DNA of 64,000 nucleotides from Acrocarpospora corrugata (GTDB lineage: Bacteria; Actinomycetota; Actinomycetes; Streptosporangiales; Streptosporangiaceae). This document shows positions 1 to 64,000 of this stretch, one piece after another. Numbering within the stretch: position 1 is the first letter of the stretch; each line of letters opens with the position of its first letter. The notes beneath the pieces were generated by a model. It had not been told where the DNA came from. It did not search any database and saw only the letters and a program-made list of their open reading frames with translations. The stretch is from the NCBI RefSeq assembly GCF_009687845.1, contig NZ_BLAD01000046.1:1-64000 (forward strand), written 5' to 3'. Both the position numbers and the translations under genes were made by a program.

Positions 1-1
1 C

Positions 2-226
2 CTCTGGCCCGGCCAACTCGTCCCCGCCCTGACCGGCGAAACCCGCAGCGCCCGCCCCCGCCAGCCCTACGACCCGATCGGCACCATCCTCACCGCCTCC
101 CTCCTCCTCTCCGCCGTCCTCGCCACCCGCGTCGTCGCCTCCCGCCGCGCCCGCGAAAAAGAACCAGAAGGCCTCCCCTTATCCGGCCTCCCCATGCCCT
201 CCAACCGCCCCCACCGCCTCGCCTGA
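2..226 (+). CDS. C-terminal fragment of a membrane protein (5' end outside window)
   Basis: An open frame runs in from the left edge and stops with TGA at 224-226, giving 74 residues. About 18 hydrophobic residues (GTILTASLLLSAVLATRVVA, near residues 27-46) look like a terminal membrane segment. They are followed by a basic, then Pro-rich cytoplasmic tail. No family motif remains in the fragment, so no function is assigned. The codon pattern, C or G at almost every third position, supports real coding. Confidence 0.55.
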   Translation, partial: LWPGQLVPALTGETRSARPRQPYDPIGTILTASLLLSAVLATRVVASRRAREKEPEGLPLSGLPMPSNRPHRLA

Positions 227-275
227 ACCCCACGTGAGATGAACCCTCCACAGGGCGATTCCGGTAAGGCGTGGC

Positions 276-1303
276 TTGAAGCGGTCACCGCCGGAAACCG
301 GCCGCCAGGATGATCAGCAGGCCGGTGCCCACGAGCATCCGCCCATCGGGCCCGGCGTCCCCGCCCCCGCCGGTCTCCTGACCCTGCGTCTGGATGGATT
401 CGTGGCCCACCTCCGGGGCGCGGGCTGGGTGTTGGAAGACCGCGATGAGCGGACGAGCCTCTGGCGTCCCGAGTCCGGTGACAGGTCGGATATGCGGGTG
501 GTTCTCCCTCTCAAAGAGGAAGCAAAGGACTATTCCGACCGCATTGATGAGGCGCTCAGGACCTTGGCTTTCGCGGAGCGGAGAACGCCTCAGGAAATCG
601 CCACTGATATGCGATACGGCGGAGCGGATACCGTTTCGGTACGGCTCACGCCGGATGCGCCGTCGGGCGAGGCCCGCTATTCGTCGCTCACACGGCTTTG
701 ACCGCGCTGCGAGGCTACGTCGTCGCGTCGGCGGCCGCATTGGACCACGGAGACCTTGTCCTTCCCCCCAGGCGCCCTCTCCGGGCCGAGTCCTACGCAT
801 CGCAAACCCGCGTCTCCACGCGACCGGGAAGTTTCGTCCTCTCGCTGGCGCTTCCGCTGCGGGATGTCAATGACGAGGTTCCGGCCGAGTCGACCAGCGG
901 GCAGGAAGTGCTTGCCGGAATTCCCGCTCCCGTGTCCGGCCGCCGGGTGACCAACAGGATGTTCGCCGCCGCGCGCAGGGCGCAGCAGCTTGCCCGCGAC
1001 GTCGGCGAAGGCGAGAGCCCCCTGTCGGCCTTCGGGCACCCGGGCGATGTCACAGTGAACGCGACGGAACTCGAATCACTCGGATCACTCGGCGGGCCGG
1101 AGCAGGACGCCTACCCGCTCAGGTTCAGCCAGTCGCCGCTGCTCCCCGGTTCACGCTCCCCGCAGGGCCTCAGAATGACGCCAGGGCAGCAGCGCATTCT
1201 GCGCGAAGCAGCCGACTACCTCCGTACCCGGCAGCCCCGGGCCAACGTCACGGGTCAATCGAGAAGTGCTGAGTCCGGTGGGGCCGGCCAGATAGGGGGA
1301 TGA
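276..1303 (+). pseudogene. Conserved hypothetical protein gene split by a frameshift near 673-675
   Basis: Two overlapping frames together look like one protein of about 340 residues. The first (276-701, TTG start) ends right after ...TPDAPSGEA with an unrelated RYSSLTRL tail. The second is open upstream of its formal TTG start at 698 and reads PLFVAHTALTALRGYVVAS, which continues the first smoothly. One missing C in the run at 673-675 would join them. The second frame ends at 1303 inside a terminator hairpin. The N-terminal start is uncertain; conserved-looking sequence begins near DGFVAHLRGAGW at about nt 390. I do not recognise the family. The break may be a sequencing error, a real mutation, or less likely translational coupling of two genes through the TTGA overlap. 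Confidence 0.5.
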
Positions 1304-1319
1304 GGATCCCCCTATCTGG
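1288..1319. terminator. Bidirectional hairpin terminator between convergent genes
   Basis: A perfect 14-bp inverted repeat (1288-1301 with 1306-1319) has a 4-base loop. It sits between the end of the plus-strand hypothetical gene, whose TGA at 1301-1303 lies at the apex, and the end of fabI on the minus strand at 1325. There is no U-run, as is common in high-GC actinomycetes. Confidence 0.8.
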
Positions 1320-1324
1320 AGTGG

Positions 1325-2089
1325 TCAAGCGCCGATGGCGTGGACGCCGCCGTCGACGTGGATTATTTCGCCGGTGGTGGCGGGGAACCAGTCGGAGAGG
1401 AGGGCGAGGCAGGCTTTGGCGGCGGGGACGGTGTCGGAGAGGTTCCAGCCGAGGGGGGCCTTGTCGGGCCAGCTGTCCTCGAATTCCTGGAAGCCGGGGA
1501 TGCTCTTGGCGGCCATGGTGCGGAGGGGGCCGGCGGCGACCAGGTTGACGCGGATGCCCTGTTTGCCGAGGTCGCGGGCGAGGTAGCGGTTGGTCGACTC
1601 GAGGCCGGCCTTGGCGACGCCCATCCAGTCGTAGACGGGCCAGGCCTTGGTGGCGTCGAAGTCGAGGCCGACGACGGCGCCGCCCTCCTTCATGAGGGGG
1701 AGGCAGGCGACGGCGAGAGACTTGTAGGAGTACGTGGAGATGTGCATGGCGGTGGCCACGTCTTCCCACGGGGTGTGCAGGAAGTTGCCGCCGAGGCAGC
1801 TCTGCGGCGCGTAGCCGATCGAGTGGACGACGCCGTCCAGGCCGTCCAGATGCTCGCTGACGCGGTCGGCGAGGGTGTCGAGGTGCTCGGTGTTCTGCAC
1901 GTCGAGTTCGATCACCGGGGGCGGCTTGGGGAGCCGTTTGGCGATCCGCTCCACCAGGCTGAGCCGGCCGAAACCGGTGAGCACGATGGTGGCGCCCTCC
2001 TCCTGGGCCAGTCTGGCCACGCTGAACGCGATGGACGCGTCGGTGAGCACGCCGCTGATGAGCAGGCGCTTGCCTTCGAGAATTCCCAT
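1325..2089 (-). CDS. fabI: Enoyl-[acyl-carrier-protein] reductase (NADH), FabI/InhA type
   Basis: This enzyme makes the last reduction of each fatty-acid elongation cycle (type II FAS, cytoplasm), converting trans-2-enoyl-ACP to acyl-ACP with NADH. The 254-residue protein has the FabI-type N-terminus GKRLLISGVLTDASIAF (residues 6-22) and the Tyr-x6-Lys catalytic pair in YDWMGVAK (Y153, K160), spaced as in InhA. Near residues 89-95 it has HSIGYAP. Length agrees with the family (about 255-270). It lies 3 bp downstream of fabG in the same orientation, the mabA-inhA order of mycobacteria, so the two form an operon. Its transcript probably ends at the hairpin at 1288-1319. Confidence 0.95.
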   Translation of the reverse strand: MGILEGKRLLISGVLTDASIAFSVARLAQEEGATIVLTGFGRLSLVERIAKRLPKPPPVIELDVQNTEHLDTLADRVSEHLDGLDGVVHSIGYAPQSCLGGNFLHTPWEDVATAMHISTYSYKSLAVACLPLMKEGGAVVGLDFDATKAWPVYDWMGVAKAGLESTNRYLARDLGKQGIRVNLVAAGPLRTMAAKSIPGFQEFEDSWPDKAPLGWNLSDTVPAAKACLALLSDWFPATTGEIIHVDGGVHAIGA

Positions 2090-2092
2090 GTC

Positions 2093-2797
2093 CTAGTGCC
2101 CCATTCCCAGGCCGCCGTCGACGGGGATGACCGCGCCGGTGATGTAGGAGGCGTCGTCGCTGGCCACGAACCGGACGACCCTCGCGATCTCGGCCGCGTG
2201 CGCCTGCCGGCCGAGCGGGATCTGCTTGCGGATGAGCTGCTGCTGCTCCTCGGTGAGCGCCGCGGTCATGTCGCTCTCCACGAAGCCGGGGGCGATGATG
2301 TTGACCGTGATGTTGCGGGAGGCCAGCTCGCGGGCGAGGGAGCGGCCGAAGCCGACCAGGCCGGCCTTGGAGGCGGCGTAGTTGGCCTGGCCGGCCGAGC
2401 CGAGCAGGCCGACCACCGAGGAGATCAGGATGATCCGCCCGCGCTTGAGGCGCAGCATCGGCCGGACGGCGCGCTTGGCCACCCGGTAGGCCCCGGTCAG
2501 GTTGGTGTCGATGACGTCGGTGAAGGTCTCCTCCTTCATCATCGCCAGCAGCGTGTCCTTGGTGATGCCCGCGTTGGCGATGACCACCTCGACGGGGCCG
2601 TGCTCCGCCTCGGCCTTGTCGAAGGCCGCGTCGACGTCGGCCTGGCTGGTGACGTCGCAGCGGACGCCGAACAGCCCTTCCGGGGGTTCGCCGGAGCGAT
2701 GGGTGACGGCGACGGCGTCGCCGGTCGCCGCGAGTTCGCGGGCGATCGCGAGACCGATGCCACGGTTGCCGCCGGTGACGAGTACAGAACGAGCCAT
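2093..2797 (-). CDS. fabG: 3-oxoacyl-[acyl-carrier-protein] reductase (SDR family)
   Basis: This NADPH-dependent enzyme reduces 3-oxoacyl-ACP in fatty-acid elongation. The 234-residue Rossmann protein has the cofactor loop TGGNRGIG (8-15), NAG (75-77) and the SDR catalytic set with S127, Y140 and K144 in YAASK. The C-terminus ITGAVIPVDGGLGMGH is typical of FabG. It is the first gene of the fabG-fabI operon. The start ATG is at 2797, and the 156-bp gap to the divergent tldD gene must hold both promoters. Confidence 0.93.
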   Translation of the reverse strand: MARSVLVTGGNRGIGLAIARELAATGDAVAVTHRSGEPPEGLFGVRCDVTSQADVDAAFDKAEAEHGPVEVVIANAGITKDTLLAMMKEETFTDVIDTNLTGAYRVAKRAVRPMLRLKRGRIILISSVVGLLGSAGQANYAASKAGLVGFGRSLARELASRNITVNIIAPGFVESDMTAALTEEQQQLIRKQIPLGRQAHAAEIARVVRFVASDDASYITGAVIPVDGGLGMGH

Positions 2798-2953
2798 GCT
2801 CCGACGCTATCGGCTACCAAGCGGTAACGGCTTGTCCGCCCGAGACAAGATCACAGGTCCGGCATGGTGGAGTTCGGCCAGTCCGGCGGCTGAGGCCCCG
2901 CTGGGATTCGGGCTCCGGCGGGCGTGTCGGAGGGCCCCGCTAGGATCGCACCC

Positions 2954-4447
2954 ATGCGTCAGATCGATCCGGACTTTCTCGCCCTGCCGCTCCGGCGGCT
3001 GGCCGACGCCGCCCTCGCGCGAGCCCGTGAGCTGGGCGCCGAGTATGCGGCGTTCCGTGTGGAACGGGTGCGCGCGGAGACGCTGCGCCTGTTCGACGCC
3101 AAGCTGGAGGGCTCCATCGACGCCGACGACCTCGGCTTCGCCGTGCGGGTGGTGAAGAACGGCACCTGGGGGTTCGCGGCCGGGATCGCGCTCACCCCCG
3201 AGGCCGCGGCGGCGGTGGCCGAGCAGGCGGTGCAGGTGGCCGAGGTGAGCGCGCCGATCAACCGGGAGCCGGTCGAGCTGGCCCCCGAGCCGGTGTACTC
3301 GGATGTCACCTGGGTGTCGGCCTACGCCGTGGACCCGTTCGACGTGCCGCTGCGCGACAAGGTGGCGCTGCTGGGCGAGTGGTCGGGCGGCCTGCTCGGC
3401 CAGGTCGACCACGTGTCGGCGTCGCTGATGCAGGTCAAGGAGCAGAAGTTCTACGCCGACTCGGTGGGCACGGTGACCACCCAGCAGCGGGTCAGGGTGC
3501 ATCCGCAGCTGACCGCGATGAAGAGCGACGGCGAGCGCTTCGACGACATGCGCACGCTGGCCCCGCCGGCCGGGCGGGGGTATGAGTACCTGACCGGGAC
3601 CGGCTGGGACTTCCCCGCGGAGCTGACCGCCCTGCCCGCGCTGCTGGCCGAGAAGCTGGCCGCCCCTTCGGTCCAGTCCGGGCGGTATGACCTGGTGGTC
3701 GACCCCTCCAACCTGTGGCTGACGATCCACGAGTCGATCGGCCACGCCACCGAGCTGGACCGGGCGCTCGGCTACGAGGCCGCCTACGCGGGCACCTCGT
3801 TCGCCACCTTCGACCAGCTCGGCGAGCTCACCTACGGCTCCAAGATCATGAACGTGACCGGGGACCGCACCGCCGAGCACGGCCTGGCCACGGTCGGCTG
3901 GGACGACGAGGGCGTGCGGGCCCAGTCCTTCGACATCGTCACCGACGGCACCCTGACCGGCTACCAGCTGGACCGCCGGATGGCGCTGCTGACGGGCTTC
4001 GGCCGCTCCAACGGCTGCGCCTTCGCCGACTCCCCCGGCCACCCGCCGATCCAGCGCATGGCCAACGTCTCGCTGCGGCCGGCCGAGGCCGGCCCGTCCA
4101 CCGACGAGCTGATCGCCGGGGTGGAGAACGGCATCTACGTGCTCGGCGACAAGAGCTGGTCGATCGACATGCAGCGCTACAACTTCCAGTTCACCGGGCA
4201 GCGGTTCTTCAAGATCGTGAACGGTGCGCTGGCCGGGCAGTTGCGCGACGTGGCCTACCAGGCCACCACGACCGACTTCTGGCGTTCCATGGACGCGGTG
4301 GGCGGCCCGCAGACCTACGTGCTGGGCGGCGCCTTCAACTGCGGCAAGGGCCAGCCCGGCCAGGTCGCGCCGGTCAGCCACGGCTGCCCGTCCGCGCGCT
4401 TCCGGAATGTACGGATCCTCAACACGGTGCAGGAGGGCGGCAAGTGA
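2954..4447 (+). CDS. tldD: TldD family metalloprotease subunit
   Basis: TldD and TldE form a heteromeric zinc protease that degrades unfolded peptides and matures some ribosomally made peptides. The 497-residue protein carries the HExxxH zinc motif HESIGH (first His at residue 259), with family-typical sequence around it and a C-terminal Gly-rich stretch (VGGPQTYVLGGAFNCGKGQPGQ). The ATG at 2954 is preferred over an upstream GTG at 2924 because AGGA lies 8 bases upstream of it. The gene overlaps tldE by 4 bp (GTGA), indicating translational coupling and 1:1 synthesis. No RiPP precursor is visible nearby, so a housekeeping role is likely. Confidence 0.9.
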   Translation: MRQIDPDFLALPLRRLADAALARARELGAEYAAFRVERVRAETLRLFDAKLEGSIDADDLGFAVRVVKNGTWGFAAGIALTPEAAAAVAEQAVQVAEVSAPINREPVELAPEPVYSDVTWVSAYAVDPFDVPLRDKVALLGEWSGGLLGQVDHVSASLMQVKEQKFYADSVGTVTTQQRVRVHPQLTAMKSDGERFDDMRTLAPPAGRGYEYLTGTGWDFPAELTALPALLAEKLAAPSVQSGRYDLVVDPSNLWLTIHESIGHATELDRALGYEAAYAGTSFATFDQLGELTYGSKIMNVTGDRTAEHGLATVGWDDEGVRAQSFDIVTDGTLTGYQLDRRMALLTGFGRSNGCAFADSPGHPPIQRMANVSLRPAEAGPSTDELIAGVENGIYVLGDKSWSIDMQRYNFQFTGQRFFKIVNGALAGQLRDVAYQATTTDFWRSMDAVGGPQTYVLGGAFNCGKGQPGQVAPVSHGCPSARFRNVRILNTVQEGGK

Positions 4448-5811
4448 CCCCGCAGGAGACTGTCGAACGCGCTCTGGCGCTACCGGGGGCGGATGACCGC
4501 GTCGTCATCGTGGACGAGGGCTCCAGCGCCAACCTGCGCTTCGCGGGCAACACCCTCACCACCAACGGCGTGGCCCGCTCGTCCCAGCTGACGGTGATCT
4601 CGATCGCCGGGGCCGGCGTGGGCGTGGTGTCCCGCGCCGCCGTCCGGCCCGACCAGCTGGCCGACGTGGTCGCCGCGGCCGACGCGGCGGCCAGGGACGC
4701 GCAGCCGTCCGAGGACGCCCGCCCGCTGGTGGACGGCTTCGCGCAGGCCGACTGGTCGGCCCCGGCGGAACCCACCTCGATCGAGGTGTTCGCCGCGTTC
4801 GCCCCGGCCCTGGGCGAGGCCTTCGCCACCGCAGAATCCTCCGGCCGCCGGCTGTACGGGTTCGCCGAGCACCTGGTGAACTCGGTCTTCGTCGGCACCA
4901 GCGGTGGCCTGCGCCGCCGCTACGACCAGCCGACCGGCCGCCTTGAGCTGAACGCCAAGTCCCCCGACATGTCCCGCTCGGCCTGGGCCGGCGTGGCCAC
5001 CAAGGACTTCACCGACGTGGACGTGGCCGCGCTGGACGACACCCTGGCCAAGCGGCTCGACTGGGCCAAACGCCGGATCGACCTGCCCGCCGGGCGGTAC
5101 GAGACGATTCTGCCGCCGACCGCGGTCTCCGACCTGATGATCTACCTCTACTGGTCGGCGGGGGCCAGGGACGCGGCCGACGGCCGTACCGTCTTCGCCA
5201 AGCCGGGGGGCGGCACGCGGGTCGGCGAGCAGCTGTCCGGCACGCCGATCCGGCTGTTCAGCGACCCGCGTCACCCGGGCGTGGAGTGCGTGGACTTCGC
5301 GGTCGCGCACGCGTCGGGGCGGGAGCAGTCGGTGTTCGACAACGGCCTGCCGCTGGACCAGACGAACTGGATCTCCGGCGGCACGCTGGCCAACCTGATC
5401 CAGACCCGGCATTCCGCGGAGCTGACCGGGCTGGCCACCACCCCGCAGATCGACAACCTGATCATGGAGAGCCCGACCGGCGCGGGCACGCTGGAGGACA
5501 TGATCGCCGCCACCGAGCGCGGGCTGCTGCTCACCTGCCTGTGGTACATCCGCGAGGTGGACCCGCAGTCGCTGCTGCTCACCGGCCTCACCAGGGACGG
5601 TGTCTACCTGGTGGAGAACGGCGAGGTCGTCGGCGAGGTCAACAACTTCCGGTTCAACGAGTCGCCGGTGGACCTGCTCGGGCGGCTCACCCAGGTGGGG
5701 GCGAGCGAGCAGACCCTGCCGCGCGAGTGGAACGACTACTTCACCCGCGCGGTGATGCCGCCGGTCCGGGTGCCCGACTTCAACATGTCGACGGTCAGCC
5801 AGGCGAACTAG
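4444..5811 (+). CDS. tldE: TldE/PmbA family protease subunit
   Basis: Second subunit of the TldD/TldE protease. It lacks the HExxxH motif, as the family does, and is thought to shape the substrate channel. The GTG at 4444 overlaps the tldD stop, giving 455 residues, the usual length. The N-terminal half has the PmbA-like stretch DEGSSANLRFAGNTLTTNG, and the C-terminal half the conserved GTLEDMIAATERGLLLTCLW and NNFRFNESPVDLL segments. It ends 5 bp before the convergent dodecin gene. Confidence 0.9.
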   Translation: MTPQETVERALALPGADDRVVIVDEGSSANLRFAGNTLTTNGVARSSQLTVISIAGAGVGVVSRAAVRPDQLADVVAAADAAARDAQPSEDARPLVDGFAQADWSAPAEPTSIEVFAAFAPALGEAFATAESSGRRLYGFAEHLVNSVFVGTSGGLRRRYDQPTGRLELNAKSPDMSRSAWAGVATKDFTDVDVAALDDTLAKRLDWAKRRIDLPAGRYETILPPTAVSDLMIYLYWSAGARDAADGRTVFAKPGGGTRVGEQLSGTPIRLFSDPRHPGVECVDFAVAHASGREQSVFDNGLPLDQTNWISGGTLANLIQTRHSAELTGLATTPQIDNLIMESPTGAGTLEDMIAATERGLLLTCLWYIREVDPQSLLLTGLTRDGVYLVENGEVVGEVNNFRFNESPVDLLGRLTQVGASEQTLPREWNDYFTRAVMPPVRVPDFNMSTVSQAN

Positions 5812-5815
5812 CGGG

Positions 5816-6031
5816 CTATTCGGAGTCCTCCAGGCGGAAGCCCACTTTCATCGAGACCTGGAAGTGGGCTACCTCGCCGTCCTCGATGTGGCCGCGCACC
5901 TCCAGCACCTCGAACCAGTCGAGGTGGCGCAGGGTCTGCGCGGCCCGCCGGACTCCGTTGCGGATGGCCTGATCGACGCTCTCCCCCGACGTGCCGACGA
6001 TTTCGGTGACCCGGTATGTGCGATCCCCCAT
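5816..6031 (-). CDS. Dodecin family flavin-binding protein
   Basis: Dodecins assemble into hollow dodecamers that store flavins or flavin precursors in the cytoplasm. This 71-residue protein has the family architecture: an N-terminal strand (YRVTEIVGTS), one helix (VDQAIRNGVRRAAQTL), then W39 in DWFEVLEVRGHIEDG, the flavin-stacking Trp region, and a final strand VAHFQVSMKVGFRLE. Length is exactly that of the family. It is a single gene, convergent with tldE. Confidence 0.93.
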   Translation of the reverse strand: MGDRTYRVTEIVGTSGESVDQAIRNGVRRAAQTLRHLDWFEVLEVRGHIEDGEVAHFQVSMKVGFRLEDSE

Positions 6032-6091
6032 GACGTCCTCCCCACTCCTCGTAGCTCAAATGATCGTATCGCGGCGGCGTAGGGTGGAAAC

Positions 6092-6406
6092 ATGAAGGTC
6101 AGACGCCGTAACCGGCCGGAAGTCCATCAGGTGACGGATGCGCAGCCGAGCCTGTCCGCGGATATCCGCAAGCGCGAGATCTCCTACGTCATCAAAATGA
6201 GCATCCGTGTGGTCTGCCTGATCCTGGCCGTCGCGCTGCCCGCTCCGTGGCCGATCCGTGCACTGTTCATCGCGGGCGCGGTTCTTTTGCCGTACCTTGC
6301 CGTGATCGGGGCGAACGAACGGGCCGCGGGTCTGCCCTCACCCTTGGACGATGCTGAATCTAACCAAAACGAGATACCACGGCATCGACGCGAGATCGGG
6401 TCGTGA
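6092..6406 (+). CDS. DUF3099 domain membrane protein
   Basis: The 104-residue protein starts with a polar region (RNRPEVHQVTDAQPSLSADIRKREISYVIKM in separate short motifs) followed by two adjacent hydrophobic segments (about residues 38-55 and 58-75). It ends in an acidic, polar tail. This matches the DUF3099 family of small actinobacterial membrane proteins, whose function is unknown. The ATG at 6092 follows GTGG and the gene is divergent from dodecin. The 6C-like RNA begins about 45 bp after its stop. Confidence 0.8.
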   Translation: MKVRRRNRPEVHQVTDAQPSLSADIRKREISYVIKMSIRVVCLILAVALPAPWPIRALFIAGAVLLPYLAVIGANERAAGLPSPLDDAESNQNEIPRHRREIGS

Positions 6407-6413
6407 CTAAGTC

Positions 6414-6445
6414 TTGACGCATCCCAAGGGTGGTAGGTGTACAGT
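6414..6445 (+). promoter_or_regulatory. Putative sigma-70-type promoter for the 6C-like RNA
   Basis: TTGACG at 6414-6419 resembles a -35 box, and TACAGT at 6440-6445 a -10 box. The 20-base spacer is longer than the usual 16-18. The predicted start near 6452 falls right at the first hairpin of the RNA described next, which supports the assignment. Confidence 0.45.
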
Positions 6446-6450
6446 TTAGC

Positions 6451-6565
6451 CAAGCGCTCTGGTCCCCCGTCGGAGCGCTGGTGCCGGCGTTCCGGGCCCC
6501 CGTCGGAACGCCGATGAAGCGATGCCGGGTGGTTTGCCCCCGTAACCACCCGGCATCGCCCTCTT
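6451..6565 (+). ncRNA. 6C-like small RNA with three C-loop hairpins
   Basis: Three consecutive perfect stem-loops lie between DUF3099 and the molybdenum-cofactor operon. Stem 1 is 6453-6459 with 6473-6479, stem 2 is 6485-6493 with 6505-6513, and stem 3 is 6521-6534 with 6544-6557 (14 bp, probably also the terminator). Each loop contains CCCCCGT. Hairpins exposing C-runs are the hallmark of the actinobacterial 6C RNA, which in mycobacteria pairs with G-rich stretches near start codons of target mRNAs. Here the run is five Cs, not six, and there are three hairpins, not two, so a relative of 6C is possible. The region has no credible ORF. Confidence 0.65.
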
Positions 6566-6644
6566 CTGGGACCGTGCTCAGTTCTGGTGACAGCACCGTC
6601 CGGCCCAATTCTGGATCAAGTCCTTGACCGTCGGCTTGACACGC

Positions 6645-6878
6645 TTATTCGCGGGACCAGTTCTCGGCGAGGGCGGAGAGGCGGGCCAGCGCGTCCGGCG
6701 GGGCGGTGCCCGCGCCCTGGGCGAGGCCCAGCAGGTAGGCGGTGAGCGGGGCGGCGGGGCGGGCGACGCCGTGCGCGACGTCCCTGGTCAGGTCGAGGAC
6801 CGCGTCCCGGTCCAGGCTGGCGGGATCCACGCCCAGTTCCGCGCAGACCCGCGCGGTCCACTCCTCCAGCACGTTCAC
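6645..6878 (-). CDS. DUF6457-like small protein linked to molybdenum cofactor genes
   Basis: This 77-residue protein begins with a GTG that overlaps the mobA stop (GTGA), so it is translated by coupling. It reads VNVLEEWTARVCAELGVD, then LDLTRDVAHGVARPAAPLTAYLLGLA (split by a short loop) and ends in AENWSRE. It is a helical, soluble protein resembling DUF6457 proteins found beside mobA in actinobacteria. Its role is unknown; the coupling suggests a function in Moco maturation. Confidence 0.75.
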   Translation of the reverse strand: MNVLEEWTARVCAELGVDPASLDRDAVLDLTRDVAHGVARPAAPLTAYLLGLAQGAGTAPPDALARLSALAENWSRE

Positions 6879-7468
6879 GCCGTCTCCTGTCGGTTGGCCT
6901 GCGCCAGATCGTCTGCGGTGTCGCAGTCGAACCACGGCACCCGGTCCCGTACGGCCACCAGGGCCGGTTCGAGGGGCCCGAGCACGCCGTGCAGCGAGCG
7001 CCCATCGTAACGAGCGAGCGCGCCGGCCAGCACCTCGCGCCGCCACACCCCGGCGAGCCACTGCTCGCGCCCGGTGTCGTCCACCAGCACGGCTCCCGTC
7101 CCGGCCGCCGCGAGCAGGGCTTCGACGTCGAGGGCGGTGAGGAAGGGCAGGTCGCCCGCGAGCAGGGCCACCCAGGGCGCCGCCGCGTGGACCAGGCCCG
7201 CCCGGAGCGCGGGGACCGGCCCGCCGCCCGGCGGGTCCTCGCGGGCGAACAGCAGCTCTCCCGGCCAGTCGATCTCCCGCCGATCGCCCACGATGATCAG
7301 GCGGTCCGCCCCGGCGACGGCCGTGACGACGCGTTCGAGCAGCGAGCGCCCGCCGACCAGCGCGCCGGGTTTGTCCCCGCCGCCGAAGCGGCTGGCCCGC
7401 CCGCCGGTGAGCACCAGTGCGTCATAGCGGGTCCGGGAGGCCGGCCCGTCCGCGCGGGGGACGTGCAT
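6875..7468 (-). CDS. mobA: Molybdenum cofactor guanylyltransferase
   Basis: MobA transfers GMP from GTP to Mo-molybdopterin to form the guanine dinucleotide cofactor. The 197-residue protein has the nucleotidyltransferase loop LTGGRASRFGGGDKP (near residues 20-34), LLAGDLPFL as the metal-binding Asp region, and a C-terminal WFDCDTADDLAQAN motif (D/N substrate contacts). The gene starts 1 base after moaA stops and overlaps the DUF6457 gene by 4 bp, so the three are an operon. Confidence 0.92.
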   Translation of the reverse strand: MHVPRADGPASRTRYDALVLTGGRASRFGGGDKPGALVGGRSLLERVVTAVAGADRLIIVGDRREIDWPGELLFAREDPPGGGPVPALRAGLVHAAAPWVALLAGDLPFLTALDVEALLAAAGTGAVLVDDTGREQWLAGVWRREVLAGALARYDGRSLHGVLGPLEPALVAVRDRVPWFDCDTADDLAQANRQETA

Positions 7469-7469
7469 G

Positions 7470-8459
7470 TCAGCCGCCGATGGCTGACATCGGCCGGGCG
7501 GGCTGCAGGAAGCTGGGGTCGTCGATGCCGTGCCCGGCCTTCTTGATCCGGACCGCGGCCAGCCAGCGGTCGGCGAGTTCGCCGTCGGACGCCCCGCCCC
7601 GCATCGCCGCCCGCAGATCGGACTCCTCGGTCGCGAACAGGCAGTTGCGGACCTGGCCGTCGGCCGTCAGCCTGACCCGGTCGCAGGCGCCGCAGAACGG
7701 CCGCGTCACCGAGCCGATCACCCCGACCTTGGCCGGTCCGCCGTCGACCAGGAACAGTTCGGCGGGAGCGCTGCCGCGTTCGGCCGGATCGGCGTCGGTG
7801 AGCTCGAACCCGGTGCGGAGCGCGGCGAGCATCTCGTCGGCTGTGATCATCCCGGCTCTGGTCCAGCCGTGCTGGGCGTCCAGCGGCATCTGCTCGATGA
7901 AGCGCAGCTCGTACCCCCGGTCGAGGCAGAAGCGGAGCAGCGGGACCGCCTCGTGGTCGTTGATGCCGCGCATCAGGACCGTGTTGACCTTCACCGGGGT
8001 GAGCCCGGCCGCGTCGGCCGCCGCCAGGCCGGCCAGCACGTCCTTGAGCCGGTCCCGGTGCGAGAGTTTGACGAAGACGTCCCGGTCGAGGGTGTCCAGC
8101 GACACGTTGACCCGGTGCAGCCCGGCCTCGGCCAGCGGCCCGGCCAGCCGGGCGAGCCCGATCCCGTTGGTGGTGAGCGAGATCTCCGCGCCGAGCGACG
8201 AGGTGCGCGCCACGATTTCGGGCAGTTCGCGGCGGAGCAGCGGCTCCCCGCCGGTGTAGCGCACCTCGGTGACGCCGAGCCGGGCCACCCCGATCCGGAC
8301 CAGGCGCACGATCTCGTCAGCGGTCAGCAACTCGGGTTTGGGCAGCCAATCCAGCCCCTCCGGCGGCATGCAATATGTGCACCGCAGGTTGCACCGGTCG
8401 GTCAGCGACACCCGCAGGTCTGTCGCCACCCGCCCAAACGAGTCGACCAGCACGGGCAT
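7470..8459 (-). CDS. moaA: GTP 3',8-cyclase (radical SAM)
   Basis: MoaA catalyses the first step of molybdopterin synthesis, rearranging GTP to 3',8-cH2GTP using S-adenosylmethionine. The 329-residue protein has the radical-SAM cluster C23-x3-C27-x2-C30 in CNLRCTYC, the TGGEPLLR motif, and the C-terminal second cluster (PFCGACDRVRL plus a later Cys in NCLFA). The annotated ATG is preceded by GGAGG only 1 base away. The GTG two codons further in (8453) has better spacing and may be the real start. It is first gene of moaA-mobA-DUF6457; moaC, moaE and moeA are not in the window. Confidence 0.93.
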   Translation of the reverse strand: MPVLVDSFGRVATDLRVSLTDRCNLRCTYCMPPEGLDWLPKPELLTADEIVRLVRIGVARLGVTEVRYTGGEPLLRRELPEIVARTSSLGAEISLTTNGIGLARLAGPLAEAGLHRVNVSLDTLDRDVFVKLSHRDRLKDVLAGLAAADAAGLTPVKVNTVLMRGINDHEAVPLLRFCLDRGYELRFIEQMPLDAQHGWTRAGMITADEMLAALRTGFELTDADPAERGSAPAELFLVDGGPAKVGVIGSVTRPFCGACDRVRLTADGQVRNCLFATEESDLRAAMRGGASDGELADRWLAAVRIKKAGHGIDDPSFLQPARPMSAIGG

Positions 8460-8521
8460 ACCTCCATCGCGAAAGACCTTTCCACCCTATGCCTCCGATC
8501 AACGGCGCTCCAAAGCGAGGG

Positions 8522-11023
8522 TCACTCCCGGCGGGCGTCCAGGAGGTCCGCCAGTGCGGCCCGGTCGTTGACGCCGGTGCGTTCGTACACCGCGTACAGC
8601 GTGTTGGCCACGGTTCTGATCGACAGGACCAGGCGTTCCGCGATCTCGCGGTTGGTGAGGCCGCGGGCGGCCAGGACGGCCACCTCGCGCTGGCGCGGGG
8701 TCAGGCCGGGGACCTCCAGGTCGAGCAGGGCGAGGGTGTGCGCGCCCTGGCAGCGCCGGGTCAGCGTCCAGGCCCGCGTCTCGGCCGCGCGGGCGCCGCG
8801 GAGCAGTCCCAGGTCCCGGTACGCCAGGGCCGCCGTGGCGGACGCCTCGGCCGCGTGTAAGAGCATGCCGAAGGCTTCGAAGCCGAGGGAGACCTCGTCC
8901 AGGTCGCCGGGGGTGGCGGCGGTGGCGTGCCGTACCAGCAGGGCGCGGAGGGGGCCGTCCACGGTGAGTTCCGCGAGGCGGGCGGCGGCCACGGCCGGGT
9001 GGCCGAGGCGGACGAGGTCGTGCAGGCCGACCATGGCGTAGGTGGGGTAGGGGCTGGCGGCGACCGCCAGGGCGATTTCGACCGCGCCGGTGATGTCGCC
9101 TCTGGCGGCGAGCGTCCAGACGCGGGCGAGCTGGAGCGGGACCTCGGTGGCGGGCCCGGCGGCCACGGCCGCGTCCTGCGCCCTGGCCAGGGTGGCCTCG
9201 GCCGCCGCCACGTCGCCGAGCAGTGCCTGCGCGTGGGCCAGTTCGCCCAGGCAGCTTCCGGCCACGACGCTTCGCGGCGGCAGCAGCGCGACCGCTTCCC
9301 CGGCGGCGGCCAGGGCCTCGCCGACCCGCCCAGCCAGCCGGAGCGCCGTGGCGCGGTAGGCCCCGAACTGGGCGCTGGTGCGGGCCCAGTCGTCCTGGCG
9401 GCGGGCGTGCTCGGCGAGGCGCAGGGCCTCCGGCAGGTCCCCGGTCGACAGAGCGATCCTGATCCGGGCCTCGGTCAGCGAGTTGGTCATGCTCGGGTAG
9501 AGGTCGGCGTCCGGTCCGAGCCTGGCCAGCAGGGTCTCGATCCAGGCCCGGCAGTCGGTGGCCCGGCCGGCGGCGGCCAGCACGAGCGCGCGGGTGACGC
9601 CGCCGGCGCGCATTGCGCGCGAGCTGGGCGGCCCGAGCCGTTGCGCGGCGTCCAGGCGGGCGGTGGCGGCGTCCAGGTCCCCGCCGAACGCGGTGATCGC
9701 TCCGGCGACGAAGCCGAGCCCCTGCCGCCCGTCGACGCTGATCTGGCCGTCGTCGGCCGCGTCCAGCACCTGGAGCGCCTGGTCCAGGCGTCCCAGTCCC
9801 CACTGCAGGTTGAGCGCGCGCGTGGTCGCGCAGTCGACCCGGCGGTCGCCGGTCAGGCCGGACTCCGCCAGCTGCCGGAACACCTCTTCGGCCTCGGCAT
9901 AGCGGTCCTGGTAGCTGAGGATGGTGGCGAGGCTGAGCCGCACCGCGACTCCCCCGCCCGCCTCGATGGCGGCCCTGGCCAGCCGCTCGGCCAGCGCCAG
10001 GTCGCGGACCGATCTGGCCTGCTCGGCGGCGCGGGCGAGCAGGGCCGGGTCGCCGGGCGCGCCGCCGTCGAGCCGCCAGACGGCGATCCTGAGCACGTCC
10101 TCGCGGCGCCGCCCGCCGGTCGCCTCGATCATGGCGGCCAGCCGCCGGAGCACGGCGCGGGTGCGGAGCGTGCCGCACGAGTCCCGGATGACCTCCCCGT
10201 AGAGGGGATGCGCGAGCCGGACCTGGAGGCGCCTGCCGTCCGGCTGCACGGTGATCAGCTGCCGGGTCTCCAGCCGTTCCAGGACCGGGGAGTCCAGGCC
10301 GAGTGGTTCACCGTAGGCGAGGAGTTCGACGGTGTCGCGTTCCTCGGCGGTCAGTTCGCCGATGCGGGCTGCGATCGTCTCGCGCAGCGTGCTGGTCAGG
10401 GTGAGCGTGCCGTGCCAGAGCCAGAGCCCGCCGACGTCCCGCAGCACTCCGGAGAGCACGAGTTCGCGCAGGTAGAGCGGGTTTCCCTGGCTGGTCTCCC
10501 AGAACCGGGCGAGGGCGCCGGTCTCGATCCGGCCGCCGAGGGCGGCGGCGAGCAGGTCTTCGGTCTCGGCCGGTGAGAGCGGCTCCAGATCGAGCCGGGG
10601 CACCAGGTCGTCCTTCCAGAGCGCGACCACCGCGTCCGGCGCCGCCGCGCCCGCGCGGACCGTGGCCAGCACCCGGACCCGGCCGTCCAGGACCAGCCGG
10701 TGCACCAGCGCGGCCGACACCGGATCGAGCAGGTGCGCGTCGTCCACCACCAGCGTGGCCGCGTCGATCGCCGCCGCCGCCCAGCTCAGCGGGTTGCCCG
10801 CCGGCGGCGTCTGCGGCACCAGGTGGGCGAAGGCGCCGAGCGGGATCTCGGCCGCCGACGCGGTGGCCCGCACCCAGGCCACTCCCTCAAGGTCTTGGAC
10901 GGCCTGCGCCACCAGGCGGCTCTTGCCCGCTCCGGCGGGTCCGGTCACGACGATCCCCCGAGCCGCGGACCTCAGCGTCGCCAGCGGCGCCGATCTCCCC
11001 GCGAAGGGCCACGAGCTGGGCAC
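8522..11023 (-). CDS. Large LuxR-family ATP-binding transcriptional regulator (LAL type)
   Basis: LAL regulators are large ATPases with a C-terminal HTH; many activate secondary metabolism or sugar use. From the GTG at 11023 the protein has 833 residues. Walker A is GPAGAGKSR (about 28-36) and Walker B LVVDDAHLL (about 95-103). A long alpha-helical TPR-like middle follows, then the LuxR HTH LTPRQREVAVLAARGLTNRE and following helix near the C-terminus. The start was chosen because coding bias ends here and the frame further upstream lies antisense to rtcB. The divergent rtcB gene begins 114 bp away, but nothing shows that it is the target. Confidence 0.88.
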   Translation of the reverse strand: MPSSWPFAGRSAPLATLRSAARGIVVTGPAGAGKSRLVAQAVQDLEGVAWVRATASAAEIPLGAFAHLVPQTPPAGNPLSWAAAAIDAATLVVDDAHLLDPVSAALVHRLVLDGRVRVLATVRAGAAAPDAVVALWKDDLVPRLDLEPLSPAETEDLLAAALGGRIETGALARFWETSQGNPLYLRELVLSGVLRDVGGLWLWHGTLTLTSTLRETIAARIGELTAEERDTVELLAYGEPLGLDSPVLERLETRQLITVQPDGRRLQVRLAHPLYGEVIRDSCGTLRTRAVLRRLAAMIEATGGRRREDVLRIAVWRLDGGAPGDPALLARAAEQARSVRDLALAERLARAAIEAGGGVAVRLSLATILSYQDRYAEAEEVFRQLAESGLTGDRRVDCATTRALNLQWGLGRLDQALQVLDAADDGQISVDGRQGLGFVAGAITAFGGDLDAATARLDAAQRLGPPSSRAMRAGGVTRALVLAAAGRATDCRAWIETLLARLGPDADLYPSMTNSLTEARIRIALSTGDLPEALRLAEHARRQDDWARTSAQFGAYRATALRLAGRVGEALAAAGEAVALLPPRSVVAGSCLGELAHAQALLGDVAAAEATLARAQDAAVAAGPATEVPLQLARVWTLAARGDITGAVEIALAVAASPYPTYAMVGLHDLVRLGHPAVAAARLAELTVDGPLRALLVRHATAATPGDLDEVSLGFEAFGMLLHAAEASATAALAYRDLGLLRGARAAETRAWTLTRRCQGAHTLALLDLEVPGLTPRQREVAVLAARGLTNREIAERLVLSIRTVANTLYAVYERTGVNDRAALADLLDARRE

Positions 11024-11137
11024 CCGCCGAGCATATTTAAGCCGGCCCCGCTCATGCGAGCCAATTCTCGCCGGCCGTAAAACCAGTGGGATCTCCTCCG
11101 GTGGCTGGGCACACTGGATCCGACGGAAAGGATCATC

Positions 11138-12292
11138 ATGCCGAACGAGGTCGCCCCGAACGTGCTTTCGTGGGCGAGTGACCTGGACCCGGGCGCGGTC
11201 GCGCAGGCCGCGCGGGCCGCCAGGATGAGCATCGTGGCGGGCCATGTCGCGCTCATGCCGGACGCGCACGTCGGCATCGGCGCCACCGTGGGGTCGGTCA
11301 TTCCGACCGAGGGCGCGATCATCCCGTCCGCCGTGGGGGTGGACATCGGCTGCGGCATGATCGCGACCAGGACCTCGCTGCGGGCCGAGGACCTGCCGCA
11401 GTCGCTGGACGCGCTGATGCCGCTGGTGGAGAGCCGCATCCCGGCCGGGGTCGGCAAGGGCCACGACGACAGCACGATCGACCGGGCGCTGGACGAGCTG
11501 GGCCGCCCGCACACCGAGCTGACCGCCAAGCAGGCGCACACCGTGTCCGTGCAGTTCGGCACGCTGGGCTCGGGCAACCACTTCGTCGAGGTCTGCCTGG
11601 ACGAGCGGAGCCGGGTCTGGACGGTGCTGCACTCCGGCTCGCGCGGGATCGGCAACCAGCTGGCGACCCGGCACATCGTGGACGCCAAGAACATGATGGC
11701 GCGGCAGGCGATCGCGCTGGAGGACCCGGCGATGGCCTACCTGGTCCAGGGCACGCCGGAGTTCACCGCCTACATCGAGGACATGCTGTGGGCGCAGGCG
11801 TACGCGATGGCGTCCCGGGCCCGGATGAACGTGGTGCTCAACAACGCGCTGTTCAGCCTGGTGAAGCGCGGCGAGATGGTGGAGACGATCAACTGTCACC
11901 ACAATTTCGCGCAGCGGGAGCGGCATTTCGGGACCGACCTGTGGATCACCCGGAAGGGCGCGATCAAGGCCGACCGCGGGGATGACGGGGTCATTCCCGG
12001 GTCGATGGGGACGCAGTCGTACATCGTGCGGGGGCGGGGGAACCCGGAGTCGTACAACTCCTGCTCGCATGGGGCCGGGCGGCGGATGTCGCGGGGGCAG
12101 GCGCGGCGGGAGCTGACGGCGCGGTCGCTGCGGGAGGCCATGCGGGGCCGTACCTGGAACGCGAGCAGGGCGGCGGCGCTGGTGGACGAGCACCCGAAGG
12201 CGTACAAGTCCATCGACAAGGTCATGGCCGACCAGCGGGATCTGGTGGAGATCCGGCACACCCTGCATCAGGTCTTCAACTACAAGGGCTGA
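11138..12292 (+). CDS. rtcB: RtcB family RNA ligase
   Basis: RtcB joins RNA 2',3'-cyclic phosphate or 3'-phosphate ends to 5'-OH ends using GTP and Mn2+, for RNA repair. The 384-residue protein has all the expected motifs: GVDIGCGM (67-74, with metal-binding Asp and Cys), GSGNHFVE, HHNFA, MGTQSYIV, and SCSHGAGRRMSR. It is the shorter form common in actinobacteria. A purine-rich ribosome site (GGAAAGG) lies 8-14 bases before ATG 11138. No archease or RNA cyclase gene is adjacent. Confidence 0.93.
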   Translation: MPNEVAPNVLSWASDLDPGAVAQAARAARMSIVAGHVALMPDAHVGIGATVGSVIPTEGAIIPSAVGVDIGCGMIATRTSLRAEDLPQSLDALMPLVESRIPAGVGKGHDDSTIDRALDELGRPHTELTAKQAHTVSVQFGTLGSGNHFVEVCLDERSRVWTVLHSGSRGIGNQLATRHIVDAKNMMARQAIALEDPAMAYLVQGTPEFTAYIEDMLWAQAYAMASRARMNVVLNNALFSLVKRGEMVETINCHHNFAQRERHFGTDLWITRKGAIKADRGDDGVIPGSMGTQSYIVRGRGNPESYNSCSHGAGRRMSRGQARRELTARSLREAMRGRTWNASRAAALVDEHPKAYKSIDKVMADQRDLVEIRHTLHQVFNYKG

Positions 12293-12332
12293 CGACGCCA
12301 ACCATTCCGGGGGTTGATCCCGTATACGGGGT

Positions 12333-12869
12333 GTGGTGGATGGATATGAGGGGTTTCGTGAGTTCGTGCTGGCGCGCGGTCCCGCGCTCATGGGGACCGC
12401 GTACCTGCTGACGGGCGAACGGCACCTGGCCGAGGACCTGCTGCAGATCGTGCTGTCCAGGCTGGCGGCGCGGTGGCAGCGGATCGAGCGGGACGGCAAC
12501 CCGGAGGCGTACGCCAGGACGGCTCTCTACCGGGAGTCGGTCTCCTGGTGGCGGGTGCGGCGGAACCGGGAGGTGGCCGTCGCCGAGATCGCCGACGCGA
12601 CCGGAACCGACGATTTCACCCACGCCTCGGTACGGCGGCTGGTCCTCCAGCGGGCGATGGCGCGGCTGACGCCCCGGCAGCGGGCGGTGCTGGTCCTGCG
12701 GTTCTACGAGGACCTCGGCGAGGCGGAGACGGCCCGGCTGCTCGGGTGCTCCGCGGGGACGGTGAAGAGCCAGACCCATCACGCGCTGCGGCGGCTGCGG
12801 AGCATCGCGCCCGAGCTGGCCGAGCTGCTCGCCGAGACGGATTCCGCACGGTCGGGAGGTGCCAGATGA
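12333..12869 (+). CDS. SigE-family (sigma-24-like) RNA polymerase sigma factor
   Basis: An ECF-type sigma factor of 178 residues. Region 2 is at about residues 5-75 (REFVLARGPALMGTAYLLTG, then AEDLLQIVLSRL). Region 4 is at about 105-165, with ARLTPRQRAVLVLRFYEDL and an HTH ending GTVKSQTHHALRRL. This is the SigE-family signature of actinobacteria, distinct from E. coli sigma-E. Its stop overlaps the next gene by ATGA, and that product is probably its membrane partner. Confidence 0.9.
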   Translation: MVDGYEGFREFVLARGPALMGTAYLLTGERHLAEDLLQIVLSRLAARWQRIERDGNPEAYARTALYRESVSWWRVRRNREVAVAEIADATGTDDFTHASVRRLVLQRAMARLTPRQRAVLVLRFYEDLGEAETARLLGCSAGTVKSQTHHALRRLRSIAPELAELLAETDSARSGGAR

Positions 12870-14044
12870 CAGGTTTGCGCGAGACCTTGCGGGAGATCGC
12901 CGACAGCGGTCCGCCGATCGGGGGCATGGCGGAACGCGCGATCAGGCGGGCCAGGCGGCGGCGGGCGCGCGCGGTGTTCGCGCCGCTGCTGGCGGCGGCG
13001 CTGGTGACGGCGACGGTCGCGGTGGTGACGCTGGTGCGGCCGGCGGACCAGGAGGCCGTGCTCGGCGTGCCGGACCAGGCGATCACGGTCGCCGCCGAGC
13101 CGCCCCGGCCGCTGCCCGGGGGTGGCACCGCGCCGATCGTGCTCGCCTACACGGTGCAGTGCGACCATCGCGGAGTGCCGGGCTGCGCCCAGTGGCGGGT
13201 GCGCACCACCGAGGGCGCGGAATTCCGGGTGGCGGACGGGTTCGAACCGGACCCGCGCGCCCGGATGTACGCCCATCTCGGCGCGCTGGCGGTCTCGCCG
13301 GACGGGACCAGACTCGCCTACTTCGACCAGGACGCGCGGCTGGCCGTCCTGGACGTCACGACCGGCAGGAAGACCCTGACCGCGTTCCCCGCCGACCGGG
13401 CCGCGATCGGGAAGGACATGGTGAACATCACCTGGTCGGCGTCCGGCGCCTGGCTCTCGATCGACTTCACGCCGGTCTATTCCGCCGCCCCGACCCCGCG
13501 GGCCGTCGTCATGGACCTCGCGGGCCGGAACATCACCACCCTGGACGCCGGCTGCTGTGTGCTCGGTGTGGCCGACGACGGCTCCTACCCGGTACAGGCC
13601 CCGGCGCCGCCCGCGAAGATCTTCCGCCCGAGCGAGCAGGCCCCCCTGCGCATGTTCGAGGCGGACGGCGACTCCCACGCCGTCGTGCCGTCGGGGGCGG
13701 GCGCGCAAGAGGAGGGGTACCCGTACCTGCCGGCCTACGCCAGGGTCTCCCCGGACGGGACGCGGCTCGCCCTGCTGAGCAACCGCGGCAGGAACACGGA
13801 GCTGAGCCTGATCGACACGGCCGACGGCCGGGTCGGCCCTGTGCACGTTCCCACCCAGCTGCAGCGGGAGGAGGGCCCGCCGGAGCTGGCGGGCTGGCGG
13901 GACGCGGCGACGGTGCTGGTGTGGAAACGCTGGTCGGGCGCGGAGGTCTACGCGGTGGACGTGAACACCGCTCTGACCACCCGGCGGCTGACCTTCGAAG
14001 GGAAGACGCCGTTCCGGATCAGCCTGGCCACACTCCTGATCTAG
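12866..14044 (+). CDS. Membrane-anchored beta-propeller-like protein, partner of the sigma factor
   Basis: The 392-residue product is translationally coupled to the sigma gene. A short basic cytoplasmic N-terminus (residues 1-37) is followed by one membrane segment (about 38-57, APLLAAALVTATVAVVTLV). The extracellular part of about 330 residues contains repeated WD40/TolB-like blades, for example VSPDGTRLAYFDQDARLAVLD and RVSPDGTRLALLSNRGRNTE (each under 21 residues). By position it resembles sensors or anti-sigma-like proteins paired with SigE-family factors. No zinc anti-sigma motif (HxxxCxxC) is present, so the regulatory role is inferred only from context. It overlaps the convergent ubiA-like gene by 4 bp (CTAG). 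Confidence 0.75.
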   Translation: MTGLRETLREIADSGPPIGGMAERAIRRARRRRARAVFAPLLAAALVTATVAVVTLVRPADQEAVLGVPDQAITVAAEPPRPLPGGGTAPIVLAYTVQCDHRGVPGCAQWRVRTTEGAEFRVADGFEPDPRARMYAHLGALAVSPDGTRLAYFDQDARLAVLDVTTGRKTLTAFPADRAAIGKDMVNITWSASGAWLSIDFTPVYSAAPTPRAVVMDLAGRNITTLDAGCCVLGVADDGSYPVQAPAPPAKIFRPSEQAPLRMFEADGDSHAVVPSGAGAQEEGYPYLPAYARVSPDGTRLALLSNRGRNTELSLIDTADGRVGPVHVPTQLQREEGPPELAGWRDAATVLVWKRWSGAEVYAVDVNTALTTRRLTFEGKTPFRISLATLLI

Positions 14045-14886
14045 ACACCCTGGACCAGGAGCAGGGTGACGCCGACGGCGGCCACGGCGATGGCCGTCAG
14101 GAAGGGCGCGCGCGGGTGCCGTGCCCCGAACACCCAGCTCGCCGCCGTCAGCAGGGAGGCGGCGGCGAGCGCGGCCCAGCCCGCGATTCCCGGCGTCCCC
14201 GGCGGCCCGATCACCAGCAGCCCGGCGGCCAGCAGCAGCGGCACGGGCGCGAGCACGCGGACCCGGCGGGCGCCGAGCCGCTGCGGCAGGCCGCGCACCC
14301 CGGTGGCCAGGTCGGCGTCGATGTCGGGCAGCACGTTGGCCAGATGCGCCCCGAACCCCAGCAGCGCCGCCGCCCCCACCGCCCACCAGGCCGGCTGGGG
14401 AGTCCCGGGCAGACCGGCCGCGACGAACACCGGCACCAGCCCGAACGCCACCGTGTACGGCGCCCAGGACAGCACGGTGGCCTTCACCCCCAGGTTGTAC
14501 GCCCACGCCACCGCCACCGCGCTGACGTGCACGGCCGCCGCCGGCACCCCCGACAGCAGCGACAGCGGCACGCACAGCACCAGCGCCACCGCCGCCGCGA
14601 TCCCGACCGCGGCCGGGCTGATCAGCCCGAGCGCGACCGGCTTGCCGCGCTGCCCGGTGGCGGTGTCCCTGGCCGCGTCCACGGCGTCGTTGCACCACCC
14701 GACCGACAGCTGCCCCGCCAGCACGGCCAGCGCCACCCCCGCGCAGTCCGCGACCGGCCGCCCGCTCCCCGCCACCAGCGCGGTGACCAGAGCCGTGACG
14801 GCCAGGGTGGGCCCGGGATGGCAGGCCGCCACCAGCCCGTGCACGGGCGTGAACCGGACGATGACCGGGGGCGCGGGGTCGCTCAC
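14041..14886 (-). CDS. UbiA family prenyltransferase
   Basis: Integral membrane prenyltransferases of this family attach isoprenyl chains to aromatic acceptors. From the GTG at 14886 there are 281 residues, rich in about eight hydrophobic helices. The Mg-binding motif NDxxDxxxD is seen at residues 66-74 (NDAVDAARD), and a second Asp-rich motif at LPDIDADLATG. It diverges from a type III PKS gene 127 bp away, and the PKS operon also encodes a methyltransferase and a monooxygenase, so prenylation of a resorcinol, pyrone or quinone product is plausible. Further upstream in-frame ATGs exist, but the conserved sequence starts near this GTG. Confidence 0.85.
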   Translation of the reverse strand: MSDPAPPVIVRFTPVHGLVAACHPGPTLAVTALVTALVAGSGRPVADCAGVALAVLAGQLSVGWCNDAVDAARDTATGQRGKPVALGLISPAAVGIAAAVALVLCVPLSLLSGVPAAAVHVSAVAVAWAYNLGVKATVLSWAPYTVAFGLVPVFVAAGLPGTPQPAWWAVGAAALLGFGAHLANVLPDIDADLATGVRGLPQRLGARRVRVLAPVPLLLAAGLLVIGPPGTPGIAGWAALAAASLLTAASWVFGARHPRAPFLTAIAVAAVGVTLLLVQGV

Positions 14887-15013
14887 AGACCCGGAATGCC
14901 CTCCCTGCGCATCACTTACACCGTGATTAGGGGGGCATGTCCCCCGACGGGGGGTGGGCGAGGTGAAGATGGGCATTAGTGACCCGACAGGTACCTGTGA
15001 GACGGGGAGCCGG

Positions 15014-16060
15014 ATGTCCCGTATTGCCGCCGTTTGTGGTGTTCTGCCGCCGAATCGCTATCCGCAGGCCGAGATCACCGACGCGGTCGCGCGGATGTGT
15101 CCCGGAGCCGATCGACGCGTCCTGGAGCGCCTGCACCGCAGCGCGAAAGTGGAGCACCGCCATCTCGTGCTGCCGCTGGACGGCTACGCCAAGGTGTCCG
15201 GCTTCGGCATGGCCAACGACCTCTTCATCGAGGCCGCCCTGGAGCTGGGCGAGGCGGCCGTCACCGGCGCGCTGGCCGAGGCCGGGCTGACCCCGGCCGA
15301 CGTCGACATGATCATGTTCACCTCGGTGACCGGGATCGCCGCGCCGTCCATCGAGGCCAGGCTGGCCGGCCGGCTCGGGCTGCGCCCGGACGTGAAACGG
15401 GTGCCCGTCTTCGGGCTCGGCTGCGTGGCCGGGGCCGCCGGGATCGCCCGGCTGCACGACTACCTGCGCGGCTGGCCGGAGCAGGTGGCCGTGCTGCTCT
15501 CGGTCGAGCTGTGCTCGCTGACCCTGCAGCGCGGCGACATCAGCCCCGCCAACCTGGTCGCGGGCGCCCTGTTCGGCGACGGCGCGGCGGCCGTGGTCGC
15601 CGTCGGCGACGCGCGCGCCGGGACGTCCCCGGTGGGCGTGGTGTCCACCCGCAGCCACCTGTACCCCGGCTCCGAGCACGTGATGGGCTGGGACGTGACC
15701 GACACCGGGTTCCGGGTCGTGCTCGACGCCGGAGTGCCCGACGTGGCCAGGGACTACCTGGGCGACGACGTCCGCGGCTTCCTCGGGGAACACGGGCTGA
15801 CCGTCGGGGACGTGTCGGCCTGGGTGTGCCATCCCGGCGGGCCGAAGGTGCTGGAGGCGGTGAGCGAGACCCTGGACCTGCCGCCGGGCGCGCTGGACGT
15901 CACCTGGCGCTCCCTGGCCTCGATCGGCAACCTGTCCTCGGCGTCGGTGCTGCACGTGCTCAGGGACACCATCGCGCTGCGCCCGCCGCCGGGCACGCCG
16001 GGGCTGCTGATCGCGATGGGCCCCGGCTTCTGTTCCGAACTCGTATTGCTGACCTGGTAG
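15014..16060 (+). CDS. Type III polyketide synthase (chalcone/stilbene synthase family)
   Basis: This enzyme condenses malonyl-CoA units onto a starter acyl-CoA and cyclises the chain to resorcinols or pyrones. The 348-residue protein has the full catalytic triad: C137 in GLGCVAGAAG, H273 in VCHPGGPKV and N306 in SIGNLSSAS. The GxGPG-like loop is AMGPGFCSE. The ATG at 15014 is preceded by GGGGAG. Downstream are a methyltransferase and an FAD monooxygenase, the gene order of the srsABC phenolic-lipid operon of Streptomyces griseus. It is therefore likely an SrsA-like alkylresorcinol or alkylpyrone synthase with a fatty starter; the exact chain length is unknown. Confidence 0.92.
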   Translation: MSRIAAVCGVLPPNRYPQAEITDAVARMCPGADRRVLERLHRSAKVEHRHLVLPLDGYAKVSGFGMANDLFIEAALELGEAAVTGALAEAGLTPADVDMIMFTSVTGIAAPSIEARLAGRLGLRPDVKRVPVFGLGCVAGAAGIARLHDYLRGWPEQVAVLLSVELCSLTLQRGDISPANLVAGALFGDGAAAVVAVGDARAGTSPVGVVSTRSHLYPGSEHVMGWDVTDTGFRVVLDAGVPDVARDYLGDDVRGFLGEHGLTVGDVSAWVCHPGGPKVLEAVSETLDLPPGALDVTWRSLASIGNLSSASVLHVLRDTIALRPPPGTPGLLIAMGPGFCSELVLLTW

Positions 16061-16070
16061 GACGGCCGAC

Positions 16071-16580
16071 ATGTGGTACACGCTGCTGGTCCTGCTGGTC
16101 GGGGTGGAACGGGTCGCCGAACTGGTGGTGGCGCGGCGCAACGAGGCGTGGAGCCGGAGACGCGGCGCCGTCGTGTCCGGTCAGGGGCACTATCCGTGGA
16201 TGGTCGCGCTGCACACCGGGCTGCTGGCGGGCTGCCTGGCCGAGGTGTACGCGACCGGCCGGCCGTTCCTGCCGTGGCTCGGCTGGCCGATGCTGGCCCT
16301 GGTCGTGGCCGCGCAGGGGCTGCGCTGGTGGTGCATCAGGACGCTGGGGCGGCAGTGGAACACGCGGGTGATCGTGGTTCCTGGGCTGCCGCTGGTGACC
16401 GGCGGGCCGTACCGGTGGCTGCGGCATCCGAACTATGTGGCGGTGGCCGTGGAGGGGGCGGCGCTGCCGCTGACGCACACCGCCTGGGTGACCGCGCTGG
16501 TGTTCACCGTGCTGAACGCGGTGCTGATGGTGGTCAGGATCCGGTGCGAGGAGGCCGCGCTACGCCTCGCCGCGACGTGA
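16071..16580 (+). CDS. Isoprenylcysteine carboxyl methyltransferase-like membrane methyltransferase (SrsB-like)
   Basis: The 169-residue membrane protein has four hydrophobic segments and the ICMT-family C-terminal SAM motif: TGGPYRWLRHPNYVAVAVE, then RIRCEEAALR. In the srs operon the equivalent enzyme O-methylates the resorcinol made by the type III PKS. It lies 10 bp after the PKS gene and overlaps the following monooxygenase gene by 4 bp (GTGA), so all three are co-expressed. Confidence 0.85.
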   Translation: MWYTLLVLLVGVERVAELVVARRNEAWSRRRGAVVSGQGHYPWMVALHTGLLAGCLAEVYATGRPFLPWLGWPMLALVVAAQGLRWWCIRTLGRQWNTRVIVVPGLPLVTGGPYRWLRHPNYVAVAVEGAALPLTHTAWVTALVFTVLNAVLMVVRIRCEEAALRLAAT

Positions 16581-17593
16581 TCGACCTGATCGTGGCGGGC
16601 GGCGGCCCCGCCGGGCTGGCCACGGCAATCAGGGCCAGGCTGGCCGGGCTGACGGCGGTGGTGGTCGAGCCGCGGACCGGCCCGATCGACAAGGCGTGCG
16701 GGGAGGGCCTGATGCCGACCGGCGCCGAGGCGCTGGCCGCCCTCGGCGTCACCGTGGCCGGCCACCCGCTGCGCGGCATCCGCTACCTGGACGGGCGGCA
16801 CGACGTCGCCGCCGGCTTCCCGGGCGGGCGCAGCGGCCTGGGCGTGCGCCGTACCACCCTGCACGCCGCACTCGCCGCCCGCGCGGCCGGCCTCGGCGTC
16901 GAGGTGGTGACCGGCCGGATCGAGGAGTTACGGCAGTTCCCCGGCCACGTGGCGGCGGCCGGGCTGACGGGCCGCTGGCTCGTCGCGGCCGACGGCCTGC
17001 ACTCCCCCGTCCGGACCATGACCGGCTTGTCCCGCCCCTTCTCCGGAGTCCGCAGGTACGGCCTGCGCCGCCACTACGCGATCAAACCGTGGACCGACTT
17101 CGTGGAGGTGCACTGGGCCCCGGAAGGCGAGGCCTACGTCACCCCCGTCGGCCCCGACCTGGTCGGCGTGGCCGTGCTGAGCTCGCTCCGCCGCCCCTAC
17201 CACGAGCACCTGGCCGAGTTCCCCGCCCTGGCCGCCCGCCTGGACGGGTGCGACTCCACCCAGGTCCGCGGCGCGGGCCCGCTCCGGCAGCGCGCCACCG
17301 CCCGGGTGGCCGGGCGGGTGCTCCTGGTCGGCGACGCCGCGGGCTACGTGGACGCCATCACCGGGGAGGGCCTGTCGCTCGCCCTGCGGTCGGCCGACGC
17401 GCTGGTCGGCTGCCTCACCGAAGGCAGGCAGGACGCCTACGAACGCCGCTGGCGGCGCCTGTCGGTCAAGCATCGGGCGTTAACCGCGGCGCTCCTCGCG
17501 GCCAGGACCGCCCGGCCGACCGCCCAGCTCATCGTCCCGGCCGCGCACGCCCTGCCCGGCGTCTTCCGGGCCGCCGTCGCAATGCTGGCCTGA
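16577..17593 (+). CDS. FAD-dependent monooxygenase / hydroxylase (SrsC-like)
   Basis: The GTG at 16577 overlaps the previous stop and gives 338 residues. The dinucleotide-binding loop is at 8-13 (GGGPAG), the DG motif in LVAADGLHSPVR, and the GD flavin motif in VLLVGDAAGYVDAITGEG. This is the class A flavoprotein hydroxylase pattern, also like geranylgeranyl reductases. By analogy with SrsC it would hydroxylate the methylated phenolic lipid and open the way to a quinone. It is the last gene of the operon; the 3' end overlaps a convergent ArsR-type frame. Confidence 0.88.
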   Translation: MIDLIVAGGGPAGLATAIRARLAGLTAVVVEPRTGPIDKACGEGLMPTGAEALAALGVTVAGHPLRGIRYLDGRHDVAAGFPGGRSGLGVRRTTLHAALAARAAGLGVEVVTGRIEELRQFPGHVAAAGLTGRWLVAADGLHSPVRTMTGLSRPFSGVRRYGLRRHYAIKPWTDFVEVHWAPEGEAYVTPVGPDLVGVAVLSSLRRPYHEHLAEFPALAARLDGCDSTQVRGAGPLRQRATARVAGRVLLVGDAAGYVDAITGEGLSLALRSADALVGCLTEGRQDAYERRWRRLSVKHRALTAALLAARTARPTAQLIVPAAHALPGVFRAAVAMLA

Positions 17594-17869
17594 GTCGCCT
17601 GCGTCTCCGCAGTGGAAGTCGGCGAGCCAGTCGGTGGCGACCCTGAGCCTGCGGCCCTCCAGCCGGCACGGGCGGCGCTGGGCGTCCCGGCCGCGGGAGA
17701 TCAGACCGGCGCGTTCCAGCACCTTCAGGTGCTTGGAGATCGCGGGCTGGCTCATCGCGAACGGCGCGGCCAGTTCGGTCACCGTGGCCTCCCCGGCCGC
17801 CAGCCGGGCCAGGATGGCGCGGCGGGTGGGGTCGGCCAGGGCCGCGAAGGTCGCGTCGAGCTGGTCCAT
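17480..17869 (-). CDS. ArsR/SmtB-family winged-helix regulator, probably with an aberrant C-terminus
   Basis: From ATG 17869 the first about 80 residues are a clean ArsR domain: FAALADPTRRAILARLAAGE, TVTELAAPFAMSQPAISKHL, then KVLERAGLISRGRDAQRRPC. This subfamily usually continues with a Trp/Arg/Phe-rich helix (WLxxYRxFWE). Here, after ATDWLADFHC, the frame turns into low-complexity Gly/Asp/Arg sequence antisense to the monooxygenase gene and overlaps it by 114 bp. The gene is therefore probably truncated or frameshifted near 17600. Such regulators often pair with an AHSA1/SRPBCC gene, which is absent. A dyad directly before the start suggests autoregulation. Confidence 0.7.
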   Translation of the reverse strand: MDQLDATFAALADPTRRAILARLAAGEATVTELAAPFAMSQPAISKHLKVLERAGLISRGRDAQRRPCRLEGRRLRVATDWLADFHCGDAGDSGQHCDGGPEDAGQGVRGRDDELGGRPGGPGREERRG

Positions 17870-17873
17870 ACTC

Positions 17874-17895
17874 TTATAACCCCTAGGTTCTATAA
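17874..17895. promoter_or_regulatory. Imperfect AT-rich dyad, candidate ArsR operator
   Basis: A 22-bp near-palindrome with TTATAACC/GGTTCTATAA-like arms around CCTAGG lies 5 bp upstream of the ArsR start. It is strikingly AT-rich for this genome. Its position between start codon and likely promoter fits an autoregulatory operator. Confidence 0.5.
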
Positions 17896-17930
17896 CTTTG
17901 GGGTTCAATATACGTGCGGCAGCCCCCCAG

Positions 17931-17970
17931 CAGGAAGGCCCGGCCCCCCACGGGAGACCGGGCCGTCCTG
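17931..17970. terminator. Hairpin terminator downstream of the secreted protein gene
   Basis: A 13-bp stem (17931-17943 with 17958-17970, one mismatch) with a 14-base loop lies 21 bp after the stop of the minus-strand gene at 17991. It would also shield the ArsR promoter from read-through. Confidence 0.7.
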
Positions 17971-17990
17971 TTGCCGGAAAGCGAGACCGC

Positions 17991-18908
17991 TTACTTCACG
18001 ACCTTCACGTAGTCGTACGCCTCGGAGCCCGCGAGGTCGCGGTTTCCTTCGAAGCGGACGCCCCAGTTGCCAGACTTGAGCGCCTTGACCTTGGTGTAGA
18101 ACGTGCCGTCAGGGTTGGTCTCGATCGTGTCGACGTAGCGCCACTTGTGCGAGCCCTTGGGCAGGAAGTAGACATCGATGTCTTCCCAGCCGAGCTTGTA
18201 CCAGTCGTGCCAGTACTTACGGCTTTCGTAGCAGGAGCCGGAGCTGCTGCTGCCATCGAGTTCGACTCGCGCCCTGTCCCACTTGTAGTAGTGGTCGCCG
18301 TAGCACTGGGCGACCTGAAGGCGACCGGACAGGGTCAGCTTGCGGCCCTGCTTGACCGGCTCGGGGCTCGCGTTGAAGCCCACGAACCGGGTCCCCTTCG
18401 GACTCCTCGGCGGAGTCCAGGTGTTGTGCTTGACGAAGAACGAGCTGTCGCCGAAAACCTTCCGGCCGTTGACGCCCCAGGCGACAACGCGCACGCTCCA
18501 CGAGCCGACCGTGTCGTTCCAGCCGATGGTCTTGGAGTAGGTCTCCGAGAACCAGGTCGGCTTGTACATCACGTTCTTCTCGGCGTCATCTTTCTGACCC
18601 CACGGCCCGTCGTTGCCGCCGTGGCCGCCGTCGTTGTCTCCGCCGCCCCAATGGTGCCCCTTGGGAAGGAAGTAGACCTGCGCGGACTTGAGGTCCACGC
18701 CCTTGACGGTGACCGAGACGGTCGCCGAGTCGCGGTGGCGCGTGAGCACCACCTCGCTGGGGTTGACCACGATGCTCGTGATCTTCGGGTCGGGCCCGGG
18801 ATGGTGCCCATCATTAGGGCCGGGGTCCGCGTACGCGGGTCCCGCCACCGAGAGCACCGCAGCGCCCACGGTGGCCGCCACTAAGGCGGTTGCCATTCGT
18901 CTGACCAT
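17991..18908 (-). CDS. Secreted Ig-like/beta-sandwich protein of unknown function
   Basis: The 305-residue product has a Sec signal peptide (residues 1-27, MVRRMATALVAATVGAAVLS, cleavage after AYA). A mature protein rich in Gly, Trp, Tyr and Lys follows. Three regions look like beta-sandwich repeats: one starting ITSIVVNPSEVVLTRHRDSA, a middle one with GSWSVRVVAWGVNGRKVFGD, and a final one with WRYVDTIETNPDGTFYTKVK. Two Cys (in QVAQCYGDHYY and SGSCYESRKY) may form a disulfide. The YFLPKG motif occurs twice (near 79 and 249). The next minus-strand gene upstream (19053-20024) has the same layout and is a divergent paralogue. Function unknown; cell-surface or matrix role is a guess. Confidence 0.8.
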   Translation of the reverse strand: MVRRMATALVAATVGAAVLSVAGPAYADPGPNDGHHPGPDPKITSIVVNPSEVVLTRHRDSATVSVTVKGVDLKSAQVYFLPKGHHWGGGDNDGGHGGNDGPWGQKDDAEKNVMYKPTWFSETYSKTIGWNDTVGSWSVRVVAWGVNGRKVFGDSSFFVKHNTWTPPRSPKGTRFVGFNASPEPVKQGRKLTLSGRLQVAQCYGDHYYKWDRARVELDGSSSSGSCYESRKYWHDWYKLGWEDIDVYFLPKGSHKWRYVDTIETNPDGTFYTKVKALKSGNWGVRFEGNRDLAGSEAYDYVKVVK

Positions 18909-19052
18909 AGAGGGTGCTTCCTCTCCCCGTTAACACACGCGATCTGAGGTAGACCGCGCCTACGTCATAGACGCATCCAGACAGGGAAAAGTTGCGTCCA
19001 AGACACCTAAATACTGATCACAATCTGGCAACGGAATCCGCGTCTCGTGCGT

Positions 19053-20024
19053 CTAATTACGCCGTGGGCGGCGTCCGGGGCTGACATCGCCCGCATAATG
19101 CGTGGTAGACGCGAATTCCACCCGATATACGCCATCTCCGGCCTTGGGGACTTTCCGGTCGAACCAACCGTCCGGTCGCGTCTTGGCCTTCCCGACCGTC
19201 CGCCACTCGCCCTCGCTCTCACCCTCGCTCTCACCCTCGCTCTCACCCTCGCTCTCCTCCTCGCGGAACCGGATCAGCAGCGGCTGCCGGCCGAACGGCC
19301 GGTGCGCGACCAGCCCGTACGGATCCAGCCGGGTCAGCGTCCCCGACACCCGGACCCGCTTCTTCTCACTCACCGCGAACCCCTCCAGCGCCGTCTCCCG
19401 CCGCAGGTTGAACGTCGTGTACGCCTTGACCTCGTTACCGGCCCGATCGACCGCCGTCGCCCCGACCGTCCACACGCCGCTCGGATACCACCGAGACAGC
19501 CCCACCCGCGGATTGAACCGCCAGGTCTCCCAGCCGTCCCCCGCCAGCCGGAACCGGTGGAACCCCACCGGCGGCCGGACCACGGTGGCGTCGGAGGCCG
19601 TGAAGGCGTACCCGGCGGCGGGCTTGACCGGCGGCACCGCGGGAACGACGGGCTTGGCGGGTTTGACCGCCGGAACCACCGGAACGGCCGGTTTGGCCGG
19701 TGGAACCACCGGAACGGCGGGCTTGGCCGGTGGGACTACCGGCTTGGCCGGTGGCAGTGCGGGCGCCTCGGCGGCGGTCACGGTCTTCGCGCCGGCCGGC
19801 GGGCGCCCCGGCTCGACCAGGACCGTCACCCCCCGTACGCCATGCGCCCCCCGCGCCACCACGTCGATCACCAGCCGCACCGACCCGGTGGCCCGGACCA
19901 CCGGCTCGTCCGGGCGCAAACTGATGGAGCTGATCGCCAGTTCCGGCTCGGTGGCCTCGGCCGGGACCCCGGGCCAGGCGAGCGTCATGACGGCGGTCAG
20001 CGTCGCGAGCATTCGTCTCGTCAT
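19053..20024 (-). CDS. Secreted Ig-like protein with Pro/Ala/Lys-rich linker, paralogue of its neighbour
   Basis: From ATG 20024 there are 323 residues: a signal peptide (MTRRMLATLTAVMTLAWPGV..., cleavage near PAEA), then LAISSISLRPDEPVVRATGS, which aligns with the start of the neighbouring protein. A repetitive linker of PPAKPAVPVVP units (about residues 90-140) links to a domain with YPSGVWTVGATAVDRAGNE. The last domain contains WRTVGKAKTRPDGWFDRKV, again like the neighbour. A Ser-Glu-Gly-Glu repeat interrupts it near residue 275. The linker may cross peptidoglycan. An ATG further upstream would lengthen the protein, but this start gives the proper signal peptide. Confidence 0.78.
   Translation of the reverse strand: MTRRMLATLTAVMTLAWPGVPAEATEPELAISSISLRPDEPVVRATGSVRLVIDVVARGAHGVRGVTVLVEPGRPPAGAKTVTAAEAPALPPAKPVVPPAKPAVPVVPPAKPAVPVVPAVKPAKPVVPAVPPVKPAAGYAFTASDATVVRPPVGFHRFRLAGDGWETWRFNPRVGLSRWYPSGVWTVGATAVDRAGNEVKAYTTFNLRRETALEGFAVSEKKRVRVSGTLTRLDPYGLVAHRPFGRQPLLIRFREEESEGESEGESEGESEGEWRTVGKAKTRPDGWFDRKVPKAGDGVYRVEFASTTHYAGDVSPGRRPRRN
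19211..19258. repeat. Four tandem 12-bp repeats encoding an acidic SEGE tract
   Basis: Four consecutive copies of a 12-bp unit (CCTCGCTCTCAC, the last copy ending CT) lie inside the gene at 19053-20024. They encode EGES repeats on the minus strand. The unit is a multiple of three, so slippage would change the number of repeats without breaking the frame. Confidence 0.85.
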
Positions 20025-20094
20025 GGCGCAGAACGCTAGGCAACGCCCGGCAATGGGATCGGACCCGACACACGCCCCGAATGGCAAACAAACA

Positions 20095-20119
20095 GGGCCG
20101 CCCTGGTGCAGGGCGGCCC
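20095..20119. terminator. Hairpin terminator of the acyl-CoA synthetase gene
   Basis: A perfect 10-bp stem (20095-20104 with 20110-20119) with a 5-base loop lies 9 bp past the stop of the minus-strand gene that ends at 20128. Confidence 0.75.
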
Positions 20120-20127
20120 CGCCGGGA

Positions 20128-21963
20128 TCAGTCCCGGTACATGTCGTCGATGATCTCCGCGTACTTCGCGTGGATCACCCGGCGCTTGAGCTTCAGGCTC
20201 GGGGTGAGCTCCTCGGTCTCCGCCGTCCACTCCACCGGCAGCAGCCGCCACTTCTTCACCTGCTGCACCCGGGCGAGCTTCTCGTTGGCCGCCTCGATGG
20301 CGGCCTCCACGGTCTTGAGCACGTCCGGATGCTCGGCCAGCTCGGCGAGCGAATCGAACGCGATGCCGTTGGCCTGGGCCCAGCCGGGCGCGACCTCGCC
20401 GTCCAGGGTGAGGATGGCGACGGGGTAGGGGCGGCTGTCGCCGTACGCGAGGGCCTGGCCGATGAGGGCGTGTTCCTTGAGGTAGTTCTCGATGTTGGCG
20501 GGGGAGATGTTCTCGCCGCCGGCGGTGATGATGAGTTCCTTCTTGCGGTCCACGATCCGGACGAAGCCGTCCGCGTCGACGGAGCCGACATCGCCGGTGT
20601 GCAGCCAGCCGTCCTCGTCCAGCAGTTCGGCGCTGGCCTCGGGGCGGTTGAGGTAGCCGGCGGTGTTGAGCGGGCTGCGGGTGAGGATCTCGCCGTCCTC
20701 GGCGATCCTGACCTCGACGCCGGGCTCGGCGCGGCCGACCGTGCCGAGGCGGTAGCTGTCGGGGCTGTTGGCGGTGAACGCGCCGGTGGTCTCGGTCATG
20801 CCGTACACGTCGAGGACCTTGAGGCCGAGGCCGGCGAAGAAGCGCTGGACCTCCAGCGGCATCGGGGCGGCGGCGGTGGCCAGCCAGCCGGCGTTCTCGA
20901 AGCCGATCATCATCCGGATGATGGCCAGCAGCGCGGCGTCGGCCTGCTCGTAGGCGGCCTGGACCTCGGGGGTCAGCACGCCGCCGTGCTGGCCGGCCTC
21001 CACGTAGGCGAGCCCGGCGGCCATCGCGGCGCGCACGTTCTCCTGCTGCTCCTCCGGCTGGGTGGCCAGCAGCGCCTGGAGCCGGGCCATCATCTTCTCC
21101 CAGACCCTGGGCACTCCGAAGAACATGACCGGCTTGACCGCGCCGAGGGTGGCGCCGAGATTGGCCAGGTCGGTGCAGAAGTGCACGTGGGAGACCTTGA
21201 ACAGGGGCAGGTAGAGGGACAGGGCCCGCTCGGCGATGTGCGCGTAGGTGAGGTAGGAGATCTGGGTGCCCTGGCTGGGCAGCGAGGTCATCCGGTCGGT
21301 GGCGGCCACCTCGAACAGCACGTTGCGGTGGGTCAGCGGCACGCCCTTCGGCATGCCGGTGGTGCCGGAGGTGTACAGCACGGTCAGCGTGTCCTCGGGG
21401 CCGACCGCGCGCCACCGGGCTTCGTTGGCGTCCGGGTCGCCGGCCAGCGCCGCCGCGCCGAGGGCCAGGAAGTCGGCCCAGGACAGCTGGTCGCCGGTCG
21501 CGCCCTCCAGCATGATGATCTTCGTGATGCCGGGGAGCTCGGCCAGGACCGGCTCCCAGCGGGCTAACTCGCGCGGCCCGCCCAGCACCACGATCTTCGC
21601 GCCGACGTCCCGCGCCACGAAGGAGACCTGGTCGGGCGCGAACGTGCTGTAGACCGAGACCGGGACGCCGCCGGCGTGCACCGCGCCCAGGTCGGCCAGC
21701 ACGTGCTCGCTGCGGTTGACCATCATCAGCGCGACGGCCTCGCCGGGCGCCAGGCCGAGGGCCGCGAAGCCGGCCGCGATCTCCAGCGCCCGCTGCCGGG
21801 CTTCGGCGAAGGTCAGGGTGGCCCAGCCGCCCTCCACCGGGTCGGAATAGGCGGGCGAGTCGGGATATCGCTCGGCCGTCTCCGCGAGCTGCTGACAGAT
21901 GGTCCGGCCGGCGATGTCCCGCTCGATCGCCGCGCGCTCCTCAAGGACCTGAGGATTCGCCAT
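20128..21963 (-). CDS. Long-chain fatty acid-CoA ligase (AMP-forming, FadD15-like)
   Basis: It activates fatty acids to acyl-CoA via an acyl-adenylate at the membrane face. From ATG 21963 there are 611 residues. Motifs are the AMP-binding P-loop YTSGTTGMPKGVPLTHRN, the MTETTG adenine-binding loop (VYGMTETTGAF), GWLHTGDVGSVDADGF, and DRKKELIITAGGENISP with the catalytic Lys near SLKLKRRVI at the C-terminus. This matches the FadD15/long-chain subgroup of actinobacteria. The frame remains open further upstream, but that part lies antisense to the TRIC gene and an SD-like GGAGCGGA precedes this ATG. Confidence 0.92.
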   Translation of the reverse strand: MANPQVLEERAAIERDIAGRTICQQLAETAERYPDSPAYSDPVEGGWATLTFAEARQRALEIAAGFAALGLAPGEAVALMMVNRSEHVLADLGAVHAGGVPVSVYSTFAPDQVSFVARDVGAKIVVLGGPRELARWEPVLAELPGITKIIMLEGATGDQLSWADFLALGAAALAGDPDANEARWRAVGPEDTLTVLYTSGTTGMPKGVPLTHRNVLFEVAATDRMTSLPSQGTQISYLTYAHIAERALSLYLPLFKVSHVHFCTDLANLGATLGAVKPVMFFGVPRVWEKMMARLQALLATQPEEQQENVRAAMAAGLAYVEAGQHGGVLTPEVQAAYEQADAALLAIIRMMIGFENAGWLATAAAPMPLEVQRFFAGLGLKVLDVYGMTETTGAFTANSPDSYRLGTVGRAEPGVEVRIAEDGEILTRSPLNTAGYLNRPEASAELLDEDGWLHTGDVGSVDADGFVRIVDRKKELIITAGGENISPANIENYLKEHALIGQALAYGDSRPYPVAILTLDGEVAPGWAQANGIAFDSLAELAEHPDVLKTVEAAIEAANEKLARVQQVKKWRLLPVEWTAETEELTPSLKLKRRVIHAKYAEIIDDMYRD

Positions 21964-22083
21964 TCCGCTCCTCCGGGTGTGCGTACAGGTGGCCTGCATC
22001 GCATCATGTGTAAGCAATCCCTGACAACCCCCCATTTCGGCGAGAATTTTCCGGCATAGACCCGGTGATGGGATGATTCTCCG

Positions 22084-22698
22084 GTGACACCTGTACTCGA
22101 TCTCGCCGGGATCTTCGTCTTCGCCATCTCCGGGGCGCTGCAGGGCGTGCGGAAGCGGCTGGACGTGGTCGGGATGGCGGTCCTGGCGTTCTTCACCGCC
22201 GTCGGCGGCGGCGTGCTGCGGGATCTGTTCATCGGCATCCAGCCCGCCGCGTTCCGCGACGTCGGCTATTTGCTGGTGCCGGTGGCGGCGACGGCCGTGG
22301 TGTTCTTCTGGCATCCCCAGGTGACCCGGCTGATGCCCGCCATCCTGGTGTTCGACGCGGCCGGGCTCGGCCTGTTCTGCGCGGTCGGCACCGAGAAGGC
22401 GCTGCTGTTCGGCCTGTCCGCGCCGCACGCGGTGCTGCTCGGCGTCTGCACCGCGGTCGGCGGCGGCATCCTGCGCGACCTGCTGTCCGGCGAGACCCCG
22501 ACGCTGCTGTACGACCGGCAGCTCTACGCCGTCCCCGCCATGGTCGGCGCCGCCCTGATGGCCGTGCTGTCCCGGCTGGGCGTGTACGACTTCGCCGCCA
22601 CCCTGGCCGCCGCCCTGCTGGCCTTCACGCTGCGCATGCTGGCGATGCGCTACTCCTGGCGGGCGCCGCTGGCCAGGGGCGTCACAGCGCCGGAATGA
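22084..22698 (+). CDS. TRIC-type cation channel family protein (UPF0126)
   Basis: A 204-residue membrane protein with seven hydrophobic segments made of two related halves. Each half contains the signature GGG(V/I)LRDL (residues about 39-46 and 119-126), a kink motif of prokaryotic TRIC trimeric channels, which conduct K+ and other monovalent cations. GTG start at 22084. It is divergent from the acyl-CoA synthetase and its end overlaps the convergent MocR gene by 17 bp. Confidence 0.88.
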   Translation: MTPVLDLAGIFVFAISGALQGVRKRLDVVGMAVLAFFTAVGGGVLRDLFIGIQPAAFRDVGYLLVPVAATAVVFFWHPQVTRLMPAILVFDAAGLGLFCAVGTEKALLFGLSAPHAVLLGVCTAVGGGILRDLLSGETPTLLYDRQLYAVPAMVGAALMAVLSRLGVYDFAATLAAALLAFTLRMLAMRYSWRAPLARGVTAPE

Positions 22699-24100
22699 GC
22701 GAGGCCCGGGGGCGGCGGCCGACCATCCCCCTGGACGCGGCGATCCGGCGCACGGCGTCGGCCAGCACGTCCGGCGGCTGGGTGAACGGCAGCCGCAGGT
22801 GGCCTTCCAGGGTGCCGTCGACGCCGAACCAGGGGCCCGGCGCGAGCCGTACCCCGGCGACGGCGGCCGCTTCTGCGAGCGGCGTGGCGATCGGGGCGTC
22901 CAGCCGGACCCAGAGCGAACCGCCGCCGCCGGGGATCCGGAAACTCCATTCCGGGACCTCGCGGCGGAGCGCCGCCACCAGGGCGGCGCGGGCGGCGGCC
23001 AGGATCCGCCGCCGTTCCGCCCTGGTCTCCTCGATGCGCTCGAACAGGCGCGCCACCGCGAGCTGCTCGAACAGCGCGCTGGCGATGTCCACCGAGGCGC
23101 GCAGCGTGGCCAGGCGGCGGACCAGGGCGGCGCTCCCCCGCACCCAGCCGATCCGCAGGCCGCCCCACCAGAGCTTGGAGGCGGAGCCGACGCAGATCAC
23201 CCGTCCGTCGGTGTCGAAGACGGCGGTGGGCGGGGGCTGCGCGGGGTCGTCGATGGCGAGTTCTGCCCAGGTCTCGTCCACGATCACGGTCACGTCGTGC
23301 CGCCGGGCGGCGGCGACCAGACCGGCCCGGTCGTCGGCGGTCATCAGGTGGCCGGTCGGGTTGTGGAAGTCGGGGATCAGGTAGGCGAGCCGGGCCCCCG
23401 ACTGCCGTACCGCGCTGACCAGCAGGTCCAGGTGGCGGCCGTCGGCGGGGACGCCGACCGGCACGATCCTGGCCGAGCGCAGCCGGGCCAGGTCGATGGC
23501 GTGCGGGTAGGTCGGGGACTCCAGCAGGACCGGGTCGCCCGGCCCGGCCAGGAGCGTCATCAGCAGGTGCATGCCCTGCTGCGCGCCGGTGGTCACGATG
23601 ATCTGGTCGGGCCTGGTGGCCAGGCCGCGCTCCGTGTAGCGCTTCGCGACGGCCTCCCGGAGGGCGGGCAGGCCGACCGGGTCGTAGCCCAGGCCGAGGG
23701 TGAACCGGTGGTAGTTCTCGCCGGCGTGCGCGAATGCCTCGCCGAGGAAGCCGGAGGCGGGCAGGGCGGCGGCGTGCAGCGGGAGCAGGCCGCCGTCGTC
23801 GGCCTTCGACCACGGGTTGTCCAGGCAGGAGCTGGGGTCGGGCAGGGCGGACCAGCTGCCCGCGCCCTGGCGGCTCTCCAGGTAGCCCTGGCCGCGCAGC
23901 CGGTCGTAGGCGGTGGTCACGGTGGTCCGGCTCACCCCGAGCGTCTCGGCCAGCTGGCGTTCCGCGGGCATCCGGACCCGGACCGGCAGCCGCCCGTCCA
24001 GGATGCGGTCGCGGACGGCCGCCGCCAGGGCCCGGTAGTAGGGCCGCGCGTCCGGCGGCACCTCGACCAGGCGGGCCAGGTGCCCCGCGCTCATCTCCAT
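22682..24100 (-). CDS. MocR-type regulator: GntR HTH fused to aminotransferase domain (YczR-like)
   Basis: MocR proteins bind DNA through an N-terminal GntR winged helix and sense ligands through a PLP-bound aminotransferase-like domain. From ATG 24100 there are 472 residues. The HTH is at about 22-75 (LPVRVRMPAERQLAETLGVS, then RTTVTTAYDRLRGQGYLESR). The fold-type I domain has the Asn in FHNPTG, Asp in VIVDE and PLP-Lys K309 in GSASKLWWGGLRIGW. It is divergent from yczE, the classical YczR/YczE arrangement, with a GGCC-box dyad between them. Confidence 0.9.
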   Translation of the reverse strand: MEMSAGHLARLVEVPPDARPYYRALAAAVRDRILDGRLPVRVRMPAERQLAETLGVSRTTVTTAYDRLRGQGYLESRQGAGSWSALPDPSSCLDNPWSKADDGGLLPLHAAALPASGFLGEAFAHAGENYHRFTLGLGYDPVGLPALREAVAKRYTERGLATRPDQIIVTTGAQQGMHLLMTLLAGPGDPVLLESPTYPHAIDLARLRSARIVPVGVPADGRHLDLLVSAVRQSGARLAYLIPDFHNPTGHLMTADDRAGLVAAARRHDVTVIVDETWAELAIDDPAQPPPTAVFDTDGRVICVGSASKLWWGGLRIGWVRGSAALVRRLATLRASVDIASALFEQLAVARLFERIEETRAERRRILAAARAALVAALRREVPEWSFRIPGGGGSLWVRLDAPIATPLAEAAAVAGVRLAPGPWFGVDGTLEGHLRLPFTQPPDVLADAVRRIAASRGMVGRRPRASLIPAL

Positions 24101-24113
24101 GCGCCCAATGTAA

Positions 24114-24134
24114 GGCCATTTCGCCAAATTGGCC
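24114..24134. promoter_or_regulatory. Dyad with GGCCA/TTGGCC arms, candidate YczR operator
   Basis: GGCCA at 24114-24118 and TTGGCC at 24129-24134 flank an AT-rich centre between the divergent mocR and yczE genes. MocR regulators of the YczR group recognise ATTGGCC-like half-sites; this site reads that on one side and AATGGCC on the other. It overlaps the likely promoters of both genes. Confidence 0.55.
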
Positions 24135-24173
24135 CTTTAACCGGCAAGCCGGGGCAGGGAGGATCGAGGCACT

Positions 24174-24773
24174 ATGACTGAGCTCTCGATTCGCACCGCT
24201 TCCCTGCCGGCCAGGCTGATCCGCCTCTACTCCGGCCTCGCCCTGTACGGCGCCGGCATCGGCCTCCAGGTCGAGTCCACCCTCGGCAACGACCCGTGGG
24301 ACGTGTTCCACCAGGGCCTGGCCGTACGGACCGGCTGGACGATCGGCACCTGGATCATCGTGGTCGGCGCGCTCGTCATGGTGTTCTGGATCCCGCTCCG
24401 CCAGAAGCCCGGCGTCGGCACGATCAGCAACGTCCTGCTGCTCGGCCTGTTCGCCGACGCCACCATCTGGCTCGCGCCCACCCCAGGCGACCTGGCCCTG
24501 CGCTGGCTGTTCCTGGTGGCAGCGATCGTGTCCGTGGCCTTCGCGACCGCCCTCTACATCGGCGCGGGCATGGGCCCGGGGCCCCGCGACGGCCTGATGA
24601 CCGGCCTGGCCAGGCTGGGCCTGTCGATCCGGCTGGCCAGGACCCTCATCGAGGTCACCGTCCTGATCGCCGGGTGGCTGCTCGGCGGCACCGTCGGCAT
24701 CGGCACGCTGGCGTTCGCCGCCGCGATCGGGCCGCTGACTCAGCTGTTCATGCGGTTACAGCGTGTAGCGTAG
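24174..24773 (+). CDS. YczE-like integral membrane protein (YitT/YczE superfamily)
   Basis: The 199-residue protein has five hydrophobic segments. It carries the family motifs GNDPWDVFHQGLA (residues about 38-50) and GAGMGPGPRDGLMTGLARLG (about 127-146). The function of YczE is unknown; in Bacillus it is regulated by the MocR protein YczR, and the same divergent pair is present here. Start ATG 24174 follows GGGAGGA. Confidence 0.85.
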   Translation: MTELSIRTASLPARLIRLYSGLALYGAGIGLQVESTLGNDPWDVFHQGLAVRTGWTIGTWIIVVGALVMVFWIPLRQKPGVGTISNVLLLGLFADATIWLAPTPGDLALRWLFLVAAIVSVAFATALYIGAGMGPGPRDGLMTGLARLGLSIRLARTLIEVTVLIAGWLLGGTVGIGTLAFAAAIGPLTQLFMRLQRVA

Positions 24774-24778
24774 CGAGC

Positions 24779-26533
24779 ATGCGGATCGAGGATTACGCCC
24801 TCATCGGGGACATGCAGTCGGCTGCCCTGGTCGGGCGGGACGGTTCGATCGACTGGCTGTGCCTGCCGCGGTTCGACTCCCCCGCGTGCTTCGCCAAACT
24901 GCTCGGCGACGCGTCGCACGGCTCCTGGTGGCTGGGCCCCAGCTCCGGCGGACCGGCCACCAGGCGGGCCTACCGGGGCGAGACCCTCATCCTGGAGAGC
25001 GTCTGGGACACCCAGGGCGGCACCGTCAAGGTGATCGACTTCATGCCGCCCCGGCACGTCAGCCCCGACCTGGTCCGGGTCGTGGAGGGCGTGTCCGGCA
25101 CGGTGGAGATGAGCACCGAGCTCCGGATCAGGTTCGACTACGGCCGGATCGTGCCGTGGGTCCGCCGCACCGACGGCCACCTGCAGGCCATCGGCGGCCC
25201 CGACTCGGTCTGGCTGCACTCCACCATCCCGCTGAAGGGCGGCGACTACAAGCACAAGGCGACCTTCCGGGTCTCCGCCGGGGAGCGCCAGACGTTCGTG
25301 TTCACCTGGCACCCGTCGCACGAGCCCCGCCCGGAGGGGATCGACCCGATCGACCAGCTCGGCCAGACCGAGGCGTTCTGGACCGAATGGGTGGCCTCCG
25401 GCAGCCACGGCGGCCCCTGGCGGGACGCCGTGGTCCGCTCCATGGTCACCCTCAAGGCCCTCACCTACGCGCCGACCGGCGGCATCGTGGCCGCCCCCAC
25501 CACCTCCCTGCCCGAGGACGTCGGCGGCGTCCGCAACTGGGACTACCGCTACTGCTGGCTCCGCGACGCCTCGATGACCCTGGACGCCCTGATCCAGTCC
25601 GGCTACCTGGAGGAAGCCGGCGCCTGGCGCGAATGGCTGCTCCGCGCCATCGCGGGCCGCCCGCAGGACCTCCAGATCATGTACGGCGTGGCGGGCGAAC
25701 GCCGCCTCCCCGAGACCACCCTGGACTGGCTGCCCGGCTACGAGGCCTCCCGCCCGGTCAGGATCGGCAACGGCGCGGTCGACCAGCTCCAGCTCGACGT
25801 CTACGGCGAGGTGATCAACAGCCTCTACCAGTCCCGCCGCCACGGCCTGCCCCCCAACGAGCACGCCTGGCAGCTCACCCGCAAGATGATGGACTTCCTG
25901 GAATCCGGCTGGGACCAGCCCGACGAGGGCCTGTGGGAGGTCCGCGGCCCCCGGCGGCACTTCGTGCACTCCAAGGTGATGGCCTGGGTGGCCGCCGACC
26001 GCGCCGTCCGCCTGGTCGAGGAGCTGAGCCGGTCAGGCCCGTCCGGCCGCTGGCGTGCCCTGGCCGACCGGATCCACGCCGAGGTGCTGCGCAAGGGCTT
26101 CGACCCCGGCCGCAACACCTTCACCCAGTCCTACGGCTCCCGCGAGCTGGACGCGGCGCTGCTGCTGATCCCGATGATGGGCTTCCTGCCGCCGGAGGAT
26201 CCCCGGGTGGTCGGCACCATCGAGGCCGTGGAGCGCGAGCTGAGCAGCGACGGTTTCATCCTGCGCTACCCGATCGCCGAGGCCAACGCCGTGGACGGCC
26301 TGCCCGGCGGCGAGGGCGCCTTCCTGGCCTGCAGCTTCTGGCTGGCCGAGGCGAAGGCCAGGATCGGCCGCAAGGAGGAGGCGATCGAGCTGTTCGAACG
26401 CCTGCTGTCGCTCCGCAACGACGTCGGCCTGCTCGCGGAGGAGTACGACCCGCGTTACGGCCGCCTGGTCGGCAACTTCCCGCAGGCGTTCAGCCACGTC
26501 CCGCTGATCCACACCGCGCAGGCGCTCAGTTAG
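24779..26533 (+). CDS. Glycoside hydrolase family 15 protein (glucoamylase/trehalase-like)
   Basis: The 584-residue protein starts MRIEDYALIGDMQSAALVGR, the conserved opening of bacterial GH15 proteins, followed by GSIDWLCLPRFDSPACFAKL. The (alpha/alpha)6 barrel has NWDYRYCWLRDASMTLDALI, the acid Glu region near EAGAWREWLLRA, and AFSHVPLIHTAQAL at the end. There is no signal peptide, so it acts in the cytoplasm on alpha-glucans, trehalose or maltodextrins. It starts 5 bp after yczE and may be co-transcribed. It overlaps the next convergent gene by 8 bp. Confidence 0.9.
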   Translation: MRIEDYALIGDMQSAALVGRDGSIDWLCLPRFDSPACFAKLLGDASHGSWWLGPSSGGPATRRAYRGETLILESVWDTQGGTVKVIDFMPPRHVSPDLVRVVEGVSGTVEMSTELRIRFDYGRIVPWVRRTDGHLQAIGGPDSVWLHSTIPLKGGDYKHKATFRVSAGERQTFVFTWHPSHEPRPEGIDPIDQLGQTEAFWTEWVASGSHGGPWRDAVVRSMVTLKALTYAPTGGIVAAPTTSLPEDVGGVRNWDYRYCWLRDASMTLDALIQSGYLEEAGAWREWLLRAIAGRPQDLQIMYGVAGERRLPETTLDWLPGYEASRPVRIGNGAVDQLQLDVYGEVINSLYQSRRHGLPPNEHAWQLTRKMMDFLESGWDQPDEGLWEVRGPRRHFVHSKVMAWVAADRAVRLVEELSRSGPSGRWRALADRIHAEVLRKGFDPGRNTFTQSYGSRELDAALLLIPMMGFLPPEDPRVVGTIEAVERELSSDGFILRYPIAEANAVDGLPGGEGAFLACSFWLAEAKARIGRKEEAIELFERLLSLRNDVGLLAEEYDPRYGRLVGNFPQAFSHVPLIHTAQALS

Positions 26534-27467
26534 CCCCGCCGGCCAGCCGGGCCAGCAGCCGGGCGAACTCGGCCGGGGGCGTGACCACCAGCCGGACCTG
26601 GCCGTCCTGGGCGACCAGGTCGGCCTGGATGCGGGTGAGCCGGTCCTGGTACCACCAGTAGACGTGCGGGCTGAGCCCGTGGGCGCGCCGCTCGTCGAAC
26701 TCGCGCTGGGCGTAGACGCGGAGCCGTTCCAGCGCCCGTACCACGCCGATGCCCTCGACCGGGTGGACCGCGATCGCGCCCGCGTGCGGCAGCACGACCA
26801 GCACCCCGTCGGCGGGGGCGGGCAGGCGGCGCAGGTGGGCGACGGCGGTCGGCGCGGTCAGCAGGCGGACGTTGACGCCGCCGAGGTTCAGGTGCTCGGC
26901 GGTGAGGCGCTCGTCGGCGAGGGCGTTGTCCAGCGCGACGTCGAGGGCCTCGGCGGGCGGGATCGGCCAGCAGAACGCCTCCTCCGGCCGGACCGGCCTG
27001 CCGCCGATGGTGAGCACCTCGATCAGGTCGGCGCTCAGGTGGCGGCCGATGATCCTGGACGGGTCCGGGATCGACGGGTCGTCGGCGGCGTGCACCCGGG
27101 TGCGCAGCAGCGGTTTGATCCGCGGCAGGTTGCAGGCGTCGAACGGCTCGCCGGAGATCGCCCGGGACAGGTGCTCGGAGACCAGCACCGGCCAGTCCTC
27201 GCGGGACCGCCGGGCGGCCTCACGGCGCAGCCCGACCAGGTTGACGGTGCGGACGGGTCCAGAGCCGTCCCCGGCACGGTCGCCCATGAGCAGCGAGGTG
27301 CCGTCATTCTCGAAGGCGCACGTGTAGCCCATCGTCTCCACGACGAGTCCGAGCAGCGAGTCGAGGTCCACGTCCTCGGCTGCCCGGGGTTCGGGCCGCA
27401 CGGGCTGCTCGGGCTGTCCTGGCCGGATCCGACCACGCAGCCGCCGCAACAGACCCAAGGCACCCAT
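26526..27467 (-). CDS. Conserved hypothetical protein (weakly DUF1444-like)
   Basis: A 313-residue soluble protein. After a basic N-terminus it shows DSLLGLVVETMGYTCAFEND, ENDGTSLLMGD, a central DLIEVLTIGGRPVRPEEAF, and ALDNALADERLTAEHLNLGG. Near the end it has GLSPHVYWWYQDRLTRI. The alternation of strands, a long middle loop and a final amphipathic helix recall DUF1444/YtpQ, but this is only an impression. No catalytic motif was found. Single gene between convergent GH15 and the LD-carboxypeptidase. Confidence 0.7.
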   Translation of the reverse strand: MGALGLLRRLRGRIRPGQPEQPVRPEPRAAEDVDLDSLLGLVVETMGYTCAFENDGTSLLMGDRAGDGSGPVRTVNLVGLRREAARRSREDWPVLVSEHLSRAISGEPFDACNLPRIKPLLRTRVHAADDPSIPDPSRIIGRHLSADLIEVLTIGGRPVRPEEAFCWPIPPAEALDVALDNALADERLTAEHLNLGGVNVRLLTAPTAVAHLRRLPAPADGVLVVLPHAGAIAVHPVEGIGVVRALERLRVYAQREFDERRAHGLSPHVYWWYQDRLTRIQADLVAQDGQVRLVVTPPAEFARLLARLAGGAN

Positions 27468-27511
27468 CCCTCCGCGTTTCAGTTGAAAAGGGCTTGTTGG
27501 AAAAGCCAGCT

Positions 27512-28429
27512 TCAGGGTGCCTTGTCGATGTCGCTAATGAGGCCAGTCAGAGAGCACGATTCGGTATCAATAACCCCATCCGTCCCCAGCCACACACTGA
27601 ACTGTGGTGATCCGTGCCCGATCGGCAGCCCCGCGATGATCGGCACTCCCAGCGGCATCAGCCGTTCGGCCAGGACCGGTAGCACGTTCCCACAGTCCAC
27701 CCAGGACCCGAGCGCGAAGCCCTTGACCCCGTCGAACGCCCCGTTCTGCGCCAGCTGGGTGAGCATGCGGTCAACCCGGTACGGATCCTCCCCCACATCC
27801 TCAAGCAGCACGATATGCCCTTCCGCCCGCATCTCGTACGGCGTTCCGCACATCGCCGCCAGCAGCGTCAGATTGCCGCCGATCATCGGCCCGACCGCCC
27901 GTCCCGGCACCATCACATGGTCCCCGGCGACCGCCGTCGGCGTGTGCCCGTGGAACAGCGTCGTGTGCAGATGCCCGAGCGAGTACGGCTCCGGCCCCTC
28001 CGGGTCGGCCAGCGTGGCGCAGGCCGGCATCGGCCCGAACACGGTGGCCAGGCCGAGCCGCCGGGCGAACGCCAGGTGCAGGGCGGTGATGTCGCTGGAG
28101 CCGACCAGGATCTTGGATCCGGCCGACTTCATCGCGTCCCAGTCGATCAGGTCGAGCAGGCGGCCGGCGCCGTACCCGCCGCGGGCGCAGATCACGGCGG
28201 CGACCTCGGTGTCGCACCAGGCCTCCTGGAGATCGGCGGCGCGGGCCACGTCCGGCCCGGCCAGGTACCCGCGCCGGGTGAAGATCCGGGCGCCGAGCAC
28301 CACGTTCAGCCCCAGGTCGGTGAGGACGCGGCGGCCGCGCCAGAGGCGCTCGGGATCGATCGGCCCGGAGGGCGCGACCAGGGCTACGGTGTCGCCGGGA
28401 GCCAGCCGCGGCGGGGTGCGTTCGTGCAC
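27512..28429 (-). CDS. S66 family LD-carboxypeptidase / muramoyltetrapeptide carboxypeptidase
   Basis: S66 serine peptidases cleave the L-D bond of muropeptides in cell-wall recycling; the family also includes microcin C resistance proteins. The 305-residue protein has the nucleophile motif GSSDIT (S112), ARGGYGAGRLL (residues 82-92), and the Glu/His partners in LLEDVGEDPYRVDRML and LPIGHGSPQFS. No signal peptide, so it is cytoplasmic. The start is 31 bp from the divergent sulfotransferase gene. Confidence 0.9.
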   Translation of the reverse strand: MHERTPPRLAPGDTVALVAPSGPIDPERLWRGRRVLTDLGLNVVLGARIFTRRGYLAGPDVARAADLQEAWCDTEVAAVICARGGYGAGRLLDLIDWDAMKSAGSKILVGSSDITALHLAFARRLGLATVFGPMPACATLADPEGPEPYSLGHLHTTLFHGHTPTAVAGDHVMVPGRAVGPMIGGNLTLLAAMCGTPYEMRAEGHIVLLEDVGEDPYRVDRMLTQLAQNGAFDGVKGFALGSWVDCGNVLPVLAERLMPLGVPIIAGLPIGHGSPQFSVWLGTDGVIDTESCSLTGLISDIDKAP

Positions 28430-28460
28430 CCCCCAAAGGGTGTCAGACTAGGGCTCACCT

Positions 28461-29351
28461 ATGCGACATCCGACCCACATCTTGGTGGTAAACGGCGTAA
28501 AGGTCCGACAGCCGGTCTTCGTGCTCGGCGCCCCGCACTCCGGCGCGGACCTGCTCGCCCGCGCCCTGAAACGTTCGCCGGGCTTCCATCTCACGATGGG
28601 CCGCGCGCCGGTGGCGCGCGTGGTGTACGCCTTCGCCCGCAAGCCGTCCATCGCCAGGAGCGGCGGCGCTCCCCGCGTGCTCCGCGACGTGCTCGCCGAG
28701 GCGTGGCAGATCATCCCGGGCGCCTGCGCCGAATGCGCGGCGCCGTGCCGGGAGGCGGGCGGCATCGTCGGCGCCGGGCCGTGCGCGCTGGAGGAGATCG
28801 GCTCGGGCACCCTGGCCAGGTTCGGCGACGCCAGCCCCGACCTGCTGTACAGCGCGCCGGTGCTGCTGCAGGCCTTCCCCGACGCCCGGTTCGTGCAGCT
28901 GATCAGGGACGGCAGGGACGTGGTCGCCGACATGCTCGCCGACCCGGCCGCGATGGCCTGGTTCAAGCCGCACATGCTGGCCGAGGACACCGAGTTCCCC
29001 AACCCGTTCCTGGGCGTGAACGCGGCCGCGCACCGGGACCGCTGGAAGGAGATGACCACGGCCGGCAAGAGCGCGCTGCGCTGGCGCGCCGCCATCCGGC
29101 TCAGCGCCGTCCTGCGCAAGGAACTCCCGGCAGGCCAGCTCCTCACCATCCGCTACGAGGACCTGCACCGCTCCCCCGCCGGCTCGATCGACACGGTCTC
29201 CGAATTCCTGGACACCAAGATCTCCACCATCGCCCTGTACGGCACCCGCGCCCCCAACGTCGGCACCTGGCGACGCCGCCTCGGCCCGGCCGACGTGAAG
29301 ATCGTGGAGAAGGTGGCCAGGGAGGAGCTCAAGCGGCTGGGGTATCAATGA
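28461..29351 (+). CDS. Sulfotransferase family protein
   Basis: The 296-residue protein has the PAPS 5'-phosphosulfate loop VFVLGAPHSGADLLARAL (residues 19-36), the 3'-phosphate-binding LIRDGRDVVADML (about 149-161), and TIRYEDLHRSP. It resembles actinobacterial enzymes that sulfate carbohydrates or lipids, but the substrate cannot be read from sequence. A small Cys cluster (CAECAAPC, about residues 91-98) is unusual for the family and may bind metal or form disulfides. There are no linked PAPS synthesis genes. Confidence 0.85.
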   Translation: MRHPTHILVVNGVKVRQPVFVLGAPHSGADLLARALKRSPGFHLTMGRAPVARVVYAFARKPSIARSGGAPRVLRDVLAEAWQIIPGACAECAAPCREAGGIVGAGPCALEEIGSGTLARFGDASPDLLYSAPVLLQAFPDARFVQLIRDGRDVVADMLADPAAMAWFKPHMLAEDTEFPNPFLGVNAAAHRDRWKEMTTAGKSALRWRAAIRLSAVLRKELPAGQLLTIRYEDLHRSPAGSIDTVSEFLDTKISTIALYGTRAPNVGTWRRRLGPADVKIVEKVAREELKRLGYQ

Positions 29352-29368
29352 GAAAGTCGTGATCTGGG

Positions 29369-29410
29369 CAGCCGCAGCGGCGCGTCGGCCGATCGGCGAC
29401 CACGCGGCTG
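29369..29410. terminator. Possible bidirectional terminator between convergent genes
   Basis: CAGCCGC (29369-29375) pairs with GCGGCTG (29404-29410), and the 28-base interior contains a further self-complementary TCGGCCGATCGG-like segment. It occupies the 60-bp gap between the sulfotransferase stop and the ABC exporter stop. Confidence 0.45.
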
Positions 29411-29411
29411 T

Positions 29412-31304
29412 CTATGGGACGGCTTTCTCGTTGACCGCAACAGTGAACTGGGTCCGGTAGAGCTCCGCGTAGAGCCCGCCTCTGGCCAGCAGTTCCTCGT
29501 GCGCGCCCCGCTCGGCGACCCGGCCGTCCTGCATGACCAGGATCGTGTCCGCCTCCCTGATGGTGGACAGCCGGTGCGCGATCACCAGCGAGGTCCGGCC
29601 GCGCAGCGCGATCTTGAGCGCCTTCTGCACGGCGGCCTCCGACTCCGAGTCCAGGTGCGCGGTGGCCTCGTCGAGCACCACCACGGCCGGGGCCTTCAGC
29701 AGCAGCCGGGCCAGCGCGATGCGCTGCTTCTCACCGCCCGACAGCCGGTAGCCCCGGTCGCCGACCACGGTCTCCAGCTCGTCGGGCAGGCTGTGGATCA
29801 GATCCGCGATCTGGGCCGCCCGCAGCGCTTCCCAGACCTCCTCGTCACTGGCGTCCGGCCGCGCGTAGCGCAGGTTGTTGCCGATCGTGTCGTGGAACAG
29901 GTGGGCGTCCTGCATGACCACGCCGACGGTGTCGCGCAGGCTGGCCAGCGTGGCGTCCCTGACGTCGACGCCGTTGAGGCGGACCGCGCCCTCGTTCACG
30001 TCGTACAGCCGGGAGACCAGCGAGGTGGTGGTCGTCTTGCCCGCGCCGGAGTGCCCGACCAGGGCGATCAGCTCGCCGGGGCGGGCGGTGAAGGAGACGC
30101 CGTTCAGCACCTGGGCGGGCTCGCCGGACTCGGGCCTGGCCACTGTCTCCAGCGAGGCCAGCGAGACCTCGGCGGCGGCCGGGTAGTGGAAGCGCACGTC
30201 GTCGAACTCGATGGTGACCGGTCCTGCCGGGATCGCGCGGGCTTCGGGCTTCTCGGCGACCATCGGCTTGAGGTCCAGCACCTCGAACACCCGGTCGAAG
30301 CTGACCAGGGCCGTCATCACGTCCACGTGCACGTTGGAGAGGCTGGTCAGCGGGCCGTACAGGCGCATCAGCAGGGCGGACATGGCGACCAGGGTGCCCA
30401 GCTGGAAGGTGTCGCCGATGGCCAGGACGCCGCCGAAACCGTACACCAGGGCGGTGGCCAGGGCGGCGATCAGGCCGAGCGCGATCCGGAAGACGGTGCC
30501 GGCCATCGCGACGGTGATGCCGAGGTCGCGGACCCGGGCGGCGCGCTCGCCGAAGTAGACGGCGTCCTCGTCGGGGCGGCCGTACAGCTTGGCGACCATG
30601 GCGCCGGCCACGTTGAAGCGCTCGGTCATGACCGAGCCCATCTCGGCGTCCAGCTGCATCTGCTCGCGGGTCAGGATCGACATGCGGCGGCCGACCAGCT
30701 TGGCCGGGATCACGAAGATCGGCAGCATGGCCAGCGCGACCAGGGTGATCTGCCAGGACAGGATGAGCATCGTGATCATCACGATGATCAGGCCGATCAC
30801 GTTGGAGACGACCGACGACAGGGTGCTGGTGATCGCCCGCTGGGCGCCGATCACGTCCGAGTTGAGGCGGGACACCAGCGCGCCGGTCTGGGCGCGCATG
30901 AAGAAGGCCACCGGCATGCGCTGCACGTGGTCGAAGACCTCGGTGCGCAGTTTGTAGATCAGGCCCTCGCCGATCCGCGCGGAGAACCAGCGTTCGCCCA
31001 TGCTCAGGGCCGCGTCCAGGACGGCCAGGCCGGCGATGGCCAGGGCCAGCCAGATCACCAGGTCGACCCGCTTCTGCGGGATGCCGGTGTCGATGATCGT
31101 CTTCACCAGCAGCGGGTTGGCGATCACGATCATCGAGTCCACCACCACGAACGCGAGAAAAGCCGCGATCTGCAGGCGGAACGCGCCGGCGTACCGGCCG
31201 ATCCGGCGGACAGTGCCCGGCTTGAGGCGTTCCTGCATCACGGACTTGTCGCGGCGCATGGACCGCATCACCGAGGGCCCATAGCCCCCGCCCATCATCG
31301 CCAT
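29412..31304 (-). CDS. ABC transporter, fused permease and ATP-binding domains (exporter half-transporter)
   Basis: A 630-residue exporter of the MsbA/LmrA type. Six membrane helices lie at about residues 40-330. The nucleotide-binding domain has Walker A GHSGAGKTTT, Q-loop VMQDAHLF, signature LSGGEKQRIALARLLL, Walker B VVVLDEATAHLD and switch His in IAHRLSTI. It probably works as a homodimer, since no partner gene is adjacent. The substrate is unknown. The N-terminus has a Met/Gly-rich stretch common in actinobacterial exporters. Confidence 0.9.
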   Translation of the reverse strand: MAMMGGGYGPSVMRSMRRDKSVMQERLKPGTVRRIGRYAGAFRLQIAAFLAFVVVDSMIVIANPLLVKTIIDTGIPQKRVDLVIWLALAIAGLAVLDAALSMGERWFSARIGEGLIYKLRTEVFDHVQRMPVAFFMRAQTGALVSRLNSDVIGAQRAITSTLSSVVSNVIGLIIVMITMLILSWQITLVALAMLPIFVIPAKLVGRRMSILTREQMQLDAEMGSVMTERFNVAGAMVAKLYGRPDEDAVYFGERAARVRDLGITVAMAGTVFRIALGLIAALATALVYGFGGVLAIGDTFQLGTLVAMSALLMRLYGPLTSLSNVHVDVMTALVSFDRVFEVLDLKPMVAEKPEARAIPAGPVTIEFDDVRFHYPAAAEVSLASLETVARPESGEPAQVLNGVSFTARPGELIALVGHSGAGKTTTTSLVSRLYDVNEGAVRLNGVDVRDATLASLRDTVGVVMQDAHLFHDTIGNNLRYARPDASDEEVWEALRAAQIADLIHSLPDELETVVGDRGYRLSGGEKQRIALARLLLKAPAVVVLDEATAHLDSESEAAVQKALKIALRGRTSLVIAHRLSTIREADTILVMQDGRVAERGAHEELLARGGLYAELYRTQFTVAVNEKAVP

Positions 31305-31369
31305 AGTCGCCGCCCCAGCGTTGTAATCACGTAATCAGACAACCTGCTGAGGGGTTCCCTGATTCCGGC

Positions 31370-32197
31370 TCAGCTTGGAGCGAACAGTGTTCTGAGTCGT
31401 ATGACCTGTTCCTTCCGCTCGGCGGCGGCCTGCTCCTCCAGGCTCCGCCCCTGGGCGCCCTGCAGCAACCGCTTGGTCGCCGTCGCGGCGCCGCGGTCGG
31501 TCGCCAGCAGCGCGTCCGCCAGATCCCGCACCGCCCGCGCCAGATCCCCGGGCGGGACCGCCAGTTCGGCCAGGCCGAGCCGGACCGCCTCGTCGGCCCC
31601 GACCACCCGCGCGGTCAGGCACAGCTCGATGGCCCGGGGCAGCCCGACCAGATCGACCAGCGGCTTGGTGCCGGTCAGGTCGGGAACGAGCCCGAGAGCG
31701 GGCTCCTTCATACAGAATTTCACGTCATCGGCCACGACCCGCAGGTCGCAGGCGAGCGCGAGCTGGAAGCCCGCGCCGATCGCGTGGCCGTGCACGGCCG
31801 CGATCGAGACGATGTCCGGGCGGCGCAGCCACAGGAAGCCGCGCTGAGCGTCCGCTATCCGTCTCTCGAAGGTGGTTTCCTCAAGAGACGCGGCCGAGGC
31901 GAACGAGCCCTGCCCGGGCACCCCCTCCGGCGTGAACATGCGCAGGTCGATGCCCGCTGAGAAGGACGGCCCCTCGCCTTTCACGACGACGATCCGCACC
32001 TGATCCGGAAGGTTCTCCCCTATCCGGGCCAGGGCCGACCAAGTGGCGAAAGTCTGCGCGTTTCGCCTCTCCGGCCGGTCCAGCGTGATCGTCGCGATCT
32101 CGCCGTCCACCTCATAGCGCAGTCCGATCTCCGCGAGCTCCCTCGCCGAGACGGTCTCCGCACTCCCCCCAAGACTCGCGTCCACAGTCACCGACAT
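31370..32197 (-). CDS. Enoyl-CoA hydratase/isomerase family protein
   Basis: The 275-residue crotonase-fold protein has the oxyanion-hole segments GEGPSFSAGIDLRMF (residues about 89-103) and AVHGHAIGAGFQLALACDLR (about 138-157), plus EPALGLVPDLTGTKPLVDLV, where the second catalytic Glu of hydratases is replaced by Asp/Thr (PDLTGT). It may therefore be an isomerase or another crotonase activity. Single gene, upstream of the ABC exporter in the same direction with a 65-bp gap. Confidence 0.85.
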   Translation of the reverse strand: MSVTVDASLGGSAETVSARELAEIGLRYEVDGEIATITLDRPERRNAQTFATWSALARIGENLPDQVRIVVVKGEGPSFSAGIDLRMFTPEGVPGQGSFASAASLEETTFERRIADAQRGFLWLRRPDIVSIAAVHGHAIGAGFQLALACDLRVVADDVKFCMKEPALGLVPDLTGTKPLVDLVGLPRAIELCLTARVVGADEAVRLGLAELAVPPGDLARAVRDLADALLATDRGAATATKRLLQGAQGRSLEEQAAAERKEQVIRLRTLFAPS

Positions 32198-32308
32198 CCC
32201 CTTCCCTGCGGTCGCGTCCGAGTTTACCGAACATAGTTCGGCTTCTCAGACGCGGCCGCTCTTGGACCTACGGGGCTGAGCGGCTGCGGTCGCTACTGTG
32301 AGGCGGAT

Positions 32309-32524
32309 CTAGCGCTTGGACTTGCCTCGGGTCGCCCCGCCGCGTCCGCGCAGAGTCACACCGGACTCGGAGAGGATGCGGTGGATGAACCCGTACGACC
32401 GGCCGGTGGAAGCGGCCAGTGCCCGGATGCTCTCACCCGCGGCATAGCGCTTCTTGAGATCGCTGGCCAGTTTTTCACGGTCGGCCCCGGTCACCCGGGT
32501 GCCCTTCTTCAGAGTCTCGGCCAC
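32309..32524 (-). CDS. Small helix-turn-helix protein
   Basis: A 71-residue basic protein with a GTG start preceded by AGGAGG at 5 bases. After a Lys-rich N-terminus it has the HTH-like segment LKKRYAAGESIRALAASTGR and SYGFIHRILSESGVTLRGRG, a homeodomain-like fold as in resolvase or sigma region 4 HTHs. The tail RGGATRGKSKR is strongly basic. Such short stand-alone HTH proteins are conserved in actinomycetes; the target is unknown. Confidence 0.85.
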   Translation of the reverse strand: MAETLKKGTRVTGADREKLASDLKKRYAAGESIRALAASTGRSYGFIHRILSESGVTLRGRGGATRGKSKR

Positions 32525-32638
32525 GAGTACCTCCTGTAGTGCCAGACTTCCGCAGCGTTACTCACGCCATGATCAGTCATTTCGGCGGGATCGGCTACCT
32601 ACTCCCAGGGAAAAGATCCGTACCCGACAAAATTAAGA

Positions 32639-34233
<1,595 letters not shown>

Positions 34234-34237
<4 letters not shown>

Positions 34238-34359
34238 GATGAAAGGAACACTCCGGTGAGACGTGGCTGAGGAACCCGATGGCGGGGGTCGATCAATCGG
34301 GAGTGCCCATGGGGCAATTGTAGGGGCAGACCGGAGCCCACCCCGAAGATCAGCCACAT
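34234..34359 (-). CDS. Possible 41-residue leader ORF coupled to the ABC-F gene
   Basis: ATG at 34359 opens a 41-codon frame (MWLIFGVGSGLPLQLPHGHS...) whose TGA overlaps the ABC-F ATG (ATGA). The ABC-F start itself lacks an SD, so coupled initiation would make sense. ABC-F genes are often controlled by leader peptides through attenuation. However, the frame continues open further upstream into the rpiB region, so it may be chance. Confidence 0.3.
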
Positions 34360-34382
34360 CGTGGACCGTGACGGAGGGGTGT

Positions 34383-34831
34383 TCAGGACGCGCGTTCGGC
34401 GTCCAGCGCGTTCATTTTGGCCACTTTGCGGCCGAGCCGCAGGCCTGGAACTCGGCCGCCAGCCAGTGGTCGACCAGCAGCAGCGCCACCTCCGCGCCGA
34501 CCACCCGCGCCCCCAGGCAGAGCACCTGCGCGTCGTTCGACTTCCGCGCCCGTTCCGCCGAGTACGGATCGCTGACCGAGGCCGCGCGGACCCCCGGCAC
34601 CTTGTTGGCCGTGATCGCCATGCCGATCCCGGTCCCGCACACCAGCACCGCCCGGTCAAAGGCCGCCGCCGCCACCTCCCGCGCGACCTCAACCGCGATA
34701 TCCGGATAATCCACCTCCTGCACGTCCGGGACGCCGAAGTCCACGACCTCGTGCCCGAGCGCGCCCAAATGCGCCTTGATGGTCTCCTTCAGCGCGAACC
34801 CCAGATGGTCGGCCCCCATCGCGATCTTCAC
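34383..34831 (-). pseudogene. RpiB/LacAB-type sugar-phosphate isomerase with a C-terminal frameshift
   Basis: The GTG at 34831 overlaps the DhaL stop (GTGA). The first about 130 residues are clean RpiB: KIAMGADHLGFALKETIKAH, VDFGVPDVQEVDYPDIAVEV, VLVCGTGIGMAITANKVPGV, then SNDAQVLCLGARVVGAE. In frame it ends at 34412 with the aberrant tail QACGSAAKWPK. One added G near 34443-34445 restores EFQGLRLGRKVAKMNALDAE and a stop at 34383, the normal RpiB end. RpiB relatives interconvert ribose-5-P/ribulose-5-P or tetrulose-4-phosphates (DerI). Next to a DhaK-DhaL gene, a tetrulose or pentulose pathway is likely. The truncated form may still fold, since the lost part is the last helix. Confidence 0.75.
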
Positions 34832-36369
34832 CGGCCCTCCTCCAGAACACGTTCCAGCACCTTTCCCCCGGCCCCCAGCGCCGCCGCCAGCGACACCGCC
34901 CCCGGATCCGGAGTGCCCACACTCCGCACTCCGTGCACAGCCGCCCTGCCCTTCCGGCCCGCCAGCCCGGCCGTGCCGGCGGCGGCTTCGGCGGCGACGT
35001 CCGCGGCCTCCCGCCAGACCGCGGTCAGGGAAGTGTGGCGGGACCGCCCGAACGCGGCCACGAACGGGGCAAGCGCGTCCACCATCGTCTTGTCCCCGGC
35101 CACCGCACCGCCGAGAGTGGTGACGGCGGCCAGCGCGGCCTCCAGGGCAGCGTGAACGTCAGCGACCGTTGCGCCTCCGAACTCAGGACCCTCCAGAAGC
35201 CGGGCTCCCGGCGCGGCCTCCAAAGCGGCATGCACGTCGGCGACCGTTACCTTTCCGAACTCCGGACTCTCTGGACGCCGGACACCCGGCGCGGCCTCCG
35301 GGGCGGTGCGCGCAGCGAGCTCTTCCCCGGCTGCGGACAGCCCCGCCCCCCACAGCGCGCCGCTGGCGCCACCGGCCGCCTCGCTGAACGCGGCTCCGGC
35401 GGCGGCGAGCACGTCACCGCCATCAGACCCGCCGTCGTGGCGGCGGCGACAGCCGCGCGGAAGCCGCGGACCATCCCGGCTCCGTGATCGCCGTCCCCGG
35501 CGACGGCGTCCAGGCGGCCCAGTTCGGGTTCGATGGCCTCGATCGCCGCCGCCATCTCGGTGATCATGGCGGTGACCACTTCGGCGCAGCCCGTACGCGG
35601 CGGATCGGCGTTCGCTCTCGCGGCCAATTCGGCGTCCACCCTCCCGGCCGATGAGGCAGGGATTCCGGGCGCGGCATAGTTGGCAAGGGCGGGTGTGGCG
35701 AGGTCGGCGGGGCCGGCAGGTGCGGCGAAGCCGCCGCCGAGAGCTCGGTCATCCTCGTAGCCGGATGTGGTCAGCGCCGTGCCTGGGCCGAGCGCGGCGT
35801 GGGCCGCGAGCCCAGTGAGGTCGGTTGGTGTGCTCTGTCCGGTTCGGTAGCCGGGTGCGGTGGCGGGGGTGTTCAGGTAGGGCTCGATGGTGTCGTCGAG
35901 CCAGCACAGGGTCAGGGAGTCCCCGGCGTGATTGCCGCCGGTCGCCGGGCGCGCTGGCCACGTCGTCGGTTACCAGGACGATCCGGGCGTCCACGCCTTC
36001 CCGTCTGGCGCGTTCGACGGCCGTGCCGAAGTGCATGACGTCGCCGGAGTAGTTGCCAAAGGACAGCAGGACGCCCGCGCCGCCGTCCAACGCCTTGACG
36101 CACCGGTACACGTGTTCGGCGGAAGGGCTGGTGAACACGTCTCCGACGACCGCGCCGTCGCACAGGCCGGGGCCGACGAGTCCGGCGAAAGCGGGATAGT
36201 GACCGGATCCGCCGCCGATGAGCACCGACGCCCGGCCCCGGACGGGGGCCGACACCGACATCACGCCCGAGGCCGAGGGGACTTTTCGCAGGTAGCGGCC
36301 ATATGCGGCGGTGAGTCCGGCGAGGAACTCGTCTTTGAACCCGGCTTCGGAATTGAAGACATATGTCAT
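34828..36369 (-). pseudogene. DhaK-DhaL fusion kinase gene with large internal deletion and frameshift
   Basis: From ATG 36369 the DhaK N-terminus is intact (GGGSGHYPAFAGLVGPGL, GDVFTSPSAEHVYRCVKALD, VLVTDDVASAP; up to about residue 123). Near 35935 the frame jumps directly to the DhaK C-terminal end (HAGDSLTLCWLDDTIEPYLN), so about 170 residues are gone. These include the His that covalently holds the ketose. A linker of about 80 residues leads to DhaL (RLDAVAGDGDHGAGMVRGF). One missing G at 35428-35430 shifts the frame again; the rest (AGAAFSEAAGGASGALWGAG ... VAGDKTMVDALAPF) continues in another frame to 34828. DhaL also holds a tandem duplication of about 29 residues (PEFGxxTVADVHAALEAA twice). 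Family members phosphorylate dihydroxyacetone or erythrulose. This copy cannot be functional as read. Confidence 0.85.
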
Positions 36370-37028
36370 GGATCGACCTCCAGCAGTGCGGTGAGCTGGT
36401 CCAGGACCTGGTCGAGGGAGTGGCAGACGGCGGCGGCCAGCGCGGCGGCGTCCTCGGCCAGCGGATATCGCGCGTGTTCGATGGCCAGGACGGTGAGCCC
36501 GGCCGCGACGGCGGAACGAACCCCGTTACTGGAGTCCTCGACGGCGTAGCTGGCCGTGGGATCGATACCAAGCCTGCGGGCCGCCTCGGCGTACACGTCG
36601 GGAGCGGGTTTGCCGGCCCGCACCTCGGCGCTGGAGACGGTGACCCGGAAGTAGCGGCCCAGGCCCATCGTGCCCATCACGGTGTCGATGATCGTGCGCG
36701 GCGCGGACGAGGCCAGCGCGATCGGCACCCGCCCGGCGACCGCGGCGACCATCTTCTCCGCCCCCGGCAGCAGGCTCACCCGGCCCGAGTCATAGGCCCC
36801 GGCGACGAACGCGACAACCGCGTCAGCTGCCAGCCGAGGATCGGCCCCAGCCCGTCCGCCCAGGTAGGCCCCCCACTCCGGGACACTCATCCCTTGGCAG
36901 GAGCGGGTGTCATCCGGCGTCCAGGCATACCCGTGCTCAGCCGCGAACGACGTCCAGCCCTCCTCCCACAAGAACTCCGACATCACCAGCACGCCATCCA
37001 GATCGAAGATCACACCACGCCCACCCAT
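36366..37028 (-). CDS. HAD-superfamily phosphatase / beta-phosphoglucomutase-like hydrolase
   Basis: From ATG 37028 (GGGAGG 5 bases upstream) there are 220 residues. HAD motif I is FDLDGVLV (nucleophile D9, D11), motif II LASSAPRTI, motif III K in VRAGKPAPDVY, motif IV VEDSSNGVRSA. The helical cap lies between motifs I and II. Such enzymes dephosphorylate sugar or polyol phosphates. The stop overlaps the DhaK start by 4 bp. The coding frame is intact although its downstream neighbours are broken. Confidence 0.88.
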   Translation of the reverse strand: MGGRGVIFDLDGVLVMSEFLWEEGWTSFAAEHGYAWTPDDTRSCQGMSVPEWGAYLGGRAGADPRLAADAVVAFVAGAYDSGRVSLLPGAEKMVAAVAGRVPIALASSAPRTIIDTVMGTMGLGRYFRVTVSSAEVRAGKPAPDVYAEAARRLGIDPTASYAVEDSSNGVRSAVAAGLTVLAIEHARYPLAEDAAALAAAVCHSLDQVLDQLTALLEVDP

Positions 37029-37081
37029 CACGCCTCCCGATGGATGACGAGGCAGCCGCACAGCGCTAGCCGGTTGGAGGG

Positions 37082-37188
37082 GCGCGGCTTCACGGCGTCT
37101 CCCGGTGGTAGAGGGGGTGGATGAGGCGGCGCGGCGCCGGTTGGTGAGGGCGCGGCTTCATGGCGTCTCCCGGTGGTAGAGGGGGTGG
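37082..37188. repeat. Duplicated 39-bp 3' end of the FGGY kinase gene
   Basis: The segment 37150-37188, which encodes the last residues of the kinase (HPLYHRETP and stop), is repeated at 37082-37120 with one mismatch. The second copy would again spell the same C-terminus and stop. The 68-bp period suggests a local tandem duplication in the intergenic region between the kinase and HAD genes. Confidence 0.8.
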
Positions 37189-38645
37189 AGGGCCTCGTAT
37201 AAGCGGAGGTAGGTGGCGTAGCGGCGGGTGTAGGTCTCAGCGCGGGCAGGGTCCGGCTGGTAGGTGGTGTCGATGGTGGCGCGGGCTTTCAGGGGGGTGA
37301 AGTCGGGCCAGTGGCCGAGGGCGACCAGGGCGCAGGCGGCGGCGCCGATGGCGCCCGCGTCCTGGGGGTTGGTGATGGTGTGGAGGGGGCGGCCGAGGAT
37401 GTCGGCGATGATCTGGAGCCACTGGGTGCCGATGGTGCCGCCGCCGACGGCGCGGATGGTGGCCAGGTCCTGGCCGAATTGGTGGCCGTATTCGAGGGCC
37501 CAGCGCATCTGGAAGGCCACTCCCTCCATGACGGCGCGGAGCAGGTGGGCGGGGCCGTGGGCGAGGCCGAGGCCGACGAAGGCGGCGCGGGCGTGGTCGT
37601 CGAAGACGGGGACGCGTTCGCCGCTCAGCCAGGGGGCGAAGATCAGGTCCTGCATCTGGTCCTGGCAGCCGGCCACCAGGCGGTCCACCCGGTCGTAGTC
37701 GACCCGGCCCTCGGGGTCGAGGCCGAGGGTGCGGGCGATCCAGGCCAGGGCGGCGCCGCCGGTGGCGATCTCCAGCCAGAGGATCCACCGGCCGGAGTCG
37801 ACGTGGGCGAGCGCGCCGAGCCGGCGGGCGGGGTCGCGGCCGGGCTGGTCCATGGTGACGCCGAAGTAGATGGCGGTGCCCAGGCTGACGTGCACGTCGC
37901 CGGAGCCGACCGCGCCGGAGCCGGCCTGGCTGGCGGGGACGTCGCCCGCGCCCACCACCACCGGCACGCCCGGAGGCAGCCCGAGTTGTTCGGCGACGGG
38001 GTCGAGGATCGTTCCGGCGAGGTCGGTGGCCCTTCTGATCTCGGGGAGCAGCTGGACCGGGATGCCGAGTTCCTGGCAGAGCGGCCAGTCCCAGTCGCGC
38101 CGGACCTGGTCGTACAGGCGGTACGCCGACGCCCCGGCGTGGTCGACCACCGCCCGGCCGGTCAGCCACATGACCACGGCTTCCTTGCAGTCCAGCAGTT
38201 TGAAGGCGCGGCCGAAGACCTCCGGTTCCCGGTCCCGCAGCCAGAGGATCTTGGGCAGGATGTCCTTGGCCGACACCACCGCGCCGAGCCGCTCGAACTG
38301 CAGGTCCGGCGGCATGCGCGCCGCCAGCGCGGCGGCCTCGCCGGCTGAGCGCTGGTCCAGCCAGCTGAGCATCGGCAGCAGCGGCCGCCCGGCCGGGTCG
38401 ACCGGGACCAGGTTGAACATCTGCGCGGTCACGCTCACCCCGCCGATGCCGGCGTTGCGGTCGGCCAGGGTGCGGCCGACGTGGCGGGTTGCGGTGAGGA
38501 TGTCGTCCAGGTCCTGGTCGACCCAGCCGTTCTCCTTGGCGCGGAGGCCGTACGAGCAGAAGGCGCTGTCGAGCAGGCGGCCCTCGGTGTCGGTGACGAC
38601 CGCTTTGACCCCGCTGGTGCCGACGTCGAACGCGAGGATCCTCAT
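37158..38645 (-). CDS. FGGY family carbohydrate kinase (xylulokinase-like)
   Basis: A 495-residue sugar kinase that would phosphorylate a ketose or polyol with ATP. The N-terminal phosphate loop is AFDVGTSGVKAVVTDTEG (residues 5-22), the hinge motif VVVGAGDVPASQAGSGAVGS, the second domain has HLLRAVMEGVAFQMRWALEY, and the FGGY C-terminal signature region is AVGGGTIGTQWLQIIADILG. Length agrees with the family (about 480-520). It overlaps the aminotransferase gene by 4 bp upstream. The substrate is not determined; it lies in an operon with DhaKL, RpiB, HAD and an APC permease. Confidence 0.9.
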   Translation of the reverse strand: MRILAFDVGTSGVKAVVTDTEGRLLDSAFCSYGLRAKENGWVDQDLDDILTATRHVGRTLADRNAGIGGVSVTAQMFNLVPVDPAGRPLLPMLSWLDQRSAGEAAALAARMPPDLQFERLGAVVSAKDILPKILWLRDREPEVFGRAFKLLDCKEAVVMWLTGRAVVDHAGASAYRLYDQVRRDWDWPLCQELGIPVQLLPEIRRATDLAGTILDPVAEQLGLPPGVPVVVGAGDVPASQAGSGAVGSGDVHVSLGTAIYFGVTMDQPGRDPARRLGALAHVDSGRWILWLEIATGGAALAWIARTLGLDPEGRVDYDRVDRLVAGCQDQMQDLIFAPWLSGERVPVFDDHARAAFVGLGLAHGPAHLLRAVMEGVAFQMRWALEYGHQFGQDLATIRAVGGGTIGTQWLQIIADILGRPLHTITNPQDAGAIGAAACALVALGHWPDFTPLKARATIDTTYQPDPARAETYTRRYATYLRLYEALHPLYHRETP

Positions 38646-39736
38646 GAGCCGGTCCCGAGGATGGCGGGGAGGATGTCGAGGAAGCGGTCGTTCTGTTCCT
38701 CGGTGCCGACGGTGACGCGCAGGTGCGAGCCGCGGAGCCGGTGCGCGCTCATCGCCCTGATCAGGATGCGCTGCGACAGGACTGCGTCGACGACGGGCAG
38801 GACTTCCCGGCCGGTGCCGGAGATGTCGGCGAGCACGAAGTTTCCCTCGGACGGGTAGGCGGTGACCCCGTCCATCGCCTGGAGGCCCTTGTAGAGGCGG
38901 TCGGCCTCGCCGCTGATGTGGCGGCGGCGTCGTTCCAGCTCGTCGGGTTCGGCGAAGGCCGCCAGGCAGCCCCAGATCGCCATCAGGCTGACGCTGAACG
39001 GGATCCGTACCCGCTCGACGACGTCAGCCAGCCACGGGTCCGCGATCGCGTACCCGACCCGGAGCGCGGCCAGGCCGAAGCCCTTGGACATCGTCCGCGT
39101 GGTCACCAGGTTCGGATGGTCCGCGACCAGGTGGGCGAAGGACTGGCCGTAGCCGCACTCCAGGTACGCCTGGTCGATGATGACCGGGATCCCGGTCGCC
39201 GCGAGCCGCTCGACCTGCTCGACCGTCCAGCCCTTCCCGGTCGGGTTGTTCGGACTGCACAGAAAAATGATCTTCGTGCGCGGGGTGATCGCCCGCAGCA
39301 CGGCGTCCACGTCCAGCTCCCACGCCTCCGTCAGCGGGACGAACACCGGCGTGCTCCCGCACAACCGGGACTGCGTCTCGAAGAACGCGTACGTGGGAGT
39401 CGGGATGATGGTCTCGTCCCCCGGGCCGGTCAGCACCCGGGTCAGCACGTCGAGGATCTCGGTGGAACCGTTGCCCAGCACCACCGACTCGACCGGCGCC
39501 CCGCAGTGCGCCGCGACCGCGGCCCGCAGGTCCTGCCCCGAGTACGGATACAGATGCCCGACCGCCATCGCGTCCGCGACCGCGCGCAGCACGGCCGGCG
39601 ACGGCGGGATCGGGCACTCGTTGGACATCATCCGGGCGAGCTCCCGGCGCCGCCAGGCGAAGTCGTGGTGGGTCGCGTTGTACGGCGCCGCGTCGGCGAA
39701 GCCGGGCCGGACGAAGCTCTGGATGGAGCGAGTCAC
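38642..39736 (-). CDS. Fold-type I PLP aminotransferase (histidinol-phosphate aminotransferase-like)
   Basis: The 364-residue protein has the HisC-like motifs NECPIPPSP, LYPYSGQDLRAAVAAHCG, SPNNPTGKGW (substrate-carboxylate/phosphate region), IIDQAYLE (PLP Asp/Tyr) and the PLP-Lys K218 in TMSKGFGLAALRVGYA. True histidine biosynthesis genes (hisE, hisG) lie 7 kb away, and this gene is locked into the GntR-controlled operon by 4-bp overlap with the kinase. It more likely transaminates an imported amino compound or a keto-sugar than histidinol phosphate. Confidence 0.85.
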   Translation of the reverse strand: MTRSIQSFVRPGFADAAPYNATHHDFAWRRRELARMMSNECPIPPSPAVLRAVADAMAVGHLYPYSGQDLRAAVAAHCGAPVESVVLGNGSTEILDVLTRVLTGPGDETIIPTPTYAFFETQSRLCGSTPVFVPLTEAWELDVDAVLRAITPRTKIIFLCSPNNPTGKGWTVEQVERLAATGIPVIIDQAYLECGYGQSFAHLVADHPNLVTTRTMSKGFGLAALRVGYAIADPWLADVVERVRIPFSVSLMAIWGCLAAFAEPDELERRRRHISGEADRLYKGLQAMDGVTAYPSEGNFVLADISGTGREVLPVVDAVLSQRILIRAMSAHRLRGSHLRVTVGTEEQNDRFLDILPAILGTGS

Positions 39737-39739
39737 AAT

Positions 39740-40985
39740 CTAACCTTTCGGTCCGGGGCGGCGGCGGGGGGCCGCCGCCCCACGTGCGTCATCGTTGTGG
39801 TGGCGTTTCCCGGCCGGCGACGGCCGCCGGAATCCCCGCCTGGCCCCGCCTGATCCGGCGCGCAGGACCGTCGCGTACCAGATCGCGGCGATCACGAAGA
39901 AGATCCCGGCCATCAGGGCCGTCTGCCGGTTGGCCTCCGGGATCACCAGCTCGCCGACCACGAACAGCGACCACAGGAACGCCGTCCACCGGACCGGCGT
40001 GGCCCAGGCCCCGAGGCTGAACGAGGTCGTCGTCGAAAGCCGGTTGTGCGCCGACGCGTAGATGACCGCGCCGATGGTGAGGGCGCCGCGCAGGATGTGC
40101 GTGATCGGGACCTCCGCGCCGGTGGCCTCCCGCAGGCTGCCGATGTTGATGGTCAGCGCGACGATCATGAAGAAGCCGATGGTCAGCGACACGATCAGGG
40201 CGGCGATCACCGCCCGTGGCACCTGCTTCTTGGCCAGCTTCGTCTCTTCGGCCAGGTCGGCCGCGCCCTCGAAGCCGGTCAGCACCCAGATCGCCAGCAG
40301 TCCCGACATCAGCAGGGCGCCGGTGAAGCCGGATCCCTGCACCGAGGACGTGGTCAGGAAGCTGAGATCCTGCACGGGGTTGGTGACGAACCCGACGACC
40401 AGCAGGATGATCGTGAGCACGATGGACAAGCCGAGCTCCGCGACGAACGCGGCGGCGTTGTTGATCTTGGCGGCGATCTTCACGCCGACCAGGTTGATGA
40501 CGAGCTGGGTGAAGGTGACCAGCACGACGACGATCAGGGTGCTGGTGGGGTTGATCTCCAGGCCCAGCCGCTCCTGAAGGATCGGCGCCAGGCCGAAGTT
40601 CAGGCCGGTGAAACCCGGGATGAAGGCCATCAGACCGGCCCAGCCGACGAAACCATCCGTAGTGGGAGTTGATCAGGCGGCTGGTCCACTGGAAGGCGTA
40701 TCCGCTGATCGGCATGCGCCCGGCGAGTTCGGCCAGCACCAGCGCGACCAGGATCTGCCCGGCGGCGACGAGGAAGGTCCAGTCGAAGACCGGTCCGATC
40801 ATCCCCAGTGAGTAGGCGTAGGTGGTGAAGATTCCCGCGGTGATGCACATGCAGGAGATCGAGATGGAGGGCGAACTCATGAGGCCCATGGTTCGGTCCA
40901 GCTGCGGCTCATAGCCGAAGGACCGGAGTTCCTCGTCGTCCGTCAATCCATCCTGAAGCCCCCGATCGTCACTTTTCGGAATCAT
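39740..40985 (-). pseudogene. APC-superfamily amino acid/amine permease with one or two frameshifts
   Basis: From ATG 40985 the N-terminus is typical of amine/GABA/choline-type APC permeases: DDEELRSFGYEPQLDRTMGL, then ITAGIFTTYAYSLGMIGPVF and ELAGRMPISGYAFQWTSRLI. At 40650-40652 an extra A (T on the coding strand) shifts the frame after SHYGWF. The other frame continues correctly with VGWAGLMAFIPGFTGLNFGL and ten more hydrophobic helices. Near 39858-39863 a GCGCGC run may hold a second indel, since the original frame would end in RRIRRGQAGIPAAVAGRE and stop at 39789. As read, no full-length transporter can be made. Confidence 0.8.
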
Positions 40986-41031
40986 GTAATCACCCTTTCT
41001 CGGATGTGCAGGCCGGGTGAGGGTCTCCCGG

Positions 41032-41844
41032 CTAAGTGCCGCTCCGGCCGGCGTTCCGCCCGCCGGAGCCGTGGTCGAACAGGTCCTGCCTGCCGTGGCG
41101 CAGTCGCCGTACGGTGAGGTGGAAAACGCCGGGGACGTAGTGCTCGCGGGAGGCCAGCACCGGGTGCCCGTCCGCCGACTTCTCGACCTGGTCGAGACGG
41201 AGCAGCGGGCTGTTGCGACGGCATCCGAGCGCGGCGGCCAGCCGGGTGCCGGCCACCGTGGCCGACACGGCCGCGACACCGCCGAGCAGGTGGATTGCGC
41301 AGTCGCGTTCCAGGAATCGGTAGATCGACCCGCCGTCGTACGCCGGGGAGCCGGAGCGCTCCAGGACCTCCAGCGGTATGACGTCCAGGCCGTGGGCCGC
41401 GGGGACGCCGTCCACGCGGATGATCCGTTCGACCGAGAGGACCCGGTCGTCGGGTTTGAGGTTCAGCGCCTCTGCCAGCCAGCCGGGTGCGGTCTCCTCG
41501 TGCGCGCTCACCACCTCTATGCCCAGGGTCGCGTTGGCGGCCAGGACGGCTTCGGTGACGCCGATGTCCAGGTCGAGGGAGCTTTCCACCTGGGGGTGGC
41601 GCTGTGCCACGAAAGTCCCCACTCCGTGCCTCCGCCGTACCAGTCCGTCCGCTTCCAGGCCGCTGAGGATCTCCCGCAGCGTGGGGCGGCTGATTCCGTA
41701 CTGGGTGGCCAGCGCCGGTTCCGAGGGCAGGCGCTGCCCGGGTTGCAGCCATCCGTCGGCGATCTGCGCCACGAGCAGACTCCGCACTTCCCCGGAGAGA
41801 GGCAGCCGCTGTCCTGGGGGGATGGAGGGTGAGCCATTCGGCAT
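41032..41844 (-). CDS. GntR-family regulator with UTRA ligand domain
   Basis: A 270-residue regulator. The winged helix (about residues 15-75) reads GWLQPGQRLPSEPALATQYG and ISRPTLREILSGLEADGLVR. The C-terminal UTRA domain (about 90-255) has the small-ligand fold (GIEVVSAHEETAPGWLAEAL ... VLASREHYVPGVFHLTVRRL). It is the first gene of the 34-42 kb operon and likely its repressor, responding to the transported compound or a phosphorylated intermediate. ATG 41844 is preferred to a TTG 21 bases upstream because the TTG lies within a dyad that looks like the operator. No SD is visible, so the mRNA may be leaderless. Confidence 0.85.
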   Translation of the reverse strand: MPNGSPSIPPGQRLPLSGEVRSLLVAQIADGWLQPGQRLPSEPALATQYGISRPTLREILSGLEADGLVRRRHGVGTFVAQRHPQVESSLDLDIGVTEAVLAANATLGIEVVSAHEETAPGWLAEALNLKPDDRVLSVERIIRVDGVPAAHGLDVIPLEVLERSGSPAYDGGSIYRFLERDCAIHLLGGVAAVSATVAGTRLAAALGCRRNSPLLRLDQVEKSADGHPVLASREHYVPGVFHLTVRRLRHGRQDLFDHGSGGRNAGRSGT

Positions 41845-41846
41845 GT

Positions 41847-41866
41847 GTTGTAAGATGTCAGACAAC
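41847..41866. promoter_or_regulatory. 20-bp dyad at the GntR start, candidate operator
   Basis: GTTGT and ACAAC arms flank a centre containing AAGATGTCAG, 2 bp upstream of the GntR start codon. TTGT-n-ACAA dyads are common for GntR/HutC-type repressors. The location implies autoregulation of the operon. Confidence 0.5.
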
Positions 41867-41908
41867 TGCGGAATGGGTCAATAGTGAAGTTTCCGGTTCG
41901 TGCTGTGA

Positions 41909-42565
41909 CTACGCGGGGCCGTCGATGATCCTGATTCGGACCGCCCGGAATAGGGCCGGGGTCTCGGTCAGGACGGCGAGCTTCGGGTCGGGGACGGTGA
42001 GGAACGGTTCCCGCTCCAGCGTGAACAGCGCGGCCAGCCGGCGATCCTCGCGGAGTTCGTCGATGGCCCGTTTGTCCCCGCCGACGACGAGCGCGTCCAG
42101 GCTGCCCGCGTGCGGCAGCAGGACCCGCGCGGCGACGTCGGCGGCGGCCTGGAGCGCCTCGGTGGACTGCTTCTCGCGCCGCCGGGCGAACCGGTGCTGC
42201 GACCAGCCACCGGCCGCGCTCCGGCCGTGGACCAGGCGCGCGCCCACTTTCGAGACCAGCAGCCGATCGCCTTCGAACACGCCCGCCGCGTATCCGCCGA
42301 GCCTGACGAGCAGGACGCCCACGCGCCTCGGCTGGTTCGCGTGCGCGACGAGTCCGGCGATCGCGTCACCGTCATGGGCGAGCGGCGGGAACGGGACATG
42401 GCATTCGGCGACCGAGCCGTCCGGCGCGGACAAGGTCACGAGCTCCGGCGAAGCCGCCACCGACGGCTCCCCGTGGCGGTCGGCGAAGCCGCGGATCCAC
42501 CGGTGGACTCGTTCCGGCCCGACGGAGACCCATCTGCCACCGCCCGCCGCGGGCCTCGCCGTCAT
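41909..42565 (-). CDS. acVLRF1-type peptidyl-tRNA hydrolase (release-factor-like, ribosome quality control)
   Basis: VLRF1/Vms1-like proteins release nascent chains from tRNA on stalled large ribosomal subunits. The actinobacterial form is small and lacks eukaryotic accessory domains. From ATG 42565 there are 218 residues. The catalytic motif GGWSQHRFARRREKQ is at 119-133, with the conserved Gln Q133 in the place of the GGQ glutamine, followed by ADVAARVLLPHAGSLDALVV. The N-terminus GGGRWVSVGPERVHRWI is also family-like. Single gene. Confidence 0.88.
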   Translation of the reverse strand: MTARPAAGGGRWVSVGPERVHRWIRGFADRHGEPSVAASPELVTLSAPDGSVAECHVPFPPLAHDGDAIAGLVAHANQPRRVGVLLVRLGGYAAGVFEGDRLLVSKVGARLVHGRSAAGGWSQHRFARRREKQSTEALQAAADVAARVLLPHAGSLDALVVGGDKRAIDELREDRRLAALFTLEREPFLTVPDPKLAVLTETPALFRAVRIRIIDGPA

Positions 42566-42683
42566 GAGAAGCCAGCCTAGCGACCCGGCGCCGCGACCTT
42601 GCCATACCGCGCGAGTGGCGAATATGGGGCGAGCTCCACGGACCGAAACGGCCGAATGCGCTCGCGCGAGGGCGCTCGGTCTT

Positions 42684-43523
42684 CTATCCGAGGAACGTCG
42701 CGGTCGCCGCCACGAAGCGGTCCGCGTCGTCGAGCCAGGGGAAATGGCCTGCTTCCGGCTGGACGGCGAACTCGGCATTCGGGAACAGCGCGGCGAATTC
42801 GGCCGCGACACTCGGCGGCGTGTTCAGGTCGACCGCTCCGGCGAGGACCAGCACCGGCGCGTTGAAAACGGCCAGCGCCGCCCGGGTGGCGGCCGGGTCG
42901 AACGCGCCCTCGGAGCCGTACACGGCGGCGGCTTCGTCGTTGCGGTGGGCGTCGTGGCCCGCCTGGTAGGCCTGGGCCGCCTCGTCCCATCGGCCGTAGA
43001 AGAACGGGTCGACGGCCGTCCAGCTGGCTTCGGTGGCGGTGCCGGCCACGATCGCCTCAAGCGCGGCGAAGGCGGGTTCGAACCAGGGTTCGCCCTTGCG
43101 GAGCCGGGCGACTTCGAGCCGCGCCTCCCCCGTGACCGCGATGCCGGCCGCCGCGGCGCTCGGGGTGACCAGGACGAGCTTGCTGACGCGCTCCGGGTGC
43201 CGGGCCGCGTACAGCACCGCGAGGTTCGTGCCGCCGGAGTGTGCGAGCAGGTCCAGCCGGTCGAGGCCGAGGTGTTCGCGCAGGGCCTCGACGTCGTCGA
43301 CGAGCCGGTCGCAGCGGTAGGAGGCGGTGTCCGCCGGGGTCGCGGACTGGCCGGTGCCCCGGGGGTCCAGCATGACCAGCTGCCGATGCGCGGAAAGGCC
43401 CCCGAGTTCACCGAGGTAGCCGGAGTCCTGCATCGGGCCGCCCGGCAGGCAGATCACCGGGGAGCCCTCTCCGAGGACGTGGTAGGCGAGAGCGGTTCCA
43501 TCGTCCGCGGCGAAGGCTGGCAT
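42684..43523 (-). CDS. Alpha/beta hydrolase (proline iminopeptidase-like)
   Basis: From ATG 43523 there are 279 residues. The oxyanion loop is CLPGGPMQDSGYLGEL, followed by MLDPRGTGQSATPADTASYR, the pattern of proline iminopeptidases. The nucleophile elbow is AHSGGTNLAVLYA. Asp lies in LAGAVDLNTPP and His in QPEAGHFPWLD. It is cytoplasmic; the substrate is an N-terminal Pro peptide or a small ester. It has no close operon partner (119 bp to the acVLRF1 gene). Confidence 0.88.
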   Translation of the reverse strand: MPAFAADDGTALAYHVLGEGSPVICLPGGPMQDSGYLGELGGLSAHRQLVMLDPRGTGQSATPADTASYRCDRLVDDVEALREHLGLDRLDLLAHSGGTNLAVLYAARHPERVSKLVLVTPSAAAAGIAVTGEARLEVARLRKGEPWFEPAFAALEAIVAGTATEASWTAVDPFFYGRWDEAAQAYQAGHDAHRNDEAAAVYGSEGAFDPAATRAALAVFNAPVLVLAGAVDLNTPPSVAAEFAALFPNAEFAVQPEAGHFPWLDDADRFVAATATFLG

Positions 43524-43721
43524 GGCGAGGATCCTACGAGGACGGCGCCGACGACTGCGAGCCATTATCCAGCGCACGCGAGACACGAGCACAGCCATGG
43601 CAGCCGCAGGCTCAAACTGGTCAAAGGCCAGCTGGGGTTTCATCGCAACAAATGGGGAAATGTCGGTGAACTTCAATTCACAGAGCGGGTTCCGTACCTG
43701 CCAGGAGACCAGAATTCAAGC

Positions 43722-44984
43722 GTGTCGGTTCCCATACCCCTCTCGGCGCCGGTCGCGACCTCTCCGCCGTCGGCGGAACACTCGCCCTCCGGGCCGTTCA
43801 CCGTGTCGGGGTACATCCCCGCCTGGTCCGCCGTGCCGGCGGCCGGGTCCCCCGGCTACGAGGACGCCCAGACTCGCGTTCCCAGTGGCCCCGCGGTCTC
43901 CTTCACCCCCGTCGTCGACCTCGACTCCGGTGGTGTGATCGCGGTTCAGGTCACCGCCGAAGGCCGGTACGGCGCGGATCCCGCCGACATCACGGCCACC
44001 GTGAACGCCGTGCAGGCCGCCACCGACGAGGAGGCGCGGCTGCCGCTCGTGCTGTCCATCCCGGCCGCCGCCGTGGTCGCGGGGTCGGGCGGGCTCGCGC
44101 CGCTGCACGAGGCCATGCGCGCCGGCGGGCGGCGGCCCCGCGAGGTCATCCTGGTCATCGAGGGCGATCTGCACGTGGCGGACCGCGGCCACCTCATGGC
44201 CGGCGTCGACGGCCTGCGCGCCGCCGGCTACCTGATGGCCTTCGGCAGCCTGGGCGTGACCCACCTGCCGCTCGACATCCTGGCCGACACCTCGCCGTAC
44301 GTGATCGTGATCTCGCCGCAGCTCGTCGACCGCATCCCCCGCGACAACCGCCGCGGCGCGCTGGCCGAATCCATGGTCACGATGGCCCGCGGCATCGGCG
44401 CCCACGTCCTCGCCCCCGGCATCCGGGACGAATCGCAGCTCGGCGCCATCCGGGGCTGGGGCATCCGCCTCGCCCAGGGGCCGCTGCTGGCCCCGCACGA
44501 CTGGAAGCCGTCCCACGGCCGCGTGCACGTCCCGGTCCCCATCCCGGAGGCCACCCCGATGGCGGCCCTGCTCGGCCCGCGCGTCCAGGAGTTCCTGCTC
44601 CCGGCCATGACCCTGGCCCAGAGCGCCAGCGCCGAAGACGTCGTCAACGCGTTCGGCTCGGAATCGTCGATCACCAGCGTCGTCCTGGTGGACGAGTACC
44701 AGCGCCCGCAGAGCATGATCGACCGCAGCCGCTTCCTGCTCTTCATGGCCGGCGCGTACGGCCACGCCCTGCACGCCAGGAAACCCGCCCACCGGATCGC
44801 CGACAGCGCCCGCCTGGTCCCCAAGACCACCCCCGCCATCGCCGCCATGCAACTCGCGGGCCGGGAGTCCGAACGCGTCTACGACGACCTGGTGGTGGTC
44901 GACGAGGTCGGCCGCTGCCTGGGCATCGTCCACGTCAGCGACCTGATCCGCCACGTCGCCAACACCCAGCCCGCGAAGGTGTGA
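43722..44984 (+). CDS. Degenerate EAL domain protein with C-terminal CBS-like pair
   Basis: From GTG 43722 there are 420 residues. Residues 55-265 follow the EAL fold (SFTPVVDLDSGGVIAVQVTA, EVILVIEGDLHVAD, AQGPLLAPHDW), but the catalytic set is lost. The EAL motif reads QVT (76-78), the DDFG loop reads MAFGSLG (172-178, both Asp missing), and AEGVE reads APGIR. Residues 300-415 look like two CBS motifs (ITSVVLVDEYQRPQSMIDRS and DLVVVDEVGRCLGIVHVSDL). Therefore it probably does not hydrolyse c-di-GMP; it may bind a nucleotide and act as a signalling scaffold. An upstream extension of the frame lies antisense to other genes and was excluded. Confidence 0.8.
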   Translation: MSVPIPLSAPVATSPPSAEHSPSGPFTVSGYIPAWSAVPAAGSPGYEDAQTRVPSGPAVSFTPVVDLDSGGVIAVQVTAEGRYGADPADITATVNAVQAATDEEARLPLVLSIPAAAVVAGSGGLAPLHEAMRAGGRRPREVILVIEGDLHVADRGHLMAGVDGLRAAGYLMAFGSLGVTHLPLDILADTSPYVIVISPQLVDRIPRDNRRGALAESMVTMARGIGAHVLAPGIRDESQLGAIRGWGIRLAQGPLLAPHDWKPSHGRVHVPVPIPEATPMAALLGPRVQEFLLPAMTLAQSASAEDVVNAFGSESSITSVVLVDEYQRPQSMIDRSRFLLFMAGAYGHALHARKPAHRIADSARLVPKTTPAIAAMQLAGRESERVYDDLVVVDEVGRCLGIVHVSDLIRHVANTQPAKV

Positions 44985-44988
44985 CCGC

Positions 44989-45735
44989 TCAGACGATCCG
45001 GGACACCCGCCCGGTCTCCAGCGAGTAGTACGCCCCCACCACCCGCAGCCCGCCGGCCCGGATCCGCGGCGCGAGCAGCGGATCGCGGCTGAGCCGCCGG
45101 GCCACGGTCACCGTGTGGTCGCGCACCATGCTCTCCACCAGCAGCGGGTCCACGATCACCTGCCCGCGCCCGGTCATCCGCAGGTAGGCGGGCCGCAGCG
45201 CCAGCACGATGTGCTGCATGCCGCCGGGCAGCCGGTCCTGCTTGCTGAGCGCCTGCGCCGCGGCCGTCACCGCGCCGCACCGCTGGTGCCCGAGCACCAC
45301 CACCAGGGGCGCCCTGAGATCCTCGGGCCCGTACTCGATGGCGGCCGTGACCAGCGGATCCACGGTGTGCGCCGCCGTGCGGACCGCGAGCACGTCGCCC
45401 ACGCCCGCGTCGAACACCATCTCCGGCGGCACCCGCGAGTCGATGCACGACACGACCACCGCGTACGGCGTCTGCCCGCCGGCCACCTCGATCCGGCGGG
45501 CCACGTCCTGGTTGGGGTGGATCGACCCTCCCGACGCCCAGCGCTCGTTGCCGGACATGAGCAGCCGCCACGCCTCCTCCGGGGTCCGCGGGGTGCGCTC
45601 CGGCGGTAGCTCCGGCCGGTCGCTGGATCCGACGGCGACGCCGCCGACGAATCCCGCGCCTGCCAGGAGGCCGCCCGCCAGGACCGCTCCGCCGTACAGA
45701 ACCCGCCTACGGCTCACACCCGCGCCACTACTCAC
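44989..45735 (-). CDS. Beta-class carbonic anhydrase with Tat signal
   Basis: Carbonic anhydrases interconvert CO2 and bicarbonate. The 248-residue protein begins with a twin-arginine-type leader: SRRRVLYGG (8-16) and a hydrophobic stretch to about residue 36, so it is exported folded, with zinc already bound. The zinc ligands and catalytic dyad are all present: C97, D99, R101 (CIDSR), H150 and C153 (GHQRCG). Single gene, convergent with the EAL protein, stops 5 bp apart. Confidence 0.9.
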   Translation of the reverse strand: MSSGAGVSRRRVLYGGAVLAGGLLAGAGFVGGVAVGSSDRPELPPERTPRTPEEAWRLLMSGNERWASGGSIHPNQDVARRIEVAGGQTPYAVVVSCIDSRVPPEMVFDAGVGDVLAVRTAAHTVDPLVTAAIEYGPEDLRAPLVVVLGHQRCGAVTAAAQALSKQDRLPGGMQHIVLALRPAYLRMTGRGQVIVDPLLVESMVRDHTVTVARRLSRDPLLAPRIRAGGLRVVGAYYSLETGRVSRIV

Positions 45736-45790
45736 AGTGACGATTGTCCGCGCTATTACCCGCTCGTGTCACCTGGTTGACGGACCCCGG

Positions 45791-46636
45791 TCACAGGCGG
45801 CAGGCGTAGATGTCGGTCACCAGGATGGCCTTCGCGCCCAGGTCCCAGAGCTGATCCATGATCATCTGGTGGCCCTTGCGCGGGACCATCGCGCGCACCG
45901 CGACCCAGCCCTCCCGGTGCAGCGGGGAGACGGTCGGGCCTTCCATCCCCGGCGTGATCGCGATCGCTTCCTCGATCCGCTCCGCCCGGATGTCGTAGTC
46001 CATCATCACGTAGTCGCGGGCCACCAGGACGCCCTGCAGGCGCCGGACGAACTGCTGGAAGCCGGGGTTGTCGGCCGCGCCGACCTGCTTGATCAGCACC
46101 GCCTCGGACTTGGCGATCGGCTCGCCGAACACCTCAAGCCCGACGTTCCTGAGGGTCGTGCCGGTCTCCACCACGTCGGCGACGGCGTCGGCGACCCCCA
46201 GCCGCAGCGCGGTCTCCACCGCGCCGTCCAGCTTGATCACCCGGGCGTCGACGCCCTTCTCGGCGAGGTATTTGCCGAGCAGGCCCGCGTACGAGGTGGC
46301 GATCCGCTTCCCCATCAGGTCCTCGACCCCGGAGTACACGCCGGGCGTGGACGCGAACCGGAAGGTCGAGCGCCCGAACCCCAGCGGCACGACCTCCTCC
46401 GCCGGCGCGCCCGAGTCGAACAGCATGTCCCGGCCGGTGATCCCGGCGTCGAGGGTGCCCTCCCCCACGTACACGGCGATGTCGCGCGGGCGCAGGAAGA
46501 ACAGCTCGGTGGAGTTGTCGGGGTCGACGACCACCAGCTCCTTGCTGTCCTTCCGCGGCCGGTAGCCGGCTTCTCTGAGTATGGTCTGGGCGGCCTCGGT
46601 GAGAGCACCCTTGTTCGGTACGGCTAGACGCAGCAT
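45791..46636 (-). CDS. hisG: ATP phosphoribosyltransferase, long form
   Basis: First enzyme of histidine biosynthesis: ATP + PRPP gives phosphoribosyl-ATP. The 281-residue length is that of the long form, which has a C-terminal ACT-like domain (about 210-281, MVPRKGHQMIMDQLWDLGAK) for histidine feedback and needs no HisZ. Catalytic-domain motifs are MLRLAVPNKGALTEAAQTIL, LDAGITGRDML and DVVETGTTLRNVGLEV (PRPP loop). It follows hisE by 63 bp on the same strand. Confidence 0.94.
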   Translation of the reverse strand: MLRLAVPNKGALTEAAQTILREAGYRPRKDSKELVVVDPDNSTELFFLRPRDIAVYVGEGTLDAGITGRDMLFDSGAPAEEVVPLGFGRSTFRFASTPGVYSGVEDLMGKRIATSYAGLLGKYLAEKGVDARVIKLDGAVETALRLGVADAVADVVETGTTLRNVGLEVFGEPIAKSEAVLIKQVGAADNPGFQQFVRRLQGVLVARDYVMMDYDIRAERIEEAIAITPGMEGPTVSPLHREGWVAVRAMVPRKGHQMIMDQLWDLGAKAILVTDIYACRL

Positions 46637-46699
46637 TGGCTTGGCCCTTCGGAATGGTCTTGACCTGGTCCACCTGGTTGCCGGACTCCGGGTGGAGTC

Positions 46700-46963
46700 C
46701 TACAGATGCTTGTAGACCTGGTCCAGCCCGATCCCGCGCGCCACCATCAGCACCTGCAGGTGATACAGCAGCTGCGAGATCTCCTCGGCGGCGCGATCGG
46801 CGGATTCGTACTCGGCCGCCATCCACACCTCGGCGGCCTCTTCCACGATCTTCTTCCCGATGGCATGGACGCCGGCGTCCAAAGCGGCCACGGTCCCCGA
46901 GCCTTCCGGCCGGGTGACCGCCCTCTCGGACAGCAGCGAGTAAAGCTCATCGAAGGTCGTCAT
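46700..46963 (-). CDS. hisE: Phosphoribosyl-ATP pyrophosphatase
   Basis: Second step of histidine biosynthesis, hydrolysing PR-ATP to PR-AMP. The 87-residue all-helical protein has the MazG-like Glu-rich metal site: [18 protein letters not shown], then [17 protein letters not shown]. Length fits single-domain HisE. The order hisE-hisG is standard in actinobacteria. Confidence 0.93.
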
Positions 46964-47312
46964 CGTCCACTCTCACCATGGGTTACCGGCCCTTGCAACC
47001 CTAGCCGCCACTCACCCGATTCCGCCGGAACGTCCACGTCCCGAGACTCGATGTCCCTACTGCATAGGACTTTTGGCCCGATATATCCACAGTTCATCTG
47101 ACGTTTCCGGAAGGGTTGAACCGTTCCCGTCCGTGCCCTTGTGCTCCGGCCAGTTCACGCGATAGAAACGTCTGACAATACTTCAATCCTTGAAACAAGC
47201 CTTGCCACCTGTAAGAGAGCGCTCTCAATGTTCCGGCGATGTCGGCCGCCGGTCGCAGGTTCTCACCCCCCGATTGGCCCCTGCTGCGCCCGCAGCGGAA
47301 AGGACGAACCGT
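46964..47312. other. 349-bp divergent intergenic region between hisE and the secreted beta-helix gene
   Basis: No credible gene is seen here. The sequence is noticeably more AT-rich than the neighbours between about 47040 and 47210 (for example ATACTTCAATCCTTGAAACA). That is where promoters for both directions should lie. It contains the palindrome at 47215-47226 described separately. Confidence 0.6.
47215..47226. promoter_or_regulatory. Perfect 12-bp palindrome, candidate LacI-family operator
   Basis: GAGAGCGCTCTC lies 87 bp upstream of the secreted protein start. The GAGCGCTC core is that of LacI-type sugar repressors of actinomycetes (CebR/CelR class, GGGAGCGCTCCC). It suggests the gene is switched by an oligosaccharide signal. 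Confidence 0.55.
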
Positions 47313-49202
47313 ATGACGACCCAGTCACCCGGCGACGACAGTGTTATGAGGCGGCACCCGCGCCGCCTGCAGGTCAGTAGGGCGTTCACGTTCGGTGTCG
47401 TCCTGGCGGCCGCCGTCATGACGGCGGGAATCCCCGCCACCGCCGCGACGGCGAACGACGGCGCGCCGAGTTTCGGGCCGAACGTCACCATCTTCGACCC
47501 GAGCATGCCCGTCGGCACGATCCAGGCGACGCTCGACGCGGCGCACACCGCCCAGGTCAACAACGAGATGGGCACCACCCGCCACGCCTACCTCTTCAAG
47601 CCCGGCACGTACGGCACCGCGGCGCAGCCGCTCCAGATCAAGGTCGGCTACTACACCGAGATCTCCGGCCTGGGCGCCTCCCCCACCGACGTCGTCATCA
47701 ACGGCAAGGTCGAGGTCTACAACCGCTGCCTGGCGGACGGCGGCACCGGCAACTGCCTGGCGCTCGTCAACTTCTGGCGCACCCTGTCCAACCTGTCGAT
47801 CAACGTCAACGCGGCCGGCCAGGACGGCTGCCGCTCCTCGGCCAACTTCTGGGCCGTCTCCCAGGCGGTCTCGCTGCGCCGTCTCAACATCAGCGGCGGC
47901 AACCTGTCGCTGATGGACTACTGCACCGCCGGCCCGCAGTACGCCAGCGGCGGCTTCATCGCCGACTCCAAGCTGCCCTCCGTCACGAACGGATCGCAGC
48001 AGCAGTGGCTGACCCGCAACAGCGAGGTCGCCGGCTGGTCGAACGCCGTCTGGAACCAGGTCTTCGCGGGCGTCGTCGGCGCCCCGGCCGAGACCGCCTT
48101 CCCGAGCCCGCCGTACACCACCCTCGAGACCACTCCCGTCAGCCGCGAGAAGCCCTACCTGTTCGTTGACGCGCAGGGCAACTACAACGTCCGCGTACCC
48201 GCCGCCCAGACGGGCACACGTGGCATCACGTGGGCCAACGGCATGACCCCGGGTTACACGCTGCCGATCAGCGACTTCTTCATCGCGAAGCCGTCGGACT
48301 CGGTGAAGGACATCAACAAGGAGCTCGAACGCGGCAAGCACCTGCTGCTCACGCCCGGCGTGTACGACATCGAGAAGAGCATCGATATCGAGCGCCCGAA
48401 CACGGTCGTCCTCGGCATCGGGCACGCCACGCTCACCGCCGTCAACGCCTCGACCCCGATCGAGGTCGACGACGTCCCCGGCGTGATCGTCGCCGGCGTG
48501 ACCATCGACGCGGGTCTCAAGAAGTCGCAGGTTCTGCTGAAGGTGGGCAAGAAGGACAAGAGGAGCCACAGCTCGGCGGACAACCCGACGACTCTGGCCG
48601 ACGTGTACTTCCGCGTTGGCGGACCGCACGTCGGCAGGACCAACACCGCGCTCGAGGTCAACAGCGACCACGTGCTCATCGACCACACCTGGGTGTGGCG
48701 CGCCGACCACGGTGTCGAAGGCTTCACCGACACCCAGCGGTGGAACACCAACGACGGCCGCAACGGCGTGATAATCAACGGCGACCACGTGACCGCGACC
48801 GGCCTGTTCGTCGAGCACTTCCAGCGGCACAACACCATCTGGAACGGTGAGGACGGCACGACGATCCTTTACCAGAACGAGCTGCCGTACGACCCGCCGA
48901 CCCAGGCCGACTGGATGGACGGCGACGTCGAGGGCTATGCCGCCTACAAGGTGGCCAGGAACGTGAAGAGGCACCTCCTCTACGGCGGTGGGGTCTACGT
49001 CTTCAACCAGAACAACCCGTCGATCCACACCGAGAACGGCTTCGAGGTCCCGCAGACGCCGGGCGTGAAGCTGCACCACATCATGACCGTCAACCTGAGC
49101 GCCGGAATCATCGACCACGTCGTCAACGGCGTGGGCGAAGCGGCCGACACGACCAAGATCGGTGCGCCGGTGTACATCACGGACTACCCGGCGGTCCCGT
49201 AA
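47313..49202 (+). CDS. Secreted right-handed beta-helix protein (GH55-like, often mislabelled adenylyl cyclase)
   Basis: From ATG 47313 (AAAGGA upstream) there are 629 residues. The signal peptide (about 1-46) has hydrophobic core FTFGVVLAAAVMTAGIPATA. The mature part starts GPNVTIFDPSMPVGTIQATL. It contains two beta-helix halves with LFKPGTYGTAAQPLQIKVGY and LLLTPGVYDIEKSIDIERPN, the pectate-lyase-like fold of family GH55. The middle carries SLMDYCTAGPQYASGGFIAD and the end VEHFQRHNTIWNGEDGTTIL. Close homologues are common in Streptomyces and often carry the wrong name adenylyl cyclase. A beta-glucan or other polysaccharide substrate is inferred from the fold and the LacI-type site. A bidirectional terminator follows. 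Confidence 0.85.
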   Translation: MTTQSPGDDSVMRRHPRRLQVSRAFTFGVVLAAAVMTAGIPATAATANDGAPSFGPNVTIFDPSMPVGTIQATLDAAHTAQVNNEMGTTRHAYLFKPGTYGTAAQPLQIKVGYYTEISGLGASPTDVVINGKVEVYNRCLADGGTGNCLALVNFWRTLSNLSINVNAAGQDGCRSSANFWAVSQAVSLRRLNISGGNLSLMDYCTAGPQYASGGFIADSKLPSVTNGSQQQWLTRNSEVAGWSNAVWNQVFAGVVGAPAETAFPSPPYTTLETTPVSREKPYLFVDAQGNYNVRVPAAQTGTRGITWANGMTPGYTLPISDFFIAKPSDSVKDINKELERGKHLLLTPGVYDIEKSIDIERPNTVVLGIGHATLTAVNASTPIEVDDVPGVIVAGVTIDAGLKKSQVLLKVGKKDKRSHSSADNPTTLADVYFRVGGPHVGRTNTALEVNSDHVLIDHTWVWRADHGVEGFTDTQRWNTNDGRNGVIINGDHVTATGLFVEHFQRHNTIWNGEDGTTILYQNELPYDPPTQADWMDGDVEGYAAYKVARNVKRHLLYGGGVYVFNQNNPSIHTENGFEVPQTPGVKLHHIMTVNLSAGIIDHVVNGVGEAADTTKIGAPVYITDYPAVP

Positions 49203-49208
49203 GACCCG

Positions 49209-49242
49209 CCCCGGTGGGCCGGATCCTTCCGGCCCACCGGGG
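49209..49242. terminator. Bidirectional hairpin terminator
   Basis: A perfect 15-bp stem (49209-49223 with 49228-49242) and 4-base loop fill the 45-bp gap between the beta-helix gene and the convergent monooxygenase gene. One of the strongest hairpins in the window. Confidence 0.88.
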
Positions 49243-49247
49243 ATCTT

Positions 49248-50819
49248 TCACGTGCGGATGAACCCCTCGTAGCCACGGGCGGCGACGTCGTCGCACTTGG
49301 CCCGGTAGTTGCCCAGGCCGCCCACGTAGGGCAGGAACACCCTCGGCTTGCCGGGGATGTTCGCGCCGGAGTACCAGCTCTCGGACTTGGCGTAGAGGGT
49401 GAACTCGGCCATTTCCCTGACGTGCTCCATCCAGGCCGCCTCGGCCCCGGCTCCGGCTTCGATCACGGCTCGCGGGCCGAGGTCGCGCCGCAGGTCGCCG
49501 AGGCAGGCGGCGATCCACTCCACATGCTGCTCGATCGAGACGATCATGTTGGTGAGCACGGAAGGGCTGCCGGGGCCGGTGATGGTGAACAGGTTGGGGA
49601 ACCCGGCGCTCATCAGGCCCAGGTAGCTGCCCGGCCCGGCCGCCCACGCGTCCCGCAGGCTCAGCCCGTCCCGGCCCCGGATGTCCATGGCCAGCAGGGC
49701 TCCGGTGATGGCGTCGTAACCGGTGGCGAAGACGATGACCTCGGCCTCGTGCGCGGCCTCGGCGGTGCGGATCCCGGTGGGAACGACCTCCGTGACGGGA
49801 AGATCCACCAGGGTGACGTTGGGGCGGTTGTAGGTCGGGTAGTAGCCGGTGTCCAGGCACAGTCGTTTGAGCCCGATGGGGTAGCCGGTGGGGATCAGGC
49901 GTTCGGCCGTCGCCGGGTCGGTCACCAGGGCGCGGATCTTGTCCCGGACGAAGTCGGCGGCCAGCTGGTTGGCCTCCTCCGTCAGCAGGAGATCGTAGAA
50001 GCCGGCCAGGAAGCCGACTCCGCCCTGGGTCCACCTGCGCTCGAACTCGGCCTGGCGCTCCTGCGGGCTCACGTCGAAGGCCGACCGGTCGCCGTACTCG
50101 ATCAGGAATCCGCCGGGTGAGGTCCGGGCCCGCCCCCGGTTGTCGTGGAACCAGCGTTCCTGGGCCGGGTCCAGGGGTCCGTTGACCGCCGGGGTGCTGA
50201 AGCTGGGCGTGCGCTGGAACACCGTCAGGTGGGCGGCCTGTTCGGCGATGGCCGGAATGACCTGGATACCGGAGGAGCCCGTGCCCACCACGGCGACCCG
50301 CTTGCCGGTGAAGTCGACGCCCTCGTGGGGCCAGCGGCCGGTGTGGTGCCAGTGGCCGTCGAAGGTGTCCAGGCCGGGCAGGCCGGGCACGTTGGCCGCG
50401 GACAGGCAGCCGACGGCGGTGATCAGGTATGTCGCGCGCAGGACGTCGCCGTCGTCGGTGGTCACCGTCCAGCGGCCGTCGTCGTAGCCGGCGGCCGTCA
50501 CCCGCGTGCCGAACCGGATGTCCTCGATCAGGTTCAGCCGGTCGGCGACGTACCTGGCGTAGCGCAGGATTTCCGGTTGGGCGGCGTAACGCTCGCTCCA
50601 ACTCCACTCCCGGGTGATTTCTGGAGAGAAGGAGTAGGAGTACTCCAGGCTCTGCACGTCGCAGCGAGCGCCGGGGTACCGGTTCCAGTACCAGGTTCCT
50701 CCCACGTCCTCGCCGGCTTCCACGACGAGGGCCGTGAAGCCGAGGGCGCGCAGCCGGTGCAGCATGTACATCCCGGCGAATCCAGCGCCGATGACGATCG
50801 TGTCGAACTCGCGCGGCAA
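49248..50819 (-). CDS. Flavin-containing Baeyer-Villiger-type monooxygenase
   Basis: Type I BVMOs insert oxygen next to a ketone using FAD and NADPH. The FAD loop is GAGFAG (residues 11-16). The fingerprint FxGxxxHxxxWP is at 153-164 (FDGHWHHTGRWP) and the NADPH loop is GTGSSG (179-184). GTWYWNRYPGARCDVQS is the usual cyclohexanone-monooxygenase-like segment. The TTG start at 50819 is preferred (523 residues): GGAGG lies 8 bases upstream and relatives begin just here. A GTG at 50864 would add 15 residues. The gene diverges from the biosynthetic operon, sharing a 173-bp control region with half-site repeats, so it may be a tailoring enzyme of that pathway. Confidence 0.88.
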   Translation of the reverse strand: MPREFDTIVIGAGFAGMYMLHRLRALGFTALVVEAGEDVGGTWYWNRYPGARCDVQSLEYSYSFSPEITREWSWSERYAAQPEILRYARYVADRLNLIEDIRFGTRVTAAGYDDGRWTVTTDDGDVLRATYLITAVGCLSAANVPGLPGLDTFDGHWHHTGRWPHEGVDFTGKRVAVVGTGSSGIQVIPAIAEQAAHLTVFQRTPSFSTPAVNGPLDPAQERWFHDNRGRARTSPGGFLIEYGDRSAFDVSPQERQAEFERRWTQGGVGFLAGFYDLLLTEEANQLAADFVRDKIRALVTDPATAERLIPTGYPIGLKRLCLDTGYYPTYNRPNVTLVDLPVTEVVPTGIRTAEAAHEAEVIVFATGYDAITGALLAMDIRGRDGLSLRDAWAAGPGSYLGLMSAGFPNLFTITGPGSPSVLTNMIVSIEQHVEWIAACLGDLRRDLGPRAVIEAGAGAEAAWMEHVREMAEFTLYAKSESWYSGANIPGKPRVFLPYVGGLGNYRAKCDDVAARGYEGFIRT

Positions 50820-50880
50820 GGAAGCATCCTCCAACGAAAGCGGGCGGGGGGATGAATCTCGCACCGCGCCCTGGAACGCG

Positions 50881-50910
50881 GCTGAAGCGGCGTTTCAGCA
50901 GTGCTTCAGC
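50881..50910. promoter_or_regulatory. TTCAGC half-site repeats in the divergent control region of the biosynthetic operon
   Basis: TTCAGC occurs as a direct repeat at 50894-50899 and 50905-50910, exactly 11 bp apart (one helical turn). An inverted copy GCTGAA lies at 50881-50886. GCTGAAGC/GCTTCAGC also form a perfect 8-bp dyad. The 11-bp period is typical of SARP-type activator sites; a dyad-binding regulator is the alternative. It lies between the BVMO gene and the operon start. Confidence 0.45.
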
Positions 50911-50992
50911 GCCCGGTGCGACAGTGTCCGCGCCGACCTCCGACGCTCTCGCGCTGCCGAGGCCCCGGCATAGCGCTACGGGAGGAAATCGG

Positions 50993-51730
50993 ATGCTGGA
51001 GAAGATAGTAGAGGGCGATCTTCCGCCGGTCATAGTGGTGGATTTCGCCATGTTCTCCGTCGCCGACACGATGACCGGCCTGATGGGTGTTCCGGGGTCG
51101 GGACGGGCGGTCTACCGCGTCGACGCCGTACAGGACCTGGAGATTCACGGTGCCCTGAGCATCGCCGAGCTGGCCGCCCTGTACGCCGGGGAGATCGGGA
51201 AGCTGGCGAGCCCGCCCGCCGCCGTGCTCGGCTACTGCAGCGCGGCGACGCTGGCGCTGGCGCTGGCGGACCGGCTCGGGGAGCGGCCCGAGGTGATCCT
51301 GGTCGAGCCGACCTGGCTCACCACCGACATGATCGGCCAGGAGCTGGCGAACCTGCGCGCGGGGCTCGGCACGAGCGGCGAACCGCCCGCCGAGATCTCC
51401 CCCGCCTCCGTGCTCGGCACGCTCACCGGCGACCTCACCGGGAAGCTCGCGGCCGAGGGCATGTCCGAGGCCGAGGTGGAGACCTGCGTCTCGATGCTGA
51501 CCCTGCGGTACGACGCCTGGTTCGGTTTCCTCTTCGCGACCGAGAAGGCGGCCGTCCCGATGCCCGTGACGCCGGTCTCGCTCGTCGTCGGCGGTGACAG
51601 CGACCGGGGACCTGCTCCGGGGTGGACGGCGGCCCAGTGCTCGCCCGTCCGCGTGGAGGTGCCGTCGGGCGAGTTGCTGCGGAGCCCGGCGGCCCGCCAG
51701 AAGATCTTCCAGCTGATTGACCGGGCATGA
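50993..51730 (+). CDS. Thioesterase-like alpha/beta hydrolase lacking the normal catalytic triad
   Basis: First gene of the biosynthetic operon; ATG 50993 has GGGAGG 8 bases upstream. The 245-residue protein follows the layout of NRPS/PKS thioesterase domains. An N-terminal strand lies near VIVVDF, the elbow is GYCSAATLALALA (80-92) with Cys82 in place of the usual Ser, and the late segment is PVSLVVGGDSDRGPAPGW. The expected final His motif (GxHF) is replaced by VEVPSGELLRSP with no His. It may be an inactive binding protein, a Cys-dependent acyltransferase, or a scaffold. It overlaps the active type II thioesterase gene by ATGA. Confidence 0.7.
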   Translation: MLEKIVEGDLPPVIVVDFAMFSVADTMTGLMGVPGSGRAVYRVDAVQDLEIHGALSIAELAALYAGEIGKLASPPAAVLGYCSAATLALALADRLGERPEVILVEPTWLTTDMIGQELANLRAGLGTSGEPPAEISPASVLGTLTGDLTGKLAAEGMSEAEVETCVSMLTLRYDAWFGFLFATEKAAVPMPVTPVSLVVGGDSDRGPAPGWTAAQCSPVRVEVPSGELLRSPAARQKIFQLIDRA

Positions 51731-52431
51731 CCGCGCGGGTCTACTGCTTCGCGCACGCCGGGGGCTCGGCCGGGGAGTTCCGCGAGTGGGCCGGCCTGGC
51801 GGAGAACGTGCGGATCGCCGGCGTGGAGCGGCCGGGACGCGGCACCAGGTTCGCGGAACCGGCCTTGACCGAGCTGACGGCCCTGGTCGCCGAGCAGGCG
51901 GACTCCCTGGCGCTGGACCTGCCCTTCGGCCTGTTCGGCCACAGCTTCGGCGCGCTGCTCGTCTTCGAGATCGCGCACACGCTGCGCGCTCGCGGACTCA
52001 GGACGCCCGACTGGCTGTGGGTGTCCTCCTTTCCCAGCCCGGACCTCGCCAGGCGGGAGCCGGACGCGCGGCAGCTGCCGGACGCCGACCTGCTGCGCAC
52101 CCTGCACCGGCGGCATGACGCGATTCCCGCCGAGGTGCTGGACAACCCTGAACTGCTCGAAATCGTGGCGGCCTACATGCGGGCCGACTACACGGCCATG
52201 GAGACCCACGGCTTCCGGGACCGCGAACCGCTGCCCTGCGACCTGCGCGTGCTGAGCGGCGCGGACGAGCACGACCTGCACGACCGGCTGGCCGGCTGGG
52301 AGAAGCACGTCACCGGCGCGTTCTCCATGGATTTCCTTCCGGGTGGACATTTCTACCTGCGCGACCCGGACAACAGGCACCACATCGTGCAGGCGATGAA
52401 CGGCATTTGGACTCCGGGGGTGGAGCGATGA
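51727..52431 (+). CDS. Type II thioesterase (GrsT/TEII family)
   Basis: Stand-alone thioesterases clear wrongly loaded acyl or aminoacyl groups from carrier proteins of NRPS/PKS lines. The 234-residue protein starts ARVYCFAHAGGSAGEFREW, the TEII hallmark, followed by GVERPGRGTRF. It has an intact triad: S73 in FGHSFGALL, D180 in LSGADEHD and H208 in FLPGGHFYL. Both ends overlap neighbours by 4 bp (ATGA), so it is made together with the synthases. Confidence 0.92.
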   Translation: MTARVYCFAHAGGSAGEFREWAGLAENVRIAGVERPGRGTRFAEPALTELTALVAEQADSLALDLPFGLFGHSFGALLVFEIAHTLRARGLRTPDWLWVSSFPSPDLARREPDARQLPDADLLRTLHRRHDAIPAEVLDNPELLEIVAAYMRADYTAMETHGFRDREPLPCDLRVLSGADEHDLHDRLAGWEKHVTGAFSMDFLPGGHFYLRDPDNRHHIVQAMNGIWTPGVER

Positions 52432-54236
52432 AGGAATTGTCGACGTGGGGGCCCGAGGTGGACGCCGAAGCCTCGGTGGGCGAGCTGATCGTCAAGGCGG
52501 GCGCCGACTTCTCCGGTCTGCCCGCGGTCCGGGATGTGGGTCGCGGCCTGACCCTGACCTACGCGCAGCTTCTCGGCCAGGTCGAGGCGCAGGCCGGTCG
52601 GCTGCTGGCCGCCGGGGTCGGGGCCGGCGACCACGTGGTCGTGGCGGTGCCGCGCTCGGTGGAGGAGATCGTCGCCGTCCTCGCCGTACTCAGCGTGGGC
52701 GCCGTCTACGTCCCCGTGGACGGCACGCTTCCGGCCGCGCGACTCACCTCGATGCTGGACAGGGTACGGCCGAAGGCCGTGATCGGTGACTTCGCCTCGG
52801 CCCGCGCCGTCGTCCGGGCGGCCCCCGCCCCGTGCGCGCCCGTCCAGCCGATCACCGTCACCGACGGGCCCGCCACCGGATCCGCCCGGGTGTGGGCACA
52901 CCGGGACCCCGGCGACATCGCGTACATCACGTTCACCTCGGGCTCGACCGGCGTGCCGAAGGCCGTTCGTATTCCGCACCGAGGGGTCGTCCGCCTGGTA
53001 CGCGGCGCCGGCTACCTGCGGACGGGGCCAGGCGAGCGAATCCTGCGGCTGGCCCCGCTGTCCTTCGACGCCTCGACGCTGGAGATCTTCTGCGCGCTGG
53101 CCACCGGCGCGACGGTGGAGGTCTACCCCGACGGGCCGGTCTCGCCGGGCGAGCTGGCCGCGTTCCTGCGCGAGGCCGGGGTGACCGTCGCGTTCCTGAC
53201 CGCGGGGCTCTTCCGGGTCGTGGCGGGCGAGGCGATCGAGGGGTTCGCGGGCGTCCGGCAGGTGTTCACCGGCGGCGACGTCGTGCCCGCCGACGCGGTC
53301 CGCGCCCTGCTGGCCCGCCATCCGGGACTGACCGTCGTCAGCGCGTACGGGCCGACGGAGAACACCACCTTCTCCACCGTGCATCCCATGACGAGCCCGG
53401 CCGAGGTGGAAACGCCGGTGCCGATCGGCCGGCCGATCGCGGGCACGTCCGCCCTGGTTCTCGGCGAGGACGGCGAGCCGGTCGGGCCGGGCAGGACCGG
53501 CGAGCTGTGTCTCGGCGGCAGCGGACTGGCGGTGGACTACCTGGGCGCGCCGGAGGAGACCGCGCGGGCGTTCGTGGTCCCCGGGGGGCAGCGGGAGCGT
53601 TTCTACCGGACCGGCGACCTGGTGCACTGGGACACGAGCGGGCGGCTGCACTTCGACGGCCGGCTGGACCGCCAGGTGAAGGTGCGCGGCTACCGGATCG
53701 AGCTCGCCGAGATCGAGGACCGGCTGGGCCGGCGCGAGGAGGTGCGGGACGTCGCCGTCGTGGTGGTGGGCGCGGACGCCGGGTCCAAACGGCTGCTCGC
53801 CGCGGTCGTGGCGGACTCGGCGGACGGCCTGGTGGCCCGCCTGCGGGACGAGCTCCGCCGGGAGCTGCCGCATTACATGGTGCCGCCGCTCTGGGTGGTG
53901 ACCGACCGCCTGCCGTACACCTCGAACGGCAAGGTGGACGTCGCCGAGCTCGAACGGCGGGTCACAGCCCCCGCGAGCGATCACGAACCGGCCCTTCCCC
54001 ACGGCGAGAGGGAGTTCGAGGACGTCATCGCGGGCGTCTGGACCGAGGTGCTCGGCACCGCCGACTTCGGCGTCCGGGATCCCTTCTTCGAGGTCGGCGG
54101 GGACTCGCTGCTGGCCGGTCGGGTGCACGCGCGGCTGCGCACGAAGCTGCCCGGTCATCCGCTCCGCATCGTGGACATCTTCCAGTACCCGACCGTCCAG
54201 GAGCTGGCGGAGCACCTGAGAGGAGCGAACCGATGA
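52428..54236 (+). CDS. NRPS adenylation-peptidyl carrier protein (A-PCP), no condensation domain
   Basis: The 602-residue protein loads an amino or related acid onto its own carrier. A domain motifs: A3 YITFTSGSTGVPKAV (166-180), A5 SAYGPTENTTF, A7 YRTGDLVHW, A8 GRLDRQVKVRGYRIE, A10 with K502 (TSNGKVD). The carrier has S560 in DPFFEVGGDSLLAGR. Aligning to GrsA by hand, I read the ten-residue specificity code as D-A-L-F-F-G-A-T-F-K. That is closest to codes for Ile/Val-like aliphatic residues, but no exact match is claimed. With no C domain it acts as an initiation or trans-loading module. Confidence 0.92.
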   Translation: MKELSTWGPEVDAEASVGELIVKAGADFSGLPAVRDVGRGLTLTYAQLLGQVEAQAGRLLAAGVGAGDHVVVAVPRSVEEIVAVLAVLSVGAVYVPVDGTLPAARLTSMLDRVRPKAVIGDFASARAVVRAAPAPCAPVQPITVTDGPATGSARVWAHRDPGDIAYITFTSGSTGVPKAVRIPHRGVVRLVRGAGYLRTGPGERILRLAPLSFDASTLEIFCALATGATVEVYPDGPVSPGELAAFLREAGVTVAFLTAGLFRVVAGEAIEGFAGVRQVFTGGDVVPADAVRALLARHPGLTVVSAYGPTENTTFSTVHPMTSPAEVETPVPIGRPIAGTSALVLGEDGEPVGPGRTGELCLGGSGLAVDYLGAPEETARAFVVPGGQRERFYRTGDLVHWDTSGRLHFDGRLDRQVKVRGYRIELAEIEDRLGRREEVRDVAVVVVGADAGSKRLLAAVVADSADGLVARLRDELRRELPHYMVPPLWVVTDRLPYTSNGKVDVAELERRVTAPASDHEPALPHGEREFEDVIAGVWTEVLGTADFGVRDPFFEVGGDSLLAGRVHARLRTKLPGHPLRIVDIFQYPTVQELAEHLRGANR

Positions 54237-57076
54237 GCGTCGCGATCATCGGGTTCGGGCTGCGCCTGCCCGGCGCCGAGACGGCCGCCCAGTTCTGGGA
54301 CAACATCGCCGCCGGCCGGGAGTGCCTCACCCGGCTGGACCCCGAGCCCGATCCGGCCTACGTGCCGGTGCGGGGGATCATCCCGGGCGTCGAGGACTTC
54401 GACGCCGGCCTCTTCGGCATGCCGCCACGCGAGGCCCAGTTCACCGATCCCCAGCAGCGGCTGTTCCTAGAGTGCGCCCTGGAAGCTCTGGAGCAGGCCG
54501 GATACACCCAGGACACGGCTCCGGGCCCGATCGGCGTGTTCGCGGGCACGGGCAAGAACCACTACCTGGCGCGCAACGTGGCCGGGCACCCCGACCTCAT
54601 CCGCAACCTGGGCGAGATGATGACGCTGGTGGGCCACGAGAAGGACCACGTGGCGACGCGCACGGCCTACCGCCTGGGTCTGCGCGGCCCCGCCATCGCC
54701 ATGCAGACGTCCTGCTCGACCTCCCTGGTGGCCGTGCACATGGCGGCGCAGAGCCTGCTCCGGCACGAGGCGGACCTGATGCTCGCCGGCGGCGCCTCGA
54801 TCGCGCTGCCCCAGGAGTCCGGTTACCGCTACAGCCCGCACGACATCCTGTCGCCGGACGGGCGCTGCCGGGCCTTCGCGAAGGACGCCGGGGGCGCGGT
54901 GCCGGGCAACGGGGTCGGCGTCGTGGTGCTGAAGCGGCTGGGCGACGCCGTCCGCGACCGGGACACGATCTACGCGGTGATCAAGGGTTCCGCGATCAAC
55001 AACGACGGCGGGCGCAAGGTCGGCTACACCGCCCCGAGCGTGCGCGGGCAGGCGGACGTCATCCGCGCCGCGCACACCGCGGCGGGCGTGACCCCCGGCA
55101 CCATCCAGTACGTCGAGACCCACGGCACCGGCACCGAACTCGGCGACCGCATCGAAGTCGAGGCTTTGACCCACGCGTTCGGCCCCGGCGACCCGGGCTC
55201 GTGCGCGCTCGGCACGCTCAAGCCGAACATCGGGCACGTGGACATCGCCGCCGGAGTCGCCGGGCTGATCAAGGCCTCGCTCGCCCTGTACCACGGCCAG
55301 CTCCCGCCGAGCATCAACTGCGAGCAGGAGGACCCCGACCTCAACCTCCACCAGAGCCCCTTCTACATCAACCGCACGCTGCGGCCCTGGCCCGCGACGG
55401 ACACGCCGCGCCGGGGTTCGGTGAGCGCGTTCGGCGTCGGCGGAACCAACGCGCACGTCGTGCTCGAACAGGCTCCCCCGGCCGACGACAGCCGGCCCGC
55501 GCCCGACCTGCCGGTCATCGTCCCCCTTTCCGCGCACACCCCGCACGCCCTGAACCAGCTCACCGACCGGCTGGCCGAGCACGCGCGCTCCCGTCCGGAG
55601 ACCGACGTCCGCGACGTCGCGCACACCCTGCGGCACGGCCGCGAACCGCGCGAACACCGCTCGGCCGCCGTCGTGCACGGCACCGCCGAACTCGCCACGC
55701 CCTCGGCGTTCGGGCCGCCGACGCCCAGCCGGAGCCTGGTCAGCGTCGGCTACCTCTTCACCGGCCAGGGCAACCAGCACCCCGGGATGGCCACCGGCCT
55801 GTACGACCGGTTCCCCGTCTTCCGCGCGGCCATGGACGAGTGCGCCAGGGAGTTCTCCGTCAGCACCGGCACCGACATCCGCTGGCTGCTGTGCGACACC
55901 CCCGACGACCCCGCCGCCGCCCAGGCCGCGCTCGACGGCATGTCCCTCGCCCAGCCGTCCGTCTTCGCGATGGAGTACGCGACCGCGAAACTGCTGCTCT
56001 CGACCGGCCTGCGGCCCAAGGCGTTGCTGGGGCACAGCCTCGGCGAGTACGCGGCGGCGTGCGTCGCCGGCGCGATGAGCCTGGCGGACGCGGCGGCGCT
56101 GGTCGGGGCGCGCGGCCGGCTGCTGGACCGGGTGCGCGGCGGGGCGATGCTGGCGGTCTTCGCCGCGGCGGAGACCGTCGTCCCACTGCTGCCCGCGTCC
56201 CTGTCGCTGGCCGCGGTCAACGCGCCCCGCTCGATCGTGGTGACCGGCCGGGCCGACGCGATGCCCGGCCTGGTCGAGCGGCTCGACGCGCTCGGCATCG
56301 GGCACCGCAGGGTTCCGGTGCCGATCGCGGCGCACTCCGCGATGCTGGACGGCCTGCTGGAGGAGTTCCGCGCGCATGCCGAGCGGCTCACCTACCACCC
56401 GGCGGCGATCCCGATGATCTCCGGGGTCACCGGGCGTCCGGTCGATCGCGTCGACGCGGACTACTGGACCCGGCATCTGCGCCAGACCGTCAGGTTCGCC
56501 GACGCGGTCGAGCATTTCCTGCAGCGGCAGCACCCGGTGCTGATCGAGGTGGGGCCGGGACGCACGCTCACGAACCTGGTGCACGAGACGGCGGCCGGGC
56601 GGCCGGTGGTGGCGCTGGCCGCGCTGCCGGGGCGCAAGGACGAGGCGGGGTCGCTGGCGACGCTGCTGGAGGCCGTCGCCGGGGCGTGGTGCGCCGGAGC
56701 CCCGGTGGACTGGTCCGCGCTCGACGCCGATCCGTACGCGCGGCGTGTGCCGCTGCCCTCGTACCCGTTCCAGCGTGAGCGGCACTGGCTCGACACGGAA
56801 CCGGCCGCGCCCCCCGAGGCTCCCGCCGGGAAGGAACCCGGCCTCCCGGCGGAGCGGGAGATCGCGGTGATCTGGCGGGATCTGCTCGGCGTGGCCGAGG
56901 TCGGCCCCGACGACAACTTCTTCGCGCTCGGCGGCCAGTCCCTCCTCCTGGTCCGCATGATCGCCAGGCTCAAGGAGCTGACCGGCGTCGCCATCCCCCT
57001 GCGGGACGCGGTCGCGGCCCCGACCGTACGGGGGATCGCGGCGGTTCTCGCGCACCACGGAAGAGAGCGCGCATGA
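54233..57076 (+). CDS. Type I polyketide synthase module, KS-AT-ACP
   Basis: A 947-residue minimal module. KS (1-415): C161 in TSCSTSLVA, H297 in VETHGTGTELGD, H335 in KPNIGHVD. AT (about 505-855): S602 in GHSLGEYAAA; the specificity box reads IAAH (698-701), neither HAFH (malonyl) nor YASH (methylmalonyl). ACP (about 870-945): S903 in FFALGGQSLLLV. There is no KR, DH or ER, so the extended unit stays a beta-keto group, which a neighbouring oxidoreductase or condensing enzyme could use. ETHGTGTELGDRIE is typical of KS domains in NRPS-PKS hybrids. Overlaps A-PCP and ATP-grasp genes by 4 bp each. Confidence 0.93.
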   Translation: MSVAIIGFGLRLPGAETAAQFWDNIAAGRECLTRLDPEPDPAYVPVRGIIPGVEDFDAGLFGMPPREAQFTDPQQRLFLECALEALEQAGYTQDTAPGPIGVFAGTGKNHYLARNVAGHPDLIRNLGEMMTLVGHEKDHVATRTAYRLGLRGPAIAMQTSCSTSLVAVHMAAQSLLRHEADLMLAGGASIALPQESGYRYSPHDILSPDGRCRAFAKDAGGAVPGNGVGVVVLKRLGDAVRDRDTIYAVIKGSAINNDGGRKVGYTAPSVRGQADVIRAAHTAAGVTPGTIQYVETHGTGTELGDRIEVEALTHAFGPGDPGSCALGTLKPNIGHVDIAAGVAGLIKASLALYHGQLPPSINCEQEDPDLNLHQSPFYINRTLRPWPATDTPRRGSVSAFGVGGTNAHVVLEQAPPADDSRPAPDLPVIVPLSAHTPHALNQLTDRLAEHARSRPETDVRDVAHTLRHGREPREHRSAAVVHGTAELATPSAFGPPTPSRSLVSVGYLFTGQGNQHPGMATGLYDRFPVFRAAMDECAREFSVSTGTDIRWLLCDTPDDPAAAQAALDGMSLAQPSVFAMEYATAKLLLSTGLRPKALLGHSLGEYAAACVAGAMSLADAAALVGARGRLLDRVRGGAMLAVFAAAETVVPLLPASLSLAAVNAPRSIVVTGRADAMPGLVERLDALGIGHRRVPVPIAAHSAMLDGLLEEFRAHAERLTYHPAAIPMISGVTGRPVDRVDADYWTRHLRQTVRFADAVEHFLQRQHPVLIEVGPGRTLTNLVHETAAGRPVVALAALPGRKDEAGSLATLLEAVAGAWCAGAPVDWSALDADPYARRVPLPSYPFQRERHWLDTEPAAPPEAPAGKEPGLPAEREIAVIWRDLLGVAEVGPDDNFFALGGQSLLLVRMIARLKELTGVAIPLRDAVAAPTVRGIAAVLAHHGRERA

Positions 57077-58326
57077 CCAGGCTCGCGGTCGTCTTCGGCG
57101 CAGGCGCGGTGGCCCTCGGCGACCTGCTGGTCGGCCTGCGCTTCTGCCCCGACCTGCTCTTCGTCCTGCCCGCAGGCCCGCAGAGCGCGCAGTACGCGGC
57201 CCTGCTTGAGTCGGCGGGCGCCGTCCTCACCCTCACCGGGGACGCGGACGCCGACACCGGCGCCTTCCGCGCGGCGGCGGCGACGGGCGTGGTGACCTTC
57301 AGCGAGGTCGAACTGCCCGTCGCGGCCAGGCTCGCCGCCTCAGCCGGACTTCCGTTCCACAGTCCGGAAACCGTCGAACGGCTCACCGACAAGCACGCCC
57401 AGCGACGGGCGATGCGCGAACACGGCATCGAGACCCCCGCGTCGTGGCTGCTGCGCGGCGCGGACGAGTGGCCCCCAGACCTCCGCCTGCCCGCCGTGCT
57501 GAAGCCGGTCAGAGGGGAGGGCAGCCGCAACACCTACCTGGTGCGGACCGAGGACGAGGGGATCGCCCTGGCCGGGCGGCTGCTCGCGCTGGAGGAGGCG
57601 CTGGTCGTCGAAGAGTGCCTCGTCGGCGTCCCGAGCGAGCCGTTCGGCGACTACGTCTCGGTGGAGAGCGCCTGCGCGGGCGGCCGGATCCAGACCATCG
57701 GCGTCACGGGGAAGCTGCCGCTGCTGCCGCCGTTCAGGGAGAACGGGCAGTTCTTCCCGGACGCGCTGGACGACGCCGTGCGCGCGGAGGTGATCGAGCT
57801 GACCGGGCGGACCCTGCGAGCCCTCGGCGTACGGCACGGAATCACCCACACCGAAATCAAGATCACCGAGCAGGGGCCCAGGGTCATCGAGGTCAACGGG
57901 CGCATCGGCGGGTTCATCAACGAGCTGTACCTGCGGGCCACCGGGCTGGACCTGATCGAGCTGGCCGGCCGGCTCGCGCTCGGGGAGGACCTGGAGGTGT
58001 CCGCGCGGCCCCTCGCCGGGGTGTTCTTCCAGCAGTACGCCCGGCCGCCGCGCGAGGCGACCCGCCTCACCGCGATCGAGGGGGCCCGCACGCTCACCAG
58101 GACGCCGGGGATCACCGCGCGCCGCCAGCTCGTCCAGCCGGGCACCGAGCTGCCGGGCGACGGCAAGGCCGTCTACCTCGATCTGGTCGTCGGCGACGCG
58201 CCGTCGCATCGGGAGATGCTCGCCGTCCTGGACCGGGGTCTGCGCGGGATCAGATTCACCTTCGACACTCCTTCCGGACCTCTCACCCGGGGCGGCGACG
58301 AACTGCGCGCCGGAGTCCCCGCATGA
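57073..58326 (+). CDS. ATP-grasp ligase (BacD-like amino acid/peptide ligase family)
   Basis: ATP-grasp enzymes activate a carboxylate as acyl-phosphate and join it to an amine or other nucleophile. The 417-residue protein has a pre-ATP domain (1-105, VERLTDKHAQRRAMREHGIE), the ATP-lid KPVRGEGSRNTYLV (K144) and metal ligands in HTEIKITEQG (E261) and VIEVNGRIGG (E273, N275). A C-terminal domain follows. The EVNxRxGG motif is that of dipeptide and amino acid ligases. It could form the amide between the line's product and a second unit. ATGA overlaps on both sides. Confidence 0.88.
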   Translation: MTRLAVVFGAGAVALGDLLVGLRFCPDLLFVLPAGPQSAQYAALLESAGAVLTLTGDADADTGAFRAAAATGVVTFSEVELPVAARLAASAGLPFHSPETVERLTDKHAQRRAMREHGIETPASWLLRGADEWPPDLRLPAVLKPVRGEGSRNTYLVRTEDEGIALAGRLLALEEALVVEECLVGVPSEPFGDYVSVESACAGGRIQTIGVTGKLPLLPPFRENGQFFPDALDDAVRAEVIELTGRTLRALGVRHGITHTEIKITEQGPRVIEVNGRIGGFINELYLRATGLDLIELAGRLALGEDLEVSARPLAGVFFQQYARPPREATRLTAIEGARTLTRTPGITARRQLVQPGTELPGDGKAVYLDLVVGDAPSHREMLAVLDRGLRGIRFTFDTPSGPLTRGGDELRAGVPA

Positions 58327-59258
58327 GGCCGGGGGTCGCGGTCGTCGGTTACGGCAACGCCGGACGCCAGCACCTCGACGCGCTGGGCGATCGCTCGTAC
58401 GCCGTGGTGGAGCAGGATCCGCGGGCCGCCGCGCGGGCACGGGCGGCCGGGCTGCCGGTGCGCGAACTGGACGACGTGCTGGCGGACGACGCCATCCAGG
58501 CACTGGCGCTCTGCCTGCCGCCGGGCGTCCGTGCCGGTATCGCGGCGAAGGCCGTGGCGGCGGGCAAACATCTGCTGCTGGAGAAGCCGCCCGCGCGCAC
58601 GCCGGAAGAACTAGCCGCACTGCTCTCGCTCGCCGACGCCGGTGGAGTACTGGCGGCGGTGATGTTCCAGCACCGCTTCGCTCTTCCGGGCGAACTGCGT
58701 TCCGCGGACGCGGCCCGGTTCGCCGGGGCCGTGGCGAGCCTCACCGTCTCGCGGGCGCGTCCCGACGCGCACTACCAGACGTCCGGTTGGCGTTCCGACC
58801 CGCGCGACGCGCTCGGCGGCGTCACGGCTCACCTCGGGGTGCACTACCTCGACCTGGCGTGCCAGCTCCTCGGAACGCCGCGGGCGGTGACGCCGCTGTC
58901 CAGGACCGACGCGGTGCCGGGCATCGACACCCAGGTGTGCGGGCACATCGCGTTCGAATCCGGCGCGCAGTTGTCGGTAGCGGTCACCAGCCGGTCGCCC
59001 GCACGGTTCGAGCAGCTCACGGTGCTGGGCGCCGACACCTGGCTGGAAGTGCGGTCGGGCGCGGTCACCGGCGAGATCGACGGAAGGCCGATCACCAGAG
59101 CAGCCAGTCCGGCCTCCCGGTTGCGTACCGAGGTCTATCAGGAGCTCTTCAGCGCCATGGCAGGTCGCGCGGATCTCGACCTGGCCGCGCTGCGCCGCAG
59201 CCACGGAGTGGTGAAGGCGCTCGACGGCCTGCTCAACCCTCTGGAGGTGGGTCGATGA
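58323..59258 (+). CDS. Gfo/Idh/MocA-family NAD(P)-dependent oxidoreductase
   Basis: The 311-residue protein has a Rossmann N-terminus (AVVGYGNAGRQHLDALG, residues 4-20), the family EKP motif (HLLLEKPPARTPEEL) and the substrate-domain motif GGVTAHLGVHYLDLACQLLG with the catalytic-region His. Members oxidise or reduce sugars, inositols and sugar-like ketones. Followed directly by two TIM-barrel proteins of the IolE/IolI fold, it recalls inositol-type chemistry. ATGA overlaps on both sides. Confidence 0.88.
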   Translation: MRPGVAVVGYGNAGRQHLDALGDRSYAVVEQDPRAAARARAAGLPVRELDDVLADDAIQALALCLPPGVRAGIAAKAVAAGKHLLLEKPPARTPEELAALLSLADAGGVLAAVMFQHRFALPGELRSADAARFAGAVASLTVSRARPDAHYQTSGWRSDPRDALGGVTAHLGVHYLDLACQLLGTPRAVTPLSRTDAVPGIDTQVCGHIAFESGAQLSVAVTSRSPARFEQLTVLGADTWLEVRSGAVTGEIDGRPITRAASPASRLRTEVYQELFSAMAGRADLDLAALRRSHGVVKALDGLLNPLEVGR

Positions 59259-59968
59259 TCGGCTTTCCGGCCATCGGGCTCAGCTCGGGAACGCTGCCCC
59301 AAGCCACGGCAGCGGAACTCGCCGACGCCGTCCTCGCGTATGGCGGTTCCGGCGTGGATCTGCGGATCGGCAAGGACCAGCGGTGGGAGCGGGACGGCGT
59401 CGCCGAGGCGTTAAGCCACTTCGCCGCCAACGGACTCGACGTCTTCTACACCGGCGTCGGATGGCGGCTCGGCACTCCCGCGCCACTGCCCGAGGCTCCC
59501 CCCGAGTGGCCGGTGAAGGTCTTCTGCGTCGAAACGCCCGACCTTCAGCTGGTCGCCGACCAGGTGGCCGCCGCGTCGGAGGCCGGGCTGGAGCTCTGGG
59601 TCGAGACCCACGCCGGAGGCCCGGCGGTGCGCGGCCTGATCGACCTCGCCGGGCGTACCGGCGTGGGGATCGTGCTCGACGTCCTCGGTCTCGGCGAGAT
59701 CGGCGGCGCGGACCGCCACGAACTGGCCGACCTCGCCCCGCACGTCCGCGCGGCCCAGGTCAAGGGCGTCCTGCGGACACCCGCGGGGGTACGGCACCGC
59801 CCGCTGTCGCCACCCGACCTCGACCCCGTCCTGTCCGTCCTGGCAGGTTCCGCACTGCGGTGCGTGACGGTGGAGTCCCGGGCGGGCGCCCCGGCAGCCG
59901 ACCTGGCCGTGCTCGCCCGCGCCCTGGCACCCGCACGTGCCCGCGAGAAAGAAGAGAACCGCTCATGA
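59255..59968 (+). CDS. Xylose isomerase-like TIM-barrel protein, first of a pair
   Basis: The 237-residue protein matches the AP endonuclease family 2/xylose isomerase-like TIM barrel: GLSSGTLPQATAAELADAVL, then a strand-helix pattern through VKVFCVETPDLQLVADQVAA, LELWVETHAGGPAVRGLIDL, GIVLDVLGLGEIGG and AAQVKGVLR. Some expected metal ligands are hard to place (WVETHA holds a Glu and His, VLDVLG an Asp). It is shorter than the next protein and only distantly like it. It may be a partner or a divergent isomerase. ATGA overlaps on both sides. Confidence 0.78.
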   Translation: MIGFPAIGLSSGTLPQATAAELADAVLAYGGSGVDLRIGKDQRWERDGVAEALSHFAANGLDVFYTGVGWRLGTPAPLPEAPPEWPVKVFCVETPDLQLVADQVAAASEAGLELWVETHAGGPAVRGLIDLAGRTGVGIVLDVLGLGEIGGADRHELADLAPHVRAAQVKGVLRTPAGVRHRPLSPPDLDPVLSVLAGSALRCVTVESRAGAPAADLAVLARALAPARAREKEENRS

Positions 59969-60810
59969 AACTGGCAGTGATCGGCGACGAGCTGGCCCAG
60001 GACTGCCGGGTGGTCGCGGAGACCGCCGCAGAGCTCGGGTTCGACGGCGTGGAGATCAGATCGATCGACGGCACGCCGCCGCACCTGCTCACCGACGACC
60101 AGCTCGTGGCAGCGCGCGCGATCCTCGGCGAACACGGGCTGGCGAACGCCGGATTCACGCCGCCCGCGCTCAAGGTCGCGCTGCCCGAGACCGACGACGA
60201 TCTGCGGGCGGCGGCCGACCTGCTGGTGGACGCCTGTCGCCGGGCGGCGCTGCTCGGCGCGCCGCACGTGCGGATCTTCAGCTTCTACCGGGACGGCGAC
60301 CCCGACCCCGTCCGGGCCGCGCGCGTGGCCGCCCGCGTCCTGGACGGCGCCCGGCTGCCGGTCCCGCTCGTGGTGGAGAACGGCACCAGGACCAACACGC
60401 CGACGCTGCGGCACGTCAGGACCTTCCTCGACGAACTCGGCCGCGACGACGTCGGCGTGCTGTGGGATCCGGGCAACAGCGTCTTCAGCGGCTGGGATCC
60501 CGACCCCTTCCCCGCCGACTACGAGGCGGGCCGCGAACTCATCCGCCATGTGCACGTGAAGGATCCCGACGCCGGCCGCGGCTACGTCCGGCTCGGCGAC
60601 GGCGATTTGGACTGGCCGGCCATCCTGCTGCGGCTGGCGGAGGACGGTTACGACGGTTACGTCAGCTTGGAAACTCACTGGCGGCAGGGCCGGCAGCTGA
60701 CCGCCGACGAGCGCGACAACCCGTGGGGCGAGGAGTTCTCGCGCGGCGCGTACGTGGCCAGCGTGGCGTGCATGGTCAAGCTGCGCGGCTGGCGGGACGA
60801 ACTGGCGTGA
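59965..60810 (+). CDS. Xylose isomerase-like TIM-barrel isomerase/epimerase, second of a pair
   Basis: The 281-residue protein is a full TIM-barrel isomerase of the IolE/IolI/hydroxypyruvate-isomerase-like group: KLAVIGDELAQDCRVVAETA, GFDGVEIRSIDGT, VPLVVENGTRTNTPTLRHV (metal Glu), VGVLWDPGNSVFSGWDP (Asp), RHVHVKDPDAGRGYVRLGDG (His, Asp) and DGYVSLETHWRQG (Glu). The metal set appears complete, so it is likely active on a keto-sugar, inosose or similar polyol. It follows its shorter relative by ATGA overlap. Confidence 0.85.
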   Translation: MKLAVIGDELAQDCRVVAETAAELGFDGVEIRSIDGTPPHLLTDDQLVAARAILGEHGLANAGFTPPALKVALPETDDDLRAAADLLVDACRRAALLGAPHVRIFSFYRDGDPDPVRAARVAARVLDGARLPVPLVVENGTRTNTPTLRHVRTFLDELGRDDVGVLWDPGNSVFSGWDPDPFPADYEAGRELIRHVHVKDPDAGRGYVRLGDGDLDWPAILLRLAEDGYDGYVSLETHWRQGRQLTADERDNPWGEEFSRGAYVASVACMVKLRGWRDELA

Positions 60811-61595
60811 CCATCTCCGGATCCTCGCCGCTGATCCTGCTCGGCGCGCAGCGCTCGGGCACCACCGCCCTGGCCACGGTGCTCGACAGCGCGTACGCCG
60901 CCGCGGGCGGCCTGTTCACCGTCAACGGGAAGTTGCCCTACGTGCTGCACCGCTGGTGTTCCCAGGCGGACCTGCCGGCCCGGCATCTGCGCGTCGACGA
61001 GATGCTGCACGCGCTGCGCCGCAGGCCGCCGTACGGGCCGAGGGGCGAACGGTGGCTGGCGGCGGTGGAGCGCGAGCTCCGCGCGGCGGCGGCCGAAGTC
61101 GCCGCCGGGGCCGTCCTGGACGCGGTGGAGTTGCGGCGGGACCTCGTGCGGCGGGCCTACGCGGGAGCGACCCGGTTCGGCGACAAGTACAACGAGTACC
61201 TCCTGGAGCTCGACCAGCTCGCCGAGACCCTGCCGGACGCCCGCTGGGCGCTGCTGGTCCGCCACCCGGCGGCCGTGGCGGCCTCGGCGCTGCGCTGGCC
61301 GGGCGACCGCCCGTGGCGTCCGGAGACCCGGGCGGCCGCGCTGGACAAATGGGCCGCCTGGCACGAGCCCTGGCTGCGGCACGAACGCACCCGCGATCCC
61401 GGCCGCTGCATCGTGCTCGAATACGGGCGGTTGTGCGCGGGCCGGGACCTCGCGCGGCTCTCCGGGGCCGTGGACCTCGATCTGGCCCCTTTCGCGGGCC
61501 CGCTCACCGAACGGCCACCGCCGCCCGCGCCGGACGAACTGCCGCCCAGGATCGACCGGATCTGGCAGGCCCTGCTCGACCGCGCGACGCGATGA
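60807..61595 (+). CDS. Sulfotransferase-like P-loop protein
   Basis: The GTG at 60807 overlaps the previous stop. The 262-residue protein has a PAPS-type loop LILLGAQRSGTTALATVLD (near residues 9-27) and a second region RWALLVRHPAAVAASALRWP resembling the 3'-phosphate site. The rest matches Sulfotransfer_3-like proteins. It could sulfate a hydroxyl of the product. Its stop overlaps a tiny 11-codon frame, not the next large gene, the only break in the chain of overlaps. Confidence 0.8.
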   Translation: MTISGSSPLILLGAQRSGTTALATVLDSAYAAAGGLFTVNGKLPYVLHRWCSQADLPARHLRVDEMLHALRRRPPYGPRGERWLAAVERELRAAAAEVAAGAVLDAVELRRDLVRRAYAGATRFGDKYNEYLLELDQLAETLPDARWALLVRHPAAVAASALRWPGDRPWRPETRAAALDKWAAWHEPWLRHERTRDPGRCIVLEYGRLCAGRDLARLSGAVDLDLAPFAGPLTERPPPPAPDELPPRIDRIWQALLDRATR

Positions 61596-61627
61596 CCATC
61601 CCCACCCTGACGAAAGGCATTTCCTGA
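61592..61627 (+). CDS. 11-codon ORF filling the only gap in the overlap chain
   Basis: ATG at 61592 overlaps the sulfotransferase TGA (ATGA) and reads MTIPTLTKGIS, ending 1 base before the VOC gene start at 61629. It may simply carry ribosomes across the gap (reinitiation), be a remnant of the old VOC start, or be chance. GAAAGG inside it could serve as the VOC ribosome site. Confidence 0.35.
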   Translation: MTIPTLTKGIS

Positions 61628-61628
61628 A

Positions 61629-62051
61629 ATGAACGAGCGCCGCCAGGCCCTGCCGTACCAGACCACGGAGGCCGCCTCCACCTTCGGGCTCGGCCTTCAT
61701 CACGTGCAGCTCGCCCTGCCCCCGGGCGAGGAGGAGCTGTGCCGCCGCTTCTACGTGGACGTGCTCGGCATGACCGAGATCCAGAAGCCTCCCGTGCTCG
61801 CCGCCCGGGGCGGTCTGTGGGTACGCGCCGACCACCTGGAGATCCATCTGGGCGTCGAGGAGGACTTCCGGCCGGCCCGCAAGGCGCACCCCGGCATCCT
61901 CGTGGCCGACCTCGACGCCCTCGCCGAGCGGCTGGCCTCCCAGGGGGTCGAGGTCACCTGGGACAACAACTTCCCCGGTCACCGGCGGCTGTACGCAATC
62001 GACTGCCACGAGAACCGGCTGGAGTTCCTCTCCCCCGACGAGAACCCGTGA
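61629..62051 (+). CDS. VOC (glyoxalase/bleomycin resistance/dioxygenase) superfamily protein
   Basis: A 140-residue protein with two beta-alpha-beta-beta-beta units: GLGLHHVQLALPPGEEELCR with the first metal-type His, YVDVLGMTEIQKP, LEIHLGVEEDF with a central His and Glu, and LYAIDCHENRLEFL with the final Glu. Members are glyoxalases, epimerases, dioxygenases or drug-binding self-resistance proteins. In a biosynthetic operon beside an exporter, either product binding (resistance) or a metal-dependent isomerisation is possible. Confidence 0.85.
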   Translation: MNERRQALPYQTTEAASTFGLGLHHVQLALPPGEEELCRRFYVDVLGMTEIQKPPVLAARGGLWVRADHLEIHLGVEEDFRPARKAHPGILVADLDALAERLASQGVEVTWDNNFPGHRRLYAIDCHENRLEFLSPDENP

Positions 62052-63307
62052 GAACCTTCGCCCGCAACTGGATAGGACTGCCCGACGTCCCCGGCGCGCG
62101 CCGCTGGGTGTGGGTGGCGGTGATCGACGCGGTCGGCACGGGCATGCGGATCCCGGTCACCGTCATCTACCTGACCGTGGTCGTCCAGCTGCCCGCCACC
62201 CTGGTGGGCGTCGGCCTCGGGGTCGCGGCCCTGGCGGGAACCGTGTGCGCGCCCGCCGCGGGCGCGCTCATCGACAGGTTCGGCCCCAAACCCGTGGTCA
62301 TCGCCTGCTTCCTGGCCGCGGCGACCGGCTACTTCGGCTATCTCGCGATCGTGGACTGGGTCTCCTTCCTGGTGGTCGCGGTCATCGCCGAGATCGCCGA
62401 GCACAGCGCGCGCCCCGCCAAGCAGGCGCTGGTGGCAAGCATGGTCACCGCCGAGCAGCGGGTGCCGATGATGGCCTTCCAGCGGTCGGTGCGCAATATC
62501 GGGTTCGGCCTCGGCGGGCTGACCAGCGCGGCGCTGCTCACCCTGAACACCGACGCCGGCTACTACGCGGTCCTGGCCGGCGACGCGGTGTCCTTCCTCG
62601 TCGCCGCCGCGCTGGTCACCGGCATCCACGTCGCGCGCAAACCGGCTCCCCCGGCGAAGGACACCGGCGCGCCCGCCGGGTTCCGCGAGGTGCTCGCCGA
62701 CCGCAGGTACGTCGCGCTGGCCGTGCTCAACACCCTGGTCATGACGCACGTCACGGCGCTCAACGTGGGCGTGCCGCTCTGGGTCAGCCAGCACACCTCC
62801 GCCCCGCCCGGCCTGGTGGGAGTGCTGTTCGCGATGAACACGGCGCTGGTCGTGCTGCTCCAGGTCCGGCTGACCAAGGGCGTCTCCCGGGCCGGCCAGA
62901 CGCCCCCGGTGTACGTGCGGGCGGCGGCGGCCTTCGCGCTGGCCGCCGCCGGCTACTGGGCGGCGGCCCTGACCGGGAACACGCTGGCGCTCGTGGTGGT
63001 CCTCCTGGTGGTCGCCGTACTGGCCCACACCGCGGCCGAACTGTACGGCGCGGTCGGCGAGTGGACGGTCTCCGTCAACCTCGCCCCGGAACACCTGCGC
63101 GGGCGCTACCTCTCCCTGTTCTCCATCAGCTTCTCCGCGCACCAGGCGATCGGCCCGGTGCTCGTCATCCTCCTGATCACCCAGGCGCCAGATCTCGCCT
63201 GGTTCGTCCTGGCCGCAGTGCTGGGCGCGGGCTGCCTGGCGAGCGCCTGGCTGGCCCGGGGCGCGCAGGAGCCCGCCGAACCGAAGGAAGCGAACAGCAC
63301 GGCATGA
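62048..63307 (+). CDS. MFS transporter, likely exporter of the cluster product
   Basis: From GTG 62048 (overlapping the VOC stop) there are 419 residues with twelve predicted membrane segments. The conserved loop 2-3 motif reads GALIDRFGPKP, and the N-half contains EHSARPAKQALVASMV, as in MFS drug-efflux proteins of the EntS/MefA-like group. The position between a VOC protein and an NRPS gene makes export and self-protection its probable job. Confidence 0.88.
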   Translation: MRTFARNWIGLPDVPGARRWVWVAVIDAVGTGMRIPVTVIYLTVVVQLPATLVGVGLGVAALAGTVCAPAAGALIDRFGPKPVVIACFLAAATGYFGYLAIVDWVSFLVVAVIAEIAEHSARPAKQALVASMVTAEQRVPMMAFQRSVRNIGFGLGGLTSAALLTLNTDAGYYAVLAGDAVSFLVAAALVTGIHVARKPAPPAKDTGAPAGFREVLADRRYVALAVLNTLVMTHVTALNVGVPLWVSQHTSAPPGLVGVLFAMNTALVVLLQVRLTKGVSRAGQTPPVYVRAAAAFALAAAGYWAAALTGNTLALVVVLLVVAVLAHTAAELYGAVGEWTVSVNLAPEHLRGRYLSLFSISFSAHQAIGPVLVILLITQAPDLAWFVLAAVLGAGCLASAWLARGAQEPAEPKEANSTA

Positions 63308-64000
63308 CCACACTCGATCCCACCCATCCCGCCGCCACCGCCGACCTGCTCGGCGAGGCATGGCAGGCCGCCCTGGGCGCGGCCCCCTCCGGACCCGACG
63401 CGGACTTCTTCGCCGAGGGCGGCGACTCCCTGCTGGCCGTCCGGATGCTGAGCCGGCTGCGGCAGGCCCGCGTCACCGCGACCCCGGCCGACATCCTGCG
63501 CGGGCGCACGTACGGCGGCATTCTGGCCCGGCTCGAAGCCAACCGGGAGGAACCCGCAGTCCCGGCGGGGGAAGCGGGGCCCGGCGCGGTGCCGCTGCTG
63601 GCCGCGCAGCGCCGCTGGACCGCCAAGGGATTCACCGATCCCGACCACTTCTCGCTCGGCTGGATCTTCGAAGTGCCCGAGCGGACACCGCGCGGCCAGA
63701 CGGTGCACAGCGCCGCCGTGGAGGCCGCGGTGCTGGCCCTGGTGCGCAGGCACGAAGCCCTGCGCACCCGCTACCTGCTCGACGGCGAAGGCGGGCCACG
63801 CGCCGAGGTGCTCCCCGGCCCGCCGGACGGCCTGTTCCAGCGGGTGGACGTGCCCGACGACCAGGTGACCGGCGTGCTGCTGGACGGCTGGCGGGCGCAC
63901 CGGCTGGCCGAGGGACGCGTGCTGGCCGCCCGCTGGCTGCCCGCCCAGCGGCTGCTCCAGCTCGCCCTGCACCATCTGACGCTCGACGGCTTCTCCGTCG
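63304..64000 (+). CDS. NRPS protein: PCP followed by condensation domain, cut by the window end
   Basis: ATG 63304 overlaps the MFS stop, and the frame is open to the last base (232 codons visible). The carrier domain is at about 12-80, with S42 in DFFAEGGDSLLAVRM. The condensation domain starts near residue 97: C1-like LLAAQRRW, C2 RHEALRTRY (149-157) and the active-site motif HHLTLDG (223-229), with both His and the Asp-Gly present. The order PCP-C is unusual. It suggests that the carrier is loaded in trans, perhaps by the upstream A-PCP protein, and passes its group to an acceptor bound on the missing part. More synthetase domains are likely to the right. Confidence 0.9.
   Translation, partial: MTTLDPTHPAATADLLGEAWQAALGAAPSGPDADFFAEGGDSLLAVRMLSRLRQARVTATPADILRGRTYGGILARLEANREEPAVPAGEAGPGAVPLLAAQRRWTAKGFTDPDHFSLGWIFEVPERTPRGQTVHSAAVEAAVLALVRRHEALRTRYLLDGEGGPRAEVLPGPPDGLFQRVDVPDDQVTGVLLDGWRAHRLAEGRVLAARWLPAQRLLQLALHHLTLDGFSV

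Follow-up and report, generated by a model that had tools for sequence, protein, structure and literature searches.

To our knowledge, modules that join a Gfo/Idh enzyme to two TIM barrels are known only from sugar breakdown. The C-glycoside deglycosidases, in which the Gfo/Idh partner DgpA works with the TIM barrel of DgpB-DgpC, are breakdown enzymes, and DgpB-C acts on 3-oxo-glucosides. In the synthesis of mycothiol and bacillithiol, a glycosyltransferase adds GlcNAc, a deacetylase frees the amine and the amine is aminoacylated, through enzymes of the GT4 and PIG-L types and a Cys ligase. According to the accessible parts of the respective reports, the levoglucosan (Lgd) pathway runs through oxidation, elimination, hydration and reduction and pairs a Gfo/Idh enzyme with two dissimilar proteins of sugar-isomerase type, the Mn-independent LgdB1 and the Mn-stimulated LgdB2 (PMC7676230); YcjR is a 3-keto-glucoside epimerase (PMC11543891); and NRPS, glycosyltransferase and sulfotransferase components have been proposed as needed for the bulgecins, from a Burkholderia (PMC5472815).

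The window analysed here, 64,000 nucleotides of a contig from the soil actinomycete Acrocarpospora corrugata, holds a gene cluster that brings the Gfo/Idh and two-TIM-barrel module into a biosynthetic setting. Because its relatives keep the sugar genes and exchange the decorating genes, the locus looks like one of a family of undescribed natural products. We see about an even chance that it is an uncharacterised biosynthetic gene cluster in which the sugar core is conserved and the acyl part exchangeable, and that it makes a sulfated amino sugar acylated by an extended branched-chain amino acid.

Results

A tight same-strand operon runs from 50993 to the end of the window in the order TE-like, TEII, A-PCP, KS-AT-ACP, ATP-grasp, Gfo/Idh, two TIM barrels, sulfotransferase, VOC, MFS and PCP-C (Table 1). 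The window end cuts the PCP-C gene; beyond it the operon runs on to contig 67815 with three more genes, for Ldh2 dehydrogenase, NodB-type deacetylase and GT2 glycosyltransferase, before a SARP regulator gene marks its end. ORF translations and Pfam reproduced the reading frames and domains that the original prediction gave for 50993-64000, as well as its polycistron chained by ATGA/GTGA overlaps: 11 of the 14 junctions from g01 to g15 are exact 4-base overlaps of this kind, and the others are a 33-base gap, a 16-base overlap and a 52-base overlap. Elsewhere in the window a 4-base overlap occurs in 1/17 same-strand neighbour pairs from a hand-picked list, which is a rough control only because the list derives from a crude GC-frame caller. 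With A, PCP and C as well as KS, AT and ACP domains, all with intact motifs, in one operon, the cluster is, by its domain content, of the hybrid NRPS-PKS biosynthetic type. The VOC and MFS genes inside this span had previously gone unnamed.

Table 1. Genes of the operon and its regulator. Contig numbering past 64000 continues that of the window.
Gene	Predicted product	Position	Strand	Basis
g01	thioesterase-like, Cys at nucleophile elbow, no aligned catalytic His	50993..51730	+	weak Pfam Thioesterase match, below cut-off
g02	type II thioesterase	51727..52431	+	Pfam Thioesterase, 125 bits
g03	A-PCP, predicted branched-chain amino acid	52428..54236	+	Pfam AMP-binding, AMP-binding_C, PP-binding
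g04	KS-AT-ACP	54233..57076	+	Pfam domains
g05	putative ATP-grasp amide ligase	57073..58326	+	resemblance to L-amino acid ligase structures
g06	Gfo/Idh/MocA sugar dehydrogenase (core)	58323..59258	+	Pfam GFO_IDH_MocA
g07	TIM1, divergent xylose-isomerase-like TIM barrel (core, family signature)	59255..59968	+	AlphaFold2 model, Foldseek
g08	TIM2, xylose-isomerase-like TIM barrel, full putative metal-ligand set (core)	59965..60810	+	Pfam AP_endonuc_2
g09	PAPS-type sulfotransferase (core)	60807..61595	+	Pfam Sulfotransfer_3, 67.8 bits
g10	VOC/glyoxalase-fold protein (core)	61629..62051	+	Pfam Glyoxalase
g11	MFS exporter (predicted)	62048..63307	+	Pfam MFS_1
g12	PCP-C	63304..64000 in window, stop at contig 64842	+	Pfam PP-binding, Condensation
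g13	Ldh2 with ABC-like N-terminus	contig 64839-66248	+	Pfam Ldh_2
g14	NodB deacetylase	contig 66233-66982	+	Polysacc_deac_1
g15	GT2	contig 66931-67815	+	Glycos_transf_2
	SARP regulator	contig 67768-69789	-	BTAD, Trans_reg_C, NB-ARC

The EKP motif of g06 is invariant (18/18 aligned). Its top PDB match, 3q2k (E 4.3e-16), carries only the label oxidoreductase and is presumably WlbA, a UDP-GlcNAcA 3-dehydrogenase; matches to DgpA are weak (9m37, E 1.1e-6; 7xr9, E 1.7e-5). Scored against named subfamilies, g06 reaches 36.7 bits as levoglucosan dehydrogenase (NF052479, curated cut-off 650) and 39 bits as IolG (cut-off 355), and g08 reaches 23.8 bits as IolE (cut-off 290). Since these values lie far under the cut-offs, oxidation at C3 is proposed by analogy only.

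Five non-modular enzymes had been predicted. Pfam recognises four of them; the fifth, the first TIM barrel, has no Pfam or NCBIfam match and is supported instead by its predicted structure (mean pLDDT 93.5, pTM 0.90). Among the 50 structure matches listed for this model are PA2260, DgpB-C (7drd, E 4.9e-8, at only 11 percent identity), UlaE, YcjR (6wn6, E 4.4e-6, 13-14 percent identity) and ketose 3-epimerases, with moderate TM-scores (0.55-0.70 of query); none of the 50 is IolE or IolI by name. A profile search with TIM1 against PDB sequences gave E 0.17 at best. By Pfam, g08 falls in the xylose-isomerase-like TIM barrel superfamily, and by predicted structure so does g07. In TIM2, residues E138, D168, H197 and E236 are invariant (18/18 aligned). 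TIM1 has Gln at the position of the TIM2 His ligand, a comparison that rests on a weak alignment (profile-match probability 0.4 percent), though the fold supports it.

This arrangement is like that of LgdA-LgdB1-LgdB2-LgdC, where Gfo/Idh type dehydrogenases and two mutually dissimilar proteins annotated as sugar isomerases share one locus, and the altered putative metal site of TIM1 beside the full one of TIM2 may be set against the Mn-independent and Mn-stimulated Lgd pair (PMC7676230). The Lgd system differs in being a breakdown pathway, and the accessible text names no glycosyltransferase, deacetylase, sulfotransferase or NRPS (PMC7676230). Similarly, the E. coli YcjQ-YcjR-YcjS glucoside/guloside pathway combines dehydrogenases with a TIM-barrel epimerase on 3-keto-glucosides, but according to the accessible text its operon serves carbohydrate import and metabolism (PMC11543891). 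The likeness to the Dgp system, a Gfo/Idh partner with a TIM barrel, likewise has its limit, as the Pfam matches of our cluster include no DgpC-like protein.

By profile and by its 5'-phosphosulfate loop QRxGTT, invariant in 18/18 aligned sequences, g09 is a PAPS-type sulfotransferase with predicted sulfation activity; a PDB sequence search gave no match at E 0.01. Sulfation, which had been suggested before, gains indirect support from the PAPS-forming genes cysC, cysD and cysN, which 5 of the 19 loci compared carry next to the core. A sulfotransferase with PAPS-forming genes is also found in the ascamycin cluster, which makes a nucleoside sulfamate and for which the accessible text mentions no Gfo/Idh-TIM module (PMC9113183). 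The bulgecins resemble our cluster in their proposed component types, a likeness by description since the gene cluster was not located in that report, as far as it is accessible (PMC5472815). The sole solved relative found for g14 is the poly-GlcNAc deacetylase 5bu6 (E 1.7e-7), and the FLDDD motif of g15 is invariant (18/18 aligned). The VOC gene occurs in 19/19 loci and was rejected as a family marker because at E 1e-15 relatives turn up in 90/394 genomes of the class.

In the acyl part, the nine-letter adenylation code of g03, read from motifs as DALFFGATF, is branched-chain-like and agrees with the aliphatic amino acid of the original prediction. Its single non-reduced ketide extension also fits, as the one KS-AT-ACP protein has no reductive domain among its Pfam domains. 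The KS Cys, AT GHSLG and ACP GGQSL motifs of g04 are in place; GHSLG suggests malonyl specificity, kept at probable because the second AT motif, IAAHS, is neither of the usual forms. By similarity, g05 groups with the ATP-grasp L-amino acid ligases (BL00235, 3vot, E 6.9e-18; BacD, E 2.6e-10) and is predicted to share their activity. The HHxxxDG condensation motif of g12 is intact. The Cys motif of g01 is present in 4/4 proteins from loci with our acyl part (own type). A monobactam made with this Cys thioesterase and the sulfotransferase, for which sulfazecin (PMC11298585) served as comparison, was set aside because g01 occurs in 4/19 loci, all own-type, and lacks an aligned His, and because the sulfotransferase goes with the sugar core.

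All 15 genes g01-g15 are collinear in three other genomes, so the block is conserved and syntenic, and the loss of synteny in relatives that would have spoken against the original prediction is not seen. It is not one unit, however. A seven-gene core (Gfo/Idh, TIM1, TIM2, sulfotransferase, VOC, NodB and GT2) is present in 18/19 loci, found in the Streptosporangiaceae, the family of the window, and in Streptomyces, some on plasmids; the own-type acyl part is confined to 4/19. Gfo/Idh, TIM2, sulfotransferase, NodB and GT2 each occur in 18/19 loci and TIM1 in 19/19. As 17 of the 19 loci were picked by TIM1, and most by TIM1 or TIM2, the presence of these two is not independent evidence. The Gfo-TIM1-TIM2 order and strand are kept in 18/18. 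Ldh2 and MFS usually join the core (16/19 loci each, absent from 3/19). A-PCP and PCP-C homologues occur in 13/19 loci and the own-type KS-AT-ACP in 4/19, a fifth match, in WA1-19, being a separate large PKS. Elsewhere the own-type A-PCP, KS-AT-ACP and PCP-C give way to an A-PCP-C or a PaaK-like ligase. In a tree with 18 rows, computed from five concatenated core proteins, the own type forms a clade with support 100/100, and the PaaK-ligase and A-PCP-C types require three changes each, from which it follows that acyl parts have changed on a shared core. A UDP-sugar dehydrogenase lies beside the core in 10/19 loci and in no own-type locus, so that the types may differ in their donor sugar; A. 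corrugata carries five such genes elsewhere in its genome, on other contigs. Within the stretches compared, hisG, metX, metY and OsmC neighbours are peculiar to our locus.

Discussion

The loci mark a natural product family, spread over two families of actinomycetes, whose sulfated amino sugars are probably undescribed; with a minimum of three kinds of acyl part on one core, they also provide a comparison set. The accessible literature yielded no cluster matching the gene combination or product, which is weak evidence as subscription papers were mostly outside coverage.

In the following scheme all substrates, and the sequence in which the steps occur, are inferred. GT2 would transfer a GlcNAc-type sugar to an acceptor, and NodB would free its amine. 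Gfo/Idh would then oxidise a ring hydroxyl, most likely at C3, to a ketone, which TIM1 and TIM2 could use for epimerisation, or for elimination followed by re-addition, at adjacent carbons before re-reduction. The core product would be sulfated by g09, and Ldh2 may reduce a 2-oxo acid or imine. In the acyl part, g03 would load a branched-chain amino acid, g04 extend it by one unit, probably malonyl, that is left unreduced, and the terminal C domain of g12 release the chain onto the NodB-freed amine, for which reason no chain-terminating thioesterase domain would be needed. In addition, g05 may couple an amino acid through another amide bond, and g11 would export the product. If NodB makes the acyl acceptor, its retention whatever the acyl part is expected. 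The amine acceptor of the original prediction is better explained as a NodB-freed amino sugar than as a cyclitol amine, the less likely candidate. The logic of transfer, deacetylation and aminoacylation is that of mycothiol and bacillithiol, with GT2, NodB, and a C domain, ATP-grasp or PaaK-like ligase in place of GT4, PIG-L and Cys ligase. One intriguing but improbable possibility is a biosynthetic oxidation-elimination-addition on a 3-keto sugar, TIM1 eliminating and TIM2 adding a nucleophile other than water, to give a rearranged sulfated amino sugar made by no known pathway, a scaffold diversified in actinomycetes by exchange of acyl-loading genes.

The core might instead work on inositol through IolG/IolE/IolI-like enzymes, with GT2 adding GlcNAc and NodB deacetylating it to a GlcN-cyclitol resembling mycothiol, with acylation and sulfation to follow. 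IolG and IolE are indeed the best named subfamilies for g06 and g08, both weak, and transfer, deacetylation and aminoacylation would follow the logic of mycothiol; but neither protein is a member at its score, the UDP-sugar dehydrogenases point to a nucleotide sugar acid, and the 50 listed structure matches of TIM1 include DgpB-C, UlaE, YcjR and ketose 3-epimerases but none named as IolE or IolI. We regard this route as unlikely. It is also doubtful that the keto chemistry precedes GT2 transfer, with g06 in the role of a UDP-GlcNAcA 3-dehydrogenase and TIM1 and TIM2 modifying a nucleotide sugar, as the 3q2k match and the UDP-sugar dehydrogenases adjoining the core might suggest. The WlbA pathway includes an aminotransferase and an NDP-sugar 2-epimerase, neither of which is among the Pfam matches of our cluster, and own-type loci are without the UDP-sugar dehydrogenase.

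GT2, NodB, UDP-sugar dehydrogenase and sulfotransferase genes are usual in capsule loci, and what the core makes or modifies could be a glycan of the cell surface and not a small molecule, with the NRPS/PKS genes as a separate neighbour. This is very unlikely, given the single glycosyltransferase in our cluster, the 4-base overlaps that bind NRPS/PKS genes and core into one operon, and the A and C domains beside the core in most loci (13/19).

With regard to the acylated amino sugar that we favour, the SARP protein would control the cluster; the position and orientation of its gene are kept in three own-type relatives. A structure model of the g13 Ldh2 fusion (mean pLDDT 62.5) was set aside. 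ABC_tran is matched in 4/6 scanned Ldh2 family members, g13 itself not being among them.

Results

The contig, of which the window holds bases 1-64000, is 187,869 bases long (genome 9.27 Mb), and the gene chain continues past the window's end. The original prediction, a hybrid NRPS-PKS cluster at 50993-64000, was correct as an observation: the chain starts at 50993, its coordinates agree, and the cluster is indeed a conserved unit, larger than described. Exact 4-base overlaps occur at 11 of the 14 junctions of its 15 genes and at one of 17 neighbour pairs elsewhere in the window, a rough control. All 15 genes are collinear in three genomes of the same family, taken as Streptosporangiaceae (G097, G226, G156; protein identity 62.6-89.3 percent), and the SARP gene occupies the same flank in each; with the A. 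corrugata locus these form what we call the own type. We delimit the cluster as 50993-67815 plus SARP because flanking genes are rarely shared: within the stretches fetched, hisG, metX, metY, OsmC, the 47190-49202 protein and the flavoprotein occur in one of 19 loci (our own) and the monooxygenase in two.

Features of the cluster and its borders (contig coordinates)
Feature	Position	Remark
Protein	47190-49202	flanking
Monooxygenase	49248-50864	flanking
TE-like protein	50993-51730	first gene of chain
PCP-C gene	to 64842	remainder past window
Ldh2-family dehydrogenase	64839-66248	beyond window
NodB-type deacetylase	66233-66982	beyond window
GT2 glycosyltransferase	66931-67815	beyond window
SARP regulator	67768-69789	minus strand, convergent with gene chain
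Flavoprotein	70033-71181	flanking

TIM1, the first of the two TIM-barrel-like proteins, falls in no Pfam or NCBIfam family and therefore serves well as a marker. Searches recovered it from ten of 297 genomes of the window's family (single-protein search, E 1e-10), 3/394 of the class (profile search, E 1e-12), 7/343 of the genus to which G401 belongs (E 1e-12) and 2/396 of the phylum (E 1e-5; neither of them new), in genome samples that overlap. That genus is taken as Streptomyces, judging by nine proteins of the cluster in strain WA1-19 that match those of G401 at 65-86 percent. A plasmid search with TIM2 gave nine records, four of them Streptomyces (56-60 percent identity); WA1-19 and pFRL2 entered the comparison, and CP040467 (annotation only) and NZ_CP109227 were left out. 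The 19 loci are thus our own, nine of its family, seven of the G401 genus and two plasmids.

TIM1 and VOC are present in all 19 loci, 17 of which were picked by TIM1 and two by TIM2. Gfo/Idh, TIM2, sulfotransferase, NodB and GT2 each occur in 18, and Ldh2 and MFS each in 16. The order and strand of Gfo-TIM1-TIM2 are constant in 18/18 loci, one of them having a 1.6-kb gap; in 17 of these the sulfotransferase comes after TIM2. The exception is G099, with TIM1 and VOC alone of the core: a lone TIM1 gene (L032 12428-13162) has the VOC gene next after it, either a remnant or an independent pair. Plasmid pcz of WA1-19 has another large NRPS/PKS gene (L060 27683-32828), located a few kilobases downstream from the core.

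The acyl-loading genes are distributed otherwise. Homologues of A-PCP and PCP-C occur in 13/19 loci, ATP-grasp in 12, TEII in six, the TE-like protein in four and the own-type KS-AT-ACP in four; a fifth KS-AT match, in WA1-19, is part of a separate large PKS. The four own-type loci combine A-PCP, KS-AT-ACP, ATP-grasp and PCP-C; G121 and G178 have A-PCP and PCP-C; in G201 and six loci of Streptomyces an A-PCP-C protein is accompanied by one or two ATP-grasp genes; a PaaK-like ligase is present in G256, G677 and pFRL2. In G191 an AMP-ligase and carrier protein lie ~4 kb from the core and may not be part of the cluster; no acyl part was identified in G662. A tree built from the concatenated sequences of five core proteins (18 rows, 1392 columns) groups the own type as a single clade (100/100). 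The PaaK and A-PCP-C types need three changes each on this tree, in which G256 is a long branch and 3/15 inner branches fall below the tool's cut-off; the core has therefore stayed in place while its acyl part changed.

Adenylation codes were read by motif at the GrsA positions. The code is DALFFGATF in our own cluster, G097 and G226 and DALFLGATF in G156; G121 and G178 have DALWLGGTF. All three are close to Val/Ile codes. Among the A-PCP-C proteins, that of G201 carries DVEQVGAVT and those of Streptomyces carry DVEQVGGVT or DVEQVGGIT; a second A domain reads DIFVIGAVF in G201 and DGLWMGGIF in G121. As the codes are unlike between types, the predicted amino acid varies with the type. Motifs are intact in KS, AT, ACP and C, and a Pfam domain scan of our own cluster found no KR, DH or ER. 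The TE-like protein has Cys at the nucleophile elbow in 4/4 own-type proteins, in none of which a catalytic His aligned.

Discussion

The C domain, checked in two clusters, is the final domain of a 512-residue protein in our own and lies in the second half of the 1033-residue A-PCP-C protein in WA1-19. That no module follows it points to a small soluble amine acceptor. An amine freed by NodB would be the natural candidate, since the sole solved NodB relative found is a poly-GlcNAc deacetylase and NodB is kept irrespective of the acyl part.

TIM1 is predicted to be a TIM barrel, its modelled structure matching PA2260, DgpB-C, UlaE, ketose 3-epimerases and YcjR. In 18 loci E117, D142, Q168 and E207 are invariant in TIM1, and E138, D168, H197 and E236 in TIM2, the two sets being paired by a weak profile alignment. 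In the Lgd pathway, LgdA forms a 3-ketone, LgdB1 carries out elimination without needing Mn, LgdB2 a Mn-stimulated hydration, and LgdC, a Gfo/Idh protein, the reduction step; LgdB1 and LgdB2 share an annotation but no marked similarity (PMC7676230). YcjR is described as a 3-keto-D-glucoside isomerase (PMC11543891). By analogy, the Gfo/Idh-TIM-TIM module may work like these enzymes, without itself being a member; the exact keto-sugar step is one that we infer.

Putative sulfation of the product rests on the sulfotransferase profile, its invariant QRxGTT loop and cysC, cysD and cysN, which adjoin the core in 5/19 loci. The ascamycin cluster likewise has PAPS genes (PMC9113183). A UDP-sugar dehydrogenase adjoins the core in 10/19 loci; our own cluster has none, and five are encoded elsewhere in the genome, on other contigs. 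The chances are about even that the product is a sulfated amino sugar whose acyl group is a branched-chain amino acid extended once.

Orphan clusters are common; what gives this one significance is that acyl parts have changed around a shared core and that a Gfo/Idh-TIM-TIM module stands in a biosynthetic context.

The Ldh2 dehydrogenase has an ABC-ATPase-like N-terminal extension, with relatives in L026, L028, L030 and L036. By eye, the extension is present in 14/16 Ldh2 loci and absent in pFRL2 and G677; ABC_tran matched 4/6 members scanned, and three (G121, G178, G201) show the Walker A pattern. We know of no function for this fusion. Three Streptomyces versions, pcz of WA1-19 and those on the UYFA156 plasmid and pFRL2 (L060, L061, L062), are located on plasmids, which suggests transfer between strains.
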